Assembly: GCA_028280635.1 (NCBI GenBank)
Contig: JANQLM010000045.1
Location: forward strand, 1-64,000
Reading direction: 5' to 3'
Origin: Halieaceae bacterium
Lineage (GTDB): Bacteria > Pseudomonadota > Gammaproteobacteria > Pseudomonadales > Halieaceae
Length of the DNA stretch: 64,000 bases
Shown: positions 1-64,000 of the stretch, in pieces
Position numbering within the stretch: the stretch's first letter is position 1
How the letters are laid out: each line of letters opens with the position of its first letter
Notes under the pieces: model-generated
The model's database searches: none
The model's input: the letters and a program-made list of their open reading frames with translations, nothing else
Told to the model about the DNA's origin: nothing
Program-made: the position numbers and the translations under genes

Positions 1-567
1 CCCCTTGGGCTTGCCGGTGGTGCCGGAGGTAAAAACAATGGTGGCCAGGTCCTGCTCATCCCGCACGGCCGGGTCGGCCAGGTTGGCGCCGGCGGCAACC
101 ATCTCCTCCCAGGCAATGGCGCCGTCTACTGGCGGTGCGCCGGGCAGCAAAACGACGGGAATATCGGCCTTGAAACTGCCACGCACCGACTCCCAGTTGG
201 CGGCATTGCCCAGCAGCAGCATCTCGACACCGGAAAAGTCCGCGGTGTAGGCAATGCTCTCGGCATCCATGGTAGTAAAGAACGGCACCGTCACAGCGCC
301 GGAACCCATGATGGCGTAGTCCGCCAGCATCCAGTGGGCGCAGTTGGGGGCCAGCAGGCCGATACGCGCTCCGCTGCCCGCTTCATTGGCCAGCCAGGCG
401 GACGCGGCCCGCACTTCCGCCGCGCCCTGCTGCCAGCTGATTTCCCGCTCTTGGGAGGACCATTTCTCCACCAGCCAGGGCGCGTCGGGCTGCTCCCTGG
501 CCCAGTGATCAATGTCACCCAGCAGGGTGCGCGGCGGCAAGACGACGTTATTCATGGGGCTATTCAT
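1..567 (-). CDS. AMP-binding acyl-CoA synthetase (N-terminal part)
   Basis: This is the first ~189 residues of an acyl-adenylate-forming enzyme that would activate a carboxylic acid to its CoA thioester; the rest lies beyond the left edge. The end of the visible part contains the phosphate-binding loop TSGTTGKPKG typical of the family. Two in-frame ATG codons lie at 567 and 555 and the sequence does not decide between them. No stop interrupts the frame down to base 1. It belongs to the same broad enzyme class as the ligases at 16.2 and 22.3 kb, but its substrate cannot be told. Confidence 0.88.
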   Translation of the reverse strand, partial: MNSPMNNVVLPPRTLLGDIDHWAREQPDAPWLVEKWSSQEREISWQQGAAEVRAASAWLANEAGSGARIGLLAPNCAHWMLADYAIMGSGAVTVPFFTTMDAESIAYTADFSGVEMLLLGNAANWESVRGSFKADIPVVLLPGAPPVDGAIAWEEMVAAGANLADPAVRDEQDLATIVFTSGTTGKPKG

Positions 568-662
568 GGGCTGTCCCTCGATCGAATTATTCTTAGGTTC
601 GGCGGTTTACTGAAAGTAACGACGAATACTTTAATGCAATCGAATGGGCAAAATACAGCAGC

Positions 663-2339
663 CTACAGGCCGACGACCGAGACGCCCTGTTGGAACACCA
701 CGTCTACCGGGATTCCCGCGGTCGCCAGCCTGTCGAGATCGGCCTGCAGGGCTGGGCCAATGCTGCCGAGTTCTGCCATCAGTGTGTCCACCCCCGGGTA
801 ATCACCGTCGCCCTGCAACATCAGGATACGACCGCTCAGGTCCCGCACCGCCTCTTCGAACTCGGCAACGTTGACCCGGTAGTGGCCGGTATCGGGATCA
901 CGGCTGAAGGCGCCGGACGCCTCAAAGAAATTGAATCGCACCATGTTGGCCTTGCCGTGGGCACTGGAGGCGCCGAAGCGCACCGAGCGGAAAATGCCGG
1001 CCAGGAAGGTCACATAGTTATCCATCAGTTCGCCGTCGGGGATCTCTCCTTTCTCACGCAGCTGTTGCACCATGTACAGCCCGAGGATGTCGGCCTTGCC
1101 TTCCTCCAGGGCGGAGGAATGCTCCTTGAGAGCCTTGCGCACGGTGCCCTGCCCGTCCAGCGTGTTCTTGATGCCCAGGCCGTGGGCTACCTCGTGGAAC
1201 ATGGTATTGGAGAAGAAGGCGTCGAAGGTGACGTGCTTGCGCTGGTCCTCGGCAATCAGCTCACCGGCAATGGGAATCAGGATCTTGTCGAATTTGGCCT
1301 GCATCGCATTCTTGAGCTGCAGACGGCGGGTGCCTTTGGCCAGTTGCACTTCTTCGTCGTTGGGCAGATTGATGGCGATGGTTTTGGCACCGGCGTTGCT
1401 GTGGCCCGCGTAGTAGATCGCATCATAGGCGCCGAGGTCAGCGTTGGAGCCCGGCATCTCGGCTTTGTAGGCCCCCGGAACCGGCAGGCCCTGTTGCAGC
1501 TCTGGCAGGTACTTTGAAAAGCGTGCCAGGCGCTCGCTCCACTCCAGGTCCTTGATCAGCACATAGGACTCGTAGGCAGCCCGATAGCTGTACAGGCCAT
1601 CCTCGTAGTTCTCGATAGCGCCGATCACCAATTCCACCTCGTTGTCCTTCATGTCCATCCAGGCCATGTCCGAGGGCTGGTAGTTATCGGTCTCGATGGC
1701 ATCCGCGCGCAGCCGCAGGTAGGCGGCAAAGGACTCGACCTTCGCCAGCGCGGCTGCCTCGCGCAGCAGCGCTGCCGCCGCCTGCAACTGCGCGGCATAG
1801 GCCTCACTGTACGGCACCAGCACGAGGCCGTCGTCTTGATCACGCCGTACCAGGGAGTAAAGACCGTCCTTGCCCGGCTGCTCCCAGGCCTCGAATTCTG
1901 CCTTGCTCATGTCTTCCGGGTAGAAACGCGCACCGGCGGGCTTCTCCGCCACACCCTCGACAAACGGCTGGTCGCCTGCCAGGCGATCCCAGGGCCCATA
2001 GTTGATATCGGCAAAGCGCCGCTGGGCGGGATCCTCGATGCTGTCGAGTAGCGGCCCGGCCTCGCCATAAGCCTGCAGCCAGAACAGCTCATCCATGATT
2101 TCAGAGGCCTGGATCAACAGCTTGAGCATCTGGCGTTGGTCGTCACTGAGGTGGGAAAAATCAGCGGTGAGGGTGAACGGCTCGTAGATGTCGTAGCGAG
2201 AGTCCGCGGTGCGCCCAGCGACGCCAGAATCCGGAGCCGGGGCCGGTGTTTCCGCACCCTGCCCCGGTGCGGGTTTTTCTCCGCAACCGGTCATCAGGAA
2301 GGCAAGTGTCAGAGTGAATAAAAGTCGAGTCATTCGCAT
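663..2339 (-). CDS. Lipoprotein zinc peptidase related to dipeptidyl peptidase III (M49-like)
   Basis: A 558-residue protein with a lipoprotein signal peptide ending in LMTGC (Cys19), followed by a Pro/Ala-rich linker. The metal site is HEVAH at about residues 382-386, with a likely third ligand in EEGKAD (412-417). This arrangement is that of M49 dipeptidyl peptidase III relatives. Classical M49 enzymes have a six-residue HEXXGH, whereas this one has a five-residue HEXXH, as in the DPP III-like domain fused to some plant Nudix proteins. It would act on the periplasmic face of a membrane, on peptides or another small substrate. It stands alone, separated by 95 nt from the ligase and 115 nt from the next gene. 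The family is fairly sure; the substrate is unknown. Confidence 0.85.
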   Translation of the reverse strand: MRMTRLLFTLTLAFLMTGCGEKPAPGQGAETPAPAPDSGVAGRTADSRYDIYEPFTLTADFSHLSDDQRQMLKLLIQASEIMDELFWLQAYGEAGPLLDSIEDPAQRRFADINYGPWDRLAGDQPFVEGVAEKPAGARFYPEDMSKAEFEAWEQPGKDGLYSLVRRDQDDGLVLVPYSEAYAAQLQAAAALLREAAALAKVESFAAYLRLRADAIETDNYQPSDMAWMDMKDNEVELVIGAIENYEDGLYSYRAAYESYVLIKDLEWSERLARFSKYLPELQQGLPVPGAYKAEMPGSNADLGAYDAIYYAGHSNAGAKTIAINLPNDEEVQLAKGTRRLQLKNAMQAKFDKILIPIAGELIAEDQRKHVTFDAFFSNTMFHEVAHGLGIKNTLDGQGTVRKALKEHSSALEEGKADILGLYMVQQLREKGEIPDGELMDNYVTFLAGIFRSVRFGASSAHGKANMVRFNFFEASGAFSRDPDTGHYRVNVAEFEEAVRDLSGRILMLQGDGDYPGVDTLMAELGSIGPALQADLDRLATAGIPVDVVFQQGVSVVGL

Positions 2340-2454
2340 GGCATACCCCGCAAACAGCTATTATTTTTTGTGACTGCGGATAGTAACCCAAATTGATGGG
2401 GCAAACGGTGGGCAGTCCGCGCTGGAAAACCTCTCGCGAGCGATGGTTTGCCCG

Positions 2455-2841
2455 CTAGCGGACAAACCACGCGCGCTGAATCAACCCGCCCCTGACTTCA
2501 TAAATCGCCACGATCCTAAGCTCCTGGTCACGGCCTGTAATCAGCTCGTGATCGAGGACGTAGTCGCCCTGCACCATGCGTCCGATCAGGGTAGACGTGT
2601 TTTGCGGGTGGTCTTTAAACAGCTTGTCATAGGTGGCGCGAATAGCGGCTCGACCTGTCATCGCAGGCTCGATATCGCCAATATTCCTGAAGATTTGCGC
2701 ATCTTCGGCAAATACGGCGGCAAAGCCATCGACGTCCTGGGCGTTGTAAGTATCCAGTTGTCGTTGCACCACGGCGACGGGGTCCTGGGCCAGCGCGGCC
2801 TGGGCAAACAGCGAAAAAGCCAGAAGAGCAAAGCGGAGCAT
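2455..2841 (-). CDS. Secreted SnoaL/NTF2-fold protein
   Basis: A 128-residue protein with a clean Sec signal peptide (LLAFSLFAQAALAQ, cleavage after about residue 19). The mature part reads like an NTF2/SnoaL-like cone-shaped alpha+beta domain, including the N-terminal helix with LDTYNAQDVDGFAAVFAEDA and a closing WFVR strand. Such domains serve as small-molecule isomerases, hydrolases or ligand binders. Here the function is not predictable. Unlike the SnoaL proteins in the catabolic cluster, it is exported. It is transcribed away from the OPT transporter gene on the other strand. Confidence 0.8.
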   Translation of the reverse strand: MLRFALLAFSLFAQAALAQDPVAVVQRQLDTYNAQDVDGFAAVFAEDAQIFRNIGDIEPAMTGRAAIRATYDKLFKDHPQNTSTLIGRMVQGDYVLDHELITGRDQELRIVAIYEVRGGLIQRAWFVR

Positions 2842-2954
2842 AACGGGTAGCCTGTCCAGGTAGTGGAGTCGGGTAGATGCGTGCTTCTATATAGCACGAA
2901 CTGCAATTCTGCTTTAATCTGCCTGCAAAAATATAACAACGAGGGGATCGCAGC

Positions 2955-4676
<1,722 letters not shown>

Positions 4677-4688
4677 GAGGGTTGGACG

Positions 4689-5225
4689 ATGAAATCAATC
4701 GGTATGGTATTGCTCTTCCTCGGTTTCGTTGCCGGCGCCTACGCCACCGCGCTGGATGTCGAGAGCGTTAACTGGATCCTGTTTGGTATCGCCGTGGCGG
4801 CTGCGGTGGCCGGCATGCGGCTGGTGAAAAGTGCCAATGCCGCTCACGCGCACTCGGAAACCGTGCTGGAAAACAATCGGAACGCGCTGCATCAGTCGCT
4901 CGACAATGTGGTACGTGATCTTGAAAGCATGGCCGAAGCGCCGCGTCCGGAAGGCGAGGCCCTGCGCGCGGAAATCGACAACAAGCTGCGCGAGAACCTG
5001 CGCCGCTTCGCAGAGGCGCGCGAAAGCATGGTGCACCTGTTCGGCCTGCAGGCCTATGCCGACATCATGAGCAGCTTCGCGGCCGGGGAACGCTACATCA
5101 ACCGGGTGTGGTCAGCCTCTGTGGACGGCTACGACGCCGAAGCCGAAACCTACCTGGGAAAAGCCGCCCGCCAGTTTGCCGACGCGCAGCGCCAGCTGGC
5201 TGACGCCGCGCAGGCGGCAAGCTAA
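4689..5225 (+). CDS. Two-helix membrane protein with coiled-coil tail
   Basis: A 178-residue protein that I do not recognise. Residues about 1-24 and 29-47 are hydrophobic helices separated by a short loop. The remaining ~125 residues are charged, Ala/Glu/Arg-rich and probably coiled-coil, with no cysteines or catalytic motif. A strong AGGAGGG ribosome-binding site precedes the ATG. The gene sits 12 nt behind the OPT transporter and ends 9 nt before the convergent DUF305 gene. A helper or stability factor for the transporter is a possibility from position only. Confidence 0.72.
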   Translation: MKSIGMVLLFLGFVAGAYATALDVESVNWILFGIAVAAAVAGMRLVKSANAAHAHSETVLENNRNALHQSLDNVVRDLESMAEAPRPEGEALRAEIDNKLRENLRRFAEARESMVHLFGLQAYADIMSSFAAGERYINRVWSASVDGYDAEAETYLGKAARQFADAQRQLADAAQAAS

Positions 5226-5234
5226 GCCAAGCGC

Positions 5235-7661
5235 CTAGCGCAGCCTGGCGGCAATTCCCTCAAGGGTTTCGGACAGAGAGGCGACGCGAGCAGCGGACTG
5301 CCCAGACAAGCGGCTAGCGGCATCCAGGTCGGAGGCCAGCCGGCGCATCGACCTCGCCAGCCTGCGGTCGCGACGCCCCTCAGCCAGCGCCGCCTCGGAT
5401 GCATCCAGCGCACTGTTGAGCTTCGCAGCCACCTCGGCTTCCAGTGCTTCCTCCCGCGCCAGCTGATCCATATAGGCACGCGCCACTACCGGCTCAGCCG
5501 GCCAGGTGACCGGAAACTGCTGCTGCGGATTGAACACCTCGCCCTGGTCCGCGAGGGCAGCGGCCGCAATCTCGTTCTCGGTCAGGAACTCGCTGGGTTC
5601 CAGCGCAAAGACGTCGAGGCCACGGGCAATCTCGGTGCCGTAGATGCGGCCGTTGTACCAGTAAGTGGACCAGTAACCGCCGAGTATCAGCGCCTCTTCA
5701 TGGATCGGGCCACGGTCGAAATAGGCGATCTCGAAGGGATTGTCGGAATCGGTGAAGTCAATGAGGGACAGCCCGCCCTGGTACCAGGCCTGGGCAAAGA
5801 TATCGCGACCGGGCACCGGCACCACTGAACCGTTGTGGGCGACACAGTTCTCCTGCTCAAGCTGCGGCGCCGGCAGCTTGAAGTAGCTGCGAAACGCCAG
5901 CTTGCCGTCGACGATGTCATAGATGGCATCCGCGCCCCAGTCCAGCGGGTCGTAGGTGCGGCAGCGTGGGCGGCTGCCACCACCCCACTCGTCCGTGAAC
6001 AATACCTTGTCGCCGGCGTTATTGAAGGTGGCCGAGTGCCAGTAGGCAAACCCCTTGTCGCTGACTTCGTCGATCCGCTCCGGGTTCATGGGGTCGGAGA
6101 TATCCAGGATGATGCCGTTGCCCGAGCAGGCGCCGGCCGCAATTTCCAGGGACGGGAACACCGTAATGTCGTGGCACTGGTCGGTGATTTCTGTCTCCTG
6201 GGTATCTTCGCCGTGGTCACCGCCGCGCCACAGACCGGCAATCTCGCCGGTTTCCGGATCTTCAAATACGGTAGGGCTGCGGACGATCCTGGCTTTGGAG
6301 GGGTCCTCTATCGGGATCTCAATCACGTCAATGCGGAACAGCGCCGTGCGGCTGTCACCCGGGGATTCATCGAAGCAGCCCTCCAGCTCCTCCTCATCGC
6401 GCACCGAGGAGGTACCCGAGTTGTACACCACGATGCGGCGCTCATTGGCATCCACCACCGAGTGGGTATGAGAACCGCGGCAGGTCTGCACCTGCCCTAC
6501 CTGCAGCGGCCGGGACAGGTCGCTGATGTCAAATATCCGCAGGCCGCGAAAACGCTCCGGGCTGACATCCTCGGTGATGCCCTCGCGGCCGCAGTCGACG
6601 CGGCCCCGGGTCTGTTCCACCGACATGATCAGCAGTTCGCCCACGATGGACACATCCCCCTGACCGCCCGGGCATACAACGGAGCTGAACAGCTCGGGTA
6701 CGCCATCCGCTTTCAGCTTATAGACGTTGAAGCCGTGGTAGCTGCCGGCGACCAGCACATCGCCGGCAAAGGCCATGTCCGTGTTGGAGAAGCTCAGCAG
6801 CGGCGAGCGCTCGCCCCATTCGGTATCCTCGTTACTCTGCTCATCCTTCTCCCGCTCGGAAGCCTCGGCCTCTTCCTCTTCATCCTTGGGCACGATGGGC
6901 GGAATCCCCGCCGGATTGTCCGGGTCGAAGAAACCGGCCGGCTTGGGCAGCGACGCCACCAGCCGCAGGTGGCTGATCGCCTCGCCGGCATCGGTGAAGC
7001 CGGCTGACAGGCCGGCACGTGGGTCTGTGGACAGGCCCACCAGCAGCTCGTTCATCTGCTCGATTTCCGAGGTCTGGTCCTCGACGATGTCAGTCGTGAA
7101 ATCCAGCAACACCGGGTCGTAGGCAGAGCCCGGCTGTTCCAGCAGGTCCTCCACCATGGTCAGGGCGCCCTCGTGATGGGCAATCATCAGGGTGAGGAAC
7201 AGGCGGTCGAAAGCCGTATCCTTCGATGCTGCCAGCTCCGCCATCTGCTCCGGCGTTGCCATACCCGCCATTTCATGGGTCATATGCATGGCATGGTGAT
7301 CGGTGGGATTGGGCACCCCCTCACCGCGTTCGCGTAGCCAATCCTGCATGAACTTGATTTCGTCGGCCTGGGAGGCGTCTATGCGCTGGGCGATTTCCAC
7401 CAGCGCCGGCATATTGGTGCGCTCCGGTACCAGCGCTGCCATCTGCACGGCCTGATTGTGGTGCGGAATCATGTCCTGCATAAAGCGCACGTCATCCGGC
7501 GAATAGCTGTTCGCGGCAATTTGCGAGGCTTCTTCAACCGTCAGCTCACGGACGGACTCACCCGGGGCGCCCGGCTGGATGATCGGTACCTGCGCACCGG
7601 CGACGGACGTCGCCGTCAGGCTGGCGAGCAAAAGACAGGCGGAATAGAAATGACGAAACAA
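5235..7661 (-). CDS. DUF305-LVIVD repeat periplasmic fusion protein
   Basis: About 808 residues from a TTG start at 7661, preceded by AGGGAGGG with 7 nt spacing; longer frames from ATG 7682 or GTG 7703 would spoil the N-terminal signal peptide (FRHFYSACLLLASLTATSVAGAQ). The first ~200 mature residues form a DUF305 four-helix unit with its double signature FMQDMIPHHNQAV and LTLMIAHHEGAL. A Glu/Asp-rich linker follows, then an LVIVD-type beta-propeller (segments such as LRIFDISDLSRP, IILDISDPMNP and LSLIDFTDSDNP), and a helical tail. DUF305 domains are often linked to copper or periplasmic metal handling, and LVIVD propellers are of unknown function. The PQQ protein is the next gene upstream on the same strand. 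Exact role unknown. Confidence 0.85.
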   Translation of the reverse strand: MFRHFYSACLLLASLTATSVAGAQVPIIQPGAPGESVRELTVEEASQIAANSYSPDDVRFMQDMIPHHNQAVQMAALVPERTNMPALVEIAQRIDASQADEIKFMQDWLRERGEGVPNPTDHHAMHMTHEMAGMATPEQMAELAASKDTAFDRLFLTLMIAHHEGALTMVEDLLEQPGSAYDPVLLDFTTDIVEDQTSEIEQMNELLVGLSTDPRAGLSAGFTDAGEAISHLRLVASLPKPAGFFDPDNPAGIPPIVPKDEEEEAEASEREKDEQSNEDTEWGERSPLLSFSNTDMAFAGDVLVAGSYHGFNVYKLKADGVPELFSSVVCPGGQGDVSIVGELLIMSVEQTRGRVDCGREGITEDVSPERFRGLRIFDISDLSRPLQVGQVQTCRGSHTHSVVDANERRIVVYNSGTSSVRDEEELEGCFDESPGDSRTALFRIDVIEIPIEDPSKARIVRSPTVFEDPETGEIAGLWRGGDHGEDTQETEITDQCHDITVFPSLEIAAGACSGNGIILDISDPMNPERIDEVSDKGFAYWHSATFNNAGDKVLFTDEWGGGSRPRCRTYDPLDWGADAIYDIVDGKLAFRSYFKLPAPQLEQENCVAHNGSVVPVPGRDIFAQAWYQGGLSLIDFTDSDNPFEIAYFDRGPIHEEALILGGYWSTYWYNGRIYGTEIARGLDVFALEPSEFLTENEIAAAALADQGEVFNPQQQFPVTWPAEPVVARAYMDQLAREEALEAEVAAKLNSALDASEAALAEGRRDRRLARSMRRLASDLDAASRLSGQSAARVASLSETLEGIAARLR

Positions 7662-7766
7662 GACTGGACCCTCCCTGGACATACAGGTGCGAAACGATAG
7701 CACGCTTTATTCCGCATAACCCAGCCCCGCTTTACCCGACACGGGCCAAACCGTAGCGGATTCGAT

Positions 7767-9650
7767 TCAGTCCTCAGTCGCTGCCAGCCGGAACGCCAGC
7801 AGAACGTTGCCAGGCATGTGGAAGTAGATGCCGTAGCCGCTGTTGACGAACAGCATCCCATCTTTGAACACAGGGCCGGCGCCGCCGCCGAAGGAGCCAC
7901 CGTGGGCGCTGGCTCCACTCAGCGAGGTGAATGGTACCGCACTGTCGAACGCCCAAATCACTTCACCGCTGTCGCGCGAATAGACGCGCAGTTGACCGTC
8001 CATGGCGCCCGCCACAACGGCACCGGGAATGGCCGTGGCCGCGGCGGAAAGACCGGGCTGACAGAATTCACGACCCCGGCAGATGTCCTCGGTCGGCGCA
8101 AACCACAGGGTCTTGCCCGTGGAGAGTTCCAGCGCATACATACCCGGGCGCCGCTCGCCGGTGCCCTCGCGGGTGCCGCCGCCACCCTTGAAGTCTGACA
8201 TGGGTACGTACACCACCTGGTCGTCGACCGCCATGCCAAAATGTACGCCGCCCTGGATGCCACCCCGGCCCAGCTTGCGCTCCCAGAGAATGGCGCCCCT
8301 GTTGTCGGGATCGAGGCCGTAGACATCCCCGGACTTTTGCCCGGCCACCAGGATGTCCTTGCCGGCGGCTGTCCTCGCGATAATCACCGCCGCACCAAAA
8401 TCCAGGTCTGGACCATTCTCTGGCGGGCAGTTGGTTTTTTCAGGATCACTCTCGCAACCCATGTTCCAGGCGTCACCCTCCGTCATCTGGGCACTCCAGA
8501 CCATGCGACCGTCGCGCATGCTGAGGGCAATCACGGCGTCGCTGGTACTGTTGGCGGGTGAGGAGTAATTGGTACCTGTGCCCATGTAGAGCAGGCCACG
8601 CGCTTCGTCGACGGCGGGCGTATTCCACACCGGGGCACCAGAGGGCGCATACTGCGGCGTTCCCACAGCATTGCGACCCACCTCGCGTGGTTCCTCGGGA
8701 ATCGAGTAGCCCTTCCACAGGCGTTTGCCGGTGCGAGCCTCGTACGCAGCGACCCCACCGCGGAAAGTACAGCAGGCATAGTGCGGGTCCGCCGCCTCAG
8801 TGACCTCAAGCGCCGACATGGGCACATACAGCACGCCGTTGTGTAACGTGGGTGCTGCGGTGAGCGTCAGGCTGGGGTGATCGTCAGGGCGATCGCGCCA
8901 AACCAGCTCACCGGTCAGGGCGTTTAGGGCGTAGGCGTTGCCTACCAGGTCACCGAAATACAGCAGCGGTGCTTTGCTACCCGTCTCTGACCAGTCTTCC
9001 ACCACAATACCGGTGCGCACTTCTGCCACGGTCTGAAAGGTCCAGTGTATGCAGCCACTGCGCTGGTCCAGCGCGTAGACGGTGCCATCCTGGCTGCCAA
9101 CAAACAGGGCGCCCCCGGCCGTGGCCGGCTGGGAACGCGCGCGGATAGCGCCGGGAAAGGCCAGCACCCAGGCCAGCTCCAGCCGCGAGACGTTGCCAGC
9201 ATCAACGCCGCCCGTCGCCAGGTCGGTGAAGCGTCGATTGGCATAGTCGCCGCCCCAGGCCCGCTGGTCCGGCGCAGCATCAAAATCAAACCATGGGTCG
9301 CCACTGTCACAGCGCGGTGCTGCCGCCGGCACCGCCTCCCCGAGGCGAGTTCCCGTGATGTACTCTGCGACCTGCCGCCGCTGCAGCGAAGACATCGCAG
9401 CGGCCTGCTGCTGCATAATGCCGCTTTCCATCGCACGCAGGATGGAACCGGCCGACATGATCTGCAGCAGGCTGAACGGCGGCGCTTTCGCTACAGTGCC
9501 ACCGTGGCAGTGGCGGCAATGCTGTTCGTAGAGTGCCCGTCCCTGGTCCGCGGCCGCGGCAGGGCAAACCCAGGCAATCACCAGCGCACACAGTGCCGCC
9601 CTTGCTGGAGCAAGGCTCAGGCCACCGTTTGAAAGAAAGAAATCCCGCAT
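7767..9650 (-). CDS. PQQ-type beta-propeller dehydrogenase with N-terminal cytochrome c domain
   Basis: A periplasmic quinohemoprotein-like protein of about 627 residues. The start at 9650 is preferred over the 63-nt longer frame because the extension would run through a terminator hairpin. After a signal sequence ending ...WVCPAAAA, a heme c motif CRHCH is seen at about residues 45-49. The rest is an eight-bladed PQQ-type propeller with repeated tryptophan-docking segments (YALDQRSGCIHWTF, YALNALTGELVW, YEARTGKRLWKG, YSRDSGEVIWAF). The cytochrome domain in front of the propeller resembles polyvinyl-alcohol dehydrogenase rather than type II alcohol dehydrogenases, where it is C-terminal. It should pass electrons from an alcohol to the respiratory chain. 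The DUF305-LVIVD gene lies 105 nt downstream. Confidence 0.85.
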   Translation of the reverse strand: MRDFFLSNGGLSLAPARAALCALVIAWVCPAAAADQGRALYEQHCRHCHGGTVAKAPPFSLLQIMSAGSILRAMESGIMQQQAAAMSSLQRRQVAEYITGTRLGEAVPAAAPRCDSGDPWFDFDAAPDQRAWGGDYANRRFTDLATGGVDAGNVSRLELAWVLAFPGAIRARSQPATAGGALFVGSQDGTVYALDQRSGCIHWTFQTVAEVRTGIVVEDWSETGSKAPLLYFGDLVGNAYALNALTGELVWRDRPDDHPSLTLTAAPTLHNGVLYVPMSALEVTEAADPHYACCTFRGGVAAYEARTGKRLWKGYSIPEEPREVGRNAVGTPQYAPSGAPVWNTPAVDEARGLLYMGTGTNYSSPANSTSDAVIALSMRDGRMVWSAQMTEGDAWNMGCESDPEKTNCPPENGPDLDFGAAVIIARTAAGKDILVAGQKSGDVYGLDPDNRGAILWERKLGRGGIQGGVHFGMAVDDQVVYVPMSDFKGGGGTREGTGERRPGMYALELSTGKTLWFAPTEDICRGREFCQPGLSAAATAIPGAVVAGAMDGQLRVYSRDSGEVIWAFDSAVPFTSLSGASAHGGSFGGGAGPVFKDGMLFVNSGYGIYFHMPGNVLLAFRLAATED

Positions 9651-9671
9651 TGTCAGCTCGCCCACCGAATA

Positions 9672-9696
9672 GAAAAAAGGCCGGCGACAGCCGGCC
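9672..9696 (-). terminator. Rho-independent terminator of the TonB receptor gene
   Basis: On the minus strand a perfect GGCCGGC/GCCGGCC stem with a TGTC loop (9679-9696) is followed by six T. It lies 68 nt beyond the stop of the TonB receptor at 9764 and just before the start of the PQQ gene. Confidence 0.85.
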
Positions 9697-9763
9697 CAAG
9701 GGGAGTAGAACACACGTCCACTATGCGCTGCCCCTCACAGGGTAATGAGCAGCGATAGAGCCA

Positions 9764-12247
9764 CTAAAAGTCGAAGTTCATCCCTGCTTCGACACCAAAG
9801 GTCGTAGGTTGCCCGTAGTAGGACATCACCCACAGGTTCGCCACCGGCAGCTCGCCGATACGGTATTCCTCATCCGTGAGGTTTCTACCAAACGCCCTCA
9901 CCCACCAATTGCCGTTGTCCGGTGTGTAGGTCACCACCGCATTGACCAGTGTGCGGTCATCGGTGACACCATCAGGCGTACCAGGCAGCGCGGTGTAGGC
10001 ATAGACAGCCTCGTCCTCGTAATTGACGTTCAGGACCCAGTCCATACTGCCGCCCAGCATGTTGTGGCCGTAGAGAAAGTCCACATTGGCTGTCCACTCC
10101 GGCGCCCGGGCGACGTCTTCATCACTGAGGTCGGTATCGATAGTGCCGTCGAAGTTGGTATCCGCGCGGAACTCGTCGAACTCCGAATCCAGCCAGCCCA
10201 GGCTGCCCTGGATGGTGAAGACGTCGTTCACTACCCACACGGCTTCCAGCTCGAGACCGCCGACGTTGATTTCCGCCGCGTTGAAGAAACGGGTCTCCTG
10301 GAACTCACTCTCGTTGATACCGTCACCGTCCCGGTCTGCCTCGATGGTGGCGAGCAACTGCTGCTGTGAGTCGTCGTAGATCACGTAGAACGCCGTGGCG
10401 TTGAGACGCAGGGTATTGTCGAACCACTCGGAGCGAATGCCCAGCTCGAAGGAATCCGCGGTTTCCGGATCGGTCGGGCGAGCCTGTTCGGGCTCAATCG
10501 GGTTGCCGCCGGTACCGGTCTGGTCGTTATAGCCCCCGCTCTTGAAGCCGCGGGAGTAGGTACCGTAGTAGTAGATATCATCGGTCGCCTGGTAGCTTGC
10601 CGTCAGGCGCCAGGTGGGCTCATCCCAGTCTTCGTCATCCTGCACCACACCGGTGGACCAGCGGTTGAAGTTGGCGGCGTTCAGGGGTTCGCCCAGATCT
10701 TCCCAGGTGAAGTTGGGGTCAAAGCCACCATCCAGCGCCTGGATGAACACCTGGTTGCGCCCGGTCCACTCTTTCTCTTCCTCGGTGTAGCGGAAACCGG
10801 CGCTGACAGTCCATTTGTCATTGAGCTCGTAGGTGCCGTCGAAGTAGATCGCCCAGGCTTCTGCATCCTGCGCATTCGAGAGTACCTGCGGGTTTTCATT
10901 GAAGAAGAACGGGTTGCCGAACGTGGCGGCGGAATCCAGCGTCATATCGACGAAGCCCAGGACCTGTGACACGGTGAATACCGTTTCATCTTCCTGGTAA
11001 AACACACCACCGACCCAGTTGAAGGGGCCATCCAGGTTGGAGGCAATGCGCGCTTCCAGTTGGGTGGTTTCACGCTCGTCCTGGCGCGTGGCGTCAAACA
11101 GGGACACCGGGCCAACCTCGCCGGTATAGGTACTCGGCAGCCAGGAATCGGTTTCGCGGTAGCCGCCGAACGCGGTCAGCGTGTAGTTGTCGCTGAAGTC
11201 CCAGTCCACCGTGATGTAATAACCGTCCACGTCAATCTCGTGGCCGCGATCACCCATCTCCAGCAGCACATCGTTACGGTTGGTGGTGCCAACCCGATCC
11301 ACGCGATCGCCCCGATCATCGCGGGTGAATCCCAGCGCATTGAAGAGGTAGGCGCCATCCGGCGGGGTGTTGTTGAATGACGGTGGAGAGTCGCCCTCGT
11401 CGCGCACGATCTCATAGGCCAGGTTGATATCCAGCCTGTCAGACGGCGACCAGCGCACCTTGAAACGGCCGGAGAAGACATCGTCACCGCCCACATCGTC
11501 ACCGTCGCCCTCACCGGTGGCACCGACCAGCGGATAGTTCACACCGAGGTCGCCCACCGGACCGTAGGACGCGCCGTTCTCGAAATAGCCGTCGGATTCC
11601 ATGTACAGGCCGGCAGCACGGAAAGCGAAGTTGTCGCCAATGGCAATATTGGCTACTGCTTCAGCCTCATAGCGGCCGAACTCAGCGGCCTGGCCGCGCA
11701 CGCTTAGCGTGGTGGCTTCCAGCTCCGGGCGGTTGGTCTTGACGTTGATCACACCGCCAGTGGTGTTCTTTCCAAACAGCGTACCCTGCGGGCCGCGCAG
11801 GATTTCCACCGACTGGATATCAAGCATTTCGATGTTGGCGGTCTGGATATGCGGGACGACGAAATCGTCGACCACCACACCGACCTGGTTTTCAAAGTAC
11901 AGGATGATGCCGTTCTGGCCGACGCCGCGGATAGCGAAGTTTGCCGAGTTGAAGCCGGGCTGCTTGCCGCTCACCACATTGGGCGCGTACATCAGTACGT
12001 CACCCAGGTCACGGGGAATGACGCGGTCGATTTCCACCTCGCTGATGGCGGTGACGGCCACCGGCGTGCGCTGGATGTCGGTTTCGGCGCGGCGGGTGGC
12101 GGTGACCAGGATTTCTTCCAGTGTGGTGGCGTCCTGGGCGACAGCAGGCAGCCCCGTGAGTGCCAGACCAGGCGCCAGACTTGCCACCAGGGACAGCTTG
12201 AAGCGCTGCCAATTGACGTAGCTGGTAGATCGTTGGAGGGCTTTCAT
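9764..12247 (-). CDS. TonB-dependent outer-membrane receptor 1
   Basis: An 827-residue outer-membrane receptor. It has an unusually long N-terminal region before a signal peptide ending AVAQ, the TonB-box region LEEILVTATRR, a plug domain with the RGPQGTLFGKNTTGGVINV signature, and a barrel ending in the terminal aromatic motif MNFDF. AGGGAG lies eight bases before the ATG. The type is common in lipid- and aromatic-degrading marine gammaproteobacteria, where receptors take up hydrophobic carbon sources. Two palindromes (12286-12300 and 12312-12332) sit in its promoter region. It lies just downstream of the eight-gene catabolic run and has its own terminator, which suggests separate but co-ordinated transcription. 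Confidence 0.95.
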   Translation of the reverse strand: MKALQRSTSYVNWQRFKLSLVASLAPGLALTGLPAVAQDATTLEEILVTATRRAETDIQRTPVAVTAISEVEIDRVIPRDLGDVLMYAPNVVSGKQPGFNSANFAIRGVGQNGIILYFENQVGVVVDDFVVPHIQTANIEMLDIQSVEILRGPQGTLFGKNTTGGVINVKTNRPELEATTLSVRGQAAEFGRYEAEAVANIAIGDNFAFRAAGLYMESDGYFENGASYGPVGDLGVNYPLVGATGEGDGDDVGGDDVFSGRFKVRWSPSDRLDINLAYEIVRDEGDSPPSFNNTPPDGAYLFNALGFTRDDRGDRVDRVGTTNRNDVLLEMGDRGHEIDVDGYYITVDWDFSDNYTLTAFGGYRETDSWLPSTYTGEVGPVSLFDATRQDERETTQLEARIASNLDGPFNWVGGVFYQEDETVFTVSQVLGFVDMTLDSAATFGNPFFFNENPQVLSNAQDAEAWAIYFDGTYELNDKWTVSAGFRYTEEEKEWTGRNQVFIQALDGGFDPNFTWEDLGEPLNAANFNRWSTGVVQDDEDWDEPTWRLTASYQATDDIYYYGTYSRGFKSGGYNDQTGTGGNPIEPEQARPTDPETADSFELGIRSEWFDNTLRLNATAFYVIYDDSQQQLLATIEADRDGDGINESEFQETRFFNAAEINVGGLELEAVWVVNDVFTIQGSLGWLDSEFDEFRADTNFDGTIDTDLSDEDVARAPEWTANVDFLYGHNMLGGSMDWVLNVNYEDEAVYAYTALPGTPDGVTDDRTLVNAVVTYTPDNGNWWVRAFGRNLTDEEYRIGELPVANLWVMSYYGQPTTFGVEAGMNFDF

Positions 12248-12285
12248 TATTATGCTCCCTTGTCGATATTGCGGGTTTTATTATT

Positions 12286-12300
12286 TTGAATCTTATTCAA
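12286..12300. promoter_or_regulatory. Palindromic operator TTGAAT-N3-ATTCAA, copy 1
   Basis: A perfect 6+3+6 palindrome in the promoter region of TonB receptor 1. The same motif, including the flanking T and GAA, occurs at 19046-19060 next to the divergent tetR gene. It is probably a binding site of that TetR regulator; this is inferred from shared sequence and position. Confidence 0.6.
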
Positions 12301-12311
12301 GAATGAACCGC

Positions 12312-12332
12312 TTACTTGTTATTGTCAAGTAA
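12312..12332. promoter_or_regulatory. Inverted repeat TTACTTG-N7-CAAGTAA
   Basis: A perfect 7+7+7 inverted repeat 12 nt from operator copy 1, between the receptor and the Rieske gene. Its CTTGTT...CAAGT core resembles the 25-nt element at 25728 and 34788, with different spacing, so a second regulator may bind here. Confidence 0.45.
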
Positions 12333-12366
12333 ATTCTCTCGTAGCCAGCAGGTGTATTTCGCAGAC

Positions 12367-13719
12367 CTAGTCTGCGAGTCGGCGTTCCAGTTCCACATGG
12401 AAATGACGCAGCCGTTGCTCCTGTTCACCCCAAAGCTGGCCCTTGAATCCGCGCGAGCGCATGCCCTGCTGTACCACGGGCAGGAAAGCGGCATCCTGGC
12501 TCAGCACCAGGCCCAGATGGGCGTCCTCTTCGAGGGTGTAGTGTTCAGTGGCCGGACGGGTCTTGCCGGTTACGTCGGTACCCTCGGGCAAACCCATCCA
12601 GGCTGGCGGGCAATAGTCGGGGTCTTCCACCGGGAACAACAGCGTCATGGTCTCGTAGTAGAAACGTTCGGGGTCGGTGGGATGCGGCAGGAAGCGCATC
12701 AGGAAAGCCGCCTCCGGGTGACAACCGATCTGTACGTTCGGGAAGATGCCGGTAGCCCAGCTATCCGAGAGTTGACCGTCCACCAGCTTGGAGTAATCCA
12801 GGCCCAGTCGTTCAGCTCTCTGGCGCTTGGCCAGTTGGATAGCCCGCCGTACGTCGGCTGCCGTGCCATCGAAGTTCTCGGGGTCGATCCCCGCGTCCTG
12901 CAGCATTATCTGCAGGCCTTCGTTTACCGTTTGCTGGTCATGGGCCCGCGGGCTAGGCTGCCCCAGCGGCACGATCATGCGGCTGGCCCCGTTGGGATAC
13001 AGGTCGTACTGAACGTTGAGGTCACCCATCACCCCGCGGGTTTCCGGATGTACGGCGTGCAGGTGGTAGCTTTCGTAGAATGCTTCCACCCCGACTTTCC
13101 AGTTCGCACCCCACTCGCTGCGGACGTGGCGCACCACCTTCATACGATCGATGTTGTAGGCCTCCAGATAACCCTCTGGCAGGCCGACCATCTCCTTGAG
13201 CGGCGGCGGCTGGTCCGCCATGCAGATAAAGATAACGCCGGCGTGAACCTCACAGGCCAGCGCGGTCAGGCCGGGGCGGTGCGCGACCACTTCATCCTGG
13301 AAGGTTTCCTCGTCGGTGATGCGGCGCAGTTCACCGTTGTTGTGGAAGCTCCAGGAGTGGAAGGGGCAGACGAAGACCTTCTTGTTGCCGCGCTCCTCGT
13401 ACAGCAGGCGGGCGCCGCGGTGGCTGCAGACATTGTAAAAGGCACGAATACCCTCGTCAGTGAGGGTAACAATGATGGACTCGTGGCCGATCTCGAACAG
13501 GAAGTAGTCACCCACCTCGTTGAGGTCGGAGGCCACGCCCGCGATCAGCCAGCTTTGGGTCCACAGCTTGTCCCATTCCCGCTGCATGTACTCGCGGCTG
13601 AAATAACCCTCCTTGCCGTAGCGCTCCGCCCCGTTGTCGATGTGAGGCTGCTTGGCTTCCAGCGACCCCAGCGGGGCGTCCGGGTTGATGATGGCTACCG
13701 GTATGGTGTCAGCGCTCAT
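12367..13719 (-). CDS. Rieske aromatic-ring-hydroxylating oxygenase, alpha subunit
   Basis: A 450-residue Rieske non-heme iron oxygenase. The [2Fe-2S] ligands are visible as CSH (Cys98, His100) and CPFH (Cys118, His121). The mononuclear iron site lies around EAFYESYHLHAVH (His219 and His224). It should hydroxylate or dihydroxylate a ring or activated carbon in the cytoplasm, taking electrons from a reductase not encoded in the window. Its ATG overlaps the stop of the DUF35 gene by 4 nt. It is the last gene of the eight-gene run, so it is probably made together with the acyl-CoA enzymes. No small (beta) subunit is nearby. Confidence 0.93.
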   Translation of the reverse strand: MSADTIPVAIINPDAPLGSLEAKQPHIDNGAERYGKEGYFSREYMQREWDKLWTQSWLIAGVASDLNEVGDYFLFEIGHESIIVTLTDEGIRAFYNVCSHRGARLLYEERGNKKVFVCPFHSWSFHNNGELRRITDEETFQDEVVAHRPGLTALACEVHAGVIFICMADQPPPLKEMVGLPEGYLEAYNIDRMKVVRHVRSEWGANWKVGVEAFYESYHLHAVHPETRGVMGDLNVQYDLYPNGASRMIVPLGQPSPRAHDQQTVNEGLQIMLQDAGIDPENFDGTAADVRRAIQLAKRQRAERLGLDYSKLVDGQLSDSWATGIFPNVQIGCHPEAAFLMRFLPHPTDPERFYYETMTLLFPVEDPDYCPPAWMGLPEGTDVTGKTRPATEHYTLEEDAHLGLVLSQDAAFLPVVQQGMRSRGFKGQLWGEQEQRLRHFHVELERRLAD

Positions 13720-14138
13720 GGCGATGCTTCCTCCGTGGCAATACGAAAAACAGGCATGGAAATCTCTTCAGACCAGGCGGCAAAATCCACCCTCACAGCC
13801 TGCCCGATGTGCAGACTGTCTGGCTCGGCATCTACCACGCTGCTCATCATGCGCGGGCCTTCGTCCAGGTCGACCAGGGCGATCATCGTGGGGGCCGGGT
13901 AAGCGTCGGTCATGGGCCGCCGCACCACGGTAAAACTGGCGATTCGACCACGGCCGCTGACCCGCCGCCAGCTCAGGCTGTCGTGCCCACAGTGGCTGCA
14001 GAGAATGCGCGGGTAGAACTGGTATTTACCGCAGGCGTCGCACTGCTGCAGACGCAGTTCCCGCTTCCGACAGCCGGTCCAGTAGGGCTCCGTGAGTGCC
14101 GTCACTGGGGGCAGGATACGCACGCTGGTGTCGCTCAT
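13716..14138 (-). CDS. DUF35 zinc-ribbon/OB-fold protein
   Basis: A 140-residue protein with a rubredoxin-like zinc ribbon (Cys33, Cys36, Cys47, Cys50) followed by an OB-fold that includes GRGRIASFTVVRR and IALVDLDEGPRMMS. Stand-alone DUF35 proteins, and the DUF35 tail of ChsH2, form complexes with SCP2-thiolase-like proteins and bring acyl-CoA to them. The thiolase-like gene lies one nucleotide upstream, and the Rieske gene overlaps downstream. The role as partner of the 14140-15312 product is therefore well supported by family knowledge and context. Confidence 0.88.
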   Translation of the reverse strand: MSDTSVRILPPVTALTEPYWTGCRKRELRLQQCDACGKYQFYPRILCSHCGHDSLSWRRVSGRGRIASFTVVRRPMTDAYPAPTMIALVDLDEGPRMMSSVVDAEPDSLHIGQAVRVDFAAWSEEISMPVFRIATEEASP

Positions 14139-14139
14139 T

Positions 14140-15312
14140 TCAGGCGGCCTCCCGCCCGAGAATGATCGAGGTATGGCTGGACATAATCCCGCCCTGGCCG
14201 TGCACCAGGCCGACCTCGGCTCCGGGTAACTGTCGCTCCCCCGCCTGCCCGCGCAGCTGCCAGACCGATTCGGTCAGGGCAAACATCGCGCCCGGGTTGC
14301 CGGGGTGGCAGTGAGACAACATGCCGCCGTGGGTATTGACCGGCAGGCTGCCGCCAGGACGGGTCGCGCCGGTCTCCAGAAAGGCACCGCCCTCCCCCTT
14401 GGCGCAGAAACCCAGGTCTTCCAACTCCACCAGAACGGTAGGCGTGAAGCAGTCATAGAGCTGGGCGAAGTCCATATCCGCGGGGCCCAGCCCCGCCATC
14501 TCATAAGCGAGCCGGCCGGAATCCAGCGCTGCCGACGTGGTCAGGCTGGACGCCTGGCTGATGTGTTCGTGGCTGTGACCTTCGCCGACACCCAGCAGGT
14601 AAACCGGCGCCTGGGCAAAGTCCTTTGCTCGCTCCATGGACGTCACCACGACCGCAGAGCCGCCGTCCGACACCAGCGAACAGTCGAGAACATGCAGGGG
14701 GTCCGCCACCAGCGGAGAAGCCAGTACGTCGTCCACGCTAATCAGTTCCTGCTTCTGCGCCGAGGGATTGCGCGCCGCATGGGCGCGGCAGGAAACGGCG
14801 ACTTCGGCAAACTGCTCCTGGGTGGTGCCGTATTCGGCCATATGGGCCTGGGCGATCAGCGCATAGTAGGCGGGAACCGTCAGACCGTAGGGTTGCTCAA
14901 ACTGCGGGTGGCCGGTGGATGACTGCACTCGTCTTGCCTGATCCCGGGTCATGCTGCTGCGCAGGCTGTCCGCCATGCTGATAACAATCACGTCCGCCAT
15001 GCCAGTGGCAATCGCCGAAGCCGCATGGTGCAACACAGTAAAAGTGGTGCCGCCGCCGGTATTCACGCTGAAACAGTAGCGCGGAAAAATCTGCAGGTAC
15101 TCCGCTACGGCTTCCGCATGATAGAGAATCGGCTCAGCGAAGGCGTTGCAGGTAATGAGGCCATCCACCTGCGACCTGTCGATGCCGGCATCCGCCATGG
15201 CGCCCAGCGCCGCTGCCACGCACAGCTCGGTGGGGGTTTTCCCGGGCACCACGCCCACGTTGGTGTCGAAGGCTCCGACGATAGCGAGCTTGCCGCGCAG
15301 GGAATTGTCCAT
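14140..15312 (-). CDS. SCP2-type thiolase family protein, probable Ltp2-like aldolase
   Basis: A 390-residue thiolase-fold protein of the sterol-carrier-protein-X/lipid-transfer type. Where true thiolases have the acylated cysteine (NxxCxTG-like), this protein reads VNTGGGTTFT, so the nucleophile appears to be Gly. The later NTHGGMLSHCHPG and HGQGGIMSSH segments are of thiolase type, and QLYDCFTPT offers a conserved tyrosine. This fits Ltp2-type retro-aldolases, which cleave a beta-hydroxyacyl-CoA side chain together with a DUF35 partner, better than a thiolytic enzyme. The DUF35 gene follows immediately and the two hot-dog genes precede it. The substrate is inferred only as a branched or ring-attached acyl-CoA. 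Confidence 0.85.
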   Translation of the reverse strand: MDNSLRGKLAIVGAFDTNVGVVPGKTPTELCVAAALGAMADAGIDRSQVDGLITCNAFAEPILYHAEAVAEYLQIFPRYCFSVNTGGGTTFTVLHHAASAIATGMADVIVISMADSLRSSMTRDQARRVQSSTGHPQFEQPYGLTVPAYYALIAQAHMAEYGTTQEQFAEVAVSCRAHAARNPSAQKQELISVDDVLASPLVADPLHVLDCSLVSDGGSAVVVTSMERAKDFAQAPVYLLGVGEGHSHEHISQASSLTTSAALDSGRLAYEMAGLGPADMDFAQLYDCFTPTVLVELEDLGFCAKGEGGAFLETGATRPGGSLPVNTHGGMLSHCHPGNPGAMFALTESVWQLRGQAGERQLPGAEVGLVHGQGGIMSSHTSIILGREAA

Positions 15313-15317
15313 GGTGT

Positions 15318-15740
15318 CTAACGCGCCTCCAGCCTGGCGGTGGCCACACCCGGTGCCACTACGTCGCCGGCTTCGTTGCGTATGAAGACGTCGATCACCA
15401 GCTCACCGCTATCGGGCTGGTAGCCGCTTACCGTACCCCCGGCTACCAGGGTTTCGCCGATATAGCTGGCCGCCCGGTTGGAGTACTCGATGCCGGTGAG
15501 CACCCCGCTGTCGCCAAGCCACTCTTCGACACACTGGTTCATCCAGTCACCCAGCAACGGGCCGGCAATCACCAGCCCCGGGTAGCCCTCTACCTCTTTG
15601 GCATAGGGCTCGTCGAAGTGGATACGATGGCCATTCCAGAGCGCGGCGTTGTAGAGCATTAGCTGGACATTGCCGCAGTTGTGTTCGCGCCGCGGGAGCT
15701 CGGTACCCACCTGCACACTGGCGGGGTCAACACCGCTCAT
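15318..15740 (-). CDS. MaoC-like hot-dog hydratase, catalytic half
   Basis: A 140-residue hot-dog protein. The segment NGHRIHFDEPYAKEVEGYPG, followed by LVIAGPL, is that of the C-terminal, catalytic half of HTD2/mesaconyl-CoA hydratase-type enzymes, with the Asp and His pair in HRIHFD. It overlaps the N-terminal-type hot-dog gene by 4 nt, so the two probably make a heteromeric enoyl-CoA hydratase, as ChsH1 and ChsH2 do in steroid degraders. It would hydrate the alpha,beta-unsaturated acyl-CoA before retro-aldol cleavage by the next gene product. Confidence 0.85.
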   Translation of the reverse strand: MSGVDPASVQVGTELPRREHNCGNVQLMLYNAALWNGHRIHFDEPYAKEVEGYPGLVIAGPLLGDWMNQCVEEWLGDSGVLTGIEYSNRAASYIGETLVAGGTVSGYQPDSGELVIDVFIRNEAGDVVAPGVATARLEAR

Positions 15741-16192
15741 CGAAGAATCCTCGTGGTTTTTTCGCGAATCACCAGTTCACCGTGATCGTCAACGATATCC
15801 ATGACCACCTCGTAGAAGATCAGCGGGCCGGAGCGACCGGCTTTCTCATAGATATCAGTCAGGGTGCGGGTCGCCGTGAGCCAGTCACCTGGGTGGACCG
15901 GCTGGTGATACTCGATCTTCAAACCACCCGCCATGGCCTTTTCCAGCGGAAACTTCGGCAGCAGCCTGTCGATGCTCACCCCATCAGGCGAGAGCTGGTC
16001 GAGCTCCACCACGTCCCAGAACAGGGCCACATGAAACATGGGCGGCGCCTGGTCCCCGTCCAGGTACTTGCGTTGCCGGTTCCCGGTAGCGATGGCGTAC
16101 TTGCGGATATCGCGGCGGGTCACCAGTTCCCGGTGCGGCTCGCTCTGCTTGCCGATATTCGCCAGCAGCTCTTCGCTGAGCAGACCTGTCAT
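15737..16192 (-). CDS. FAS1-like MaoC N-terminal-type hot-dog protein
   Basis: A 151-residue protein of the MaoC N-terminal (FAS1-like dehydratase) type, with the RRDIRKYAIATG segment, the long insert naming the dimer face, and KIEYHQPVHPGDWLTATRTL. It usually forms the non-catalytic or structural half of a two-hot-dog hydratase. Its stop overlaps the next gene by 4 nt, and its start overlaps the ligase stop by 4 nt. A paired role with the 15318-15740 product is inferred from family knowledge and coupling. Confidence 0.85.
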   Translation of the reverse strand: MTGLLSEELLANIGKQSEPHRELVTRRDIRKYAIATGNRQRKYLDGDQAPPMFHVALFWDVVELDQLSPDGVSIDRLLPKFPLEKAMAGGLKIEYHQPVHPGDWLTATRTLTDIYEKAGRSGPLIFYEVVMDIVDDHGELVIREKTTRILR

Positions 16193-17745
16193 AACTTTTT
16201 GCCTTCCTGCTGCCAGTAGGGGTCGCGTAATTCTCGCTTGAGTATCTTGCCGGTGGGGGCCTTGGGCAGGCTGTCCACAAAGTCCACGGATTTGGGTTTC
16301 TGGTAAGAAGCCAGGTGCTGGGCTGCGGCTTCGATAATGTCTTCGGCGCTGGCGGTCTCACCGGGCTTGAGCACCACCACGGCCTTGACGGCTTCACCCC
16401 ACTCATCGTCCGGCACACCGAACACGGCGGATTCCAGTACCGCGGGGTGCTGGTGTATGGCAGCCTCCACCTGGGTGCTGTAGATGTTCTCGCCGCCGGA
16501 AATGATCATGTCCTTGGCGCGATCGACGATGAACAGGTAACCATCGGCGTCCCAGGTGGCAATGTCGCCGGTCCACATCCAGCCATCGCGAATTGTCTCC
16601 GCGGTCAGGTCCGGGCGGCGCCAGTAGCCGACCATGTTGGCCTCCGAGCGGACGATGATTTCACCCGGTGTGCTGCCGTCCCGGGGTACCTCCTTGCCCC
16701 CCGCGTCCACCAGCCTGATGCTGGTTACGAAGCCTTCACGGCCGCAGCTACTGAGCCGCTCGGGGTGGTTTCCGGCGAGGGCTTCGATGTGGTCTTCCTG
16801 GGACAGGAAGCTCATCGTCATGCCTTCCGTCTGGCCGTAGCCCTGGATGATGGTGCAGGGGAATTTCGACAGGGCGTCGGCTACCACTTTCTTCGGCATG
16901 GGGCCGCCGCCATACTGGATATTGCGCAGGCTTGACAGGTCATAGCTGTCAAAGCCATCCACGGCCATCATCCAGTTGAGCATGGTGGTAATTCCAAGGA
17001 AGGCCGAGACCCGCTCCTCCTGAATCACTTCCAGCGCCAGCCTGGCCTCGAAATTGATCAACACGAGCGGGCAGCCGTGCGCCATGTAGTTCATGGCCAG
17101 GGCCACGGGGATGTGGAACATCTGGCCGGTGAGCATGTAGACGTCGGTGGGCACGATGCGCTCCGCCACCGTCTGGTTGAGCATGCCCATGTAGATGGAC
17201 TTGTGGGTGTGCAACGCACCCTTGGATTCACCGGTGGTGCCGCCGGTATACAGGATCAGCACCGGGTCGTCGTCGCCGACATCCGCGGAGGCGATGGGCT
17301 CTGCGTCACTGGCGGCAGAGACCAGGGCATCGTAGGAACCGTCAGAGCCCTCACCAAAACACAGCCAGTGTTTTGCGGCCACGGTCTGTTTCAGATCCTT
17401 GGCGACCTCCGCGTACTCGGCCGAGGCGATGACCACACTGGGCTCACCGTCATTGAGAATGCGCGCCATCTCAGCCAGGCCCAGGCGCCAGTTGACCGGC
17501 TGGGCAATCAAACCGCAGCGGGCGCAGGCATAGTAGATCTCCATGTACTCGATACAGTTCTTCGAGAGAATGCCTACCCGATCTCCCTTCTCCAAACCGA
17601 GCTTGTCCCGGAGCCCGTTGGCCAGGCGCCGGACTCGCGATTCCAACTCGCCATAGCTCATGCGGCGCTCGTTGGGGATGTCGACAAGGGCTTCACGGCC
17701 CGGGTCGAGGCGCGCAGTCTTGGCGGGTATCAGTCCGAGATTCAT
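16189..17745 (-). CDS. Acyl-CoA ligase (AMP-binding)
   Basis: A 518-residue adenylate-forming ligase. It has the P-loop LYTGGTTGESKGALHTH, the adenine-binding YGQTEG segment, WMWTGDIATWDADGYLFIVDRAKD around the hinge, and the C-terminal lysine region PKAPTGKILKRELR. It should activate the free acid of the pathway substrate to its CoA ester. It sits in the middle of the eight-gene run, overlapping the hot-dog gene and 7 nt from the SnoaL gene. The full length and intact motifs indicate an active enzyme; chain length or ring preference cannot be read. Confidence 0.92.
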   Translation of the reverse strand: MNLGLIPAKTARLDPGREALVDIPNERRMSYGELESRVRRLANGLRDKLGLEKGDRVGILSKNCIEYMEIYYACARCGLIAQPVNWRLGLAEMARILNDGEPSVVIASAEYAEVAKDLKQTVAAKHWLCFGEGSDGSYDALVSAASDAEPIASADVGDDDPVLILYTGGTTGESKGALHTHKSIYMGMLNQTVAERIVPTDVYMLTGQMFHIPVALAMNYMAHGCPLVLINFEARLALEVIQEERVSAFLGITTMLNWMMAVDGFDSYDLSSLRNIQYGGGPMPKKVVADALSKFPCTIIQGYGQTEGMTMSFLSQEDHIEALAGNHPERLSSCGREGFVTSIRLVDAGGKEVPRDGSTPGEIIVRSEANMVGYWRRPDLTAETIRDGWMWTGDIATWDADGYLFIVDRAKDMIISGGENIYSTQVEAAIHQHPAVLESAVFGVPDDEWGEAVKAVVVLKPGETASAEDIIEAAAQHLASYQKPKSVDFVDSLPKAPTGKILKRELRDPYWQQEGKKL

Positions 17746-17752
17746 GGGGCGC

Positions 17753-18190
17753 TCAGTAGGCTTTGTCCAGTTCCAGGTAGCGGTCGAGGATTTCCCAGTT
17801 GCCGTCTACCTTGGCCACGGTGTCGCGGTATACCCCGGCCGATATCAACTGAATCTCGCCGTTCTCAGTCGCCATCAGCGTCAGGTTGGACACCACCACC
17901 GGGTTACCGTCGTTGTCGCCGTCGAAGTAGATATTGGTTACCAGGTGGCGGCGCTGGTCGGTCTGTTCGGCCATGGAGCCGGTCATCAGCTCCATGATGC
18001 CGCTGCGGTCCACGAAGGGGCCAACCAGGTCGCCCCCGGCGATGCGCATGCTGAAACGCGCGTTTTCGGCAAAGCTTGCCGCCAGCATGTCCGTGTCGCG
18101 TACGTCGAGGCCGTAGGCCGAGCGCGCCAGCAATTCGTGAATAGCCAGTTTGTCTTCCAGGCCCAGCTTACCTTCAGGGGATTGCGTCAT
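17753..18190 (-). CDS. SnoaL-like (NTF2-fold) protein
   Basis: A 145-residue cytoplasmic protein of the SnoaL/scytalone-dehydratase-like type, starting LEDKLAIHELLARSAYGLDVRDTDMLAASFAENARF. Members are isomerases, dehydratases or epoxide hydrolases, and many stay uncharacterised beside SDR genes. It overlaps the SDR start by 4 nt (ATGA). Similar proteins at 29754, 31225 and 34198 lie in the same cluster, each near an SDR, which suggests related steps on a ring or ketone. No specific reaction is claimed. Confidence 0.85.
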   Translation of the reverse strand: MTQSPEGKLGLEDKLAIHELLARSAYGLDVRDTDMLAASFAENARFSMRIAGGDLVGPFVDRSGIMELMTGSMAEQTDQRRHLVTNIYFDGDNDGNPVVVSNLTLMATENGEIQLISAGVYRDTVAKVDGNWEILDRYLELDKAY

Positions 18191-19002
18191 GCCTGCGCCT
18201 CCATTCCCAGTACGTCCAGGGTGCCGCGCCAGGCCAGCGAGCCGCCGTCAATGGTCCACACCGCGCCGTTAACGAACTGGGACTCGGGACTGGCCAGGAA
18301 ACAGACCAGTTCCGCCACATCAACGGGTTGCCCCATGCGCGGGATCAGGTGGGTCTGGGTCATGGTGTTGAGCATGGCCCTGGGGTCCGGGGCGGCCTCG
18401 AGGAACTTATCCACCATCTCGGTATGGATCGAACCCGGGCAGTAACAGTTGACGCGGATGCCATCCGCCGCCAGATCTACCGCCAGCATTTTCGTCAACT
18501 GCATGACCGCGCCCTTGCTGGCGCCGTAAGCCTGGCACTGCGGGTAGCCCGACAGGGAACTGGTGGAGCCGGCGTTGATAATGGAGGCCTGGTCGCTGCT
18601 TCGCAGGTAAGGCAATGCATACTTGGCGCAGAGCCAGACGCCGATCAGGTTGACGCCCAGCACTTTCTCGAAGCTGTCCCGGCTCATGCTCTCCAGGCCA
18701 AGCTCCCCAGAGATCATGCTCTCGTGAATGCCGGCGTTGTTGTGCAACACATCAATGCCGCCAAAGGCACTGTCAGCGGCGGCCATCAGCGCCTCTACCT
18801 GGGCTTCATCGGTGACATCACAGTGCTGGTAGATGGCCGTGCCGCCGGCTGCGAGAATCTCATCCACCACGGCCTGGCCGTTAGCGTCATTGGTGTCGGA
18901 GACCATCACGCTGGCGCCGCGGCTGGCAGCCAGCTTTGCGGTGCCGGCGCCAATACCGGCACCGGAGCCGGTGATTACGAAACGCATCCCGTCGATTGTC
19001 AT
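18187..19002 (-). CDS. SDR-family oxidoreductase
   Basis: A 271-residue classical short-chain dehydrogenase. The cofactor loop is TGSGAGIGAG, the NNAG motif follows, and the active site is YGASKG with an upstream serine in GSTSSLSG. An acidic residue after the second beta strand (SDTND) suggests NAD(H). It is the first gene of the eight-gene run and is divergent from tetR at 19106, with operator copy 2 between them. A hydroxy-to-keto step on a pathway alcohol is the likely job; substrate unknown. Confidence 0.92.
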   Translation of the reverse strand: MTIDGMRFVITGSGAGIGAGTAKLAASRGASVMVSDTNDANGQAVVDEILAAGGTAIYQHCDVTDEAQVEALMAAADSAFGGIDVLHNNAGIHESMISGELGLESMSRDSFEKVLGVNLIGVWLCAKYALPYLRSSDQASIINAGSTSSLSGYPQCQAYGASKGAVMQLTKMLAVDLAADGIRVNCYCPGSIHTEMVDKFLEAAPDPRAMLNTMTQTHLIPRMGQPVDVAELVCFLASPESQFVNGAVWTIDGGSLAWRGTLDVLGMEAQA

Positions 19003-19039
19003 GGGCGCATCCTTGGAATTATTTTTTCTGGATACTAGT

Positions 19040-19060
19040 TTGAATTTGAATTAAATTCAA
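19040..19060. promoter_or_regulatory. Operator between SDR operon and tetR, copy 2 of TTGAAT-N3-ATTCAA
   Basis: Positions 19046-19060 form TTGAAT-TAA-ATTCAA, the same 6+3+6 palindrome as at 12286-12300. An overlapping wider palindrome, TTGAATTT-N5-AAATTCAA (19040-19060), is perfect over eight-base arms. It lies in the divergent promoter gap between the SDR operon and the tetR gene. Confidence 0.65.
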
Positions 19061-19105
19061 GAAAAACTCAAATTAACTGGCCGCAATAAAGCTGACAGCG
19101 CCGGA

Positions 19106-19762
19106 GTGTCGATGCTAAGGTCTCGCGCCATGCCCAGAACCCAGAGCAGCAACACCGCCAGCAAGCGAGCCAGCAAGCGAGAAGGTCGCCGTGATTCACG
19201 GGGTGACCAGCGTCGCCGCCGAATCTTCAAGTCCCTGCACGACTGCATTATCAACAAGGGCTACGTAAAGACATCCCTGGCGGATATCGCTGAAGGCGCC
19301 GACATGTCGGCCAGCCATCTGCTCTACTACTTCAAGGGCAAGGAGGCGATTCTCGAACAGTATTTCGATTCGGTGTCTGTGCGCTTCCTGGAGCGCATTG
19401 CCGAATTTGGTGCGGAATCCCCTGAACGACAGATTCAGCTAATTGCAGACTTCTGGTTCAAAGGCGAAGCCGGCACCCGCATGGAAATCGGCTTCATGCT
19501 GGAATGCTTCGGGGCGGCGGTGCACGACGAGGTACTGCAGGGAACCAAGGCGGAGTTCGACCTCAACTGCAAGCAGTTGCTCAGCCGCATCTTCGAAGCC
19601 TCGGCCTCGGATTTCATGGAAAGTCCCAAAGACTCCGCCGAAATCGCCTACGCGATGATGATCGGCCTGCGCTCAGCGGTGTACTTCGATGAAGACATCG
19701 ACCTCGAGGGCGCCCACCGCCTGTTCGTAAACACCCTCAACCGCATGTGCGGCATCGCTTAA
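19106..19762 (+). CDS. TetR family regulator 1
   Basis: A TetR regulator of up to 218 residues. The N-terminal helix-turn-helix is clear (SLADIAEGADMSASHLLYYFKGKEAILEQYF) after a basic arm rich in Arg and Ser. The ligand domain is of unknown specificity. The frame opens at GTG 19106; ATG at 19112 or 19130 is equally possible. It is divergent from the catabolic operon, with the TTGAAT-N3-ATTCAA palindrome between them, and a second copy precedes TonB receptor 1. It probably represses both units until a CoA-thioester or other pathway intermediate binds; this is inference. Confidence 0.9.
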   Translation: MSMLRSRAMPRTQSSNTASKRASKREGRRDSRGDQRRRRIFKSLHDCIINKGYVKTSLADIAEGADMSASHLLYYFKGKEAILEQYFDSVSVRFLERIAEFGAESPERQIQLIADFWFKGEAGTRMEIGFMLECFGAAVHDEVLQGTKAEFDLNCKQLLSRIFEASASDFMESPKDSAEIAYAMMIGLRSAVYFDEDIDLEGAHRLFVNTLNRMCGIA

Positions 19763-19768
19763 CTGCCG

Positions 19769-20770
19769 TCAGCGCAGGCGCGGCAATACCTTCTCGGCAA
19801 TATACTTAAGCCGTCGATTGCCCGACTCCACCGACTCACCGGGGAACTGCGCCCAGAAGTGGATATCGCTGATCATCGGGTAGTCAGAGATCAACTGGCT
19901 GAGCTTGTCCACCGCCATCTCCGCGTCCCATAGTTCATACAGGCCGTTTTCAATGGCCGTCGGTGCATCTTCAAACAGCGGCGTCTCACCCGGCGGACCG
20001 AAGGCGCCCCACTTGATGTACTCGTTGATCTGGTAGAGCACGTGGTCACCGACCCGGGCCGCTTCCGCTTCCGGGTCTTCGGAAATAATGGCCCAACAGC
20101 CCAGCACGGCTTTGCCCTCCTCCACCGATTTGCCCTGGCTCACCAGGGCTTCGCTGTAGATATCGAGGCCGATGCCGCCGGTGCACAGGAAGCCGTCCGC
20201 CACCCGGGCGGCGCGCTCGATGGCAGGCTGCACCATGCCGCCCAGCAGGATATCGGGCGTGTGCACGGGAGTCGGTGTCACCCGCAGGTCGCCAACCTGG
20301 AAGCGCTTGCCGCTGAAATTGACTGCGTCGCCGGACCAGCTGCGCCGGATGATCTCTATCCCCTCTTCCACCAGCGAGGGCCGGTGCTTGAGGCTGCGCT
20401 GGAACTGGTCGAACTCGAGCTGGCGATAGCCGATACCCACGCCGAGGTCAAAGCGGCCACCGGTGGTCAGTGACAGGGTGGCGGCATCTTCGGCCATGCG
20501 CACCGGGTCGTGCAGCGGCAACAGCATCAGGTTGGTGCCAATGCGCATCTGGCGGGTGCGCGCACCGATGGCCGCGGACAACACCAGCGGCGACGGTGTG
20601 TAGCCGTCATCACAGAAGTGGTGCTCGGTCAGCCACACCGAGTTGAAGCCCAGCGCCTCGGCCTCGGCGATCTGCTGTAGCCGTTCCGCGTAGAAAGCCT
20701 CGAAATCCTGCCGCCAGGGCACGGGATTGCGGAAGTCGTACCAGAGACCGTAATTGACGTTATTGCTCAT
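19769..20770 (-). CDS. LLM class flavin-dependent oxidoreductase
   Basis: A 333-residue luciferase-like flavoprotein with WLTEHHFCDDGYTPSP, followed by the LLPLHDPVRMAEDAATL and DLGVGIGYR segments typical of the bacterial-luciferase superfamily. Members use reduced FMN or F420 for monooxygenation or hydride transfer, often Baeyer-Villiger type II oxidation. It ends the second minus-strand run, 20 nt behind an alpha/beta hydrolase that could open a lactone product. It converges with tetR 1, six nucleotides apart. Confidence 0.88.
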   Translation of the reverse strand: MSNNVNYGLWYDFRNPVPWRQDFEAFYAERLQQIAEAEALGFNSVWLTEHHFCDDGYTPSPLVLSAAIGARTRQMRIGTNLMLLPLHDPVRMAEDAATLSLTTGGRFDLGVGIGYRQLEFDQFQRSLKHRPSLVEEGIEIIRRSWSGDAVNFSGKRFQVGDLRVTPTPVHTPDILLGGMVQPAIERAARVADGFLCTGGIGLDIYSEALVSQGKSVEEGKAVLGCWAIISEDPEAEAARVGDHVLYQINEYIKWGAFGPPGETPLFEDAPTAIENGLYELWDAEMAVDKLSQLISDYPMISDIHFWAQFPGESVESGNRRLKYIAEKVLPRLR

Positions 20771-20790
20771 TGATCATCCTCTGCTCAGGT

Positions 20791-21594
20791 CTACAGGCTG
20801 CCGAGAAAGGCCTGCAGTTCTTCCAGGTAGGCCTGCTGCTCTTCGATGAACGGCGCGTGACCAACACCTTCGAACTCAACCACCCTGGCGTTGGGGTTGT
20901 TCTCGCCCACCCAGCGGCAGATCGGCGGTGCGACAAAGCCGTCCTCACTGCCGACAAAAGAGAGGATGGGCATCTGCAGGGCCGCCAGTTGCACCCGCTG
21001 GTCCAACTGCGCGAGCTCACCCAGGGACTGTCCCGCCAATGGTGAAGCCTGCAGGAAGATCTGCCAGAACCAGTGCTCGATATCGGGACTGACTTCTTTC
21101 ACGCATACAACCTGTGACAGGCCCTTCAGGAAGTTCACGCGATCGGCAGCCAGCGCAGCGAGCGTACCCGCCATGTCCTCATCGGTGCCGCCGTGGGGGA
21201 AATCCGGTTTTTGGGTATAGACCGGTGTGGCACCGCCAGTCAGCACCAGTCCCTTGCAGACGTCGCCGAGTTGGTCCGCCGCTTCCACGACCACGGCGCC
21301 GCCCAGCGACCAACCGTTCAGCACCACGGAGGACAGCCCCAGTTCCCGCACCAGGGCCACCACATCGCCGGCGATGGCCTTGATGCTGAGATCGGCGAAG
21401 TCCTTGTCCGACTCGCCGCAGCCGCGGTGATCAACCAACACCACCCGATGGCCGGCGGCTACCAGGGCCGGCGTGACATGATCCCAGGTACGCCCGCTCA
21501 TACCCCAGCCGTGCACCAGCAATACGGTGCTGTCGCCGTCACCATGGCTCTCGTAGTAAACCTGCTTGTTATCTTCTCTGCTCAGGTAGCTCAT
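20791..21594 (-). CDS. Alpha/beta hydrolase
   Basis: A 267-residue alpha/beta hydrolase starting at 21594 (MSYLSREDNKQVYYESHGDG), with the oxyanion segment LLVHGWGMSGRTWDH, a nucleophile elbow LNGWSLGGAVV (Ser), a catalytic Asp in SFVGSEDGFV and the His in EGVGHAPF. The start codon overlaps the tetR 2 stop by 4 nt, so it is translationally coupled. The longer open frame to 21690 would overlap the regulator heavily and is not needed. In this context it may hydrolyse an ester or lactone made by a Baeyer-Villiger step. Confidence 0.88.
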   Translation of the reverse strand: MSYLSREDNKQVYYESHGDGDSTVLLVHGWGMSGRTWDHVTPALVAAGHRVVLVDHRGCGESDKDFADLSIKAIAGDVVALVRELGLSSVVLNGWSLGGAVVVEAADQLGDVCKGLVLTGGATPVYTQKPDFPHGGTDEDMAGTLAALAADRVNFLKGLSQVVCVKEVSPDIEHWFWQIFLQASPLAGQSLGELAQLDQRVQLAALQMPILSFVGSEDGFVAPPICRWVGENNPNARVVEFEGVGHAPFIEEQQAYLEELQAFLGSL

Positions 21595-22241
21595 CGGCCT
21601 TGTTTCCTCTTGCTGAGTATGCGTTCGACATTCGCCTCGTAGTCGACGAACAGGGCGTCGAGGTCCAGGGCATCGGCATCCACCAGCCACTGGTAAACAG
21701 TGCCGAAAATAAACGCGCAGTACTGAACGGCGAACTGCTCGGCGTCGACGTCGGGATCAATTTCACCGGTTTCGATAGCGTGAGTCACCCAGCGGGCCGC
21801 GTCCTCGCGGTAGACGCGATGGTGTTCCGCCAGCCTGGAGCGAATCTCGGACTCATGGCCCAGCGACTCATACCAGAGAATGTACATGGCGCGCATGGAC
21901 TCGGACTCCAGCTTGAGAAAATCCCGCAGTGCATCGGCCGCGGCCTTGATGCCAGCGATACCTTCCTTGTCACCGATGTAGCTGTTGAGGTGGTCCTTCC
22001 AGCGCTCATCGAACCATGCGAACAGCTCCAGCATCAGGCCGTCCTTGGAGCCGAAACGGTAGTTAGCGAGGCCGCGGCTGTAGCCGGCCATTTCGCCGAT
22101 GTCCTTGAGCGTAGTTTTCTGGGTGCCCCGGTCGATGATCAGCCGGATGGCCGCATCGAACATTCGCTGGTCGGAAAGCGCCGTGCGCTCTGCCTGGGTG
22201 CGGCGTCCGTTCTTGCCGGCTTTTGCACTTGAATCTGCCAT
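21591..22241 (-). CDS. TetR family regulator 2
   Basis: A 216-residue TetR protein with the helix-turn-helix TTLKDIGEMAGYSRGLANYRFGSKDGLMLELF after a Lys/Arg-rich arm. Unlike regulator 1 it lies inside an operon, between the acyl-CoA ligase and the coupled hydrolase. It could autoregulate the operon from the 25-nt element at 25728-25752 and act in trans at its copy at 34788-34812; this is inferred from gene and site layout. Confidence 0.88.
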   Translation of the reverse strand: MADSSAKAGKNGRRTQAERTALSDQRMFDAAIRLIIDRGTQKTTLKDIGEMAGYSRGLANYRFGSKDGLMLELFAWFDERWKDHLNSYIGDKEGIAGIKAAADALRDFLKLESESMRAMYILWYESLGHESEIRSRLAEHHRVYREDAARWVTHAIETGEIDPDVDAEQFAVQYCAFIFGTVYQWLVDADALDLDALFVDYEANVERILSKRKQGR

Positions 22242-22274
22242 TACCTCCCCCTCTACCCGCCTTGCACCGGGCTT

Positions 22275-23900
22275 CTACTTCACGCATTCGATGCTGAAAC
22301 CACCCGACTCGCGGGTCGCACGCAGCGACTTCTTGTCTATCTTGCCGACACTGGTCTTGGCAATCTCACTGGTGAATACCCAGTACTCGGGAATCCAGAA
22401 CTTCGCCACCCGGCCCTCGAGAAACGCGCGCAGGCTGTCTGCGGTCAACGTCTCGCTGTCTCGGACCACGATGGCGAGCGGACGTTCCTGCCAGCGCTCG
22501 TCTTCCACGGCGATGACCGCCGCCTCCAGCACATCCGGGTGGGCGACCAGTTCGTTCTCCAGGTCGACCGACGAGATCCACTCGCCGCCGGACTTGATGA
22601 CGTCTTTGGTGCGGTCGGTAAGCTGCACAAAGTGCTTCTCATCAATATGGCCGACATCACCGGTCCTGAGCCAGCCGTCGCTGGTAAAGGAGTCGCCACC
22701 GTCACCGCGGTGATAACTGCCGGTGACCCAGGGCCCCCGCAGCTGCAACTCACCCACGGTTTCACCGTCATGGGGCAGCGCTGCGCCCTGCTCATCCACA
22801 ACGCGCACCTGCATGGCCGGTACCGGCCGCCCGCTCTTCACCCGCCATGGTGTCTCTCCCCCGTCGCCCGGGTCCCGGGGAGGATGGGACAGGCAGCACA
22901 TGGGGCTGGTTTCAGTCATGCCCCAGCCCTGCAACACCGGCACGCCCCATTGTTCACGGGCCGCATCGATCATGGCCGCGGGCACCGCCGAGCCACCGCA
23001 CACCAACATGCGGAAGCTGCTCATGTCCAGGCCAGTCTCGCGCGAGGCCCGCAGCAGGTCGCCGAGAATGGTCGGCACCATGGCGGTGAAGGTCGGGCGT
23101 TCGCTGCGGATCATACACTCGATACCGTCGAACTGCAGGTGCGGGCCAGGCAGGATGAAATCGCTGCCGCTCAACCAGCCGCTGTAGGGCAGGCCCCAGG
23201 CATTGGCGTGAAACATGGACGGCAACAGCAGGATGCGGTCGCGCTCGTTGATAGCAAACGTATCCACTGCACGCGAGGCCATGGAGTGCACGTAGGTGGT
23301 GCGATGACTGTAGACAACCCCCTTGGGGTTGCCGGTGGTGCCGCTGGTGTAACACACGGCGGCGGCGCTGGTTTCGTCCAGCTCGGGCCATTCATACGCT
23401 GAGCCACTCCGCGCCAACGTAGTTTCATAGTTGCTGGTGGCGATCCCGCCCAGGTGTTCGGCCTCGCCACCCACCAGCAAAATGTGCTCAACCGTCTCCA
23501 GTAACGGCAGCGCCGGGGTAAACAGGTCCAGCAGGCTGGCGTCGAGAATCAGCACCCGGTCTTCCGCGTGGTTGATGACATAGGCCACCTGCTCCGGCGA
23601 CAGCCGGATGTTGACCGTGTGCATGATCGCAGCCATGGAGGGAATGGCCAGGTAGGCTTCCATGTGCGCGGTGTTGTTCCAACTGAAGGTACCGACCCGG
23701 TCGCCGGCACCAACGCCGAGGCCGGCCAGCGCCACTGCCAGTCGATGCGCGTTGGCCGCGATGTCCGCGTAGCTGACCCAGTGCACCGCGTCACCGTCAA
23801 AGGTACCCACCCGGCTGTCCGGGAACACACTGGCACCGTGCTCCATGATCAGTTGCACACTCATGGGCAGGTGCATCATCGTCGCGTTCATCGGTGTCAT
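22275..23900 (-). CDS. Acyl-CoA ligase (AMP-binding), second
   Basis: A long-chain-type adenylate-forming ligase of about 541 residues from ATG 23900, with P-loop CYTSGTTGNPKGVVYSHR, GWGMTETSPM, and the ending SVGKIDKKSLR that holds the C-terminal catalytic lysine. The ATG is one nucleotide after the stop of the phosphotransferase gene; an ATG at 23891 is an alternative. The frame upstream of it, to 23975, overlaps that gene and is not likely used. It would prime a second acid for the pathway, or the same one after ring opening. Confidence 0.9.
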   Translation of the reverse strand: MTPMNATMMHLPMSVQLIMEHGASVFPDSRVGTFDGDAVHWVSYADIAANAHRLAVALAGLGVGAGDRVGTFSWNNTAHMEAYLAIPSMAAIMHTVNIRLSPEQVAYVINHAEDRVLILDASLLDLFTPALPLLETVEHILLVGGEAEHLGGIATSNYETTLARSGSAYEWPELDETSAAAVCYTSGTTGNPKGVVYSHRTTYVHSMASRAVDTFAINERDRILLLPSMFHANAWGLPYSGWLSGSDFILPGPHLQFDGIECMIRSERPTFTAMVPTILGDLLRASRETGLDMSSFRMLVCGGSAVPAAMIDAAREQWGVPVLQGWGMTETSPMCCLSHPPRDPGDGGETPWRVKSGRPVPAMQVRVVDEQGAALPHDGETVGELQLRGPWVTGSYHRGDGGDSFTSDGWLRTGDVGHIDEKHFVQLTDRTKDVIKSGGEWISSVDLENELVAHPDVLEAAVIAVEDERWQERPLAIVVRDSETLTADSLRAFLEGRVAKFWIPEYWVFTSEIAKTSVGKIDKKSLRATRESGGFSIECVK

Positions 23901-23901
23901 C

Positions 23902-24918
23902 TCACCAATCTCCCGAGGCGGCGGCTTCGGCCTCGGCCAGCAGGGCCGGCACGGTTTGCTCAAGCCCACGTGCATAATCCGAATCCACCTTGCCCTCTAC
24001 ATAAAGCTGATAGGCTCCCTCAACGATGGCCGCGAGCCGCCAGAAAGCGAAGCAGAGATAGTAATCGATATTGGCCAGCGAACAGCCGGTCGCCGCTGAC
24101 CAGCGTTCTGCGAGCTGGCGCCGGCTAAGCACGGCGTCGCGCCGGGTCACCGCCTGTACATGGGGGAATCCCGGTGGCGATACTTTGCGTGGGCCCCAGA
24201 ACATCAATAGCAGACCAAGGTCAGTCAGTGGGTCACCGATGGTGGCCAGCTCCCAATCGATTACTGCGGCCAGCTCTGGTGCCTCGCGCCGACACAGCGT
24301 GTTGTCGAGGTGATAGTCGCCGTGTACCACTGACGGTGCCAGCGGCGCCGGCTCATTGTCCGCAAGCCATTGCCCCAGGCTTTCCATCTGCGGCAAGTTG
24401 CGCACCGAGGCCTGGGCGCGAATATCACGCCAGCGGGCGATCTGCCGGGCCAGGAAATTGTCAGGGTTGCCAAAGTCAGCCAGCCCCGCTTCCCGCCAGG
24501 GCACCTGGTGAATCGCGGCCAACTCATCGATGAGCTGCTCGCCCAGGCTGTTAACGCTGGCGGCGGTATCCGGGTAGTCGGCAGGCAGCTCATCGGTAAT
24601 CGACACACCGTCCACGTGCGACACCAGCAGAAAGGGCCGGCCAATCACGTCAATGTCATCACACCATGCCAGCACTTCGGGCACCCGCACCCTGCCCTGC
24701 AACGCCTGCAGCACCCGGGATTCACGTTCGATGCCGCGATGGGCCCTGGGCGAAATGGCACTCTCCGGCGGAGTCCGCAGCACCACCGGACCGTCATCAC
24801 TGGCCAGTTGCAGGGTGAGGTTGGCATTGCCGCCACTGAGCTCGCGCGCGATGCGAACGCCCTGCAGGCTGGTGTTCGCTGCGATCCACTCCGCCAGGGC
24901 CGGTTCCTGGAGACTCAT
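23902..24918 (-). CDS. APH-like phosphotransferase, acyl-CoA dehydrogenase-associated type
   Basis: A 338-residue protein of the aminoglycoside-phosphotransferase/choline-kinase fold, with the kinase loop VVHGDYHLDNTL and the metal-binding DWELATIGDPLTDLG. In many bacteria this subgroup is encoded beside acyl-CoA dehydrogenases and resembles the N-terminal kinase-like domain of ACAD10/ACAD11, which phosphorylates 4-hydroxyacyl-CoA. The start at ATG 24918 has a GGGAGG site five nt upstream. In this operon a hydroxyacyl-CoA kinase role fits, and the acyl-CoA dehydrogenase at 25884 lies across the divergent promoter. Confidence 0.88.
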   Translation of the reverse strand: MSLQEPALAEWIAANTSLQGVRIARELSGGNANLTLQLASDDGPVVLRTPPESAISPRAHRGIERESRVLQALQGRVRVPEVLAWCDDIDVIGRPFLLVSHVDGVSITDELPADYPDTAASVNSLGEQLIDELAAIHQVPWREAGLADFGNPDNFLARQIARWRDIRAQASVRNLPQMESLGQWLADNEPAPLAPSVVHGDYHLDNTLCRREAPELAAVIDWELATIGDPLTDLGLLLMFWGPRKVSPPGFPHVQAVTRRDAVLSRRQLAERWSAATGCSLANIDYYLCFAFWRLAAIVEGAYQLYVEGKVDSDYARGLEQTVPALLAEAEAAASGDW

Positions 24919-24942
24919 TGCCACCTCCCGGGCCCGCCCATC

Positions 24943-25674
24943 TCAGGCAGGTACTCCGAAGCTGCTCATCAGGCCGCCATCCACGGGGATGAAGGCACCC
25001 GTCATATAGCGAGAGCGGCTCACCGAGCGAATCACATCAGCGATTTCACCTGGATCGCCATACCGGGCCAGGGGAATGATGTCGCGCATGGATTCAAGTG
25101 CCTTGTCAGACAGGGCGCCCGTCATTTCGGTGAGTACCAGGCCGGGGATGACCAGGTTGACGCAGATGTCCCGGCGCGCGTACTCGATGGCAAGCGAGCG
25201 GGTCAGCCCGGCCAGGCCGGCCTTGGACGCGGCGTAGGCGGAGTCACCGGGGAACCCACGCAAGCCAACCACGGCACCGATGTTGATGATGGCGGCGCCT
25301 GACTCGAGGTGGGGATCGGCGCCGCGAATGACATTGAGCGCCCCGGAGAGGTTGGTATCCAGTACCGCCTGCCAATCGTCCAGTGGCAGCTTGCCGACGC
25401 GGCCGCCGCGATGCAGGCCGGCATTGTTGACGAGCACGTCGAGCCTGCCCCAGCGTTCAATAACCTGGTCGACGGCGGCTGCCACCGCTGCGGCATCGCT
25501 GACATCAGCCTGGCAGGCCAGGCAGTTTTCACCGAGCTGCTCGGCAAGGCTGTGAACCGCATCGCCACGGGCCAGGATGGCGACGCAGTCGCCGTCGGCG
25601 ACCACCTGCTGGGCCAGCGCCAGGCCGATGCCGCGCGAGGCGCCGGTGATCAGCCATACTCGGGTATCAGACAT
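24943..25674 (-). CDS. SDR-family oxidoreductase
   Basis: A 243-residue classical SDR starting at ATG 25674 (MSDTRVWLITGASRGIGLAL), with TGxxxGIG loop, LVNNAG, and YAASKAG at the active site. The frame continues upstream to 25722 without a better start, but that part would overlap the promoter. It opens the six-gene minus-strand run. A 3-hydroxyacyl- or ring-alcohol dehydrogenase activity is likely; substrate unknown. Confidence 0.9.
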   Translation of the reverse strand: MSDTRVWLITGASRGIGLALAQQVVADGDCVAILARGDAVHSLAEQLGENCLACQADVSDAAAVAAAVDQVIERWGRLDVLVNNAGLHRGGRVGKLPLDDWQAVLDTNLSGALNVIRGADPHLESGAAIINIGAVVGLRGFPGDSAYAASKAGLAGLTRSLAIEYARRDICVNLVIPGLVLTEMTGALSDKALESMRDIIPLARYGDPGEIADVIRSVSRSRYMTGAFIPVDGGLMSSFGVPA

Positions 25675-25723
25675 GACTCTGCGTGGGTCTCTCTGGGTCT
25701 TGGAAGCTGATGGGTATCGCAAT

Positions 25724-25756
25724 AACTTGCTTGTTTGTGTCTAGCAAGTTTATACT
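25724..25756 (+). promoter_or_regulatory. Divergent promoter with 25-nt element, copy 1
   Basis: Contains AACTTGCT (25724-25731) and AGCAAGTT (25743-25750), an 8-nt inverted repeat with an 11-nt spacer. Positions 25728-25752 are identical to 34788-34812. A -35-like TTGCTT (25727) and a -10 TATACT (25751), 18 nt apart, overlap the repeat and point to the acyl-CoA dehydrogenase gene, so a repressor bound here could block transcription. Confidence 0.55.
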
Positions 25757-25883
25757 GGCGCCGGCTCAAGTCAAGCGTACAGGCTTATACGGCTTCAGGT
25801 TGAAGAACCGATGACAGGCCCGGCGCGCAACTGCAGGCGCGCACACCTTACTAGCACAGGCGAAAATCGCGAGGGACATACAA

Positions 25884-27176
25884 GTGAGTTGGAGCTTCGA
25901 AACCGACAGTGAGTTCCAGCAGCAGCTGGACTGGATCGAGACATTCACCCGCGAAGAGATCGAACCCCTCGACCTGGTATTCCGCGGCCCGGGCGATCCC
26001 TGGGACCCCAACTCACCCGCCGCCAAAGCGATGGCACCGCTGAAAGACATCGTCAAGAAAAAGCGCCTGTGGGCCTGCCACATCGGCCCGGAACTGGGCG
26101 GTGAAGGTTACGGCCAGGTCAAGCTGGGCCTGATGAACGAAATCCTTGGCCGCAGCCGCTTCGGCCCCAGTGTGTTCGGATGCCAGGCGCCGGATTCCGG
26201 CAATGCCGAAATCCTGGCCCACTTCGGCACTCCCGAGCAGAAGGAGAAGTACCTGCAGCCGTTGCTGGATGGCAAGATCGCCTCCTGCTACTCGATGACG
26301 GAACCCCAGGCAGGTTCGGACCCGGGTGAATTCAAATGCGTCGCCACGCGGGACGGCGACGAGTGGGTGATAAACGGCGAAAAGTGGTTCGCCTCCCACG
26401 CCCGCTTCTCCGAGTTTCTGCTGGTCATGGTGGTCACCAACCCCGAGGTCCCCATACATGAAGGCGCATCCATTGTTCTGGTAGAAAAAGACACGCCCGG
26501 AATGGAGATCATGCGCAACACCGCCGTCGGCCCCTACGTCGAACAGGGCGACGGAGTACACGGCTACATCCGCTTCACGGACTGTCGGGTGCCCCACGAC
26601 CACCTGCTGGGCGAGGAAGGCAAAGGCTTCCTGGTGGCGCAGACCCGCCTCGGTGGCGGCCGCGTGCACCATGCCATGCGCAGTGTGGCGGTGTGCAAGA
26701 AAGCCATGGACATGATGTGCGAGCGCGTCCAGAGCCGCACCACCAAGGGCGAGTTGCTGGCCGCCAAGCAAATGACCCAGGACAAGATCGCCGACACCTA
26801 CACCCAGATCCTGCAGTATCGATTGCACGTGCTTTACACCGCCTGGTTGATCGACAAATACAAGGAGTACAACCGCGAGGTGCGCAAGGAGATCGCCGCG
26901 ATCAAGGCCGCGACACCGAAGGTGCTCCAGGAAGTGATTTACCGCGCCATGCAGGTGCACGGAAGCCTGGGCGTTTCGGACGAGGTTCCGCTGATGAACA
27001 TGTGGGCCAATATCCCGGAACTGGGCATGGTGGACGGGCCCACCGAAGTCCACAAGGTGACCGTGGCGCGCACCGTGCTGCGTGATTACCAGGCGGCACC
27101 CGGCCTGTTCCCGACCTATCACACGCCAACCCAGCGTGAGGCAGCGATGGCCAAATACGGGCATTTTCTCGAGTAA
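25884..27176 (+). CDS. Acyl-CoA dehydrogenase
   Basis: A 430-residue FAD acyl-CoA dehydrogenase. The family signatures are CYSMTEPQAGSDPGEF, the INGEKWFASHA strand and the HHAMRSV helix, with the C-terminal VHGSLGVSDEVPL that positions the CoA end and FAD. The GTG start at 25884 has GAGGG eight bases upstream. It resembles the ACAD10/11-like branch, which fits the kinase-like partner across the divergent promoter. It would make the alpha,beta-double bond in the acyl-CoA of the pathway. Confidence 0.93.
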   Translation: MSWSFETDSEFQQQLDWIETFTREEIEPLDLVFRGPGDPWDPNSPAAKAMAPLKDIVKKKRLWACHIGPELGGEGYGQVKLGLMNEILGRSRFGPSVFGCQAPDSGNAEILAHFGTPEQKEKYLQPLLDGKIASCYSMTEPQAGSDPGEFKCVATRDGDEWVINGEKWFASHARFSEFLLVMVVTNPEVPIHEGASIVLVEKDTPGMEIMRNTAVGPYVEQGDGVHGYIRFTDCRVPHDHLLGEEGKGFLVAQTRLGGGRVHHAMRSVAVCKKAMDMMCERVQSRTTKGELLAAKQMTQDKIADTYTQILQYRLHVLYTAWLIDKYKEYNREVRKEIAAIKAATPKVLQEVIYRAMQVHGSLGVSDEVPLMNMWANIPELGMVDGPTEVHKVTVARTVLRDYQAAPGLFPTYHTPTQREAAMAKYGHFLE

Positions 27177-27210
27177 GGGCCGGGCGCGCACACTGGTGTT
27201 CAATAGTTTT

Positions 27211-27225
27211 TTGAAATAAATTAAA
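27211..27225. promoter_or_regulatory. Degenerate TTGAAT-N3-ATTCAA-like site
   Basis: TTGAAA-TAA-ATTAAA upstream of the monooxygenase matches the TTGAAT-N3-ATTCAA operators at ten of twelve arm positions and has the same central TAA as copy 2. It may be a weaker site for TetR regulator 1, or chance in an AT-rich gap. Confidence 0.25.
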
Positions 27226-27297
27226 GTTTAGCCGCACGCAATAACACCTCACCCGGAGCACCGCCCGGGCAGATAAATATAAGATGGGAGAGCGACA

Positions 27298-28926
27298 ATG
27301 ACGTCTCAGCAAAAACCCGACTATGATGCCATCGCCATCGGCGCAGGTTTCGCAGGCCTCGCCCTGATCCACTACCTGCGCGATGCAGGTCTGTCTATCA
27401 AGGTTTTCGACAAGGCCTCCGACATCGGCGGCACCTGGACCTGGAACCGCTACCCCGGCGCTGCCACCGACAGTGAGAGTTACTACTACTGCCTAACCTT
27501 CTCCAGGGAACTGCTGCAGGAGTACCACTGGACAAAGCGCTACCCCGGTTGGGAAGAAGTGCTGGGTTATATGCATTTCGTGGCCGACAAATGTGATATG
27601 TGGCCGCACATCCAGCTCAACACCGAGATCGTCAGCGCAGACTTTCAGCAGGACAGCGGTCACTGGCTGCTGAAAACCGCCGGCGGTGAAGAGTTCACCT
27701 GCAAGTATCTTGTCAGCGGCATGGGTATGATCTCCGAGCCGGTGATTCCGAAGGTCGACGGCATGGACCGCTTCAAGGGCCCCCTGTTCCACTCCTGCCG
27801 CTGGCCGGAAGACCTGGACTACAGCGGCAAGCGGGTCGGTATCATCGGTGCCGGCGCCACCACGGTGCAGATGGTGCCGGTGATGGCGGAGACAGCCGGC
27901 AGCGTCACCGTGTTCCACCGCACCCCCAACTTCATCCTGCCCGCCATGCAGAAGCCGATGACGCCGGAGTGGGAAAAGGAAATCAAGGACCACTACGACG
28001 ACATCGTTGCCAAGTGCCGCAACCACGTGTTCGGCATGGCCTTCGACAGCCCGGTGGGTCGCAACGCGGTGGACACGCCGCCGGACGAGGTCCAGCGCAT
28101 TTTCGAAGAACACTGGCAGGGCAGTTTCCGCTGGGTGTTCGAAACTTTCGACGACCTGCTTGCCAGCCAGCAAGCCAACGACATGGCCTCCCAGTTCATC
28201 ATCGACAAGATGCGCGAGCGCATCGAGGACCCGGAGATCGCCGACATTCTGGTGCCCAAGCTGGGAGACTATCCCCTGTTTGCCAAGCGCCCTCCCCTGG
28301 ACCACGGCTATCTCGAGGCTTATGCCCGCGACAATGTGCACCTGGTGGATATCAAGAACAAGGAGCCGATCGTCGAGATCACCGAGACCGGCATCCGCAC
28401 CAGCGAGAACGACTACGAGTTCGACATCATCGTGCTGTCCACGGGCTTCCGTGCTTACACCGGTGCGCTGGAAGCCTTCCCGATTCGCGGCAAGAGCGGC
28501 CAGAGCCTGAGGGAGAAGTGGGACCAGACCTCCAACTCGTTGATGGGTGTGGCCGTTGCCGACTTCCCCAACCTGTTCATGATCACCGGTCCCCAGGCGC
28601 CCTTTGCCAACCTGCCTACCTCCATCGAACAGAACGTCATGTACGTCACCGACTGCATCAAGAAGATGGAAAGCGAAGGCTACGACACATTCGAAGCCAA
28701 ACAGGACGCTGAGGACGAGTGGTCGGCACATGTCGCCGATGTTCACCGACAGACCCTGATGAATGTGGGCGACACGGTGCACTCCTGGATGATGGGCGCC
28801 AATATTGAGAAACACGCGCCGCGTGTGCTGATCTACTTTGGCGGCGCCAATGTCTACTACGACCGGCTGCGCGAGTCCGTGAACGACGACTTCCCGGAGC
28901 TTGATTTCGAGAAACTGGCCGGTTGA
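27298..28926 (+). CDS. Baeyer-Villiger-type flavin monooxygenase
   Basis: A 542-residue class B flavoprotein monooxygenase. It has the FAD loop GAGFAG (residues 15-20), GGTWTWNRYPGAATDSESYYY, the Baeyer-Villiger fingerprint FKGPLFHSCRWP (159-170), and the NADPH loop IGAGATT (183-189). It should insert oxygen next to a ketone, giving an ester or lactone, in the cytoplasm. It lies between acyl-CoA dehydrogenase and SDR on the plus strand, and an alpha/beta hydrolase in the divergent run could open the lactone. A cyclic ketone substrate is inferred. Confidence 0.93.
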   Translation: MTSQQKPDYDAIAIGAGFAGLALIHYLRDAGLSIKVFDKASDIGGTWTWNRYPGAATDSESYYYCLTFSRELLQEYHWTKRYPGWEEVLGYMHFVADKCDMWPHIQLNTEIVSADFQQDSGHWLLKTAGGEEFTCKYLVSGMGMISEPVIPKVDGMDRFKGPLFHSCRWPEDLDYSGKRVGIIGAGATTVQMVPVMAETAGSVTVFHRTPNFILPAMQKPMTPEWEKEIKDHYDDIVAKCRNHVFGMAFDSPVGRNAVDTPPDEVQRIFEEHWQGSFRWVFETFDDLLASQQANDMASQFIIDKMRERIEDPEIADILVPKLGDYPLFAKRPPLDHGYLEAYARDNVHLVDIKNKEPIVEITETGIRTSENDYEFDIIVLSTGFRAYTGALEAFPIRGKSGQSLREKWDQTSNSLMGVAVADFPNLFMITGPQAPFANLPTSIEQNVMYVTDCIKKMESEGYDTFEAKQDAEDEWSAHVADVHRQTLMNVGDTVHSWMMGANIEKHAPRVLIYFGGANVYYDRLRESVNDDFPELDFEKLAG

Positions 28927-29003
28927 GCAAGGTCATGACGACGCGATAACAGCACGGCGCCGCAGGGCGCCGTTTGTTTCTCTGGCTTCGGAGGATTCCC
29001 AGC

Positions 29004-29750
29004 ATGAACAGGAATATTGCCATTGTCGGTGGGACCGGCGGCCTGGGCAGCGCGATTTGCCAGCGCCTCGGGGCACCCGACACCACATTGCTGATTGGCT
29101 ATCGCAGCAATGCGGAGGCTGCCCAGACCCTGGTGGAGGGCATCCGCCAGGCAGGCGGCGAGGCCAGCGCAAAGCCAGTTGACCTGCGCGACACGGCATC
29201 CGTGGAAGCGTTTCTGGACAGCGCCGGTGACGAACTGACGGGCGTTATCAACGCCGTGGGCCCGGCAATTCCCCTGCGGCCACTGGTTGAGGTCAGCAGC
29301 GACGAGTTTCGCGACATCATGGACATTGATGTCATCGGCGCCTTCAATCTGTTGACCGCTGCCGCACGCCGCTTTGTGGCCGCAGGCCGTGGCAGCATGG
29401 TGCAGTTGTTGACCACCGCGGTGCTGCGCACCCTGGAGGACGACGGCATGTCGGGAATTCCCAAAACCGCCATCGCCGGCATCGTCAGGCAACTGGCCCG
29501 CGAGGTGGGCCGCTCGGGTGTGCGCATTAACGCAGTGGCGCCCGGCGTGATCGACGCCGGTATCGTGCACTCCTCTTTTACCGTCGACAGCGTGGCCCAG
29601 GCCGTTATCGAACGCTGCCTGGAACGCACGCCCATGCCGCGGCTGGGCCAACCGGAAGAAGTCGCGGAACTGGTGGCTTTCCTGCTCGAGGACGGCGTCG
29701 CCTACGTCAACGGCCAGATCATCGGCATCGACGGCGGTTACAGCGCCTGA
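29004..29750 (+). CDS. SDR-family oxidoreductase
   Basis: A 248-residue SDR starting at 29004 with a GGAGG site nine nt upstream. The loop GGTGGLGSA replaces the usual TGxxxGIG, and NAVG stands where NNAG is normal. The usual YxxxK reads GIPKTA: the tyrosine position in MSGIPKTA is occupied by Gly or another residue, so only Lys is left. Such atypical SDRs often reduce rather than oxidise, or have lost classical catalysis. It follows the monooxygenase by 77 nt. Confidence 0.85.
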   Translation: MNRNIAIVGGTGGLGSAICQRLGAPDTTLLIGYRSNAEAAQTLVEGIRQAGGEASAKPVDLRDTASVEAFLDSAGDELTGVINAVGPAIPLRPLVEVSSDEFRDIMDIDVIGAFNLLTAAARRFVAAGRGSMVQLLTTAVLRTLEDDGMSGIPKTAIAGIVRQLAREVGRSGVRINAVAPGVIDAGIVHSSFTVDSVAQAVIERCLERTPMPRLGQPEEVAELVAFLLEDGVAYVNGQIIGIDGGYSA

Positions 29751-29753
29751 GGC

Positions 29754-30200
29754 TCAGGCGAGGTCAGAGCGGTGAAAGCGCAGCTCCCCTACCAGGTCGC
29801 CCTGGATGTTACGTGAGACGAAGCGCCAGGTGCCGTCCACACATTCAAACAGGTCGTCGTAGCGCCCGACAAAAATCGCCTGCAGAGGCAGCTCGGGCGG
29901 TACCGCCTGCATGACCGTGATATAGGAACGAGCGGTAGCCCGGGTCTCGTTTTCCACGTTGATTTCCAGATTGCTCATGCAATGCTTGGTATGCGGCACG
30001 CCGCCATCGTAAAGGATGACGGCCTTCAGCCGTTCAGCCACCTCAGTCGCCCCCACCGCGGGCCCGGCGGGTTCCCCCACTACCGACCAGCTACCGTGCT
30101 CAAACAGCGCCGCAAAGCCCTCGATGTCACCGGCGTCGATCAGGTAGCAATAGTCATTCATCAGGCGCCGAATGGCGCACTCCGCTTCTGCCCTGTCCAT
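29754..30200 (-). CDS. SnoaL-like (NTF2-fold) protein
   Basis: A 148-residue SnoaL-like protein with CAIRRLMNDYCYLIDAGDIEGFAALFEHGSW and a terminal FVSRNIQGDLVG segment. It stands three nt from the convergent SDR and 14 nt from the SDR at 30215 on its own strand, so it is probably cotranscribed with that SDR. Function as isomerase, dehydratase or hydrolase cannot be settled. Confidence 0.83.
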   Translation of the reverse strand: MDRAEAECAIRRLMNDYCYLIDAGDIEGFAALFEHGSWSVVGEPAGPAVGATEVAERLKAVILYDGGVPHTKHCMSNLEINVENETRATARSYITVMQAVPPELPLQAIFVGRYDDLFECVDGTWRFVSRNIQGDLVGELRFHRSDLA

Positions 30201-30214
30201 GCGCTGCTCCCGCC

Positions 30215-31054
30215 TCAGTCCATACCGGACTTGCCCGCCTCACGCACCAGCGGCCGGTACTCGGCAAAGCGCGGGGCGCCGGGCATGGCGCCGGTGGTCA
30301 CACCGGCGTCGACTGTCAGCGTATGGCCGCTGGTATAGCCGGATTCATCGCTGGCCAGCCAAAGGGCCGCATTGGCGACATCCTCGGCCAGCCCAGGCCG
30401 CCCCTTCAGAGGTGACTCATCTGCCAGCATCTTGTGGGTACCTTTCACATCGGTGTGATCATTGAGGTAGGCGTCGGCGACCATGGGTGTGGCCACGCTG
30501 TAAGGCGCTATGGCATTGACGCGAATGCCCCGTGAACCCAGTTCAGCGCCGACGTTCTTGGTCAGTCCGACTACCGCCGTCTTCGCCGCCGCGTAAGCGT
30601 GTGGCCCCAGCCCACCGGTGACACCGGCGACACTGGACATACTGATAATCGCGCCCGACTCCTGTGGCTTCATCACCCGGGCGGCATGCTTCATGCCAAA
30701 GAACACGCCGTTGAGCATGATGTCCAGGGTGAAGGACCACTCCTCCACGGGCGTGGTGTCGATAGGCCCGATGGCGCCGACAATACCCGCATTGTTGAAC
30801 ATGATGTCCAGCTTGCCGAACCGGGAGACCGCGGCATCTACCAAGCCTGCGACATCGTCCTCTTTGGTCACGTCGCAGCGCTGGAAGATTGCCGCCTCTC
30901 CCAGCTCCTCCGCAAGGGCGACGCCCTGCTGTTCCTGGATATCGCCAATGACGACCTGGCAGCCCTCGGCAATAAACAGTTTCGCCGTCGCCGCGCCAAT
31001 ACCACTGGCTGCGCCGGTAATGGCAGCAACTTTACCGTTCAGTCTTGTGCTCAT
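30215..31054 (-). CDS. SDR-family oxidoreductase
   Basis: A 279-residue classical SDR starting at ATG 31054 (MSTRLNGKVAAITGAASGIG), with GGAG nine nt upstream. TGAASGIGAATA, FNNAGIVG and YAAAKTAV mark cofactor and active sites, with serine in SMSSVAG. The frame extends upstream to 31144 but lacks a start there that would fit. It heads a two-gene unit with the SnoaL gene at 29754. Dehydrogenation of a pathway alcohol is likely. Confidence 0.92.
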   Translation of the reverse strand: MSTRLNGKVAAITGAASGIGAATAKLFIAEGCQVVIGDIQEQQGVALAEELGEAAIFQRCDVTKEDDVAGLVDAAVSRFGKLDIMFNNAGIVGAIGPIDTTPVEEWSFTLDIMLNGVFFGMKHAARVMKPQESGAIISMSSVAGVTGGLGPHAYAAAKTAVVGLTKNVGAELGSRGIRVNAIAPYSVATPMVADAYLNDHTDVKGTHKMLADESPLKGRPGLAEDVANAALWLASDESGYTSGHTLTVDAGVTTGAMPGAPRFAEYRPLVREAGKSGMD

Positions 31055-31224
31055 ACTGTAACTCCTGCATGAAAGTGTGGAAGGGTTTTGTCTGGTCGAC
31101 CGAGCCCGGCATGCCTGCATTGCGGACAAGCGGCGCGTGTGCACCGAACCCGGGAACTGCGGTGGCAGCCCGTTCGTCGCCAGTCAGGCCGCATGGCGAC
31201 TGCTGACAGCGGCCCGGATTGAAT

Positions 31225-31800
31225 CTAAACCGAGTAAAACTGGCAGATCAGGTCATCCGGTGCATAGTGGCCGACTGTCTCACGGGGAATATCATCGAAG
31301 CCCTGGCTGGAGGATGGCTCGATGCGCGCCCAGTCGGTCATGCCGGTACGATGCACAATTTTCCACGCGCCGTCCCGAAGCTCGAAGTTGTCGATATAGC
31401 GACCCCCGACAAAGTAGTCCATCTCGTTGTCGAAAGCCTGCGCGCCGGCCAGGGGATCACTCTTCGGACGCACCAGGTGGAAGGCCGTGAAGTAGGTTTC
31501 CACGTTGGCGTGGCTATCGTCGACGAAATCGACAAGCGTATTGCCCATCTGGTGATGAGTCCTGGAGTAGGTGGTCAGCAGGCCCAGGGCAAAGCGCACG
31601 AAATCCCCTGGCTCCTCCGGACTGGAGGGCGCCGCGGGGTCGGAGGACGGCCCCTGGTAGAAATGATAGTGGGTGGAACCCGGATGGAAGACGCTGCGCA
31701 GCAGCGCGTCGTCCATCCGGTCGATGGCGCGGGCATAGCGGAAGATGACTTCCGCTATTTCCTGTTTGGCCAGCAGTTGTTCCAGCTTATCCTCCGCCAT
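31225..31800 (-). CDS. SnoaL-like (NTF2-fold) protein
   Basis: A 191-residue SnoaL-like protein starting at ATG 31800, with GGGGAGA just upstream. The first half contains IAEVIFRYARAIDRMDDALLRSVFHPGSTHYHF, which is of the SnoaL_4-like type. It is longer than the others in the cluster. The TonB receptor 2 stop lies 31 nt upstream of its start, so it may be read from the same transcript as the receptor. Substrate unknown. Confidence 0.83.
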   Translation of the reverse strand: MAEDKLEQLLAKQEIAEVIFRYARAIDRMDDALLRSVFHPGSTHYHFYQGPSSDPAAPSSPEEPGDFVRFALGLLTTYSRTHHQMGNTLVDFVDDSHANVETYFTAFHLVRPKSDPLAGAQAFDNEMDYFVGGRYIDNFELRDGAWKIVHRTGMTDWARIEPSSSQGFDDIPRETVGHYAPDDLICQFYSV

Positions 31801-31830
31801 GCTGCGCTCTCCCCGGTCGCGAATCCCCAA

Positions 31831-34131
31831 TCAATCGTTCCAGTCGTACACCAGTTCGGCACCCCAGACACGCGGCGGGCGAGTGGCGGCATAGGACCAC
31901 AGGCCGGCCACGTCATAGCCGTGGGTGTAGCCGTCTTCGTCCGTCAGGTTGCGACCGAACAGGCTGAAAGTGAAGTTATTGATGCTGTAGTTGATCGAGG
32001 CATCGACCAGATGCTGCGCATCGTTTTCCAGCTCCGGAGAGTTGGCCACATTCACGAAGTGCTCGCCGATGTAATGGTAGGCGACACGCACCCAGGCATT
32101 GCCTCCCGCAAGCTCCCACTCATAGGTGGCGTCGATCGTGCCGGTCCAGTCAGGGGCGCGACGGAAGTCGATATCGGACAGGTCGACGACACCGCCATTG
32201 ATGTCGGTGTACTGGAAATCATCGTACTCACTATCCAGGTAACCGAGATTGGCGCGCATGCTCAGGTTCTCGGACAGAAAGGCCTGTACGTCGAGCTCCG
32301 CACCGGCGATGGTAGCGCTTGAGGCGTTGGTGACCACAGTCTTCTGGCCCGTGCCCTCGTCAGAGGGCAACTGCAGTTCCTCCTGCTTGTCGTCGTATTC
32401 CATGTAGAACAGGTTGGCATTGAGTCGCAGCCGCTTGTCCCACCACTCGGACTTGATGCCCAACTCGTAGTTGTCAACGGTCTCGGTATCGTAGGGCTGG
32501 CGCGCCTCTTCCAGGCTGTTCACCCTGCCGTTGAAGCCGCCGCTGCGATAGCCTTTTGAATAGGTGGCAAACAGCATGACATCGTCATTAACTGCGTAGC
32601 GGCCGCCGATCCGGGGTGTAAACTCATCCCAGGTTTCATTGGGGTGATCGCTAAAGGGATCGGTGATGGTGTTGATATTGCCGAACTGCCTGGATTCCTT
32701 TTCGTCCTCGGTGTACCGGCCGCCAAGGGTCAGGGTGAACTGGTCGGTCAGGGCGTAATCGGCCTCGAAAAACGCGGCAAAAGACTCCGTAGTCTGCTGA
32801 GAAAACTGGAAGATATCCAGAATGGTTCCGGGTACTGGGAAACCCACCCAGCTATTCAGGTCGATGCTGTACTCGGAATCCCAGTAATACAGCCCACCGA
32901 CGTAGGTCAGCTTACCGCCCGCATCGTAGGTCAGGCGCAGCTCATGTGTGTCCTGCTCGTAGTCGGCCGGGCGATTGGTGCCGTACAGGAACTCCGGGGT
33001 GCCGTCCCAGTTGGACACGATTTCCTCCTGCGACTCCCAACGCCCGAACAGGTAGTCGACGCGATAGTCATCGTTGAGATCCCAGCGGGCCTCCAGGGTG
33101 TAGAAGTCAGTTTCGAAGCTGGCATTCAGCGGCACGGGGATCGCATCGGCAGTGGGAGACGTCACGATGGGATTGTCACGGGTCGCCGGATCCGTGGGTG
33201 GCCGCAGGCCGACATTGGCGACTTCCAGGCGGTCACCGGTAATGGGGCGGTCCAGCGATGGCGAGCAGAACCCATAGTCGACATCATTACCCGGCAACTG
33301 CCCGGTATTGTTGCAGAACAGGTGACGATCCTGGCCGGTATTGAGCAGTGGCGGCGTGTCCTGGTCGATTTCCTCGTTCTGGTAGGTGAACTCCAGTTCG
33401 AGATTGTCGGATGCCTTCCACAACAAGTTAATGGCGTAGGTCTCGTAGTCGTTCGCTCCGACACCGTCCTCACCGGTCGCCACGTTGTCGTAGTAGCCGT
33501 CCTGCTGGTCACGCTTACCGAGCGTCACCTTGGCCGCCAGGTCCTCGGTGAGGCCAAAGTTGAAGATACCGTCGGCATAGAAGGTATCGAAGTCTTCGTA
33601 ACCGGCCCGTACCCGGGCACCCAGCTCACCCGTCGGCTGGGTATGCATCACATTGATGAGACCGCCGATGGTGTTGCGGCCAAACAGTGTTCCCTGCGGT
33701 CCGCGCAGCACCTCGATGCTGGCCAGGTCGATACTGCGCAGCAGCGACCCGGAGTTGGCACCGAGGAAGATGCCATTCACCACCACACCGACGGCGGGGT
33801 CGAAGTTCTTCTCCACGTCGGCCACACCGATACCGCGAATGAAGATGGCGGCCACACCGCCCGGGCCCTGGGCGGTGTCATCAATGATGAGGTTGGGTGA
33901 CACGCTGGACAGGTCGGTGAGGTCGCGGCCAAACATGCGATTGATTTCCGTCTGGTTCAGGGCGCTTACCGCTAGCCCGACGTCCTGCAGGTTTTCTTCG
34001 CGCTTACGCGCGGTGACGACAATTTCCTCGAGTGCGGGTGTCGCACCCTGGGCGTAGACGGGCACGGCGACGGGGCCGGACAGTGATGCCGCGGTGACGG
34101 CAATTGCGAGCTTTCTGGAACGAGTGTTCAT
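31831..34131 (-). CDS. TonB-dependent outer-membrane receptor 2
   Basis: A 766-residue receptor with signal peptide, TonB-box region LEEIVVTARKREENLQD, plug segment RGPQGTLFGRNTIGGLINV, and a barrel ending AELVYDWND. The last residue is not aromatic, unlike receptor 1. The plug motif and length resemble those of receptors found with lipid- and steroid-like catabolic genes. It is followed 31 nt later by a SnoaL gene. It should bring the hydrophobic substrate or a related one across the outer membrane. Confidence 0.94.
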   Translation of the reverse strand: MNTRSRKLAIAVTAASLSGPVAVPVYAQGATPALEEIVVTARKREENLQDVGLAVSALNQTEINRMFGRDLTDLSSVSPNLIIDDTAQGPGGVAAIFIRGIGVADVEKNFDPAVGVVVNGIFLGANSGSLLRSIDLASIEVLRGPQGTLFGRNTIGGLINVMHTQPTGELGARVRAGYEDFDTFYADGIFNFGLTEDLAAKVTLGKRDQQDGYYDNVATGEDGVGANDYETYAINLLWKASDNLELEFTYQNEEIDQDTPPLLNTGQDRHLFCNNTGQLPGNDVDYGFCSPSLDRPITGDRLEVANVGLRPPTDPATRDNPIVTSPTADAIPVPLNASFETDFYTLEARWDLNDDYRVDYLFGRWESQEEIVSNWDGTPEFLYGTNRPADYEQDTHELRLTYDAGGKLTYVGGLYYWDSEYSIDLNSWVGFPVPGTILDIFQFSQQTTESFAAFFEADYALTDQFTLTLGGRYTEDEKESRQFGNINTITDPFSDHPNETWDEFTPRIGGRYAVNDDVMLFATYSKGYRSGGFNGRVNSLEEARQPYDTETVDNYELGIKSEWWDKRLRLNANLFYMEYDDKQEELQLPSDEGTGQKTVVTNASSATIAGAELDVQAFLSENLSMRANLGYLDSEYDDFQYTDINGGVVDLSDIDFRRAPDWTGTIDATYEWELAGGNAWVRVAYHYIGEHFVNVANSPELENDAQHLVDASINYSINNFTFSLFGRNLTDEDGYTHGYDVAGLWSYAATRPPRVWGAELVYDWND

Positions 34132-34197
34132 GTGCTGTCTCCTGGGGAGTAATAGCTATTATTTTCAGGCGTGTGTGTATGGGACTTGGTCATCGGC

Positions 34198-34680
34198 TCA
34201 GCCCGGCGCCGACAGCACGGTGCCGGGTATCGGGTTGAAATAGTGAATCTGTACCGTGCGATGCAGGATCTTCCAGCAACCATCGCGCCTCTGCAGTTTG
34301 TCGGTATAGGTCGCTCCCACCATCTGGCAGGTTGGCCCCTCGTTGAGGGTGCCGATACAGTCGACGTCACAGACGGATTCAGCGTTGTCAGGGTCACTGA
34401 AGCTGATGCGCTGGTTGGTGCTCAGGTGATGGGTTTCCGCCCAGGCCGGCCACAGCACGTCGTGAACAGCCTCGTGAACGCCCCTGTGGTTTTCGAAACG
34501 TCCGAAGGGCGGGCCGATATCCCAGACGCAATCCTCCCACCAGATGGCGAGGAAACGTTCGTAATCCCGCTTGTCGAAACCGTGGCAGTAATCAGATGCC
34601 AGATCGCGAATGGCGATTCTGCTTTCGAGCTCGTCGATGCGAGCCACAAGCGCCGCGATGGCGGCCTGTTCTGTACCCAT
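34198..34680 (-). CDS. SnoaL-like (NTF2-fold) protein
   Basis: A 160-residue SnoaL-like protein with ELESRIAIRDLASDYCHGFDKRDYERFLAIWWEDCVWDIG, a segment of the SnoaL_4 type. It lies in front of TonB receptor 2 and is divergent from the SDR at 34912, with copy 2 of the 25-nt element in between. This suggests regulation by the factor that also acts at 25728. No reaction can be assigned. Confidence 0.83.
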   Translation of the reverse strand: MGTEQAAIAALVARIDELESRIAIRDLASDYCHGFDKRDYERFLAIWWEDCVWDIGPPFGRFENHRGVHEAVHDVLWPAWAETHHLSTNQRISFSDPDNAESVCDVDCIGTLNEGPTCQMVGATYTDKLQRRDGCWKILHRTVQIHYFNPIPGTVLSAPG

Positions 34681-34787
34681 GTCGCTCTATCTCGCCTTTA
34701 GTCACCGCTGCCCTGCCGGCCCGGGATGGGGACGGGTTCCCGGTCAAATGCGCGGTGCTCTTATATGGTCTATACTGCGAACGAAAA

Positions 34788-34812
34788 TGCTTGTTTGTGT
34801 CTAGCAAGTTTA
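34788..34812. promoter_or_regulatory. 25-nt element, copy 2
   Basis: Identical over 25 nt to 25728-25752. It lies in the divergent gap between a SnoaL gene and an SDR gene, the same kind of position as copy 1. The inverted repeat is shorter here, since only TGCT and AGCA match. A shared regulator is inferred. Confidence 0.6.
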
Positions 34813-34911
34813 GAGTAACTGCCATACAAGTCAATACTCTGCCCCCGGTGTTCGGGGGCCAAGGCTCCCTTCGGGTTGCGGTTCGGCAAAATTCGCGTGA
34901 GGAGAATCACC

Positions 34912-35661
34912 ATGCTGGAAGACGTTGTAAACAAGGTTGTAGTGATAACAGGCGCGGCCAGCGGCATCGGCGCGGGCCACGCCAGGGTATTCGGGGCGGC
35001 CGGAGTGAAGGTGGTGTGCGCCGATATCCAGGCAGACCAGGGCGAGTCGGTGGCTGCGGGGGTAAGGGACGCTGGCGGTGACGCTCGCTTTACCGAACTG
35101 GACGTCAGCAAGCTCGACAACTGGCAGGCGGCGGTTGAGGACACCCTATCCCACTACGGCCGGCTGGATTTCCTGGTCAACAATGCTGGCATCTACCGGC
35201 CCGCCGGCCTGGTAGAAGAATCAGAAGAAGCCTGGCAGCACATGGTGGCCATCAACCAATCCGGCGTCATGTATGGCATGAAATCGGTCATCCCGGCCAT
35301 GTTGAAAGCCGGCGGCGGGGCCATCGTCAACATCTCCTCGCTGTACGGGATTATTGGCAGTGCCGGATCGTTCAGCTACCACGCCACCAAGGGTGCGGTG
35401 CGCCTGATGACCAAGGCTGCAGCGATGGAGCACGTCAACGACGGTATACGGGTAAACTCGATCCACCCCGGCCAGATCGACACGCCCATTCTCGCCAACC
35501 TCACGCCAGAGCTGGATGCCGCCATCAAGGCCAGGATACCCATGGGCCGGCTGGGAGCGCCTGAAGAAGTCGCCAGGGCTTCACTGTTCCTCTGCTCCGA
35601 TATGGCGTCCTACATCACCGGAGAGGAACTGCGGGTGGATGGCGGCTGGTGCGCGACCTAA
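34912..35661 (+). CDS. SDR-family oxidoreductase
   Basis: A 249-residue classical SDR from ATG 34912, with GAGGAG eight nt upstream. It has TGAASGIGAGHA, VNNAGIYR, Ser in NISSLYG, and YHATKGAV at the active site. It is preceded by the 25-nt element and followed by the terminator hairpin of the convergent alcohol dehydrogenase. It should oxidise a secondary alcohol; the neighbouring SnoaL and SDR genes point to the same pathway. Confidence 0.92.
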   Translation: MLEDVVNKVVVITGAASGIGAGHARVFGAAGVKVVCADIQADQGESVAAGVRDAGGDARFTELDVSKLDNWQAAVEDTLSHYGRLDFLVNNAGIYRPAGLVEESEEAWQHMVAINQSGVMYGMKSVIPAMLKAGGGAIVNISSLYGIIGSAGSFSYHATKGAVRLMTKAAAMEHVNDGIRVNSIHPGQIDTPILANLTPELDAAIKARIPMGRLGAPEEVARASLFLCSDMASYITGEELRVDGGWCAT

Positions 35662-35689
35662 AAAAAAGGGTAGCGGCTTGGCGCTACCC
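35660..35689 (-). terminator. Terminator of the zinc alcohol dehydrogenase gene
   Basis: A perfect eight-bp stem (GGGTAGCG and CGCTACCC, loop of six) is followed on the minus strand by a run of eight T that overlaps the end of the convergent SDR gene. It lies nine nt past the stop at 35698. Confidence 0.85.
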
Positions 35690-35697
35690 CATCTGCC

Positions 35698-36675
35698 CTA
35701 GCGCGTAAGGTCGATGAGCACCTTGCACTGGCCGGAGGGATTGCGCAGCGCTTCGAAGGCCTCCGGCGCCTCTTCCAGGCTGACCACGTCAGTAATCATG
35801 GCGCTGGCATCAACCCGCTCCGCTACCATCATGTCGATGGTGAACTGGAAGTCCTCCTTGTCGTAACCCACTGCCCACTGGATGCGCAGCTCCTTGACGA
35901 AGGCCGTTAGCGGCACGATCTCATCCGGGTGGTCGCAGACCCCGATACCCATAATGACTCCGCGGTTGGGCGCCCGCTCGATGCAGGCCTGGAGAATACC
36001 GGGCGCGCCGACGCACTCGATCTGTACCGCGGGGGCGGCGCCGGTCAGCGCCTCGAACTGGGCGCCGACGTCACCCGCCGGGTCGACGAATTCGGTAAAG
36101 CCCAGGCTGCGCGCCATATCCAGGCGTGCCGGCGACATTTCACTGATCACAATGGAGCGCGAGCCAAAGAAGCGACACCAGATAGCACAGGCGAGGCCGA
36201 TGGGCCCGGCGCCGATGATCAAGACATCCTTCTCGGCGACCCCCTCGGCCATCTTGACCGAGTGCAGGCCCACGGCCAGCGGTTCCACCAGGGCACCGCG
36301 ATCGTCATCCAGGCTTTCGGGGATCTTGAGCACCAACTCGTGCCCTACTTTCACATACTCGGAGTAGGCCCCGGAAATCTCTCCCAGGCCAATGGTCTGC
36401 TCGCCAATAAAAGGCAGTGAAGTGACCCGGTCACCCGGCGCAAACAGACCCGCGGGCACTGCGGAGCCAACCTCAACGATATCGCCGACAAACTCATGGC
36501 CGAATACGGTTTCGGGGGGCGCCATGAATGGCCCCTCCCGAGACGCGTGGATATCCGTGCCACAGATACCACAACGGCGCACTTTCACCAGCATCTCACC
36601 ATCGCCGATTTCCGGCACGGCTACGTCCTTGATCGCCAGCGGCTGGCCTGGTCCCTCGAATACGGCTGCTTTCAT
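35698..36675 (-). CDS. Zinc-dependent alcohol dehydrogenase (MDR)
   Basis: A 325-residue medium-chain dehydrogenase starting at ATG 36675 (MKAAVFEGPGQPLAIKDVAV), with GGAGG nine nt upstream. The catalytic zinc site shows GICGTDIHAS and GHEFVGD, and the Rossmann loop is IGAGPIGLACA. The usual four-cysteine structural zinc loop is missing: the segment after GDRV (TSLPFIGEQTIGLGEISGAY) has no Cys. It ends the catabolic region and could act on a threonine-, sorbitol- or pathway-type secondary alcohol. Confidence 0.9.
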   Translation of the reverse strand: MKAAVFEGPGQPLAIKDVAVPEIGDGEMLVKVRRCGICGTDIHASREGPFMAPPETVFGHEFVGDIVEVGSAVPAGLFAPGDRVTSLPFIGEQTIGLGEISGAYSEYVKVGHELVLKIPESLDDDRGALVEPLAVGLHSVKMAEGVAEKDVLIIGAGPIGLACAIWCRFFGSRSIVISEMSPARLDMARSLGFTEFVDPAGDVGAQFEALTGAAPAVQIECVGAPGILQACIERAPNRGVIMGIGVCDHPDEIVPLTAFVKELRIQWAVGYDKEDFQFTIDMMVAERVDASAMITDVVSLEEAPEAFEALRNPSGQCKVLIDLTR

Positions 36676-36761
36676 GGAATGTGTCCTCCGGTCAGGCGCC
36701 ACAGCGTAACAAAGCGGGCGAGGCTCTGAAAACCCGACCTCTACATCTATCCGCAATCGAG

Positions 36762-36767
36762 TATAAT
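36762..36767 (+). promoter_or_regulatory. Putative -10 element TATAAT
   Basis: A consensus TATAAT lies 57 nt before the ATG of the secreted protein at 36824, in an otherwise GC-rich gap. No good -35 box is seen at 16-18 nt, so the assignment is tentative. Confidence 0.35.
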
Positions 36768-36823
36768 GTGGGATTAGACGACACTGCCCCCGGCCTATAC
36801 CTACGCGGGCGTGGAGAGCAAGC

Positions 36824-37324
36824 ATGATCAAGACGATCAAAAAGACGCTACTGACGCTCGTTTGCCTATGGATGCCACTGGCTCCCGCCAGCGCTCTCGC
36901 CTGCGCGATGCATATGGGATTCAACCCCGATGAAATGGGCTTTGTGAGCGGTGCGCTGGTGCGCATGGCCGGGCTCGCACCCCCCAAGCCGGTTTTCGAA
37001 ATAGAGCACCCCACCCTGGCGCGGGCTTCCATTGGCGCGACCAATGAAATCGTCGTGAGCTACTCACGGCCGATGTTCTCCAAGAACGTAGAAATGAAGC
37101 TGACCGGGACTCGCAATATCGTCATTCCGGAGAACGTCATTTTGCTCGACGAACGGGAAGGCACCGTCAGCATCGCCTACGAGTTGACTGGCTCAGGCTA
37201 CGACTCCATCACCCTGGAAGTTACCGGAGAGCACAAGGGCGAAACCGTTCGCCAGGTCGCCCGCATCTATGTTCGCGCCAAGAAGATTGCTTCCGCCCAG
37301 GAACAAAAGATCGGCAGCCGCTGA
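36824..37324 (+). CDS. Small secreted protein of unknown function
   Basis: A 166-residue protein with a Sec signal peptide (TLLTLVCLWMPLAPASALA, cleaved before CAMHMG). The mature N-terminus is Met-rich (CAMHMGFNPDEMGF...VRM), followed by a ~100-residue, mainly beta domain (ATNEIVVSYSRPMF ... ITLEVTGEHKGETVRQVARIYV) that looks Ig-like or CopC-like. I do not recognise the family. Copper binding by the Met and His residues is a guess. TATAAT at 36762 may be its promoter. Confidence 0.7.
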   Translation: MIKTIKKTLLTLVCLWMPLAPASALACAMHMGFNPDEMGFVSGALVRMAGLAPPKPVFEIEHPTLARASIGATNEIVVSYSRPMFSKNVEMKLTGTRNIVIPENVILLDEREGTVSIAYELTGSGYDSITLEVTGEHKGETVRQVARIYVRAKKIASAQEQKIGSR

Positions 37325-37441
37325 TCGTCCCCCAGCGGGCGCATGATCGCCCGACAATGCTTCGGCCTGGGCATTTGTGCCTCCCACTGCGGATGAATCC
37401 TGGAACGTCCGCAATGGCCTGAGAGCGATGCCCATAACACG

Positions 37442-37591
37442 TTCGGCCGCGGTCAGTTCAGACGCATCTCGATCGCCAACTCGGACCCCGAGTCGCCTGC
37501 TTACATGGATGCGGCTTTCAATGCCATCTGGCACGCTGTGCAGGAGCAGACTACCGGAGAGCACCCTTACAGCGCTGGGAATGTTGAGTGA
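37442..37591 (+). pseudogene. Possible remnant of a flavoprotein C-terminus
   Basis: The frame from 37442 to the stop at 37589 reads FGRGQFRRISIANSDPES, then PAYMDAAFNAIWHAVQEQ. This resembles the end of FAD-dependent amine-oxidase-like or NAD(P)-binding proteins, where I recall a RIxIANSDAxxxAYxxxAIxxAxRAV pattern. There is no start or complete domain upstream, and neighbouring frames are out of register. The stretch 37325-37628 otherwise holds no gene I can support. Confidence 0.35.
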
Positions 37592-37628
37592 GCTACTCGT
37601 CCGTTTGCTCAATACTGAAATGCGCGGG

Positions 37629-38132
37629 TCAGGATTTCGCGGCCTGGGCAGACGTAGCCGCCTTCTGTCTTTTCGAGAAATAGCGCAACCCCAGGAGATA
37701 ACTCGCTATGGCTGCAGGAAGTGCGACAAGGGATCCCCCTGCCAGCAGCACAAAGACCATGTCCCAACCCACAGCGCCGAGCAGGGACAGGCTTTCAGTG
37801 ATTCCCGCCGCCTGTCGAATGTCGTCCAGCATCCCACTCACCCGTTCCCAGGTCACCGCGTTTGCCACCAGCAGGTTCCCGCAGGTCAATGACAGCGAGT
37901 ACCACGCCACCAGCAGAAGAGGGTTCCCTACCAGCGTCCCTACAATCAACGCCGCGATGACGTTTGCTCGAGCAGGAACCGAGACCAGGAAGATCAACGC
38001 CGAACGGAATGGCAGCACTGGCATGATCCCCAGGAACACACCAACAGCGCAGCCGAGGGCCAGTGAGTGCGGTGAGCCACCCAGTTTGCGTAACCGAACA
38101 ACTTGGTATCGCAGTCGCCTGTAGAAAGACAT
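37629..38132 (-). CDS. DUF2062 membrane protein
   Basis: A 167-residue membrane protein of the DUF2062 type. After a basic start (SFYRRLRYQVVRLRKLGGSPHSLALG) it has CAVGVFLGIMPVLPFRSALIF and IVGTLVGNPLLLVAWYSLSLTCGNLL, with three to four membrane helices. DUF2062 proteins are common in proteobacteria, sometimes next to glycosyltransferases or polysaccharide genes, with no settled function. It stands alone on the minus strand here. Confidence 0.82.
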   Translation of the reverse strand: MSFYRRLRYQVVRLRKLGGSPHSLALGCAVGVFLGIMPVLPFRSALIFLVSVPARANVIAALIVGTLVGNPLLLVAWYSLSLTCGNLLVANAVTWERVSGMLDDIRQAAGITESLSLLGAVGWDMVFVLLAGGSLVALPAAIASYLLGLRYFSKRQKAATSAQAAKS

Positions 38133-38220
38133 AAAACCTTTGGAAACTCTCGCAGCAGATTGAGGCAGCCAGCATGCCCGCCAGTGTACTCTTGCTACGG
38201 ATGAAAAGGAGAATCACCCC

Positions 38221-38466
38221 ATGAAGCTAACCGCGGAGCTGTCCCTGTATCCACTGCAGGATGAGTACATACCGGTCATTGACGCGATAATCGCGGACCT
38301 GAACACACAAATGGCACTGAAGGTGCAGACCAACGCCATGAGCACCCAGATCTCGGGCGACTATGACAGCGTGTTCAGCGCCATCCAGGCAGTACTGGCG
38401 CATAGCGTGGAGCGATTCGGTCGCCAGGTACTGGTGTGTAAGTTCATTGCGGACGATTTGCTATAG
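38221..38466 (+). CDS. YkoF/MTH1187-like thiamine-binding protein
   Basis: An 81-residue protein of the COG0011 (MTH1187/YkoF-like) ferredoxin-like fold: AELSLYPLQDEYIPVIDAIIADLN, MSTQISGDYDSVFSAIQAV and VERFGRQVLVCKF. Members bind thiamine or its pyrimidine part and may help uptake or sensing. AAGGAGA lies nine nt before the ATG. It is convergent with the iron oxygenase, 12 nt apart. No thiamine riboswitch is seen. Confidence 0.8.
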   Translation: MKLTAELSLYPLQDEYIPVIDAIIADLNTQMALKVQTNAMSTQISGDYDSVFSAIQAVLAHSVERFGRQVLVCKFIADDLL

Positions 38467-38478
38467 GCTCTTGTAGGC

Positions 38479-39420
38479 TCAGGCGCCGATATTGGCTATC
38501 CGAAAGTCGTTGATCTGTATCTCCGCACCCATATCAGAGTAGTCGCCGGCCGCGCGCCCTGCCCTGAACTCACCCCAGTTAATTGATCGATAGTGCGGCG
38601 ATCCACCGCGCAGGGCACTCTCCAGGGGGGCATAGTCCGTCTCGTAAGTCGGGTTGAGAAAGAATGGCGCGCTGTAGCGCGGCTGGTCAGCACTGGCGCG
38701 CACGCGGTGCAGCGGTGCCCGATATCGATCGTTGGACCATACCTGGACGATATCTCCGATATTGATGATCAGCGCACCGGGCTGCGCCCGGACCGTGTGC
38801 CAACCCTCGTCGCCCAAGAACTCCAGCCCAGGCTGCGCGTCGGGCAGCAACACGGTGAGAGCCCCCGCGTCGGTGTGGTGGCTGATCCCCAGATGCTGTC
38901 CCGGCTCAGGACAGGGCGGGTAATAGTTAAGTCGCAGAAAACTCGAGTGGCCGTCGCTGAAACCGCGTTCCAGCGTACCACGAGCGACGCCCAGGCACTC
39001 ACCGATATCGGCAAGCAGCTCTAGTGCCAGAGATTCACCGGCGGCGTAGAAGGCCTCAACGGTCTTTTTGAAGCCGGCGAGCTGTAACGGCCAGGGTGTG
39101 GAAGCGCCGGCGAAAGGCCCGTCGGCGGACGCCGGCCCCACATCGAAAATCTGTTTCCAGTCCCTCACGTTTTTGGTCAGTTCCCGGTCGTAGAAACCCC
39201 AGGGATTGTCCTCAGAGCGTTGTAAGCTCAACTTGTCCTGATGAGAAAGCGCAAAAAACGATTGCATCGCGAACAGACATTCCCGGCACAGGGTTTCGCT
39301 CAGTCCGTGGTTCGTCAGTTGGAAACAACCCCAGGTCTCACAAGCGAAATCCAGGGCATCGAGCCAGCTCGGCTGGCCCCGCTGTGAGAAGTCAATAATA
39401 GGTACCGACTGCAGTGGCAT
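38479..39420 (-). CDS. 2-oxoglutarate/isopenicillin-N-synthase-type iron oxygenase
   Basis: A 313-residue non-heme iron oxygenase starting at ATG 39420 (MPLQSVPIIDFSQRG); a GTG at 39435 is an alternative start. The iron ligands are in GISHHTDAGALTVL (His and Asp) and YRAPLHRVRAS (His), with the RxS of the co-substrate site. The N-terminal DIOX_N part (ACETWGCFQLTNHG) is normal. It probably hydroxylates a small metabolite with 2-oxoglutarate. The substrate is unknown and no pathway partner lies beside it. Confidence 0.9.
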   Translation of the reverse strand: MPLQSVPIIDFSQRGQPSWLDALDFACETWGCFQLTNHGLSETLCRECLFAMQSFFALSHQDKLSLQRSEDNPWGFYDRELTKNVRDWKQIFDVGPASADGPFAGASTPWPLQLAGFKKTVEAFYAAGESLALELLADIGECLGVARGTLERGFSDGHSSFLRLNYYPPCPEPGQHLGISHHTDAGALTVLLPDAQPGLEFLGDEGWHTVRAQPGALIINIGDIVQVWSNDRYRAPLHRVRASADQPRYSAPFFLNPTYETDYAPLESALRGGSPHYRSINWGEFRAGRAAGDYSDMGAEIQINDFRIANIGA

Positions 39421-39664
39421 AGCACATTCCAGCACGAGGCAGGTAACAGTTTGATAAACAGCTTATCGCGCTTTGACGCCTGCCCCAACAGCGGCTGGGG
39501 TCACGGGAAGAGAGACAGCGGGCGCCGCCCACAGTTACCCTACCGGCATGACCTGAGCGACACTACGCCGAGAGGTTGCGTCCGAGTATGCCGTTGCTCT
39601 TGTCTTATTCCCTTCTCTTTGACGCACTAAACTGCTCGCAGGCATCCAGTGAGGCTTTATAACC

Positions 39665-40606
39665 ATGCTGCAAAAACGGACGATTGGGATCATTGGCACC
39701 GGCCAGGTGGGTATGGCGGCAGCCTATGCCTTGTTTCAGCAGCGAATTGCCAACGAGTTGATTCTTATCGATATCGACGACCAACGCGCTGAAGGGGAGG
39801 CAATGGACCTAATGCATGCACAGGGCTACGTCGGACGGCGCCGCGTCTGGGCGGGTGACTACGCTGACCTGGCAAATGCACAGACGGTGATAGTAACGGC
39901 GGGCGTCGGCCAGAAACCGGGCGAAGACCGCTTGTCGCTGCTGAATCGAAACGCCGCCGTCTTCAAACAGATCGCCGGAAAACTGGATCGCCATGCACCC
40001 AACGCAATCCTGCTGATCGCCTCCAATCCCGTCGATATTCTTACCTACGTGATGCAAGAACTGTCGGCGAGGCCAGATGAGAAGATCATTGGCACCGGCA
40101 CCATGCTCGACACAACGCGGTTGCGAACACTGCTGGCTCAGCACTACGAGGTCGACCCCCGCTCCGTTCATGCCCTGATCCTGGGCGAGCACGGCGACAC
40201 AGAAATTGCTGCCTGGAGCCGTGCCAATATCGGTGGCACACCGATTCGCCACCACACCATTCTCGGCAAGCCCTACGATCCAGGTTTTCTCGATGAGGTG
40301 CTGGGCCAGGTCCGCAGCGCGGCCTACGAGATTATCAATCGCAAGGGCTATACCAACTGGGCCATCGGGCTTGTGCTGGCACACCTGATCCGTACCATCC
40401 AGGAAGACCAGGGCAGTGTGCTACCGATCAGTGTCCGGCTGCACGGCGAGTACGGTATCGAGGAGATCTGCCTGAGCATCCCCGTCGCCGTCGGTATCCA
40501 CGGGGCCGGCGAACGCATGCCATTGCCGTTGGACGATGATGAGATGGAAGCCCTACAGGCCTCCGCGGAGGCCCTCAAGCGGGTCTTGCGATCACTGTCG
40601 TTCTGA
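39665..40606 (+). CDS. ldh: L-lactate dehydrogenase
   Basis: A 313-residue NAD-dependent dehydrogenase of the lactate/malate family. The Rossmann loop is GTGQVG at the N-terminus. The specificity loop reads VGQKPGEDRLSLL: a Gln stands where malate dehydrogenases have Arg, which favours lactate. The catalytic His is in GEHGDT and the substrate Arg in DTTRLR. The length is usual for bacterial enzymes. It is alone on the plus strand, after a 230-nt gap in which I see no other feature. Confidence 0.92.
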   Translation: MLQKRTIGIIGTGQVGMAAAYALFQQRIANELILIDIDDQRAEGEAMDLMHAQGYVGRRRVWAGDYADLANAQTVIVTAGVGQKPGEDRLSLLNRNAAVFKQIAGKLDRHAPNAILLIASNPVDILTYVMQELSARPDEKIIGTGTMLDTTRLRTLLAQHYEVDPRSVHALILGEHGDTEIAAWSRANIGGTPIRHHTILGKPYDPGFLDEVLGQVRSAAYEIINRKGYTNWAIGLVLAHLIRTIQEDQGSVLPISVRLHGEYGIEEICLSIPVAVGIHGAGERMPLPLDDDEMEALQASAEALKRVLRSLSF

Positions 40607-40710
40607 AGAAAGAACCGTCCACACCAGACCCAGGTGGGCAGTAACAAGCGTCGACTGCCGGTTGCTCTGTATCTACCTGGCGAGAAACTGCGTGAAGTCT
40701 TTGGGCTCTG

Positions 40711-40911
40711 TCACTGTAATGCTCGGAGTTGCTCATCGATCTTGGCAATTTCCTCGAGAGTTACCCGCTCGATCTCCTCCAGGGTCTCGCGGTTTTCAAG
40801 CTGCAAGGCGCGCTCCTCCGAATCTTGGTCCAGACCGCGTCGATAATCCGCCCTGATCGCATCAACACGATCCATCAACTCTTTGCGTTTCTTGACAAGC
40901 TTTTCCTTCAT
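40711..40911 (-). CDS. DksA/TraR-like coiled-coil protein without zinc finger
   Basis: A 66-residue charged protein with a perfect GGAGG five nt before the ATG. KRKELMDRVDAIRADYRRG, then DSEERALQLENRETLEEIER, reads like the coiled-coil part of DksA/TraR proteins. It stops at DEQLRALQ, just where the zinc finger (RIxxGxYGxCxxCG) usually begins, and the sequence after the stop shows no such finger. It may be a natural finger-less paralog, fitting the zinc-economy region that starts here, or an inhibitor-like short form. No Zur box is seen upstream. Confidence 0.7.
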   Translation of the reverse strand: MKEKLVKKRKELMDRVDAIRADYRRGLDQDSEERALQLENRETLEEIERVTLEEIAKIDEQLRALQ

Positions 40912-41101
40912 TTAAGCCTCCAGGTTGATGCACAACTGTTCCGAAAACCAGCCGCGGTACATCCTCTTATCGCAGCCGCTTGTACACTGACCGGCCCAAA
41001 CGGGAGCGAGATTTCGCCGTCTTCATGACAGCTTCGGCGCACGCCCAGATTGCGCTGGCGGACTTGAACGGAAACACAAGAAGTTATTATTTTTCAATAG
41101 G

Positions 41102-41236
41102 TTAGCGGGTAATCACGGTGCACTCTGCAGCCAGTACCTGCACGGTTGCACCGGGCTCGATCACCGGCCATGCCATGCCACGCCAAATGCCGACTGGGAC
41201 TCCCGGGAAGGGGCACGCCGGCGTCGCTGCAGACAT
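41102..41236 (-). CDS. Possible 44-residue small protein coupled to the GST gene
   Basis: A short frame whose ATG shares one base with the stop of the glutathione-transferase gene (TGATG), encoding MSAATPACPFPGVPVGIWRG and ending ATVQVLAAECTVITR. The coupling and the protein-like end make it plausible, but no family is recognised and it could be chance. The rest of 40912-41235 holds no gene I can support. Confidence 0.35.
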   Translation of the reverse strand: MSAATPACPFPGVPVGIWRGMAWPVIEPGATVQVLAAECTVITR

Positions 41237-41877
41237 CACCCTGGCGCGGGGGCGGCCAGCCGAAAGTGGCGCGCATAGACGCTGGCGAGCGCGGGCCGCG
41301 CTGCCACAGCGTCGGCAATTGCGGACACCCGGGGCAAGTGCTCCTGACGCCAGGTCGCGGGCAGGTCCCACCGACTGAGGTGCGAAACGTAGAGGTCGGT
41401 CGCACAAAACGTGGAACCGAGCAGCCATGGACCTCGAATCTGCTTTTCCAGGACCTGCCACCGCTGACGCCACAGCTCGAGGCAGCGCTCGCGCAGGGCC
41501 TTCGCCGATGCGGCGTCAATAAACCGGTCCGGGTAATCAAGGATCTCGACCAGCGGATACAGCTCGGTGGCGAGGAAGGCCATCCATCGCAGAGCCCGGC
41601 GCCGAGCCGCCGTTCCCGGAGCGGGGAGTATTTCTGCTTCCCGATGAAGCTCATCCAGCGCCACTACGATAGCCAGGGTTTCCGTGACCCGCTCACCGCC
41701 GGGAAACTCCAGAGTCGGCATCTTGCAGTGGGGATTCACGGACGCGTAACCCCCTGCACGATGCTCGTTGTTCCGGGCGTCAAGGTCGCGGGTTTCGAAT
41801 GGGACGCCAAGTTCCGCGCACACCGCTTCAACAATACCCGCGCCGGTCCCGGGCGCCCCATAGATTAGATAAGACAC
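41236..41877 (-). CDS. Glutathione S-transferase family protein
   Basis: A 213-residue GST. The N-terminal thioredoxin-like domain shows YLIYGAPGTGAGIVEAVCAELGVPFE, the cis-Pro KMPTLEF and the gamma-glutamyl-binding ERVTETLAIVVAL, followed by an all-helical C-terminal domain with TFCATDLYVSHL (the usual xAADIYL capping region). It would conjugate or reduce small electrophiles with glutathione. It is divergent from the degraded thrS region 150 nt away. Class cannot be fixed. Confidence 0.88.
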   Translation of the reverse strand: MSYLIYGAPGTGAGIVEAVCAELGVPFETRDLDARNNEHRAGGYASVNPHCKMPTLEFPGGERVTETLAIVVALDELHREAEILPAPGTAARRRALRWMAFLATELYPLVEILDYPDRFIDAASAKALRERCLELWRQRWQVLEKQIRGPWLLGSTFCATDLYVSHLSRWDLPATWRQEHLPRVSAIADAVAARPALASVYARHFRLAAPAPG

Positions 41878-42027
41878 TGTCTACAAATCTCCTTCTGCCG
41901 TGAGCACGAGAACACCGCGCTGCGGCATCCAGATATCTTCTCATGCTGGCACCACGTGGTGATACACCACTGCGCTTTTGTTGCCACGCAGCCTTTCGTT
42001 GGGGACGCCACTGAACATAGATTTAGC

Positions 42028-42900
42028 ATGCTTCAAGTTACACTGCCTGACGGCTCTTCACGCCAAGTCTAGCAACCCATCACTGTTCAGGATCTTGCCG
42101 CGGATATCGGTGAGGATTACAAGGTCGAGATCATCGAAGACATTATTGCCGAGGGTGAAAAAGTCTCGGTCTACCGACCAGGCGACTGGTTTGAAGCTTT
42201 CCGTGGTCCGTACCTGCCCAGTACCGGGAAGCCCCCCAAGGCCTTCAAGTTGATGAAACTTGCCGGAGCCTATTGGCGGGGCAACTCAGACAATGAAATG
42301 TTGCAGCGTATCTACAGCATCACCTGGAGGAGGCGGAAAAGCGCGATCACCGCAAGCTGGGTCGCAAGCTTCAGTTTTTCAACTTCAGTGATGAGGCACC
42401 GAGGGCAGTCTTCTGGCACCGGAAGGGTTGGACCCTGTTCCTGCAGTTCCTGGCCTACATGCGCAAGCACCAGGGAGACGCCGGCTACGTAGAGGTCAAC
42501 ACCCCGGATACCGTGGACCGCAGCGTGGGGGGACACCTCCAAGCACTGGTTCAACTACGGCGAGAACACGTTCTCTACAGAGGCGGAAGACGGCAGTGTG
42601 TACGCGCTGGAGGTTGTGGGCCTGGATTGTGTCTTGTACCCCGGGGAGGGTGCTTTCTACGGTCCCAAGCTGGAACTTGTGCTGCGCGGCGCGATTGGCC
42701 GCGACTGGCAGTGCGACATGCTGCAGGCGGTGCCCTACCTGTTGGTGTTAGGCGACAGGGAGATTGCAAACAACGAGATTGCCGTGCACACCCAGAGCGG
42801 TGACGACCTGGGCACCATGTCTATCGATGACTTAATTGCCCGCCTCCAACAGGGAATCGAAACGCGCCCTGGCGAAGCGGTGACCTCCAGGGTGGCGTGA
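42028..42900 (+). pseudogene. thrS: Degenerate threonyl-tRNA synthetase
   Basis: Read in successive frames, this stretch spells the order of a threonyl-tRNA synthetase: MLQVTLPDGSSRQV with a stop at codon 15, [11 protein letters not shown], then [34 protein letters not shown] and [17 protein letters not shown], a frame change to [30 protein letters not shown] and [12 protein letters not shown], another change to [32 protein letters not shown] and DWQC, then [11 protein letters not shown] and [15 protein letters not shown]. Long segments are missing, among them the editing domain, most of catalytic motif 2, and the stretch between WQC and PYLLV that holds motif 3 and a zinc His. It cannot make an active enzyme. 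A functional paralog must exist elsewhere. Confidence 0.9.
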
Positions 42901-42930
42901 TGCCTTCAGGTTCGAACCCGCGATGGGGAA

Positions 42931-43365
42931 TCAGTTCATCGGGGGGATCCAGGTCAGTGACGAGTGGTGAAGAGAGATCAGCACCTTCCCATTGAGCTTG
43001 TGATAAGCAAAGGTGTAGTCGGCGCGTGTCGCGTCACCCTGCTCATTGACGAAGGTGTAGTGGCCCATGTCCTTGTAGCCCATACCACCCGCTTTCAGGA
43101 TGGGACCAACAGCGCTCTGGAAGTCCACGCGCTTCCATCCATTGGATAAAAAGCCGCCGTCGTGCGGGTAGTCCGGGTTGCCACCAATGAAATAGGAGCG
43201 CGCACCCGCTTCGTCCAGCCGAATTTCATCAGCCAACGTCGGTTTGAACAACAGCGGCTCGTCCGGCGATCCGAAGTCATACAAGCCAAGCAGCGTTTCA
43301 ACGTCTTGATCCACGACGGCCTTGGCCCACGCACGTTGCGCGTTGACCACTTCGGCCTTCGTCAT
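42931..43365 (-). CDS. SnoaL-fold protein resembling iota carbonic anhydrase (COG4337-like)
   Basis: A 144-residue protein from ATG 43365; the frame runs open to 43482, but the extension overlaps the hisI end. It has AWAKAVVDQDVETLLGLYD, FKPTLADEIRLDEAGARSYF, a GGNP..DGGFLSNGWKRVDF segment, GHYTF, DYTFAYHKLNGKVLISLHHSS and a Pro-rich end. I recall this pattern, above all the closing LHHSS, from the COG4337/iota carbonic anhydrases, some of which work without metal. It lies 113 nt downstream of hisI on the same strand. Its place in the zinc-economy island makes a metal-free carbonic anhydrase attractive. The assignment is from memory of the family and remains moderate. Confidence 0.6.
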   Translation of the reverse strand: MTKAEVVNAQRAWAKAVVDQDVETLLGLYDFGSPDEPLLFKPTLADEIRLDEAGARSYFIGGNPDYPHDGGFLSNGWKRVDFQSAVGPILKAGGMGYKDMGHYTFVNEQGDATRADYTFAYHKLNGKVLISLHHSSLTWIPPMN

Positions 43366-43478
43366 CTGTTCGAACTTTCTGGTAGAAACCACGATAAAGC
43401 CTCCGTATCGAGCCGATAGCCTGGAGTACGCCTGGCTGCTTAAGTGTTTCGAGAGATGGCGGAGCTCAGGCCCACCAT

Positions 43479-43982
43479 TCAAAGCTGGGTCGGATTGGGT
43501 GCGTCACCGTAGACATCCTTCGGATCAAAAGCTTTCTGCGATTCCTTGAATACAAGTCGGGCGGTCTCGCCAGACGTATCGCTAAGGTCAACAGACCGGT
43601 AAAAGCAGGACCGATATCCCACGTGACAACTGGCGCCTGAACCGGCAACCCTGACACGCAGCCAGACAGCGTCCTGGTCGTCGTCTACGCGTAGTTCTAC
43701 CACCTCCTGGGTGAGACCACTGGTCGCGCCCTTGCGCCAGAGACACTGCCGGCTGCGGCTCCAGTAGTGGGCCTGGCCGGTGACAATCGTCTCCGCAAGC
43801 GCATCGTCATTCATATAGCCCAGCATCAGGACTTCACCCGTCTCTGCGGCGGTCGTGATGCAGGGAATCAGTCCATCAATATCGAACCTGGGGGCCAGCG
43901 CATGACCTTCTTCGACTTGCTCGATCGACTCGCGCGCAGCAAAGAGAGTTGAAGTCGTCTGGTCGCTAGTCTTGGCTTTCAT
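43479..43982 (-). CDS. hisI: Phosphoribosyl-AMP cyclohydrolase paralog (HisI2-like)
   Basis: A 167-residue HisI enzyme, with [36 protein letters not shown] and [13 protein letters not shown]. The zinc enzyme normally has three Cys: one in VDCDxDAL and two in CH...SCFYR. Here the last two (119, 126) are kept, but the first reads [12 protein letters not shown] with Asp101 in place of Cys. That loss marks the Zur-linked HisI2 paralogs in other proteobacteria. It opens the ring of phosphoribosyl-AMP in histidine synthesis. The start has GGAG eight nt upstream. It is divergent from the cysS operon across the 44087-44116 palindrome. Confidence 0.9.
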
Positions 43983-44086
43983 GCATATCGCTCCGGTTAT
44001 TCTGGTGCTTGGCTACCTATCGATACTTGGCCCCTCTCAAAGCCCGCACCTCGGCTGCGCTTGGATTCCCGGCGGCAGTTGGCGCC

Positions 44087-44116
44087 AAAAACGTAACGTT
44101 ATAACATTACGTTTTT
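44087..44116. promoter_or_regulatory. Zur-box-like 30-nt palindrome, site 1
   Basis: Outer arms AAAAACGTAA and TTACGTTTTT pair perfectly, around a central CGTTATAACA with a single mismatched pair, so GTTATAAC sits at the axis. This matches the general RTGTTATAAYAC-like form of proteobacterial Zur sites. It lies between hisI (minus) and the Smr-like/cysS genes (plus), where it could control both. Base pairs seen directly; Zur binding inferred. Confidence 0.65.
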
Positions 44117-44329
44117 GAGTCGCAAGAAAAATCATCCGCCCAACGCTCCCGTGGTTGCGGCCCCTGCCACGCACCTCTCCACGCCGTCGCAGGCAGCATG
44201 CGCCAACTGGACCGGCGCCTACGGGCTGGATCAGCCTAAACGCGCGGACGCGACATCACTGGTTTTGAGGTGCACCCATGATCGACCTGCCGGCCCAACT
44301 GCGCCGCCCCAGTTCAGAAGAGGCCCGAC

Positions 44330-44671
44330 ATGCCCCTGTATGACCCGGACAGCATTCGCGCGCTCGTTGGGGAACGTGCAGACGGTGACCACACGATCGA
44401 TTTACGAGGAGCCGCCTTAAGCGACGCCCAGTCGACGATCTCCCAATTGCTGGAACGGGGGCGCTGGGGTGATGCGACTAGCGTCGTAATCCGCATCGAC
44501 CCGGCCACCGCCACCAGTGGAGAGACTCTCTTCCTGCCACTCGGCCGTCAGCTTCTAGAGGCGCGCAAGCGCGGTCTCCTCACTCGCTGCCACCCCCTGC
44601 CCGAAGCGGACGGTGGCGGATTCTACGTCGAGCTGCCGGGCCACCCCAGTAGCAGGGAGACGCCGCGATGA
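44330..44671 (+). CDS. Small Smr-like protein
   Basis: A 113-residue protein with [35 protein letters not shown] and the ending [10 protein letters not shown], which together resemble an Smr-type nucleic-acid-binding/endonuclease fold (LDLHG...GxG). The family call is weak, as the usual GxG core is altered. AGAGG lies seven nt before the ATG. It overlaps the cysS start by 4 nt (ATGA), so the two are translationally coupled. Functional link to cysteinyl-tRNA synthesis unknown. A gap of 213 nt upstream (44117-44329) holds no convincing gene. Confidence 0.6.
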
Positions 44672-46050
44672 CGCTGTGCCTGACCAACACCCTGACGCGA
44701 AAAAAGGAGCCGTTTACACCGGCCAACCCCGATCACGTGACGATGTATGTCTGCGGGCCGACGGTGTACAACTTTGCCCATATCGGCAACGCCAGACCCG
44801 CCGTGGTCTTCGACGTTCTATATCGTCTCCTGAAGCGACGCTTCGACCGCGTCATCTACGCCCGCAATTTCACGGACGTGGATGACAAGATCAATGCCGC
44901 CGCGAAAGACGCGGGCCAGCCGATTTCGGTGGTGACTGAACGCTACATAGAGGCCTACCATGCCGACATGGCCGCGCTCGGCGTTCTGGCGCCGGACCTG
45001 GAGCCGCGGGTAACAGAACATATTGCCGAAATCATCGGCATGATTGAGGAACTGATCACACGGCGCCATGCCTATGCAGCCGAGGGCCATGTCTTGTTTC
45101 ACGTTCCTTCCTTCTCAGCGTATGGCGCTTTATCTGGCCGCAACCGTGACGAGATGATCGCTGGAGCCCGGGTAGAGGTGGCCCCATTCAAGCGGGACCC
45201 GGCGGACTTTGTGCTCTGGAAGCCTTCAACGCCGGACTTACCTGGCTGGGAGAGCCCCTGGGGCCGTGGTCGGCCGGGATGGCATATCGAATGTTCGGCC
45301 ATGATCGAGCGGCATCTGGGGACGTCCATCGACATCCACGGCGGTGGCCAGGATTTGGTGTTTCCGCATCACGAAAACGAGATCGCCCAGGGCACCTGTG
45401 CTCATGACGGCGAGCTGTATTGCCAACATTGGGTGCATAACGGCTTCGTCACGGTCGAGGGGAAAAAAATGTCGAAGTCCCTCGGCAACGTGCTGCTGGT
45501 TCGCGACCTGCTCAACGAGGCGCCGGGCGAGGCCATTCGCTTCGCGCTACTGGGCGCGCATTATCGCCAGCCCCTGGACTGGAGCACGGAGACGCTTGCT
45601 CAGACGAAACGCGGCCTCGATCGCCTCTACGGCGTGCTCCGCGATCTCGGTGATGTTCCTGACACCACTTACCCCGCCGCTCTGCTCGCTGAGTTTGAGG
45701 GGGCCCTTGAGGACGACCTAAATCTCCCACGCGCTATCGCTGAGCTGTTTCAGCTGGCGAAGGCTGCCCGTCGTGCAACAAGCGTTGCGGATCGCTCCGC
45801 TCACAAGGCAGCCTTGCTAGATGCGGGCGGTTTGCTGGGCCTGCTGCAACAGGACCCGACAGCCTGGTTCGGACAATCCGCAGTAGACGACGGCGACACG
45901 GCGGAGATTCAGTGCCTAGTTGAGGCGCGGCTGGCCGCTCGAGCAGCAGGAGACTATGCCACCGCCGACCGGATTCGCGACGAACTGGCCACCCTCGGTG
46001 TCGCAGTTCAGGATCGAACCGACGGCCCGGCTTGGCAGAAAATCGGCTAG
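44668..46050 (+). CDS. cysS: Cysteinyl-tRNA synthetase (paralog)
   Basis: A 460-residue class I aminoacyl-tRNA synthetase that charges tRNA-Cys. [19 protein letters not shown] holds the HIGH-like motif, GWHIECSAM and [10 protein letters not shown] the remaining metal-region residues, and KKMSKSLGN the KMSKS loop. The Cys and His residues that bind zinc in E. coli CysRS (C28, C209, H234) are all present, unlike in the altered HisI and PyrC paralogs nearby. It ends overlapping the convergent hupE-like gene by 4 nt. A Zur-like palindrome lies upstream. A second, housekeeping cysS is expected elsewhere in the genome. Confidence 0.95.
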
Positions 46051-46637
46051 GCCTGCCAGGGCCTGGTCTCATACATCAGGATCATGGATATCCCGGCGGC
46101 AGCGCCGGAGACAAAGACATTCCAGTCCCGGTGGCTGACCCTGATCAGATTCAGGAATACGAAGGCGACAGCCACGACGACGGATACCACCAGCAACTGA
46201 CCAAGCTCAATACCCAAGTTGAAGCCCAGTAGCGGTATCAGGATAGAGGACTCGTCCATCAGCAACGCTCTGAAGTAGTTCGAGAAGCCCATTCCATGAA
46301 TGAAACCGAAGATCAACGCCATCAGATAGTTCCAACCCGGCTTTAACGACCTTCCGGCGCGCCCATCCCCAAACAAGTTGTGTATGGCCGTAAACAGAAT
46401 CGTAGTTGGAATTAGGAATTCGATGTAGCTTGAAGGGATCGTCAGCGTGCCGACCGAGGTCAAGGCCAGAGTAACGCTGTGACCGATCGTAAATGCCGTC
46501 ACCAAAATGACAATGCTTCGCCATTGTTCGATCCTGTAAACCGCGCAAAGTGCGATCAGAAACAGGATGTGATCGAACCCCGCCAGATTAGAGATATGCT
46601 CAAAGCCCAGCTGCAAATAGAGGGGGAACGAGTGCAT
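46047..46637 (-). CDS. HupE/UreJ-like membrane protein
   Basis: A 196-residue membrane protein with about six helices. The repeated polar motifs [40 protein letters not shown] and [11 protein letters not shown] are those of the HupE/UreJ family, members of which move nickel or other metal ions. It is one nt from the DUF6702-type gene and 532 nt from the dipeptidase start on the same strand. No hydrogenase or urease gene is near, so a zinc, cobalt or other metal uptake job fits better; that is inference. The region looks less GC-rich than its surroundings. Confidence 0.85.
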
Positions 46638-46638
46638 A

Positions 46639-47166
46639 TCAAAACCTTAAGCGGTGTGTGGAAGTGTTTTTGTTCAGCATCAGGCTCTTTGAACTGTCGT
46701 TGACGTGGACGTAAACAATATTGCTCTGGTCAAAGAAAAGATCAGTGAATACCGCGTTCATTATTTCCAGTGATTTCAATGGTGCCGGGTGCTGATACTC
46801 AAACAGCACGCCGAGAGTTGTATCATCCCCCTCACCTTTCAGTTGCTTGCTTTTGATCTGCAGGGCCAGCTGCGCACCATTGGCCTTAACGTAAAAATAC
46901 TGATTCAGGTATTCCAGCAGAAGCCGCTCGGCGTGCGGTGATTCATTCGATTGACAGAATGCCAGCTCAGTACTGTACGGATCGAAGACCAGGGCTTCGT
47001 TCACATCCGTCAGGAATAATCTGAGATTGATTGTCAAAACCTGCTGATCATCTGAGTACTCTATCTCGCTCAATGACAGCCGCAATGGATGAGCTGGTGC
47101 ACTATACGATTGCACCAGAAACACAAGACTGAGCAACGAACCTGTGCAGACGCACCTCAGGGTCAT
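46639..47166 (-). CDS. Secreted DUF6702-type protein
   Basis: A 175-residue exported protein with signal peptide (TGSLLSLVFLVQSYSAPAHP) and a body of the DUF6702 type: HPLRLSLSEIEYSDDQQVLTINL, YFYVKANGAQLALQI, LEIMNAVFTDLFFDQSNIVYVHVN. DUF6702 genes are often paired with HupE-like genes, as here, one nt upstream of it. It may be the periplasmic partner of the metal transporter. It lies three nt from the dipeptidase gene. Confidence 0.75.
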   Translation of the reverse strand: MTLRCVCTGSLLSLVFLVQSYSAPAHPLRLSLSEIEYSDDQQVLTINLRLFLTDVNEALVFDPYSTELAFCQSNESPHAERLLLEYLNQYFYVKANGAQLALQIKSKQLKGEGDDTTLGVLFEYQHPAPLKSLEIMNAVFTDLFFDQSNIVYVHVNDSSKSLMLNKNTSTHRLRF

Positions 47167-47169
47167 CGC

Positions 47170-48450
47170 TCAGGACACATCCTGTGACTGCATCTCTTCG
47201 GCGACCGCCTGGACTTCGGTGAATACGCGCATCAGGTTGCCGCCCCAGATTTTTTCAATCTCTTCTTCGGTATAGCCCCGTCTGACTAGTTCAATCGTGA
47301 TGTTCATGACTTCACTGGCGTCGAACACGCCTTCGATGCCGCCACCGCCATCAAAATCACAACCGATTCCTACGTGATCAATACCGGCTATCGCTACCAT
47401 GTGATCGATATGGTCGACGGCGTGTTGGACTGTAGCTGGTGGAGTCGGAAACCTCTCATTAATTTCACTCATCGCCTGCCGCATCACCTTGCGGTCCTCC
47501 CGGGTCATTTCATCCGCCGGCTTCCTTTTTGCTCGAAGTTCGGCAATCGCTGCATCTCGTTCGGGATTTTCCGGCATGTCACGCAGGTAGCTAGCAAGCA
47601 TCGTCAATTGCACAACGCCACCGTTTTTAGCCATGGCTTTCAGCATTTCATCAGACATGTTGCGATTGTGGTCGGTGACGGCACGCGCATTCGAATGGCT
47701 GGCTATGATCGGCGCCTTTGATTCGGTGATGGCATCGAAAAAGACGTCATCGCTACCGTGAGAAACATCGACGATCATGCCCAGGCGGTTCATTTCCCTG
47801 ATGACCTCTTTACCAAATGCACTGATACCGCCATGCTCCGGGCCCTCCGGATCTGTCGCGGAATCCGCCAGGTCATTGTTGCTGGAATGCACCAGAGTGA
47901 TGTAGCGCACACCCCTGTCAAAGTACAGCTCGACATTGGCGATGTCTGCGCCAATCGGATACCCATTCTCAATACCGATGTAAATGGCACGCTTGCCGGC
48001 CTTCTCCAGTTCGTAGGCGTCCTCCGGGTTGAGCGCCAGGCCCACAATGTCGGCGTTCTGCTGCGTAGAAGCCACGACCGTATCTATCATCTGTAGGCCC
48101 AGTGCTTTCGCGCGGGTGTTCCCATCATCATCTCGAATGTCCTGGGCAACGAACGCGGCAAAAAAGATGGCATCCAAGCCCCCTTCCTTCATTCTCGGGT
48201 AATCCACCTTCGAGCCGGTCTCGTTGGGGTCATGTCTTTCGGACATATCAAATCCCGGCTCGATCATGCGCAGCGGCGTATCTGCGTGGGAATCGAAGGT
48301 AAGCACGCGATCATGAATTTCCAGAGCCCGCGCAATGAGTTCCTCCTCTGCTTCAGGTGTAGCGGCATTGGTATCAGGATCTCTCACGCAGCCGCCCGTC
48401 AAGAGCAACAGAGCAAAGATAACGAGGTAGTTTTTCCGGGTATAAAACAT
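47170..48450 (-). CDS. Lipoprotein membrane dipeptidase (M19 type)
   Basis: A 426-residue M19 (renal-dipeptidase-like) metallopeptidase with a lipoprotein signal (LLLLTGGC). Metal ligands appear in DSHADTP (His, Asp), IGIENGYPIG (Glu), VDVSHGSD (His) and ASHSNARAV (His), followed by GIGCDFDGG for the catalytic Asp. It would hydrolyse dipeptides, including D-amino-acid or Cys-containing ones, at the periplasmic face. It is the first gene of the minus run dipeptidase-DUF6702-HupE and is divergent from pyrC across the 48691 palindrome, 240 nt away. A role in recovering metal-binding amino acids is a guess. Confidence 0.9.
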   Translation of the reverse strand: MFYTRKNYLVIFALLLLTGGCVRDPDTNAATPEAEEELIARALEIHDRVLTFDSHADTPLRMIEPGFDMSERHDPNETGSKVDYPRMKEGGLDAIFFAAFVAQDIRDDDGNTRAKALGLQMIDTVVASTQQNADIVGLALNPEDAYELEKAGKRAIYIGIENGYPIGADIANVELYFDRGVRYITLVHSSNNDLADSATDPEGPEHGGISAFGKEVIREMNRLGMIVDVSHGSDDVFFDAITESKAPIIASHSNARAVTDHNRNMSDEMLKAMAKNGGVVQLTMLASYLRDMPENPERDAAIAELRAKRKPADEMTREDRKVMRQAMSEINERFPTPPATVQHAVDHIDHMVAIAGIDHVGIGCDFDGGGGIEGVFDASEVMNITIELVRRGYTEEEIEKIWGGNLMRVFTEVQAVAEEMQSQDVS

Positions 48451-48690
48451 GATGAATGTCCGTAACTAGGTTTCTCGCATGGCACCCCTGTATACCGGGG
48501 TGACGGCACGACCTCAGAGGCGCGTGAACCGGGCCTCACATTTATTGTCGGCCTCGCTCATATGCCACCGGAATGGATGTAGCGCTGATCGTGTCGCAGC
48601 ATTCTCACGCGTTCGACCCCTTGTTCTCAAGTGCCTGGCGGGTGCTCCAGGATTTATTCACCCCTGAGATGATGTCGGGTACTTTATGTC

Positions 48691-48715
48691 CAAAATGATA
48701 TATTGTATCATTTTG
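48691..48715. promoter_or_regulatory. Zur-box-like 25-nt palindrome, site 2
   Basis: Arms CAAAATGATA and TATCATTTTG are perfect inverted repeats over ten bases with a TATTG centre. Aligned with the classical AATGTTATANTATAACATT Zur consensus, 15 of 18 positions agree. It lies in the 408-nt gap between the dipeptidase and pyrC starts (48451-48858). Nothing else in that gap is supported as a gene. Confidence 0.7.
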
Positions 48716-48858
48716 CCTTATACACCCCGCACTACTCCTGCCCAATACCGTGGTACCAGGCGCCCCTTACCTTCACATGCAAGCCAGCAGGGCCCAGGCC
48801 TCGTCTACTTGTTCAACGAGTGGAGCGCAGCCAGTGCAGCACACTAATGGAACGTAGA

Positions 48859-50193
48859 ATGCCCTCCACACTTATCAAGCATGCCCTGCTCGTCAACGAA
48901 AGCGAAGCCGTAGAAGCAGACCTGCGAATCGAAGATCAACGCATACAGGCGATTGCCCCGGAGCTCAGTGCCAGACCCGGCGACCAGGTACTAGAAGCCA
49001 ACGGCAGTTACCTGCTCCCTGGCATGATCGATGACCAAGTGCATTTCCGGGAACCTGGCCTGACACACAAGGGCAGCATCGCGAGTGAATCCCGCGCTGC
49101 GGTGGCGGGCGGCATTACCAGCTACATGGAAATGCCGAATGTGAACCCTGCCACCACCGATATCGCTGTACTGGAAAGCAAGTTTGAGTTGGCCGCGAAG
49201 AGCTCGATGGCAAACTACTCGTTTTACCTGGGAGCCACAGAACACAACCTTGAGCAGATCAAGACTCTCGACCCTGCCAGGCACTGCGGGGTCAAGGTAT
49301 TCATGGGGGCATCGACCGGCGACCTGCTGGTGGAAGACCCGGCAGCGCTGGAGGCGATCTTTCGCGATGCGCCTACGCTGATTACAACCCACTGCGAGAG
49401 CGGGCGCGTGATGGCATGGAACAAAGCCCAGATAGAGCGCTCGCAGGGCACCCTGTCCATAGAAGATCACCCGAGAATCCGTGATGTCGAGGCATGCTAT
49501 GCATCATCCGAGTACGCGGTCGGCCTCGCAAAGCGCCACGGCAGCCAGCTCCATGTTCTGCATATCACAACTGCCAAGGAACTGGAGCTCTTTGAAGCTG
49601 GGCCTGTCGAAGGCAAATCCATCACGGCTGAGGCCTGCGTACACCATTTGTGGTTTACCCAGGATGACTATCCTCGCCTTGGTAACTTCATCAAATGCAA
49701 CCCCGCGATCAAGCACCAGAGTGACCGGGACGCGCTGATCCAGGCGCTGGGTACCGGCCAGATCGATATCATCGCCACCGACCACGCACCCCACACCCTC
49801 GAAGAAAAGCAGGAAACCTATGAAAACGCGCCGGCCGGCCTACCCCTTGTGCAGCACGCTCTCCCAAGCCTGCTGGACCACGTCCACCACGGCCGCATCA
49901 GCCTGACGCAAGTGGTCGAGAAGACGGCCCACAATCCGGCCAGGCGCTACAGCATTGCCGAACGAGGCTTCCTGAGAGAGGGCTACTATGCCGACCTGGT
50001 CATGATTGCACCCGATTCTCCTTCAACCGTGGCCGAAGACAGTATTCTCTACAAGTGCGGCTGGTCCCCGTTTACCGGGCACACCTTCCAGTCGTCAGTC
50101 AAGGGGACCTGGGTCAATGGCACCCGGGTGTTCGATGGCGAAACCGTTGCTGAGATTGACTCACCTGCCATGCGATTGTTTTTTAACCGATAA
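48859..50193 (+). CDS. pyrC: Dihydroorotase paralog (PyrC2-like)
   Basis: A 444-residue amidohydrolase from ATG 48859; ATG 48847 is an alternative. It resembles dihydroorotase, the third step of pyrimidine synthesis, with the carbamylated-Lys region VKVFMGASTG (Lys146), THCES, HVLHIT and ATDHAPH (Asp). The first metal motif, normally DxHVHxREPG, here reads DDQVHFREPG, so Gln60 takes the place of the first His. Such paralogs are known in Zur regulons and in some Bacteroidetes as the main enzyme. The Zur-like palindrome lies about 145 nt upstream, and folE2 follows after 12 nt. Confidence 0.92.
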   Translation: MPSTLIKHALLVNESEAVEADLRIEDQRIQAIAPELSARPGDQVLEANGSYLLPGMIDDQVHFREPGLTHKGSIASESRAAVAGGITSYMEMPNVNPATTDIAVLESKFELAAKSSMANYSFYLGATEHNLEQIKTLDPARHCGVKVFMGASTGDLLVEDPAALEAIFRDAPTLITTHCESGRVMAWNKAQIERSQGTLSIEDHPRIRDVEACYASSEYAVGLAKRHGSQLHVLHITTAKELELFEAGPVEGKSITAEACVHHLWFTQDDYPRLGNFIKCNPAIKHQSDRDALIQALGTGQIDIIATDHAPHTLEEKQETYENAPAGLPLVQHALPSLLDHVHHGRISLTQVVEKTAHNPARRYSIAERGFLREGYYADLVMIAPDSPSTVAEDSILYKCGWSPFTGHTFQSSVKGTWVNGTRVFDGETVAEIDSPAMRLFFNR

Positions 50194-50205
50194 GCCGATA
50201 CCGCT

Positions 50206-51108
50206 ATGTACCGATTCGATATGCTGCCCGACGTTGCCAGCGATACCCTCCAGGACCGTTCACTGCCACTGCAATGGGTGGGCATGGAAAAGATTGACGT
50301 GCCAGTCAACATCGCCCTGGCCGCAGGCAATGTCCCGCAGTTGGTGGCAAAAGCCAATATCTATGTCAGTCTTGATGATGCCTCTGCGAGAGGCATTCAC
50401 ATGTCGCGCTTGCACACCATCCTCAACCAACTGGGGGACGAGGTCTGCGAAAAATCGACGCTCGATCGCTTGTTAGGCGAGTGCGTCGACTCTCAGGCGG
50501 GCATTAGCGAAAGTGCAAAAATTGAGCTCGAGTTCGATCTTCTGCTTGAGAAGCCGGCGCTACTCAGCGATGAACGCGGCTACCAGGCCTATCCCATGGT
50601 CATCAGAGGCGAACTGACCGGGGATTTGCGTTGCTACGAGATTGAACTCACCATTCCTTACTCAAGTACCTGCCCCTGCTCTGCATCGCTGGCGAGGCAG
50701 TTGTACGCCAACGCCGTCAACGAGAGGTTTCCCTCCGACCAGATAGACAAGGCATCGCTACTGCAATGGATGCAATCCGAACAGGGCAGTGTTGCGACAC
50801 CGCACGCGCAAAGATCCTATGCCTACATCAGGCTTTGTATGACCGACAACCCGTGGACTGATTTCCCCGCCCTGATCCGCAAGCTCGAGGCGGTGATCGG
50901 CACACCGGTGCAGACAGCTGTCAAACGGATTGACGAGCAGGAATTTGCAAAGCTCAACGCAGAAAACCTGATGTTCTGCGAAGACGCTGCCAGGCGCATC
51001 AAGCTCCATCTGGATAACATGCCCTTCATCACCGACTATTGGCTGAAGGTTGAACACCAGGAGAGCCTGCACGCGCACAATGCCGTCGTCATCGACCGAA
51101 AAAGGTAG
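50206..51108 (+). CDS. folE2: GTP cyclohydrolase FolE2 (type IB)
   Basis: A 300-residue type IB GTP cyclohydrolase that makes the folate/queuosine precursor dihydroneopterin triphosphate and can use metals other than zinc. GIHMSRLH, the catalytic CysPro segment SSTCPCSASLAR and HAQRSYAYI are typical, and the end has ESLHAHNAVV. Known FolE2 genes are switched on by Zur when zinc is scarce. It follows pyrC by 12 nt and shares its presumed Zur-like promoter. No housekeeping folE is in the window. Confidence 0.95.
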   Translation: MYRFDMLPDVASDTLQDRSLPLQWVGMEKIDVPVNIALAAGNVPQLVAKANIYVSLDDASARGIHMSRLHTILNQLGDEVCEKSTLDRLLGECVDSQAGISESAKIELEFDLLLEKPALLSDERGYQAYPMVIRGELTGDLRCYEIELTIPYSSTCPCSASLARQLYANAVNERFPSDQIDKASLLQWMQSEQGSVATPHAQRSYAYIRLCMTDNPWTDFPALIRKLEAVIGTPVQTAVKRIDEQEFAKLNAENLMFCEDAARRIKLHLDNMPFITDYWLKVEHQESLHAHNAVVIDRKR

Positions 51109-51189
51109 CGCCAATCCTCTGAGGGCATGCGGTTTGTTCCCGGGCCCCAAGTCGCACATACTAGCCACCGCTTTCCAGAAGGCCGCCCC

Positions 51190-51402
51190 TTGAATCGTCT
51201 CTGGATGAGACGGCTTGCCGCCGGTGTATTTCTGCTCAATCTGCTTGCCGTGACCTGGCCAGTAGCCGACTGGTTCAGTGCCGCGGAGCCCCTGATCCTG
51301 GGCTTGCCGCCGTCTATGGTCTGGCCCATTGCCTGGATCCTGATCGGCTGGGTGACGCTGCTGCTCCTCGATCACTTTGAGAATCGAGGGAACGGGCAAT
51401 AA
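51190..51402 (+). CDS. Small DUF3311-like membrane protein
   Basis: About 70 residues from TTG 51190 or 65 from ATG 51205. Two helices (RRLAAGVFLLNLLAVTWPV and WPIAWILIGWVTLLLL) flank ADWFSAAEPLILGLPPSM, the usual pattern of DUF3311 proteins that accompany sodium/solute symporters. Its stop shares one base with the symporter ATG (TAATG). It probably is a subunit or helper of that transporter. Confidence 0.7.
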   Translation: MNRLWMRRLAAGVFLLNLLAVTWPVADWFSAAEPLILGLPPSMVWPIAWILIGWVTLLLLDHFENRGNGQ

Positions 51403-52871
51403 TGCCACAGTGGTTGCTGATCTCCTGCGTGATCGTCGCATACCTTGGGTTGACGCTGTGGGTGGGCCTGCGCGCCGGCCACCGGGCCTCCTCCACGGTC
51501 GAGGGATTCGTCGCGGGTGACCGCAATTTCGGCTTCCTGGTCATGTACTTTGTCACAGGCGCCACCGTCTTTTCTGCTTTTGCCTTTCTAGGCGGGCCAG
51601 GATGGGCCTACTCACGCGGTGCGGCCGCGTTTTACATCCTCTCCTATGGCGTACTGGGCATGATGCCCTGGTATGTGATTGGGCCAAAGGTGGCGCGCGT
51701 TGGTCGACAGCTGGGACAGGTCACTCAGGCCCAGTTTCTCACCGGCCGTTTCCCTTCGCGCGGGCTGTCGCTGCTAATTGCGGTGATCAGCGTGGCCGCG
51801 CTGATTCCCTACATCACCCTGCAAATTCGCGGCGCCGGCATCGTGATCGAGGCCGTTACCGAAGGTCACATACCGCTTTGGCTGGGGGCGGCGGCGGCCT
51901 ACGGTGTGGTGCTGTTCTACGTCCTGGTCAGCGGCGTTGCCGCAGTGGGATGGACCAACACGCTGCAGGGTGTCGTCATGCTTGTGATCGCGTGGACGCT
52001 GGGCTTGTACCTGCCCTTCAAACTCTATGGCGGTATCGAGCCAATGATCCAGGGTATTGTTCAACAGCGACCCGGGTTGCTGGATGCGCCGGGCCTAAGC
52101 GCCGTGGGACAAGCTTGGAACTGGGCAGCTTACAGCAGCGCGATCCTGGTCAGCGCCATCGGACTGCAGATGTGGCCACACCTGTTCATGAAGGCGTTCA
52201 CTGCCCGCGACGAGCGCACTATCCGGCGCACCGTGGTCTGGTTCCCCAGCTTTCAGCTGTTCCTGGTGCCAGTGTTCCTGATCGGCCTGGCCGGCGTGCT
52301 GTACGTGGATGAGCTGCCACGACCTGATTTCATCCTCCCCCACCTGATTCTGAACGTTGAGTTGCCGATGATCATGGTGGGCCTGTTCTGTGCCGGCGCC
52401 CTGTCTGCCTCGATGTCCACGGGCGACGCCCTGCTGCACGCAACGGCCTCGGTGGCGGTGGAAGACGGCGTGCGGCCGTTTGTGCCGCTGAGTGAAATCC
52501 AACAGCGCAGGCTGATCCGGTGGCTGATCCTGGTAGCGGGCACCGTGGCCTACGTGTTCGCCGTATCCGAGGGGCTGTCGCTAGTGCTACTGCTGCTGAC
52601 CTCTTACGGCATCATCGCCCAGTTGGCACCGCCGGTTGTCGCCGCCCTGTTCTGGCGACGGGCCACAACCCCGGGCGTCATCACGGGCCTGCTGGCGGGC
52701 ACGGCGACCACGCTGCTGTTCTTCTTTCAGCCCGAACTGCGGCCCATCCCATTACATGAAGGAATACTCGGGCTAAGTGTCCATGTTCCTGTATTATTAG
52801 CGGTATCGCTGCTAACGCCAGCTCAGGGTGATGCCCATGTCCAAGCCTATGTCAGCCCCTCAGCAGATTAG
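51402..52871 (+). CDS. Sodium/solute symporter family transporter
   Basis: A 489-residue integral membrane protein with about 13 helices of the SSS family: TVEGFVAGDRNFGFLVMYFVTGATVFSAFAFLG at the N-terminal gate, and FCAGALSASMSTGDALLH, typical of the sodium site. It would import an organic solute with sodium. The DUF3311-like gene is coupled upstream. The M20 deacetylase starts 35 nt before its stop, so the two are cotranscribed, and the substrate could be an N-acyl amino acid or related compound. Confidence 0.92.
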   Translation: MPQWLLISCVIVAYLGLTLWVGLRAGHRASSTVEGFVAGDRNFGFLVMYFVTGATVFSAFAFLGGPGWAYSRGAAAFYILSYGVLGMMPWYVIGPKVARVGRQLGQVTQAQFLTGRFPSRGLSLLIAVISVAALIPYITLQIRGAGIVIEAVTEGHIPLWLGAAAAYGVVLFYVLVSGVAAVGWTNTLQGVVMLVIAWTLGLYLPFKLYGGIEPMIQGIVQQRPGLLDAPGLSAVGQAWNWAAYSSAILVSAIGLQMWPHLFMKAFTARDERTIRRTVVWFPSFQLFLVPVFLIGLAGVLYVDELPRPDFILPHLILNVELPMIMVGLFCAGALSASMSTGDALLHATASVAVEDGVRPFVPLSEIQQRRLIRWLILVAGTVAYVFAVSEGLSLVLLLLTSYGIIAQLAPPVVAALFWRRATTPGVITGLLAGTATTLLFFFQPELRPIPLHEGILGLSVHVPVLLAVSLLTPAQGDAHVQAYVSPSAD

Positions 52872-54042
52872 AACCGCGCCGCAATTGAGCTCCATCGAAA
52901 TGCTCGATCAGTTGGTGTCATTTCCAACTGTATCCCGGGATTCCAACCTGCCGCTGATAGACTGGGTGGAGGAGTATCTGGAAGCCTACGGCGCCCGCTG
53001 CCGCCGAACCACAAATGAGGCGGGCGACAAGGCCAACCTGTTTGCTGCCATTGGCCCCGATACACCCGGAGGTGTGGTGCTCTCCGGCCATACTGACGTG
53101 GTACCGGTCGATGACCAGGATTGGCATACTGACCCCTTCAAACTGACCGAGCGCGACGGCCTGCTCTACGGCCGCGGCACCTCGGATATGAAGGGCTTCT
53201 CCGCGGTATTCCTGTCGGGCCTGGCCCATTTGGAGATCTCTTCCATGTCACGCCCGCTCTACCTGGCCCTGTCCTATGACGAGGAGATCGGCTGCCTGGG
53301 CATTGATCGCATGGTGGACGATGCCCTCGCGGCCGGCGCCAGGCCGGAATTCGGCATTATCGGGGAGCCCACCTCCATGCGTGTGGTCCGAGCTCACAAG
53401 TCAATCAACGTGTTCAAAACTGTCGTCACCGGACAGGCCGCCCACTCCAGCCAACCGCATCGCGGCGCCGGGGCCATCCTTGCCGCCGCGCGCATTATCG
53501 AGCACCTGGATTCCCTGGGCCGGCAGCGACGGGCCGAGGCCGGGGATTCCGGCTGCGAGCCACCCTGGACCACGGTCCAGGTTGGACAAATCCAGGGCGG
53601 CACGGCGGTCAACATCCTGCCCAGTCACTGCGAGTTCCTGTGGGAGTACCGCGGCCTGCCTGGCGAGAACCCGGATCTGATACTCAACGCCCTGCAGGCC
53701 TTTATAGAGTCTGAAGTGCTGCCGGATATGCGTGAATTTGCGCCTCACGCCGCGGTCGAAACCACACCTATCGCGCGCGTTCCGCCTTTGGTTGCAGACC
53801 TCGAAGCGCGCGCCGAATCCTGGGTGCACACGCTGGATGGCGTGCGTGCAGGCGGCTCGGGCGAGGTGTCTTTTGCCACCGAGGCTGGCAGCTTTCAGCG
53901 CGCCGGCATCAGCAGCGTGGTCTGTGGCCCGGGCTCCATCGACCAGGCACATCAGCCCAATGAATTCATTGACCCCGCTGAACTGCAACGCTGTGAAGCC
54001 ATGGTCGACAACGTCTTTGCCCATCTCTGCCAGGCATCCTGA
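52837..54042 (+). CDS. ArgE-like M20 deacetylase/peptidase
   Basis: A 401-residue M20 metallohydrolase close to acetylornithine deacetylase. Metal and catalytic motifs are GHTDVVP, GRGTSDMKG, YDEEIGC and IGEPT, and the last metal His lies in AHQPNE. The inserted dimerisation domain (AHSSQPHRGAGAI) is present. The start at ATG 52837 has AGGGTG six nt upstream; 52831 is possible. It overlaps the symporter by 35 nt. It may deacylate an imported N-acetyl amino acid rather than serve arginine synthesis. Confidence 0.9.
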   Translation: MSKPMSAPQQIRTAPQLSSIEMLDQLVSFPTVSRDSNLPLIDWVEEYLEAYGARCRRTTNEAGDKANLFAAIGPDTPGGVVLSGHTDVVPVDDQDWHTDPFKLTERDGLLYGRGTSDMKGFSAVFLSGLAHLEISSMSRPLYLALSYDEEIGCLGIDRMVDDALAAGARPEFGIIGEPTSMRVVRAHKSINVFKTVVTGQAAHSSQPHRGAGAILAAARIIEHLDSLGRQRRAEAGDSGCEPPWTTVQVGQIQGGTAVNILPSHCEFLWEYRGLPGENPDLILNALQAFIESEVLPDMREFAPHAAVETTPIARVPPLVADLEARAESWVHTLDGVRAGGSGEVSFATEAGSFQRAGISSVVCGPGSIDQAHQPNEFIDPAELQRCEAMVDNVFAHLCQAS

Positions 54043-54211
54043 TTCGGCGTAGGCGCGGGCGTATTCCGCGCTGCGCCTGCACCCCCGCCAGGGTAAGTAT
54101 GAGACCGTTGGGGGCAAATACGTTCTCTGATGGGCAACTCCCTTGAGCTCACCACCCGCAGACGGTAATTTGGCGCGTTTGGCACCACCCACCTGGCACG
54201 GAGACACCACC

Positions 54212-57200
54212 ATGCTTCGATCAACTGGCTGGCTGCTGACAGCGGCCCTTGCCCTCCTGTTACCCGCGATACCTTCTCATACCGCAGAGAGGGTCGACCC
54301 TTCCCTGCTCGACGGTTTGGAGTTCCGCCTGCTGGGTCCCTGGCGTGGCGGACGAGTGACGACGGTCACGGGTGTGGCAAGCGACTCGCAGCTGTACTAC
54401 ATGGGAGTGGCCGGTGGTGGTGTATGGAAAACCCATAACGCCGGTGTGACCTGGGAGAACATCTCAGACGGCCAGATCCCAGTCGGTACCATCGGGGCAA
54501 TAGCAGTAGCGCCTTCCGATACCAACGTGATCTACGTGGGAACCGGTGAAGCCCCCATTCGAGGTGTCACCACCAGCCAGGGTGAGGGCCTGTGGAAATC
54601 CACAGATGCCGGTCGCAGCTTTGCTTTCATGGGTCTGCCGTCCGCGGGACAGATTGCCAAGATTCTCGTTCACCCCAAGGATCCTGACACCGCCTGGGTG
54701 GCCGTCCAGGGCCAGATCTGGGCGCCCAATTCCGAGCGCGGTGTCTATCGGACACAGGACGGTGGCGCGAGCTGGGAGCAGGTGCTGAAGGTCAACGCGG
54801 ATACCGGCGCCACCGACCTGACCATGGACCCCACCAATCCACGCATACTCTATGCCGCGATGTGGCACCACGGTCGCAAGCCCTGGTTCATCAAGTCTGG
54901 TGGCGAGGGTGGTGGCATCTACAAGTCCACCGATGCAGGCAATACCTGGGAGAAGCTGGAGGGGGGACTGCCGAAGCTGGTTGGCAAAATCGGTGTCGAC
55001 GTCTCCGATTCCCAGCCATCGCGCATCTACGCCATTATCGAGGCCGAACCCGGCCAGGGCGGGCTGTGGCGCAGTGACGACTATGGTGAAAGCTGGGAAT
55101 TGCTCAACGGCCACCGGGTTCTACACACGCGCGCCTGGTATTACATCCACCTGACGGCGGACCCGAACGATCCCGACACCGTCTGGGTGTTGAACGTTCC
55201 GCTGATGAAGTCCATTGACGGCGGAAAGACCTTTACGAAAATCAAAACGCCCCATGGGGACCACCACGACCACTGGATCAACCCGCGAGACAGCCGCATC
55301 ATGATCAACGGCAACGACGGTGGCGCCACAGTGACCTTCGACGGCGGGGAAACCTGGTCGAGTATAGAGAACCAGCCCACGGCGCAGTTCTACCGGCTCA
55401 TTACCGACCAGCAGTCTCCCTGGCGGCTGTATGCCGGCCAGCAGGACAACAGCACGGTATCCATTGCCGCCTGGGCCTGGGACGGTAGCGTTGGCCGCGA
55501 TGACTATCATGCCATCGGTGGCGGTGAGAGTGCCCACGTGGCCTTCGATCCCGACAATCCCGAGCTGATCTACGCCACCACGATCAATGGCACGCTCACC
55601 GAGTACAACGAAGCAACCGAAAAAGAGCGCTATATCGTGCCCTATCCTGAGCGGGTCTACGGCGAGGATGCGGCAAATCTAAAGTACCGCAGCAACTGGA
55701 ATGCCCCGGTGATTACCTCACCTCACGATCACAGCGTGATCTACTACGGCACACAGTACCTGATGAAGAGTACGGACCGAGGCATGAACTGGGAGGAAGT
55801 CAGCCCTGACCTCACGCGTAACAACCCGGCGCACCTGGGGCGGAACGGTGGACCACTGACACCGGAAAACGTCGGTGCGGAGTTCTACCACACCGTTTTC
55901 TATATTGCGGAATCAGAGCAATCCGAGGGCACGATCTGGGTCGGCGCTGACGACGGTCTGCTGCACATTACACGTAACGGTGGCGGCGACTGGCAAGACA
56001 TTTCACCACCACACCGTAGCGAGGCGATGATCAACGCTATCGAACTGTCACCCCACGCGGACGGCACGGCCTACGTCGCGGTCACCGGTTACAAGCAGAA
56101 CGACTTCGCCCCCTACATTTACCGCACAGGGAATCATGGCAAACGCTGGAAGCGGATCGACAAGGGTCTGCCCGCTGGCGCCTTTGTCAGGGTGGTTCGT
56201 GAGGATCCGGCTGTCTCCGGTCTGCTCTATGCAGGCACCGAGAAAGGCCTCTTCGTTTCCTGGAACGACGGGGCGGACTGGCAGCCTCTCAAGCTGAACC
56301 TGCCTGCGGCGCCCATCACCGACCTGCGAGTGCGCGAGGATGCGCTGGCCATTGCTACCCAGGGCCGGGCTTTCTGGGTGCTGGATGATCTTTTTGTCGT
56401 GCGGCAGGCGGTTGACGCAGACGCAGCGGCGCCCTTGCAACTCTACTCGCCACCGGCCCAGGCCATGGGTCGCCCCAAGAGCGAGGACAAGAACTTCGAG
56501 GCTGCCAATCCCTCGCCGCACCTGCCCATCTACTACTACCTCAAGGAGGCCCTCCCAGAAGAGCAGGTGCTGACCATAGACATTCTCAATGACAAAGGAG
56601 AGGTGCTGCGCTCCTACAGCAGCGCGGAAACCGACCGTATACGCTGCCGTATCGCCGGCATGGACCCGCGCAGACCCTTCGAGCCAAAGTATCCCACCAC
56701 CGAGGCCGGCCTGCAGCTTTGGCACTGGGACCTTTATTCTGAAAATGTGCGCTGCGTTGACGGTCACACCTTGTTCGAAGGGTATCGGGGACCGGCCGTC
56801 GCGCCCGGCAACTATACCGTGCGTGTCACTACGAGAGGCGCATCGGCAAGCACCGACGTGGAGGTTCTAGGCGACCCGCGGATACCCGCCAGCGATGAGC
56901 AGATGCGCGAATGGATCGCGGTGCAGAACCGCATCGCGGGCCTGCTCAATCAGGTTCTCGTGGCACTCGAGGGCGCTCGAAAAGCGCGCCACCAGGTTGA
57001 AGCTCTGGCGGCCGACCATGCCGATGGGGAACTCCGCGAGCTGGCCTCAGAGGCTACCGAAGCCATCGATGCCTGGGAAAAAACCATCACTGAGCTTCGC
57101 CACGAGACCTTCGAAGACGAGGACGCCTGGGTAATGAAGCTCGACGGCCAATTGCGCCATCTACTGGACGTGGTCCAGGACGGCGGTGCACCGATCACCG

Positions 57201-57343
57201 ACGGAGTCAGGCAACGCTATGCAGACCTGGAGGCGGCCTGGGCGCAGAGCAGAAGTGCGCTTGACGCAATCAGCGCTGACCAGCTTGAAGCTATCAACCG
57301 CTGGACAGAGAACCGCGCTGTACAGCACGTAATCTCTCCCTGA
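54212..57343 (+). CDS. Large exported beta-propeller (VPS10/BNR-type) protein
   Basis: A 1043-residue protein with signal peptide (LLTAALALLLPAIPSHTAE). The body has many BNR/Asp-box and sortilin-like propeller repeats, such as GGGVWKTHNAGVTWENI, GLWKSTDAGRSFAF, GVYRTQDGGASWEQV and GIYKSTDAGNTWEKL. A C-terminal part of about 300 residues has an Ig-like stretch and a helical end. Related proteins are annotated as glycosyl hydrolase or VPS10-domain exoproteins of unknown activity. GGAG lies eight nt before the ATG. It lies 169 nt after the deacetylase and has no known substrate. Confidence 0.85.
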   Translation: MLRSTGWLLTAALALLLPAIPSHTAERVDPSLLDGLEFRLLGPWRGGRVTTVTGVASDSQLYYMGVAGGGVWKTHNAGVTWENISDGQIPVGTIGAIAVAPSDTNVIYVGTGEAPIRGVTTSQGEGLWKSTDAGRSFAFMGLPSAGQIAKILVHPKDPDTAWVAVQGQIWAPNSERGVYRTQDGGASWEQVLKVNADTGATDLTMDPTNPRILYAAMWHHGRKPWFIKSGGEGGGIYKSTDAGNTWEKLEGGLPKLVGKIGVDVSDSQPSRIYAIIEAEPGQGGLWRSDDYGESWELLNGHRVLHTRAWYYIHLTADPNDPDTVWVLNVPLMKSIDGGKTFTKIKTPHGDHHDHWINPRDSRIMINGNDGGATVTFDGGETWSSIENQPTAQFYRLITDQQSPWRLYAGQQDNSTVSIAAWAWDGSVGRDDYHAIGGGESAHVAFDPDNPELIYATTINGTLTEYNEATEKERYIVPYPERVYGEDAANLKYRSNWNAPVITSPHDHSVIYYGTQYLMKSTDRGMNWEEVSPDLTRNNPAHLGRNGGPLTPENVGAEFYHTVFYIAESEQSEGTIWVGADDGLLHITRNGGGDWQDISPPHRSEAMINAIELSPHADGTAYVAVTGYKQNDFAPYIYRTGNHGKRWKRIDKGLPAGAFVRVVREDPAVSGLLYAGTEKGLFVSWNDGADWQPLKLNLPAAPITDLRVREDALAIATQGRAFWVLDDLFVVRQAVDADAAAPLQLYSPPAQAMGRPKSEDKNFEAANPSPHLPIYYYLKEALPEEQVLTIDILNDKGEVLRSYSSAETDRIRCRIAGMDPRRPFEPKYPTTEAGLQLWHWDLYSENVRCVDGHTLFEGYRGPAVAPGNYTVRVTTRGASASTDVEVLGDPRIPASDEQMREWIAVQNRIAGLLNQVLVALEGARKARHQVEALAADHADGELRELASEATEAIDAWEKTITELRHETFEDEDAWVMKLDGQLRHLLDVVQDGGAPITDGVRQRYADLEAAWAQSRSALDAISADQLEAINRWTENRAVQHVISP

Positions 57344-57400
57344 ATGGCTAGTTTTGTACCATCGCCCAGTATGGCTAAGCAGTGTATCTGAGCTATGAGA

Positions 57401-57632
57401 CCGGCAATCCAGTCCTGACAAAAAGAAAGGGGATGTCGCGTGAGCGGCACCCCCTCTGTTTTTGGTCGGGACGGCAGGGTGAAGGCTGGTCCGCGTAGCG
57501 GGCGCCGAGCACTGCTCGGCGAGGCCTGAACGACCGCAAGCTGCGCTTGCGGGCCGGCAATCCAGTCCTGATCAAACGAAAAGGGGGGAGCTTCGAAGAA
57601 GCTCCCCCCTGTAGTTTGGTCGGGACGGCAGG
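57401..57632. repeat. Tandem partial duplication of the tRNA-Pro 3' end and terminator region
   Basis: The block 57401-57478 is repeated at 57554-57632. Both start CCGGCAATCCAGTCCTGA and end TTGGTCGGGACGGCAGG, which is the tRNA 3' end, with diverged GC hairpins inside. Between them lie two further inverted repeats: CGCCGAGCA-C-TGCTCGGCG and CCGCAAGC-TGC-GCTTGCGG. Only the right copy continues into a full tRNA. Confidence 0.8.
57573..57609 (-). terminator. Terminator of tRNA-Pro
   Basis: A 12-bp GC-rich stem (GGGGGGAGCTTC and GAAGCTCCCCCC, three-base loop, 57583-57609) is followed on the minus strand by TTTTCGTTT. It lies eight nt past the tRNA CCA end. Confidence 0.8.
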
Positions 57633-57693
57633 ATTTGAACCTGCGACCACCACACCCCCAGTGTGGTGCGCTACCAGACTGCGCTACGCCCCG
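57617..57693 (-). tRNA. tRNA-Pro (GGG anticodon)
   Basis: A 77-nt tRNA on the minus strand. The acceptor arm is CGGGGCG with CGTCCCG (one G-U pair), discriminator A and encoded CCA. The D arm is AGCGCAGTCTGGTAGCGC, and the T arm contains GCAGG-TTCAAAT-CCTGC. The anticodon stem CCACA/TGTGG encloses CTGGGGG, giving anticodon GGG. In many gammaproteobacteria a tRNA-Pro follows merR downstream of ihfA; here the acylase and Dps genes lie between them. Confidence 0.95.
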
Positions 57694-57769
57694 AAAGGCT
57701 GCGAATTATACAGGCTATAGCGGCCTGTTCAACGCTTATCCGCAGTCCTGCCGGGACCATCCTTTCTGC

Positions 57770-58240
57770 TTACTCACCAAGCATGGAGCGCAGCATCCAG
57801 GCGGTCTTTTCGTGCACCTGCATGCGCTGGGTGAGCAGATCGGCACTGGGCTCATCACCGGCGTCGTCGACCAGCGGGAAGATGGAACGCGCAGTACGAG
57901 CCACAGTTTCCTGGCCCTTTACGAGATTGGCGATCATCTGCTCGGCACTGGGCACCTTGGTGTCTTCCTCGATCTCGGTGAGCTCGGCGAAGGCCTTGTA
58001 GGAACCAGGGGCGTGCACACCGAGGGCGCGGATGCGCTCGGCGATCTCGTCCACGGCGGTGGCCAGTTCCGTGTACTGCCCCTCAAACATAAGGTGCAGG
58101 GTGTTGAACATGGGGCCGGTAACGTTCCAGTGATAGTTGTGGGTCTTCAGGTACAGAGTGTAGCTGTCGGCCAGCAGGCGGCTGAGGCCAGCGGCAATTT
58201 CCACACGATCCTTCTCGTCTATACCGATGTCAATGCTCAT
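57770..58240 (-). CDS. dps: Dps-type DNA-binding ferritin-like protein
   Basis: A 156-residue Dps protein. The ferroxidase region shows [29 protein letters not shown] and [12 protein letters not shown], with the usual inter-subunit His/Asp/Glu ligands. It forms a dodecamer that oxidises and stores iron and guards DNA against peroxide. The N-terminus is short and not strongly basic, so DNA binding may be weak. A promoter with TTGTAG and TATACT is seen upstream. It lies between tRNA-Pro and the acylase gene. Confidence 0.95.
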
Positions 58241-58273
58241 GTCATTGTCTCCGTGGTGAATGACTATGAACCC

Positions 58274-58301
58274 AGTATAGGCGGGATACCTCTATCTACA
58301 A
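58274..58301 (-). promoter_or_regulatory. Promoter of dps
   Basis: On the minus strand, -35 TTGTAG (58296-58301) and -10 TATACT (58274-58279) are separated by 16 nt, about 34 nt before the dps ATG. The intervening part holds GATAGAGGTATC, a small inverted repeat that could bind a peroxide regulator; no full OxyR site is seen. Confidence 0.55.
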
Positions 58302-58488
58302 AGCTAATTGTTTAGCGTAATACCATCGATTTCTACGATGAGCATGGCCGCCAAAAAAATATTTAAAAACAGCGGGTTACGAACAATTCTTAAAGCGCTC
58401 CCAGCCAGGGCCGACCATCGATCCACGCCGGCCGAAACCCACGTCGGGAACGCCCAAATGCCCACCGCTCGCGCGTAAAACTCGCGCG

Positions 58489-58523
58489 TAAAAAAGGCGC
58501 CTCCCAAAAACCGGAGACGCCTT
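58489..58523 (-). terminator. Terminator of the acylase gene
   Basis: A minus-strand hairpin with an imperfect stem (AAGGCGTCTCC against GGAGGCGCCTT) is followed by a T run, 24 nt past the stop at 58547. Together with the dps promoter it explains the 306-nt gap 58241-58546, in which I see no gene. Confidence 0.75.
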
Positions 58524-58546
58524 GGAGACTACGCTGCGATTGACCC

Positions 58547-60967
58547 CTACTCCTCGATGCTGACCCGGTCGATCTCCTGGGCGTCGCGGTCCGCCTCGCA
58601 GAACGGCATGTCGATCCAGCCGGAATCCGCATACAGGCGGGTGGCATCCGCATAGTGGTCAGACGCAGGATCAGTGGACTGGGAATACGTGAGTATGGCG
58701 TTGGCGTCGGGGCATTCGCTTTCATCCCAACTCACGGCCTGGATATAGCTATTACCGTGGCGGATGCTGGAATAGCCTTCCCCATCTATGAGACTACTGG
58801 TGATCACGCTGTGCAGCATGCTGCCGCTGCCGCCGTGGATGGGAGTGCGTTCGTCGTCCTTCTCATCGAATTGCACCTCACCCCAGGGCAGGTCCAGGGG
58901 AATGCTGTTGTCCAACAACGCCTGCACTCCATCCGCCAAAGCCTGGCGCACGGCCTCCATCACATCGGCATTGCCCGTGTTGAGGGTGTTGGGCGTATTC
59001 ACCGGGTCGGCCGGGTCAAAGGCGACCGCAAACAGCTCGTCCACATCGTTCGCGATGCGCCAGAACTCATAGAATATGTGGCCGCCGGTGGAGTCGATGG
59101 TATGGCGGGTATCCCAGGCGCTGAGAATGCCGCAGGCCTCGGCCACCGCTGCCGGGTCGCTGGAGTAGGCGGACCAGTCCGCCACCGCCTCGCAGTCGGC
59201 AACAAGATCTGTGAGGATCAGCTCGGCAGGGTAGTTTCTGGCGCTGTTGAGGCTCTGCCGCACCGTCTCGTTGGAGTAGAGCGGCTCGCCCAGGTCATCG
59301 CTGCCCGCCAGGCGCTCTTCTGCCTGCACAAAGGTCAACCGGGTGCGCTTGCTCTGCTCGATGCGCTCGAGGCCTATCACCTGCGGGAAGCCCTCCAATA
59401 ACTGGCGCGGGTTGGACAGCCAGTAACTGTCGTTGGCATTGGCGCCGTATTCCCGCGTATCCAGGCTGGGCAGGCTGTCGTAGCCGAATACCCCGGGAGG
59501 CGCCCCCTCGTCCTGGCCCCACTCACAGTCACTGTCCGAACCGTCCATGGTGATAAAGCCACCATCGGTCAGCAGGTTCTGCAAAAGACCGCGCACGCAG
59601 TTGTTCTGCTTGTCACTGGAGACATGGGGGATGGTGGAGATATCACCATAGAATGCATCGCCAAAGCGATCTGCGGCAATAGTATTCACCCAGGGTATGC
59701 CGATCACCCTGAGTTCGGCCTTTAATTCGCCGAGATTCTCGGCCTGCCCCATGCGCAGCCACTGCTCGATGCCGCGCAGGTTGTCGAGATTGGCATCCCG
59801 GTAGGCGACGATACTGCCGACCGCATTGGGCCAACCACCCAGCAGCGCGTTAATCGCACCCAGATCGACCACCGTGCCATTGTGGGTGTTCCAGAAGGTG
59901 TGCTCAACCGTCGAGACGCTGCCATCATTGTTACGCACTTCGGCGCTGACGGTGATGGGCTCCAGATCGCGGAACTCGCCATCGTATTCATACTGCAGCG
60001 GGTCTTCAGGGTTCAGGGTCAGCTCATAAAACGTAAAGCGATCACCGGTAGACACCGTATGGCTCCAGGCCAGGTCCTTGTTGAAACCCAGCACTACCAG
60101 CGGCAGGCCATGGAGAGCGGCACCCATGACGTCGTACTCACCGGGAATAGTGAGATGTGACATATAGAAGCGATCCGGCCCCTGCCAGGGGAAATGCGGA
60201 TTGCCAAACAGCAGCCCGGTATTGCCGCCCTGCACCGCCTCGGCCCCCACCGCATAGGCGTTGCTGCCGAGCATGTCGGTTGACGGCAGACCCAGGGCTT
60301 CGCGTGTCTCCACCGGGTCCAGGGCGGCGACCTGGCGCAGCGGCTCTTTTGACGGCAGCACCCGGGCGGCGGCGACGGTATCCGGCGCTTCCGCGGCAAC
60401 GATCAGGTCCGCCAGCGGGTCGGCACTGCCGCGCAGGATGCGCTTGTGCAGCAGACGGCCCAGGTCGTAAAGATCAACCTCGCGCACCCAGTCGGCATCG
60501 CGGCAGCCCTCTTCACCCTCGGCGAGGTTATCTACTCCGGTATCACGCAGGTAACGGTTGATCCCTGCCACATAACCCTCCGCCAGTTCCCGCAGGTAGT
60601 CCGGCAGGGCATCTATGAAGATGCGCTCGATACGCTCGTCGTCGTTGTAGAGCTTCATCACTAGGTCGAGACTGAGGTCGCCATCTTCCAGATAGCGGGC
60701 CGACTCCCCGGCCGAGCGCACGAACTCGGCCATCACCACACAGTAGTTTTGCGTCGAGTAGGCCCAGCCATAGCCATAACCCAGCCCACCCCAGTCCTCG
60801 GCGGTGACGTGGGGGATGCCGAACTCGGTCCAGACAATGTCGGCGGCGAAAGTGGGGCCTGCGGGTGGCGGGTCGGGCGGCTCAGGGTTGGGATTAAAAG
60901 TGTTGTCAGAATCGCTGCAGGCGAACAAAAACAGCGGCAGGCAAAGCGTCGCGAATACTCTACGCAT
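58547..60967 (-). CDS. Penicillin-acylase-family lipoprotein (Ntn hydrolase)
   Basis: An 806-residue lipoprotein starting at ATG 60967 (AGGAG eight nt upstream), signal ending LFLFACS. It belongs to the penicillin amidase/acyl-homoserine-lactone acylase family. The precursor would self-cleave in MLGSNAYAVGAEAV, before Ser235, giving an N-terminal serine nucleophile on the beta chain. FGNPHFPWQGPDRFY and FNKDLAWSHTVSTGDRF follow. It may remove acyl side chains from lactones, peptides or antibiotics in the periplasm; the substrate cannot be told. Confidence 0.9.
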   Translation of the reverse strand: MRRVFATLCLPLFLFACSDSDNTFNPNPEPPDPPPAGPTFAADIVWTEFGIPHVTAEDWGGLGYGYGWAYSTQNYCVVMAEFVRSAGESARYLEDGDLSLDLVMKLYNDDERIERIFIDALPDYLRELAEGYVAGINRYLRDTGVDNLAEGEEGCRDADWVREVDLYDLGRLLHKRILRGSADPLADLIVAAEAPDTVAAARVLPSKEPLRQVAALDPVETREALGLPSTDMLGSNAYAVGAEAVQGGNTGLLFGNPHFPWQGPDRFYMSHLTIPGEYDVMGAALHGLPLVVLGFNKDLAWSHTVSTGDRFTFYELTLNPEDPLQYEYDGEFRDLEPITVSAEVRNNDGSVSTVEHTFWNTHNGTVVDLGAINALLGGWPNAVGSIVAYRDANLDNLRGIEQWLRMGQAENLGELKAELRVIGIPWVNTIAADRFGDAFYGDISTIPHVSSDKQNNCVRGLLQNLLTDGGFITMDGSDSDCEWGQDEGAPPGVFGYDSLPSLDTREYGANANDSYWLSNPRQLLEGFPQVIGLERIEQSKRTRLTFVQAEERLAGSDDLGEPLYSNETVRQSLNSARNYPAELILTDLVADCEAVADWSAYSSDPAAVAEACGILSAWDTRHTIDSTGGHIFYEFWRIANDVDELFAVAFDPADPVNTPNTLNTGNADVMEAVRQALADGVQALLDNSIPLDLPWGEVQFDEKDDERTPIHGGSGSMLHSVITSSLIDGEGYSSIRHGNSYIQAVSWDESECPDANAILTYSQSTDPASDHYADATRLYADSGWIDMPFCEADRDAQEIDRVSIEE

Positions 60968-61075
60968 CAGAGCACTCCTGTTAATAATTATAGTGTGTGC
61001 CGGCTCGCAGCCTACCACCCGGCAGAAGGCCTTGAGAAGGTCTGCCAGGTTGGCAAAGGTGTACCAGAGAGTGTT

Positions 61076-61438
61076 TTAGCGATCCAGCGAGAGCGTGTCG
61101 AGCAGTTCTTCGAGCTCGGCAATGGTTTGCTTGAGGACTTCGCCCACCCCGTCCAGCTTCTCTTCTTCCGGGCCCTCCTCCATGCGCTGGCGGGCACCGC
61201 CGATGGTGTAACCCTGGTCGTAAAGCAGGCTGCGGATCTGGCGGATGGTTTCAACGTCGCCGCGCTGGTAGTAGCGGCGGTTGCCGCGGCGTTTAACCGG
61301 CTTGAGCTGGGGAAACTCCTGCTCCCAGTAGCGCAGGACGTGGGGTTTTACACTACACAGTTCGCTGACTTCGCCAATGGTGAAGTAGCGTTTGCCCGGG
61401 ATGCTGGGCAGGTTATCTGAGCCGCTATTCGGTTCCAC
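61076..61438 (-). CDS. MerR family regulator (next to ihfA)
   Basis: A 120-residue MerR-type regulator with the N-terminal [39 protein letters not shown] and a helical end. No metal Cys cluster is present, so it is not a CueR/ZntR-type sensor. It is the conserved small MerR gene that follows ihfA in many gammaproteobacteria, with no settled role. Its ATG lies 14 nt inside the ihfA end. Confidence 0.93.
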
Positions 61439-61811
61439 CGTCGAATGCCCTCATGCCCGCGCCTGAAAGGGAGCTGACCGGGTTGGCAGGTGTGGCGGTG
61501 TGCTCGGCGGCGTCATCGTCGCCATCAAAGGCCTCGACTCTCGCCTTGAGCTTTTGGCCGGGCCTGAAGGTCACCACGCGACGGGCGGAAATAGGAATCT
61601 CCTCGCCGGTCTTGGGATTGCGGCCCGGGCGCTGGCTTTTATCGCGCAGGTCGAAATTACCGAAGCCCGAGAGCTTTACCTGCTCATTGCCTTCCAGGCA
61701 CGAGCGAATCTCCTCGAAAAACAGCTCGACGATTTCCTTGGCTTCTCGCTTGTTGAGACCTAATTCCTCATACAAACGCTCGGCCATTTCGGACTTGGTG
61801 AGCGCTCCCAT
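61425..61811 (-). CDS. ihfA: Integration host factor alpha subunit, with C-terminal extension
   Basis: A 128-residue histone-like DNA-bending protein that pairs with Ihf[44 protein letters not shown] and the arm with [19 protein letters not shown] are typical. Normal IhfA ends near residue 100; here about 28 more residues follow ([20 protein letters not shown], then SGAGMRAF and an acidic end), and they overlap the merR start. It lies 60 nt behind pheT, the usual neighbour. Confidence 0.95.
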
Positions 61812-61871
61812 GGTCGTTTCCGATCCGGATTCCCTAGCGGTGGCTGTTGCGGTGGAGAGTCTAGTCAGGGG

Positions 61872-64000
61872 CTAGCTCCGCAGCTCCGCGTTGTAAGTTT
61901 TTATAAGCAGATCAATCACTTGATCCACACTCTTATTAACATCCTGATCGCTTAGCGTGCGCGAAGAATCCCTAAAAGTCAAACCCAATGCCAAAGATTT
62001 CCTTTTAGGATCAATACCTTTGCCCTCATATACATCAAAAAGCCTTAAGTCTGTCAGGTAAGTTCCCGCCGTTTCTCGAACATTTGCCAGCAGTTCCCCG
62101 GCAGATACCGACTTATCCACCAGCAGCGCAAGATCCCTACGCACTTCGGGGAAACGAGACAGCTCGGTGAAGGCCGGCAGCGCGGCATCCAGCAGCGCCG
62201 CCAGGTCGACTTCGAACAGGTAAACGGGCTGGGCCAGGTCGAACTGAGCCTGCAGGTGCGGGTGCAATGTGCCGATCACCCCCACTTCCCTGCCCTCACG
62301 CTCGATGACCGCGGTCTGGCCTGGGTGCAGGCCAGTGCGCTCCGCGGCCCGGAACGTAAACCGGTTCGGCGCTGCGGTCAGGTCGAGCAGCGATTCCAGG
62401 TCACCCTTCAGGTCGTAGAAGTCCACCAGCTCGCCGGACTCGGTCCAGGATTCCGGCTGGCGGCGGCCAGTGACCAGGGCCGCCAGCGTCGGGCGCTGCT
62501 CAAGCTCCTTGTCTCCGGGCAAAAAGCGCAGCCCGGTTTCAAACAGCCGCACCCGGTGCTGCTGGCGGGCAGTATTGTGGGCCAGCGCCCGGACCAGGCC
62601 CGGCATCAGGCTGGTGCGCATTACCGCCAGGTCGGCAGAAATGGGATTCTGCAGTTCCACCGGGGACAGTTCGGGATCGAACGCCCTCTGCGCCTCGGTA
62701 TCAATAAAGCTGTAGGTCACGGCCTCCTGGTAGTCACGACCGGTCAACTGGCGGCGCAGCTTACGAATCGACAGGTCCCGCTCGGGGCGGGCCGGCATCA
62801 CCAGATCGGCGTGGATATGGCTGACCGGCAGGTTGTTGTAGCCGTAGACCCGGGCCAGTTCCTCCAGCAGGTCTGCCTCGATGGCGATATCCACGCGCCA
62901 GCTTGGCACGGTCGCTTCCCAGCCCTCCTCCGTGGCAGTCACACCCAGGCCGAGGCCGGTGAGGATGCGCTCCACTTCCCCAGCCGGCATATCGAAACCC
63001 AGCATGCGCGGGATACGCGCGCGGCGCAGTCGCACCGGCGGGCGCTCGGGCATGAAGTCATCCAGGCGCGTGTCTACCGTCGGGCCAGCCTCACCGCCAC
63101 AGATGGCGAGAACCAATTCCGTAGCGCGCTCGATAACCTTCACCTGCATAGCAAAATCGGCGCCGCGCTCGAAGCGGTGAGAGGCATCGGTGTGCAGGCC
63201 GTAGCTCCGAGCACGACCGGCCATGGCCAGGGGCTGCCACCAGGCGGCCTCCAACATCAGGTCGATAGTGGTTTCGCTGACTGCGGTGGACTGTCCACCC
63301 ATAATGCCCGCGAGAGAGATTGCTTTTTCCCGATCGGCGACGACCATGGTGTCATCACGCATCTCAATAGTCTGGCCATTGAGCAGTTCGAGCGGCTCGC
63401 CGGCCTTGGCCATGCGCACCACGATGCCGCCCGACAGCTTGGCCAGGTCAAAAGCGTGCATGGGCTGACCCAGTTCCAGCATCACGTAGTTGGTGACATC
63501 GACCACCGGATCGATGGAACGGATACCACTGCGGCGCAGCTTTTCCTGCATCCACAGTGGGCTGGGGCGGGAGATATCGATACCGCGGATCACGCGGGTC
63601 ACAAAGCGTGGGCAGCCCACTCCGGCTTCCAGGGCGACCGGGAAAGTACCGTCTATCGACGCAGGGACTTCGGTGATCGGCGCGGCGGCCAGTTCGCTCT
63701 GGGTCAGCAGCGCCACTTCCCGGGCCACGCCGGACAGACCCAGGCAGTCCGCCCGGTTGGGTGTCAGGTCCAGTTCGATCACCTGGTCGCTAAGGTCCAG
63801 GTAATCGCGCAGGTCGGCGCCCACCGGGGCGTCAGCCGCCAGTTCCATCAAGCCATCACTCTCCTCGCTCAGCTCCAGTTCCGAGCCGGCGCAGAGCATG
63901 CCCTGGGATTCCACACCCCGCAGCTTGGCCCGCTTGATCTTGAAGTCGCCCGGCAGCACCGCGCCCACCTGGGCCAGCGGTGCCCTGAGGCCGGCGCGGG
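61872..64000 (-). CDS. pheT: Phenylalanyl-tRNA synthetase beta subunit (C-terminal part)
   Basis: About 709 residues of PheT; the 5' end is outside the window, and the frame is open to base 64000. The visible part begins inside the N-terminal tRNA-binding domain (VGAVLPGDFKIKRAKLRGVESQGMLCAG) and continues with B3/B4 (ITRVIRGIDISRPSPLWMQEKL-type segment), B5 and the core. It ends in the ferredoxin-fold anticodon-binding domain (SRFPEVRRDLALLVDKSV, DVYEGKGIDPKRKSLALGLTF). It combines with PheS to charge tRNA-Phe. The order pheT-ihfA-merR is conserved in gammaproteobacteria. Confidence 0.96.
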   Translation of the reverse strand, partial: RAGLRAPLAQVGAVLPGDFKIKRAKLRGVESQGMLCAGSELELSEESDGLMELAADAPVGADLRDYLDLSDQVIELDLTPNRADCLGLSGVAREVALLTQSELAAAPITEVPASIDGTFPVALEAGVGCPRFVTRVIRGIDISRPSPLWMQEKLRRSGIRSIDPVVDVTNYVMLELGQPMHAFDLAKLSGGIVVRMAKAGEPLELLNGQTIEMRDDTMVVADREKAISLAGIMGGQSTAVSETTIDLMLEAAWWQPLAMAGRARSYGLHTDASHRFERGADFAMQVKVIERATELVLAICGGEAGPTVDTRLDDFMPERPPVRLRRARIPRMLGFDMPAGEVERILTGLGLGVTATEEGWEATVPSWRVDIAIEADLLEELARVYGYNNLPVSHIHADLVMPARPERDLSIRKLRRQLTGRDYQEAVTYSFIDTEAQRAFDPELSPVELQNPISADLAVMRTSLMPGLVRALAHNTARQQHRVRLFETGLRFLPGDKELEQRPTLAALVTGRRQPESWTESGELVDFYDLKGDLESLLDLTAAPNRFTFRAAERTGLHPGQTAVIEREGREVGVIGTLHPHLQAQFDLAQPVYLFEVDLAALLDAALPAFTELSRFPEVRRDLALLVDKSVSAGELLANVRETAGTYLTDLRLFDVYEGKGIDPKRKSLALGLTFRDSSRTLSDQDVNKSVDQVIDLLIKTYNAELRS

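Follow-up and report, generated by a model that had tools for sequence, protein, structure and literature searches.

Four adjacent genes in a 64,000-nucleotide stretch of Halieaceae DNA (the window) probably encode a hydratase-retro-aldolase unit that, within the gene island around it, would perform one late step in the degradation of an alicyclic, probably terpenoid, compound. The genes, hd1, hd2, a thiolase-like gene (Thl) and a DUF35 gene, lie in this order on the minus strand at 13716-16192, as read from ORF positions. It is from gene order, residues, predicted fold, clade and synteny that we infer the reaction, the order of the steps and the substrate class.

The initial annotation had placed the same four genes here, in order and with overlaps, and all of them were found at that place. 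Overlap holds for hd1 and hd2 (4 bp) but not for the other two junctions, where hd2 is separated from Thl by 5 nt and Thl from DUF35 by 1 nt; further 4-bp overlaps join the ligase to hd1, SnoaL to SDR and DUF35 to Rieske. DUF35 is, as described, free-standing, a separate gene of 140 aa. Joining of the module to Rieske, SDR, SnoaL and ligase genes is likewise borne out; it is kept across genera and is not accidental. The module and its flanks are laid out as follows.

7767..9713, minus strand: PQQ dehydrogenase with an N-terminal cytochrome c motif (PF01011 + Cytochrome_CBB3; CRHCH)
9764..12247, minus strand: TonB-dependent receptor, identified by inspection of the translated ORF; conserved beside Rieske
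12367..13719, minus strand: Rieske oxygenase alpha subunit (PF00848 + PF00355; C98-x-H100 ... C118-x2-H121)
13716..14138, minus strand: DUF35 (PF01796, OB_ChsH2_C, + PF12172, zf-ChsH2; C4 zinc ribbon C33-x2-C36-x10-C47-x2-C50)
14140..15312, minus strand: Thl, predicted retro-aldolase of SCP2-thiolase fold (Thiolase_N + Thiolase_C_1; Gly87, Tyr286-Asp287-Cys288-Phe289, His336)
15318..15740, minus strand: hd2, putative catalytic hot-dog half (NGHRIH, with the dyad Asn36/His41; no Pfam match)
15737..16192, minus strand: hd1, putative non-catalytic hot-dog half (PF13452, FAS1_DH_region, 8.7e-19; like the N-terminal half of itaconyl/mesaconyl-CoA hydratase)
16189..17745, minus strand: acyl-CoA ligase LIG (PF00501, 4.8e-79)
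17753..18190, minus strand: SnoaL_4 NTF2-like protein, probable dehydratase/isomerase (PF13577, 1.7e-17; weak PF00866, Ring_hydroxyl_B)
18187..19002, minus strand: SDR oxidoreductase (PF13561)
19106..19762, plus strand: TetR1, divergent regulator (PF00440)
19769..20770, minus strand: luciferase-like (LLM) oxidoreductase (PF00296)
20791..21594, minus strand (listed ORF opens at 21690): alpha/beta hydrolase, possible lactonase/esterase (PF00561; GWSLG elbow)
21591..22241, minus strand: TetR2 regulator, identified by inspection of the translated ORF; position conserved
22275..23975, minus strand: second acyl-CoA ligase, LIG2 (PF00501)
23902..24924, minus strand: APH-fold kinase, like the ACAD11 kinase domain (PF01636; ACAD11 8v3v/8v3u, 114 and 110 bits)
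24943..25722, minus strand: SDR2 oxidoreductase, identified by inspection of the translated ORF; position conserved
25884..27176, plus strand: ACAD11-like acyl-CoA dehydrogenase (ACAD11 2wbi/8v3u, 242 bits)
27298..28926, plus strand: Type I Baeyer-Villiger monooxygenase (BVMO), cyclohexanone-monooxygenase-like (5m0z CHMO, 458 bits; FKGPLFHSCRWP fingerprint)

Both hot-dog genes point to one split hydratase. hd1 matches residues 9-139 of itaconyl-CoA hydratase (8khg) at 6e-13, and the N/D-x4-H dyad is absent from it where expected; hd2 has its best match in residues 172-211 of the same enzyme (1.8e-10), followed by HadB, whose profile also recognises it. Asn36 and His41 of hd2, conserved at 97% or more in 58 rows, have the spacing of Asn226/His231, the MeMeaC dyad (PMC10164722). 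No ChsH chain was matched by hd1 or hd2 at E<=0.01 in a sequence search in which itaconyl-CoA hydratase matched both, and on these matches each of the two products is similar to one half of itaconyl/mesaconyl-CoA hydratase. The known enzyme (MeaC; 8khg) shares the Asn-x4-His dyad but is one fused chain with a different type of lyase as its partner, whereas the window has two overlapping genes.

Canonical thiolases have a nucleophilic Cys, and its replacement by Gly in Thl, proposed at the outset, was confirmed: in a MAFFT alignment with four PDB chains Gly87 aligns with the Cys of thiolase 7yvy, and Gly occupies this position in 89/89 orthologue rows, with no catalytic Cys there. Of seven paralogues in the same genome, two (L004, L005) keep the Cys. 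Tyr286-Asp-Cys288-Phe and His336 are also invariant in all 89 rows, and the position of Tyr286 is His in 7yvy. Thl does have a Cys at a second site, that of YDC288F, which is the one used by CtSal, the bile-acid aldolase of Comamonas testosteroni (9MYR). Tyr286/Cys288 are the equivalents of the Tyr302/Cys304 dyad of CtSal, which, in the parts of the CtSal literature consulted, is proven by mutagenesis and accompanied by Gly at the thiolase Cys (PMC12329534). The position of His336 is Gln352 in CtSal and Tyr344 in Ltp2, which counts against a settled acid/base scheme.

The predicted fold agrees with this picture. An AlphaFold2 model built from 46 sequences (pLDDT 93.9; an earlier one from nine close orthologues, at 35.1, was discarded) lies closest to TbSLP (Z 55.0), CtSal (54.5), and 6esq and 4u4e (both 53.8), these top rows being tied, with Ltp2 at 52.0 and classical thiolases at about 39 and below. 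PhlC and MucABC share the fold as well. In the tree, where a fatty-acid thiolase clade had been the placement to look for, Thl falls outside any thiolase clade. Ltp2 (6ok1) groups with L002 (100/99) and L037 (100/98), apart from the window clade (100/100), a topology that carries a long-branch warning, and it sits beside a different paralogue from Thl's own genome; Sal is represented by 9myr alone on a long branch (2.67). The NCBIfam subfamily models listed for Thl, named acetyl-CoA acetyltransferase or thiolase, all score below cut-off. Thl is thus predicted to be a retro-aldolase, and by sequence its putative aldolase clade stands apart from Ltp2 and has a residue set of its own.

Of 80 loci fetched, 73 were eligible, and 49 of these, in Pseudomonadota and Bacillota, show precisely the order hd1-hd2-Thl-DUF35, which is therefore not due to chance. 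Exact-order hd1/hd2 are missing from the other 24, so linkage of hydratase and aldolase is not universal. DUF35 adjoins the thiolase-like gene in 79/80 loci, and its C4 pattern, formed by four near-invariant Cys, was present in the window gene and in 79/79 relatives read. Among the 80 loci, hd1 was near the module in 54, hd2 in 57 and Rieske (at least 50%) in 27; a TetR1 homologue (at least 45%) lies within 10 kb in 30. The aldolase-DUF35 core also occurs in Candidatus Binatota MAGs, and cultured carriers include HTCC2148 and Pseudohalioglobus sediminis; no relatives were found in viral contigs.

Beta-branched acyl-CoAs are blocked from normal beta-oxidation, and only a few bacterial solutions to this problem are known. 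The four genes could supply one. HD1 as scaffold and HD2 with catalytic Asn36/His41 would form a split enzyme of the mesaconyl/itaconyl-CoA-hydratase type, hydrating an alpha,beta-unsaturated acyl-CoA to the 3-hydroxyacyl-CoA, which the Cys-less protein of SCP2-thiolase fold would cleave. The beta-hydroxyl proton would pass to Tyr286, the C-C bond would break and the enolate would be protonated by Cys288 (perhaps with His336), giving acetyl- or propionyl-CoA and a ketone or aldehyde. DUF35 would be a structural partner on the aldolase dimer and may hold the hydratase. The chain would be removed at a branched beta carbon, where, because of the branch, a 3-ketoacyl-CoA cannot form.

The island extends over some 20-30 kb and is syntenic in other Halieaceae and relatives (G106, G077, G047, G068 and G241, and G003 without Rieske); LIG is 76-78% identical in these six, and the ACAD11-like dehydrogenase is 87-89% identical across genera. 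The dehydrogenase matches 4hr3, which has no name, at 249 bits, ahead of ACAD11 (242) and the next named ACAD (143). Kinase and dehydrogenase are thus close to the domains of ACAD11 in the ACAD10/ACAD11 4-hydroxyacyl-CoA route but are two separate genes, a pair that we also liken to the bacterial LvaA/LvaC 4-hydroxyacyl-CoA route. The BVMO, for which CHMO is the best match, contains FxGxxxHxxxW[PD], which we take to be the fingerprint of Type I BVMOs of the CHMO group. A BVMO of the same cluster is near the module in 9/80 relatives, among them Oceanobacillus rekensis, where an esterase and both aldehyde and alcohol dehydrogenases accompany it; no BVMO was found within 20 kb beyond ACAD in G077 and G003. 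His219, His224 and Asp409 of the Rieske protein (27 rows) and Asp29, His82 and Arg137 of the SnoaL protein (34 rows) are near-invariant, and the module shows no ferredoxin or reductase that could serve the Rieske enzyme. A connection between this Rieske protein and a herbicide N-dealkylase was considered and dropped; the protein is 46% identical to a gene of plasmid pDC03, itself without a name, and the literature consulted did not settle the connection.

The makeup of the island fits hydration and retro-aldol cleavage of an alicyclic, probably terpenoid, compound, this substrate being suggested by the neighbouring genes. In this route the Rieske enzyme would hydroxylate the compound, the PQQ dehydrogenase or an SDR would oxidise it, and BVMO and alpha/beta-hydrolase would open the ring; after activation with CoA, the ACAD11-like kinase/dehydrogenase pair would remove 4-hydroxy groups, and the hydratase-retro-aldolase cut would follow. 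No published description of the island was found in the portions consulted of the literature on its enzymes with F420 and on Halieaceae.

The module had been likened to the ChsH1-ChsH2-Ltp2 machinery of steroid side-chain removal. The likeness stands for a hydratase, a Cys-less retro-aldolase, DUF35 and the steroid side-chain mode, and fails for identity with ChsH1-ChsH2-Ltp2 itself, from which residues and tree separate it and, as far as the sequence search goes, the hydratase type as well. Ltp2-ChsH1-ChsH2 (6ok1) shares the retro-aldolase fold, Gly at the Cys site, a C4 DUF35 and two hot-dog units, but Ltp2 has YDHF and Tyr344 where Thl has YDCF and His336, and ChsH2 carries its DUF35, whereas the window DUF35 is without a fused MaoC domain; the consulted part of PMC12329534 likewise sets an Ltp2 active site of Tyr/His/Tyr against the Sal Tyr/Cys dyad. 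CtSal-CtShy(DUF35) has in common Gly at the thiolase Cys, the Tyr/Cys dyad in YDC and a DUF35 partner; CtSal is 36% identical to Thl and has Gln352 in place of His336 (89/89 rows), and Shy is a C3H1 DUF35 fused to one MaoC domain, against a free C4 DUF35 with two hot-dog genes in the window. The closest solved sequence, 4u4e, an uncharacterised thiolase-like protein of Sphaerobacter thermophilus (46-49% identity), shares the Gly and His336 equivalents but has Ser instead of Cys288 (YDSF). That the module is a Sal/Shy or Ltp2/ChsH orthologue serving side-chain removal in a steroid- or bile-acid-degrading marine bacterium is accordingly unlikely: in residues and fold no proven enzymes come closer than CtSal and Ltp2, and KshA_C is over cut-off in 9/9 orthologue genomes (strong in 8), but the separate clade, the hydratase type indicated by the sequence matches and the C4 ribbon speak against it, as does G068, which carries the island yet has a best KshA_C match of 24.8 bits and no HsaD match at 1e-40. 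HsaD reached cut-off in 0/244 genomes, with a model that may be too actinobacterial for them. Across most genomes, co-occurrence of HsaD and KshA_C neither binds nor excludes the island; G068 is the one genome that speaks against a steroid role.

The initial annotation had also not recognised the assembly from a known pathway. An analogue is known, namely ipfABDEF of ibuprofen degradation (pIBU218), although its proteins are only 26-37% identical to those of the window. As described in the consulted part of PMC9195938 and on the pIBU218 map, it too combines a Rieske enzyme, an SCP2-like retro-aldolase, DUF35 and a ligase; since IpfE is a free-standing DUF35, that feature is not odd by itself. 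ipfABDEF includes no hot-dog gene and acts on an aromatic substrate. By analogy an acyl-CoA would be hydroxylated at its beta (ring ipso) carbon by the Rieske enzyme and then cleaved in a retro-aldol reaction by the SCP2-like protein, leaving the hot-dog proteins to another step. The weak Ring_hydroxyl_B match of the SnoaL protein favours this scheme, which we nevertheless consider quite improbable: IpfD reads YDAF, without the Cys, and is matched at 34%, IpfA is matched over only 216 aa at 26% and IpfB over 75 aa at 28%, no clear orthologue of the Rieske beta subunit was found, and Rieske is near the module less often than hd1 or hd2 (27 against 54 and 57 loci). It is very doubtful that Thl instead forms a C-C bond, as a PhlACB-like acyltransferase or a Claisen enzyme with DUF35; the fold is common to PhlC, MucABC and Thl, and DUF35 also partners PhlABC (PMC12329534, in the part consulted), but the acyl-accepting site of Thl lacks Cys and the surroundings (ligases, receptors, oxygenases) are catabolic. 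That annotation has simply misread a common 3-ketoacyl-CoA thiolase operon is hardly credible despite the NCBIfam names, and is refuted on sequence by Gly for Cys in every row and by Tyr286.

The hydratase-retro-aldolase reading may extend to the rare redox cofactor F420. In 8/80 relatives the module has F420 biosynthesis genes next to it; with cofD within 10 kb, 0.46 would be expected by chance (P(>=8) 2.3e-8, loci taken as independent), and P rises to 0.011 when only three distinct arrangements are counted. CofD is present in 9/9 orthologue genomes within the order (Fisher 1.5e-5, kinship ignored), and in the window's family (f1) also in 4/6 genomes without a 70% orthologue. Among named genomes (50 of 80 loci submitted, L084 left out), 36/49 searched have CofD, with 0/8 in Bacillaceae and 36/41 in the others; the bare module can therefore do without F420. 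The host has CofGH, CofE and NpdG over curated cut-offs and CofD over cut-off, genes with which it would make F420. The best NCBIfam model for LLM is the F420 model TIGR03619, below cut-off, and its best PDB matches are mixed, FMN-type by name and then F420. One tentative and rather doubtful proposal is that the island encodes a pathway, linked to F420 and devoted to alicyclic terpenoids in Proteobacteria, in which the split hydratase and the His336-type retro-aldolase would be a third thiolase-fold aldolase class, cutting tertiary beta-hydroxyacyl-CoAs, and F420 would serve the LLM step.

Why Proteobacteria synthesize F420 was listed as an unanswered question in a 2021 review (PMC8498797, in the part consulted). 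The F420 link makes that reason a testable question and, if true, would provide a first catabolic reason for F420 in marine Proteobacteria. If hydratase-retro-aldolase modules of this kind are widespread outside steroid metabolism, they would offer a general way of handling beta-branched acyl-CoAs and could yield new C-C lyases.

The predicted hydratase-retro-aldolase module encoded here is a real, conserved and new variant. It consists of two hot-dog halves (HD1 and HD2), a thiolase-like predicted retro-aldolase (Thl) and a DUF35 protein, and the coordinates (13716-16192) and gene content given in the initial annotation are correct, the genes being minus-strand open reading frames:

18187-19002, minus strand, SDR
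17753-18190, minus strand, SnoaL
16189-17745, minus strand, CoA ligase
15737-16192, minus strand, hot-dog HD1
15318-15740, minus strand, hot-dog HD2
14140-15312, minus strand, thiolase-like Thl
13716-14138, minus strand, DUF35
12367-13719, minus strand, Rieske

Read 5' to 3' on the minus strand, the order is SDR, SnoaL, ligase, HD1, HD2, Thl, DUF35, Rieske, TonB receptor and PQQ dehydrogenase. The genes had also been said to overlap, which holds for hd1 and hd2 (4 bp shared); the remaining two junctions in the range are gaps of 5 and 1 nt. Adjoining the PQQ gene is an 822-aa protein (5235-7703) that has a DUF305 domain and a longer C-terminal part lacking any Pfam match. More catabolic genes lie at 28974-35661. 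They encode a second TonB receptor and three each of SDRs and further SnoaL_4 proteins, and are partly kept in genomes G106 and G047 with the catabolic island surrounding the module.

The active site of Thl was read from an alignment of four PDB chains, seven same-genome paralogues, a more distant group of 21 relatives, and 88 rows of orthologues (89 with the window), in which certain genomes are present twice via separate locus ids. Gly87 occupies the nucleophilic-Cys column of thiolase 7yvy, and Gly87, Tyr286, Asp287, Cys288, Phe289 and His336 are retained in 89/89 orthologue rows, window included. That column holds Cys in two of the seven paralogues, Gly in three and a gap in two. Position 288 of the 21-row group (~39-48% identity) is Ala in 12, Ser in six and Cys in three, so Cys288 is not a general feature of close relatives. 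The proven bile-acid aldolase of Comamonas testosteroni, CtSal, likewise carries Gly where thiolases have their Cys. It works via Tyr302 and Cys304, which lie within a YDCY motif, and activity is lost in Y302F and C304A/S/H (PMC12329534, in part); these two residues align with Tyr286 and Cys288. Ltp2 (6ok1), in contrast, has YDHF and Tyr344 (alignment; same source, in part). His336 is replaced by Gln in CtSal and Tyr in Ltp2, and the residue set of Thl thus matches neither. The DUF35 ribbon is C4 in all 79 relatives read, whereas that of Shy, the DUF35 partner of CtSal, is described as C3H1 (PMC12329534, in part). The module would act like Sal/Shy and Ltp2/ChsH, yet lacks defining features of both.

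An AlphaFold2 model of Thl (46 sequences; pLDDT 93.9) gave 4u4e, CtSal, Ltp2 and TbSLP as best Foldseek matches. VIA-align Z was 55.0 for TbSLP, 54.5 for CtSal, 53.8 for 6esq and 4u4e and 52.0 for Ltp2, the leading rows being tied, and ~39 and below for classical thiolases. In a 49-row IQ-TREE phylogeny the orthologues form a single clade (support 100/100) separate from that of 4u4e; Ltp2 clusters with L002, a paralogue from the window's genome, and CtSal and two paralogues sit on long branches, their placement unsure. Identity to Thl is 49% for 4u4e, 38% for Ltp2, 36% for CtSal and 35% for IpfD.

Itaconyl-CoA hydratase (8khg), a single chain, matches HD1 in its N-terminal half (6e-13) and HD2 in its C-terminal half (1.8e-10); ChsH1 and ChsH2 chains were absent from the sequence-search matches of either at E<=0.01. 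Citramalyl-CoA is a tertiary alcohol. As the product of itaconyl-CoA hydratase it is subsequently cleaved by a lyase (PMC12290011, in part), a route whose logic the proposed HD1-HD2/Thl module would share. HD2 carries N36-GHRI-H41, with N36 and H41 each at least 97% conserved (58 rows), in the same spacing as Asn226 and His231 of mesaconyl-CoA hydratase, the proposed water-activating residues (PMC10164722, in part). The HD1 sequence has no comparable Asn/His dyad.

A GTDB contig scan returned 180 relatives, and the best 80 loci, many of them short, were retained. These come from Halieaceae, other Gammaproteobacteria, Sphingomonadales, Emcibacter, Bacillaceae, Candidatus Binatia and others. Several MAG names are doubtful; orthologues on MAG contigs labelled Klebsiella pneumoniae, Flavobacteriaceae or Gallionella (L100, L129, L133, L068, L096) are likely mislabelled or misbinned. 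The exact order hd1-hd2-Thl-DUF35 occurs in 49 of the 73 of these loci with sufficient flank. Within 10 kb, among the best 80 of 180, are DUF35 (79/80), hd1 (54/80), hd2 (57/80), ligase (at least 65%; 32/80), SnoaL (33/80), Rieske (at least 50%; 27/80), PQQ (21/80), alpha/beta-hydrolase (21/80) and a luciferase-like oxidoreductase (18/80). At L089 (5169-15545, Oceanobacillus rekensis), Thl-DUF35 occurs with aldehyde dehydrogenase, two ligases, zinc alcohol dehydrogenase, a Baeyer-Villiger monooxygenase (BVMO) and esterase, and hot-dog genes are absent beside it. Among 244 genomes of the order, Thl is found at 70-100% in the window's genome and eight others (next best 47%). Six of the eight have a syntenic island, five with the Rieske gene, and the remaining two have Thl-DUF35 only. 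The acyl-CoA dehydrogenase (ACAD; 88-89%) adjoins the BVMO (76-80%) in G106, G241 and G068 and lies ~12 kb from it in G047; no BVMO was found in G077 and G003 within the stretch fetched.

A possible F420 link also emerged, and the island's luciferase-like oxidoreductase may use either F420 or FMN. The host genes for CofGH, CofD, CofE and NpdG, an operon on a different contig (L167 7297-13066, G000:C26), all exceed curated cut-offs. Eight of the best 80 loci (of 180) have cofD no more than 10 kb from the module, in three arrangements. Curated models, applied to three of the eight, confirmed cofD/cofE and F420-dependent glucose-6-phosphate dehydrogenase at L114, cofC/D/E at L120 and cofD at L099. 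In L114 (8058-15450, a Lysobacterales MAG) the module precedes an amidohydrolase-like gene, then cofD, cofE and that dehydrogenase. CofD occurs in 74/244 genomes of the order versus 9/9 with a Thl orthologue, and in 36/41 named non-Bacillaceae genomes and 0/8 Bacillaceae; kinship explains part of this co-occurrence.

The ibuprofen cluster ipfABDEF likewise unites Rieske, SCP2-like retro-aldolase, DUF35 and ligase (map; PMC9195938, in part), and this type of assembly therefore has precedent, but its proteins are distant from those of the window and include no hot-dog hydratase. A second cluster of the window's genome, L053 (G000:C1:1214-7298), is an ipf-like assembly but of a different kind, with SDR, SnoaL-like, DUF35-like, a Thl paralogue retaining a Cys (GCATG), Rieske, ligase and zinc-type dehydrogenases; its genes were named by eye save Thl, Rieske, ligase and SDR, which were named from sequence matches.

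The island BVMO has cyclohexanone monooxygenase as its closest match (458 bits) and bears the type I BVMO fingerprint. Of the enzymes whose function is named, ACAD11 comes nearest to the APH-type kinase and the ACAD, which resemble its two domains; with ACAD10 it admits 4-hydroxyacyl-CoAs to beta-oxidation (PMC12440821 and PMC11342911, both in part). Together with these, the PQQ dehydrogenase, alpha/beta-hydrolase and two CoA ligases suggest a simplest order of steps: the Rieske enzyme would hydroxylate a ring, PQQ dehydrogenase or SDR would yield a ketone, the BVMO a lactone, the alpha/beta-hydrolase a hydroxy acid and a ligase its CoA ester, whereupon kinase/ACAD would take off the hydroxyl and the module would cut at a branched beta carbon. 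Elsewhere in the genome is a KshA_C-type Rieske protein (1.4e-53; G000:C30:25058-25642), and the host may also attack steroids. As substrates of the island pathway, p-menthane terpenoids would fit, as would other alkyl-substituted alicyclics.

Follow-up and report, generated by a model that had tools for sequence, protein, structure and literature searches.

A compact iota-class carbonic anhydrase encoded in a putative Zur-controlled zinc island of a Halieaceae bacterium

Carbonic anhydrase ranks among the major users of zinc. The window, a 64,000-nucleotide stretch of the genome of a Halieaceae bacterium, contains a short gene downstream of hisI that was originally predicted to encode a metal-free carbonic anhydrase serving as a zinc-sparing substitute. 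Two questions follow from this proposal: whether the gene belongs to a response to zinc limitation, and whether its product is a carbonic anhydrase of the kind that works without metal. The reading that we favour, with a probability of about 75%, is that the product, here called iCA, is a Zur-derepressed, metal-independent, zinc-sparing carbonic anhydrase that is co-transcribed with hisI. We infer its activity, independence of metal and control by Zur from its family, fold and active-site residues, from operator-like sites, and from a zinc context that recurs among its relatives. The features of the locus are:

42028–42858, plus strand: decayed thrS paralog with large deletions and a stop codon, convergent with iCA
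42865–42879, minus strand: terminator-like hairpin just downstream of iCA, of a kind no more frequent in the scan than expected by chance
42931–43392, minus strand: iCA, iota-class (COG4337-type) carbonic anhydrase, short cytosolic form, assigned by family match, active site and predicted fold
43479–43982, minus strand: hisI paralog (phosphoribosyl-AMP cyclohydrolase), lying upstream of iCA in the putative hisI-iCA operon
44092–44111, no strand: candidate Zur-type operator (motif match), between hisI-iCA (minus) and the small ORF-cysS pair (plus)
44330–44671, plus strand: small ORF of unassigned family, overlapping the start of cysS and kept beside cysS in locus L020
44668–46050, plus strand: cysS, cysteinyl-tRNA synthetase paralog of zinc islands
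48691–48715, no strand: second candidate Zur-type operator (motif match), upstream of pyrC-folE2
48847–50193, plus strand: pyrC-type dihydroorotase of zinc islands
50206–51108, plus strand: folE2, zinc-independent GTP cyclohydrolase IB

The open reading frame of iCA is located on the minus strand and ends with a stop codon at 42931. A chance reading frame is ruled out by its conservation in 80 orthologs, with sequence identities of 74–92%. The original prediction placed the start of the protein at the ATG at 43365, which encodes an internal, highly conserved methionine. The GTG at 43392 is the more likely start, since it is preceded by a GGAGG Shine-Dalgarno sequence 7 nucleotides upstream, and since a translated leader of 5–8 residues precedes the same methionine in the orthologs. 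Counted from this codon, iCA is probably 153 residues long and lacks a signal peptide. The start appears to be non-canonical in 25 of the 80 orthologs (ATT in 18, ATC in four, and GTT in three; L041, L043, L046, L048, L049, L054, L055, L058, L061, L064, L069, L071, L074, L077, L078, L081, L084, L085, L087, L090–L092, and L094–L096), at a position that is ATG or GTG in relatives. Each of these genes has a Shine-Dalgarno-like stretch and the conserved leader [ST]-[ED]-R-x-[FY]-[EQ]-P. Non-canonical start codons are known in infC and pcnB.

The gene for iCA follows hisI on the same strand, as originally predicted, and clusters with cysS, pyrC, folE2, and the decayed thrS. The gap of 86 bp that separates iCA from the stop codon of hisI at 43479 was scanned and contains no promoter- or terminator-like site. 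The two genes form a putative operon. The source genome encodes a second hisI elsewhere and three beta-class carbonic anhydrases, which fits the requirement of a paralog-replacement logic. Genes for a HupE/UreJ protein, a DUF6702 protein, and a membrane dipeptidase lie within the island (46047–48450), and occur together with an ortholog of iCA in L024 as well. A long copy of thrS is retained in the related loci L020, L038, L057, and L058, and the copy in the window is a decaying pseudogene.

The core of the candidate operator upstream of hisI, at positions 44093–44110, is the near-perfect palindrome GTAACGTTATAACATTAC, the exact form of which is found once in the genome. The generic pattern TGTTATANNATAACA was rejected as a Zur search because it yielded little over chance; the palindrome and, after it, the published Escherichia coli Zur motif gave much higher specificity. 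The E. coli motif TRWNAYRWTATAWYRTNWCA, taken from a review (PMC6103462) and used with up to two mismatches allowed, matches nine sites in the 4.48 Mb genome, whereas the reversed-pattern control matches none. The window contains five matches, compared to the 0.06 expected by chance, and the site at 44092–44111 differs from the motif at two positions. Eight of the nine sites precede zrgA-zur, dksA, a znuC-like gene, a COG0523 gene, two TonB receptor genes, pyrC-folE2, and the hisI-iCA/cysS region; the ninth, in C70, has no evident zinc gene adjoining it. The gene for the candidate Zur, a Fur-family protein, is located at C46:106119 beside COG0523 and zrgA; a motif site precedes zrgA, and a COG0523 gene lies further along the locus. 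The znuC-like ATPase gene behind its Zur-type site is followed by genes for a binding protein and a COG0523 protein. A similar operator-like site is located near hisI in L020 and L021. The DksA homolog encoded behind a Zur-type site (L212 1735–2223, source genome C46) has one cysteine left of the C4 zinc finger and resembles the zinc-independent DksA2.

The zinc context of iCA was compared among the 80 orthologs, taken from one genome per species, using fixed score thresholds for the markers COG0523, zur, znuA, znuB, DUF1826, hisI, thrS, cysS, pyrC, and folE2. At least one zinc-homeostasis gene flanks 20 of the 80 orthologs, compared to one of 80 control regions (p = 3e-6), where the controls are 20 kb regions taken at even spacing from four genomes of the family of the source organism, and not relatives of every ortholog host. 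At least two markers are present in 16 of the 80 ortholog flanks and in none of the 80 control regions. A chance association of iCA with zinc genes is therefore rejected. In Tateyamaria (L050, L056), znuA/zur/znuC/znuB adjoin the gene, and in Rhodospirillales (L058, L061) a Zur box precedes folE-hisI-iCA operons. In L051, the gene is divergent from a COG0523 gene and has a Zur box 66 bp upstream. COG0523 metallochaperone genes are frequent neighbours. Two observations support the zinc-economy island of the original prediction: Zur-type operators are distributed over the genome, and zinc-gene neighbourhoods recur in other phyla.

The link to zinc is recurrent rather than universal, since no zinc gene was seen in the flanks, some of them short, of 60 of the 80 close orthologs, and almost none has a Zur box immediately upstream. 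A box directly before the gene, searched for in all orthologs, is convincing only in L051 and weak in L035 and L057, and universal Zur control of the clade is rejected because such boxes are almost absent. From the gene neighbourhoods, the clade appears to be one that often joins zinc islands. The 60 orthologs with unrelated neighbours and no Zur box fit an alternative in which iCA is a general-purpose cytosolic iota-class enzyme that is spread by transfer and supplies bicarbonate under any condition, its location in a zinc island being incidental. The high identity across distant taxa, combined with the absence of the gene from the three other genomes of the source genus examined, also resembles the pattern of a mobile gene. 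However, the excess of zinc context over the control regions argues against an incidental location. The zinc-island label is scattered over the tree of orthologs, with at least seven changes on well-supported branches, and the same context is found in a second clade of iota-class enzymes. We consider this alternative unlikely, and favour a zinc-sparing role for iCA. Orthologs 87–92% identical to iCA occur in metagenome-assembled genomes labelled Planctomycetota, Longimicrobiales, and Myxococcota (L022, L023, L025, L027, L028, L030, L031). Several non-proteobacterial orthologs are of uncertain taxonomy because they lie on metagenome-assembled contigs that share their sample sets, and the near-identity may reflect recent transfer or misbinning.

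The second clade is about 35% identical to iCA and occurs in zinc islands on plasmids of Rhodobacterales. The gene order is hisI/COG0523-thrS-iCA-DUF1826 in Phaeobacter, thrS fragment-iCA-hisI in Thioclava, and COG0523-COG0523-iCA-DUF1826, beside znuBC-zur and znuA, in Sagittula. Paracoccus seriniphilus has a further plasmid island of this clade. No zinc neighbours were found for the long iota-class enzymes with signal peptides encoded on other plasmids, which mostly have two-component systems nearby. Because of this difference, the zinc-gene association, as read from gene neighbourhoods, appears to track the short cytosolic form. A second protein similar to iota-class carbonic anhydrases, encoded in the source genome (L002 1432–2010, identical to L117 5989–6567, source genome C53), is exported and has VQES in place of HHSS; its gene is located 3–5 kb from two COG0523 genes.

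The resemblance of iCA to COG4337-type iota-class carbonic anhydrases, on which the original prediction was based, is confirmed by profile, sequence, and structure comparisons. The sole significant NCBIfam match of iCA is NF047901, 'metal-independent carbonic anhydrase' (E = 7e-20), and this is the only family match in all 40 orthologs scanned. The score of 71 bits is far below the curated cut-off of 350 bits; because the model describes the long form, with 205 positions, we read the low score as the mark of a divergent subfamily rather than as exclusion from the class. The best phmmer matches of iCA in the PDB are the metal-free iota-class structures 7c5x (E = 9e-31) and 7c5v (E = 5e-17), and a profile of 40 members improves the E-values of the two iota-class structures to 6e-38 and 3e-20. 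The AlphaFold2 model, calculated from the 40-member alignment (pLDDT 82.5, pTM 0.81), has a cone-shaped alpha+beta (NTF2-like) fold, and iota-class carbonic anhydrases occupy the first four places among its PDB matches, with TM-scores of 0.75–0.77. Sequence and predicted structure together identify iCA as a divergent, compact iota-class carbonic anhydrase of the COG4337 type.

The active-site arrangement of the class is present in iCA. Residues Thr43, Tyr58, Phe72, His133, and Ser135, mapped by hand in the alignment, correspond to Thr106, Tyr124, Phe138, His197, and Ser199 of all2909 from Anabaena PCC 7120. The chain numbering of 7c5v is offset by 27 relative to all2909, and the offset was taken as confirmed because all five positions then fall on the right kinds of residue. 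Thr43, Tyr58, Phe72, and Ser135 are invariant in 40 orthologs, and His133 varies once. Alanine at Thr106, Tyr124, His197, or Ser199 abolishes the activity of all2909, and the activity of COG4337 enzymes survives chelation, with no metal bound (Hirakawa et al., PMC8132391). The active-site set and the zinc context support the original reading of iCA as a putative zinc-sparing, metal-free enzyme.

Some other iota-class enzymes have been reported to depend on Mn or Zn (including one described as Mn-using, PMC9010474), and iCA could accordingly be a Zur-regulated enzyme that uses Mn, Fe, or Co and spares zinc by metal exchange, as has been proposed for the Fe-type gamma-class enzyme of other Zur regulons. 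Two additional histidines conserved in the subfamily, His102 and His122 (40 orthologs), and the frequent proximity of COG0523 metallochaperones are in line with such a metal site. However, iCA is far closer to the metal-free COG4337 enzymes than to 3h51 and retains their active site, which makes metal exchange more doubtful still than an incidental location. Least probable of all is an NTF2-like protein with another function, such as small-molecule binding or isomerisation, since, despite the divergence of iCA from characterised iota-class enzymes and the many functions of its fold (the CaMKII hub, ketosteroid isomerase, and epoxide hydrolase are also among the structure matches), iota-class enzymes rank first by both sequence and fold, and the complete, mutationally tested active-site set is conserved.

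For the favoured reading, that of a metal-free, zinc-sparing enzyme, the following sequence of events can be envisaged. The gene would be co-transcribed with the hisI paralog from a promoter repressed by Zur. When zinc is low, Zur would leave the operator, enabling the expression of hisI-iCA, cysS, and pyrC-folE2. iCA would then take over the hydration of CO2 from the three beta-class enzymes, so that their zinc could be freed. In the active site, Thr43 and Tyr58, aided by Ser135 and His133, would activate a water molecule for attack on CO2 positioned near Phe72.

iCA shares its fold, the Thr/Tyr/His/Ser/Phe site, and the HHSS motif with all2909 and with Bn86287 from Bigelowiella natans (PDB: 7c5v, 7c5x; PMC8132391), at about 31–34% identity in structural alignment. 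Unlike these two proteins as described, iCA is encoded in a zinc island, and it lacks a stretch of 10–15 residues near the N-terminus. Long bacterial enzymes with signal peptides (L104, L106, L108–L110, and L002) belong to the same family, but are longer and exported, whereas iCA lacks the signal peptide. A functional parallel is the gamma-class enzyme Cam. Haas et al. 2009 (PMC2770081) proposed metal replacement for a set of Zur-linked paralogs that includes hisI, pyrC, Cam, hemB, cysS, and thrS. Like iCA, Cam is a carbonic anhydrase paralog found in Zur islands with hisI, cysS, thrS, pyrC, folE2, and COG0523, and it was proposed to replace the zinc enzyme; however, it belongs to an unrelated class and is thought to use iron, whereas COG4337-type enzymes are metal-independent. 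In the diatom Phaeodactylum tricornutum at low Zn/Co, an iota-class enzyme increases together with the COG0523-type protein ZCRP-A, which the authors interpreted as zinc sparing (PMC9010474). That enzyme differs from iCA in being eukaryotic, described as Mn-using, and without a Zur operator. In Burkholderia cenocepacia, a carbonic anhydrase gene is among the genes of a zinc-induced cluster (PMC10563805). Our literature search, in which few subscription papers were covered, found no paper on an iota-class enzyme in a bacterial Zur regulon. To this extent the strategy is little described, as had been supposed, but zinc sparing by a gamma-class enzyme and by a diatom iota-class enzyme has been published. 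It is a known strategy, here carried by a metal-free class of enzyme.

On balance, we lean towards the broader view that metal-free iota-class carbonic anhydrases from at least two clades and several phyla have been repeatedly recruited into Zur regulons as zinc-free replacements of beta-class enzymes, forming a general module. A zinc-controlled switch to a metal-free carbonic anhydrase would be zinc sparing in its most complete form. It would assign a physiological function to the widespread bacterial iota-class enzymes and account for the retention of both kinds of carbonic anhydrase in bacteria. Cultured members of the Rhodobacterales, among them Phaeobacter and Sagittula, have islands of the same make-up. 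If the module exists, it would have been overlooked because its proteins are unnamed or mislabelled. Public plasmid records name several iota-class enzymes 'phosphoribosyl-AMP cyclohydrolase' (L107 5902–6375, L111 5902–6381, L112 5902–6375, L104 5911–6471, and others), a label that seems to have been transferred in error from hisI.
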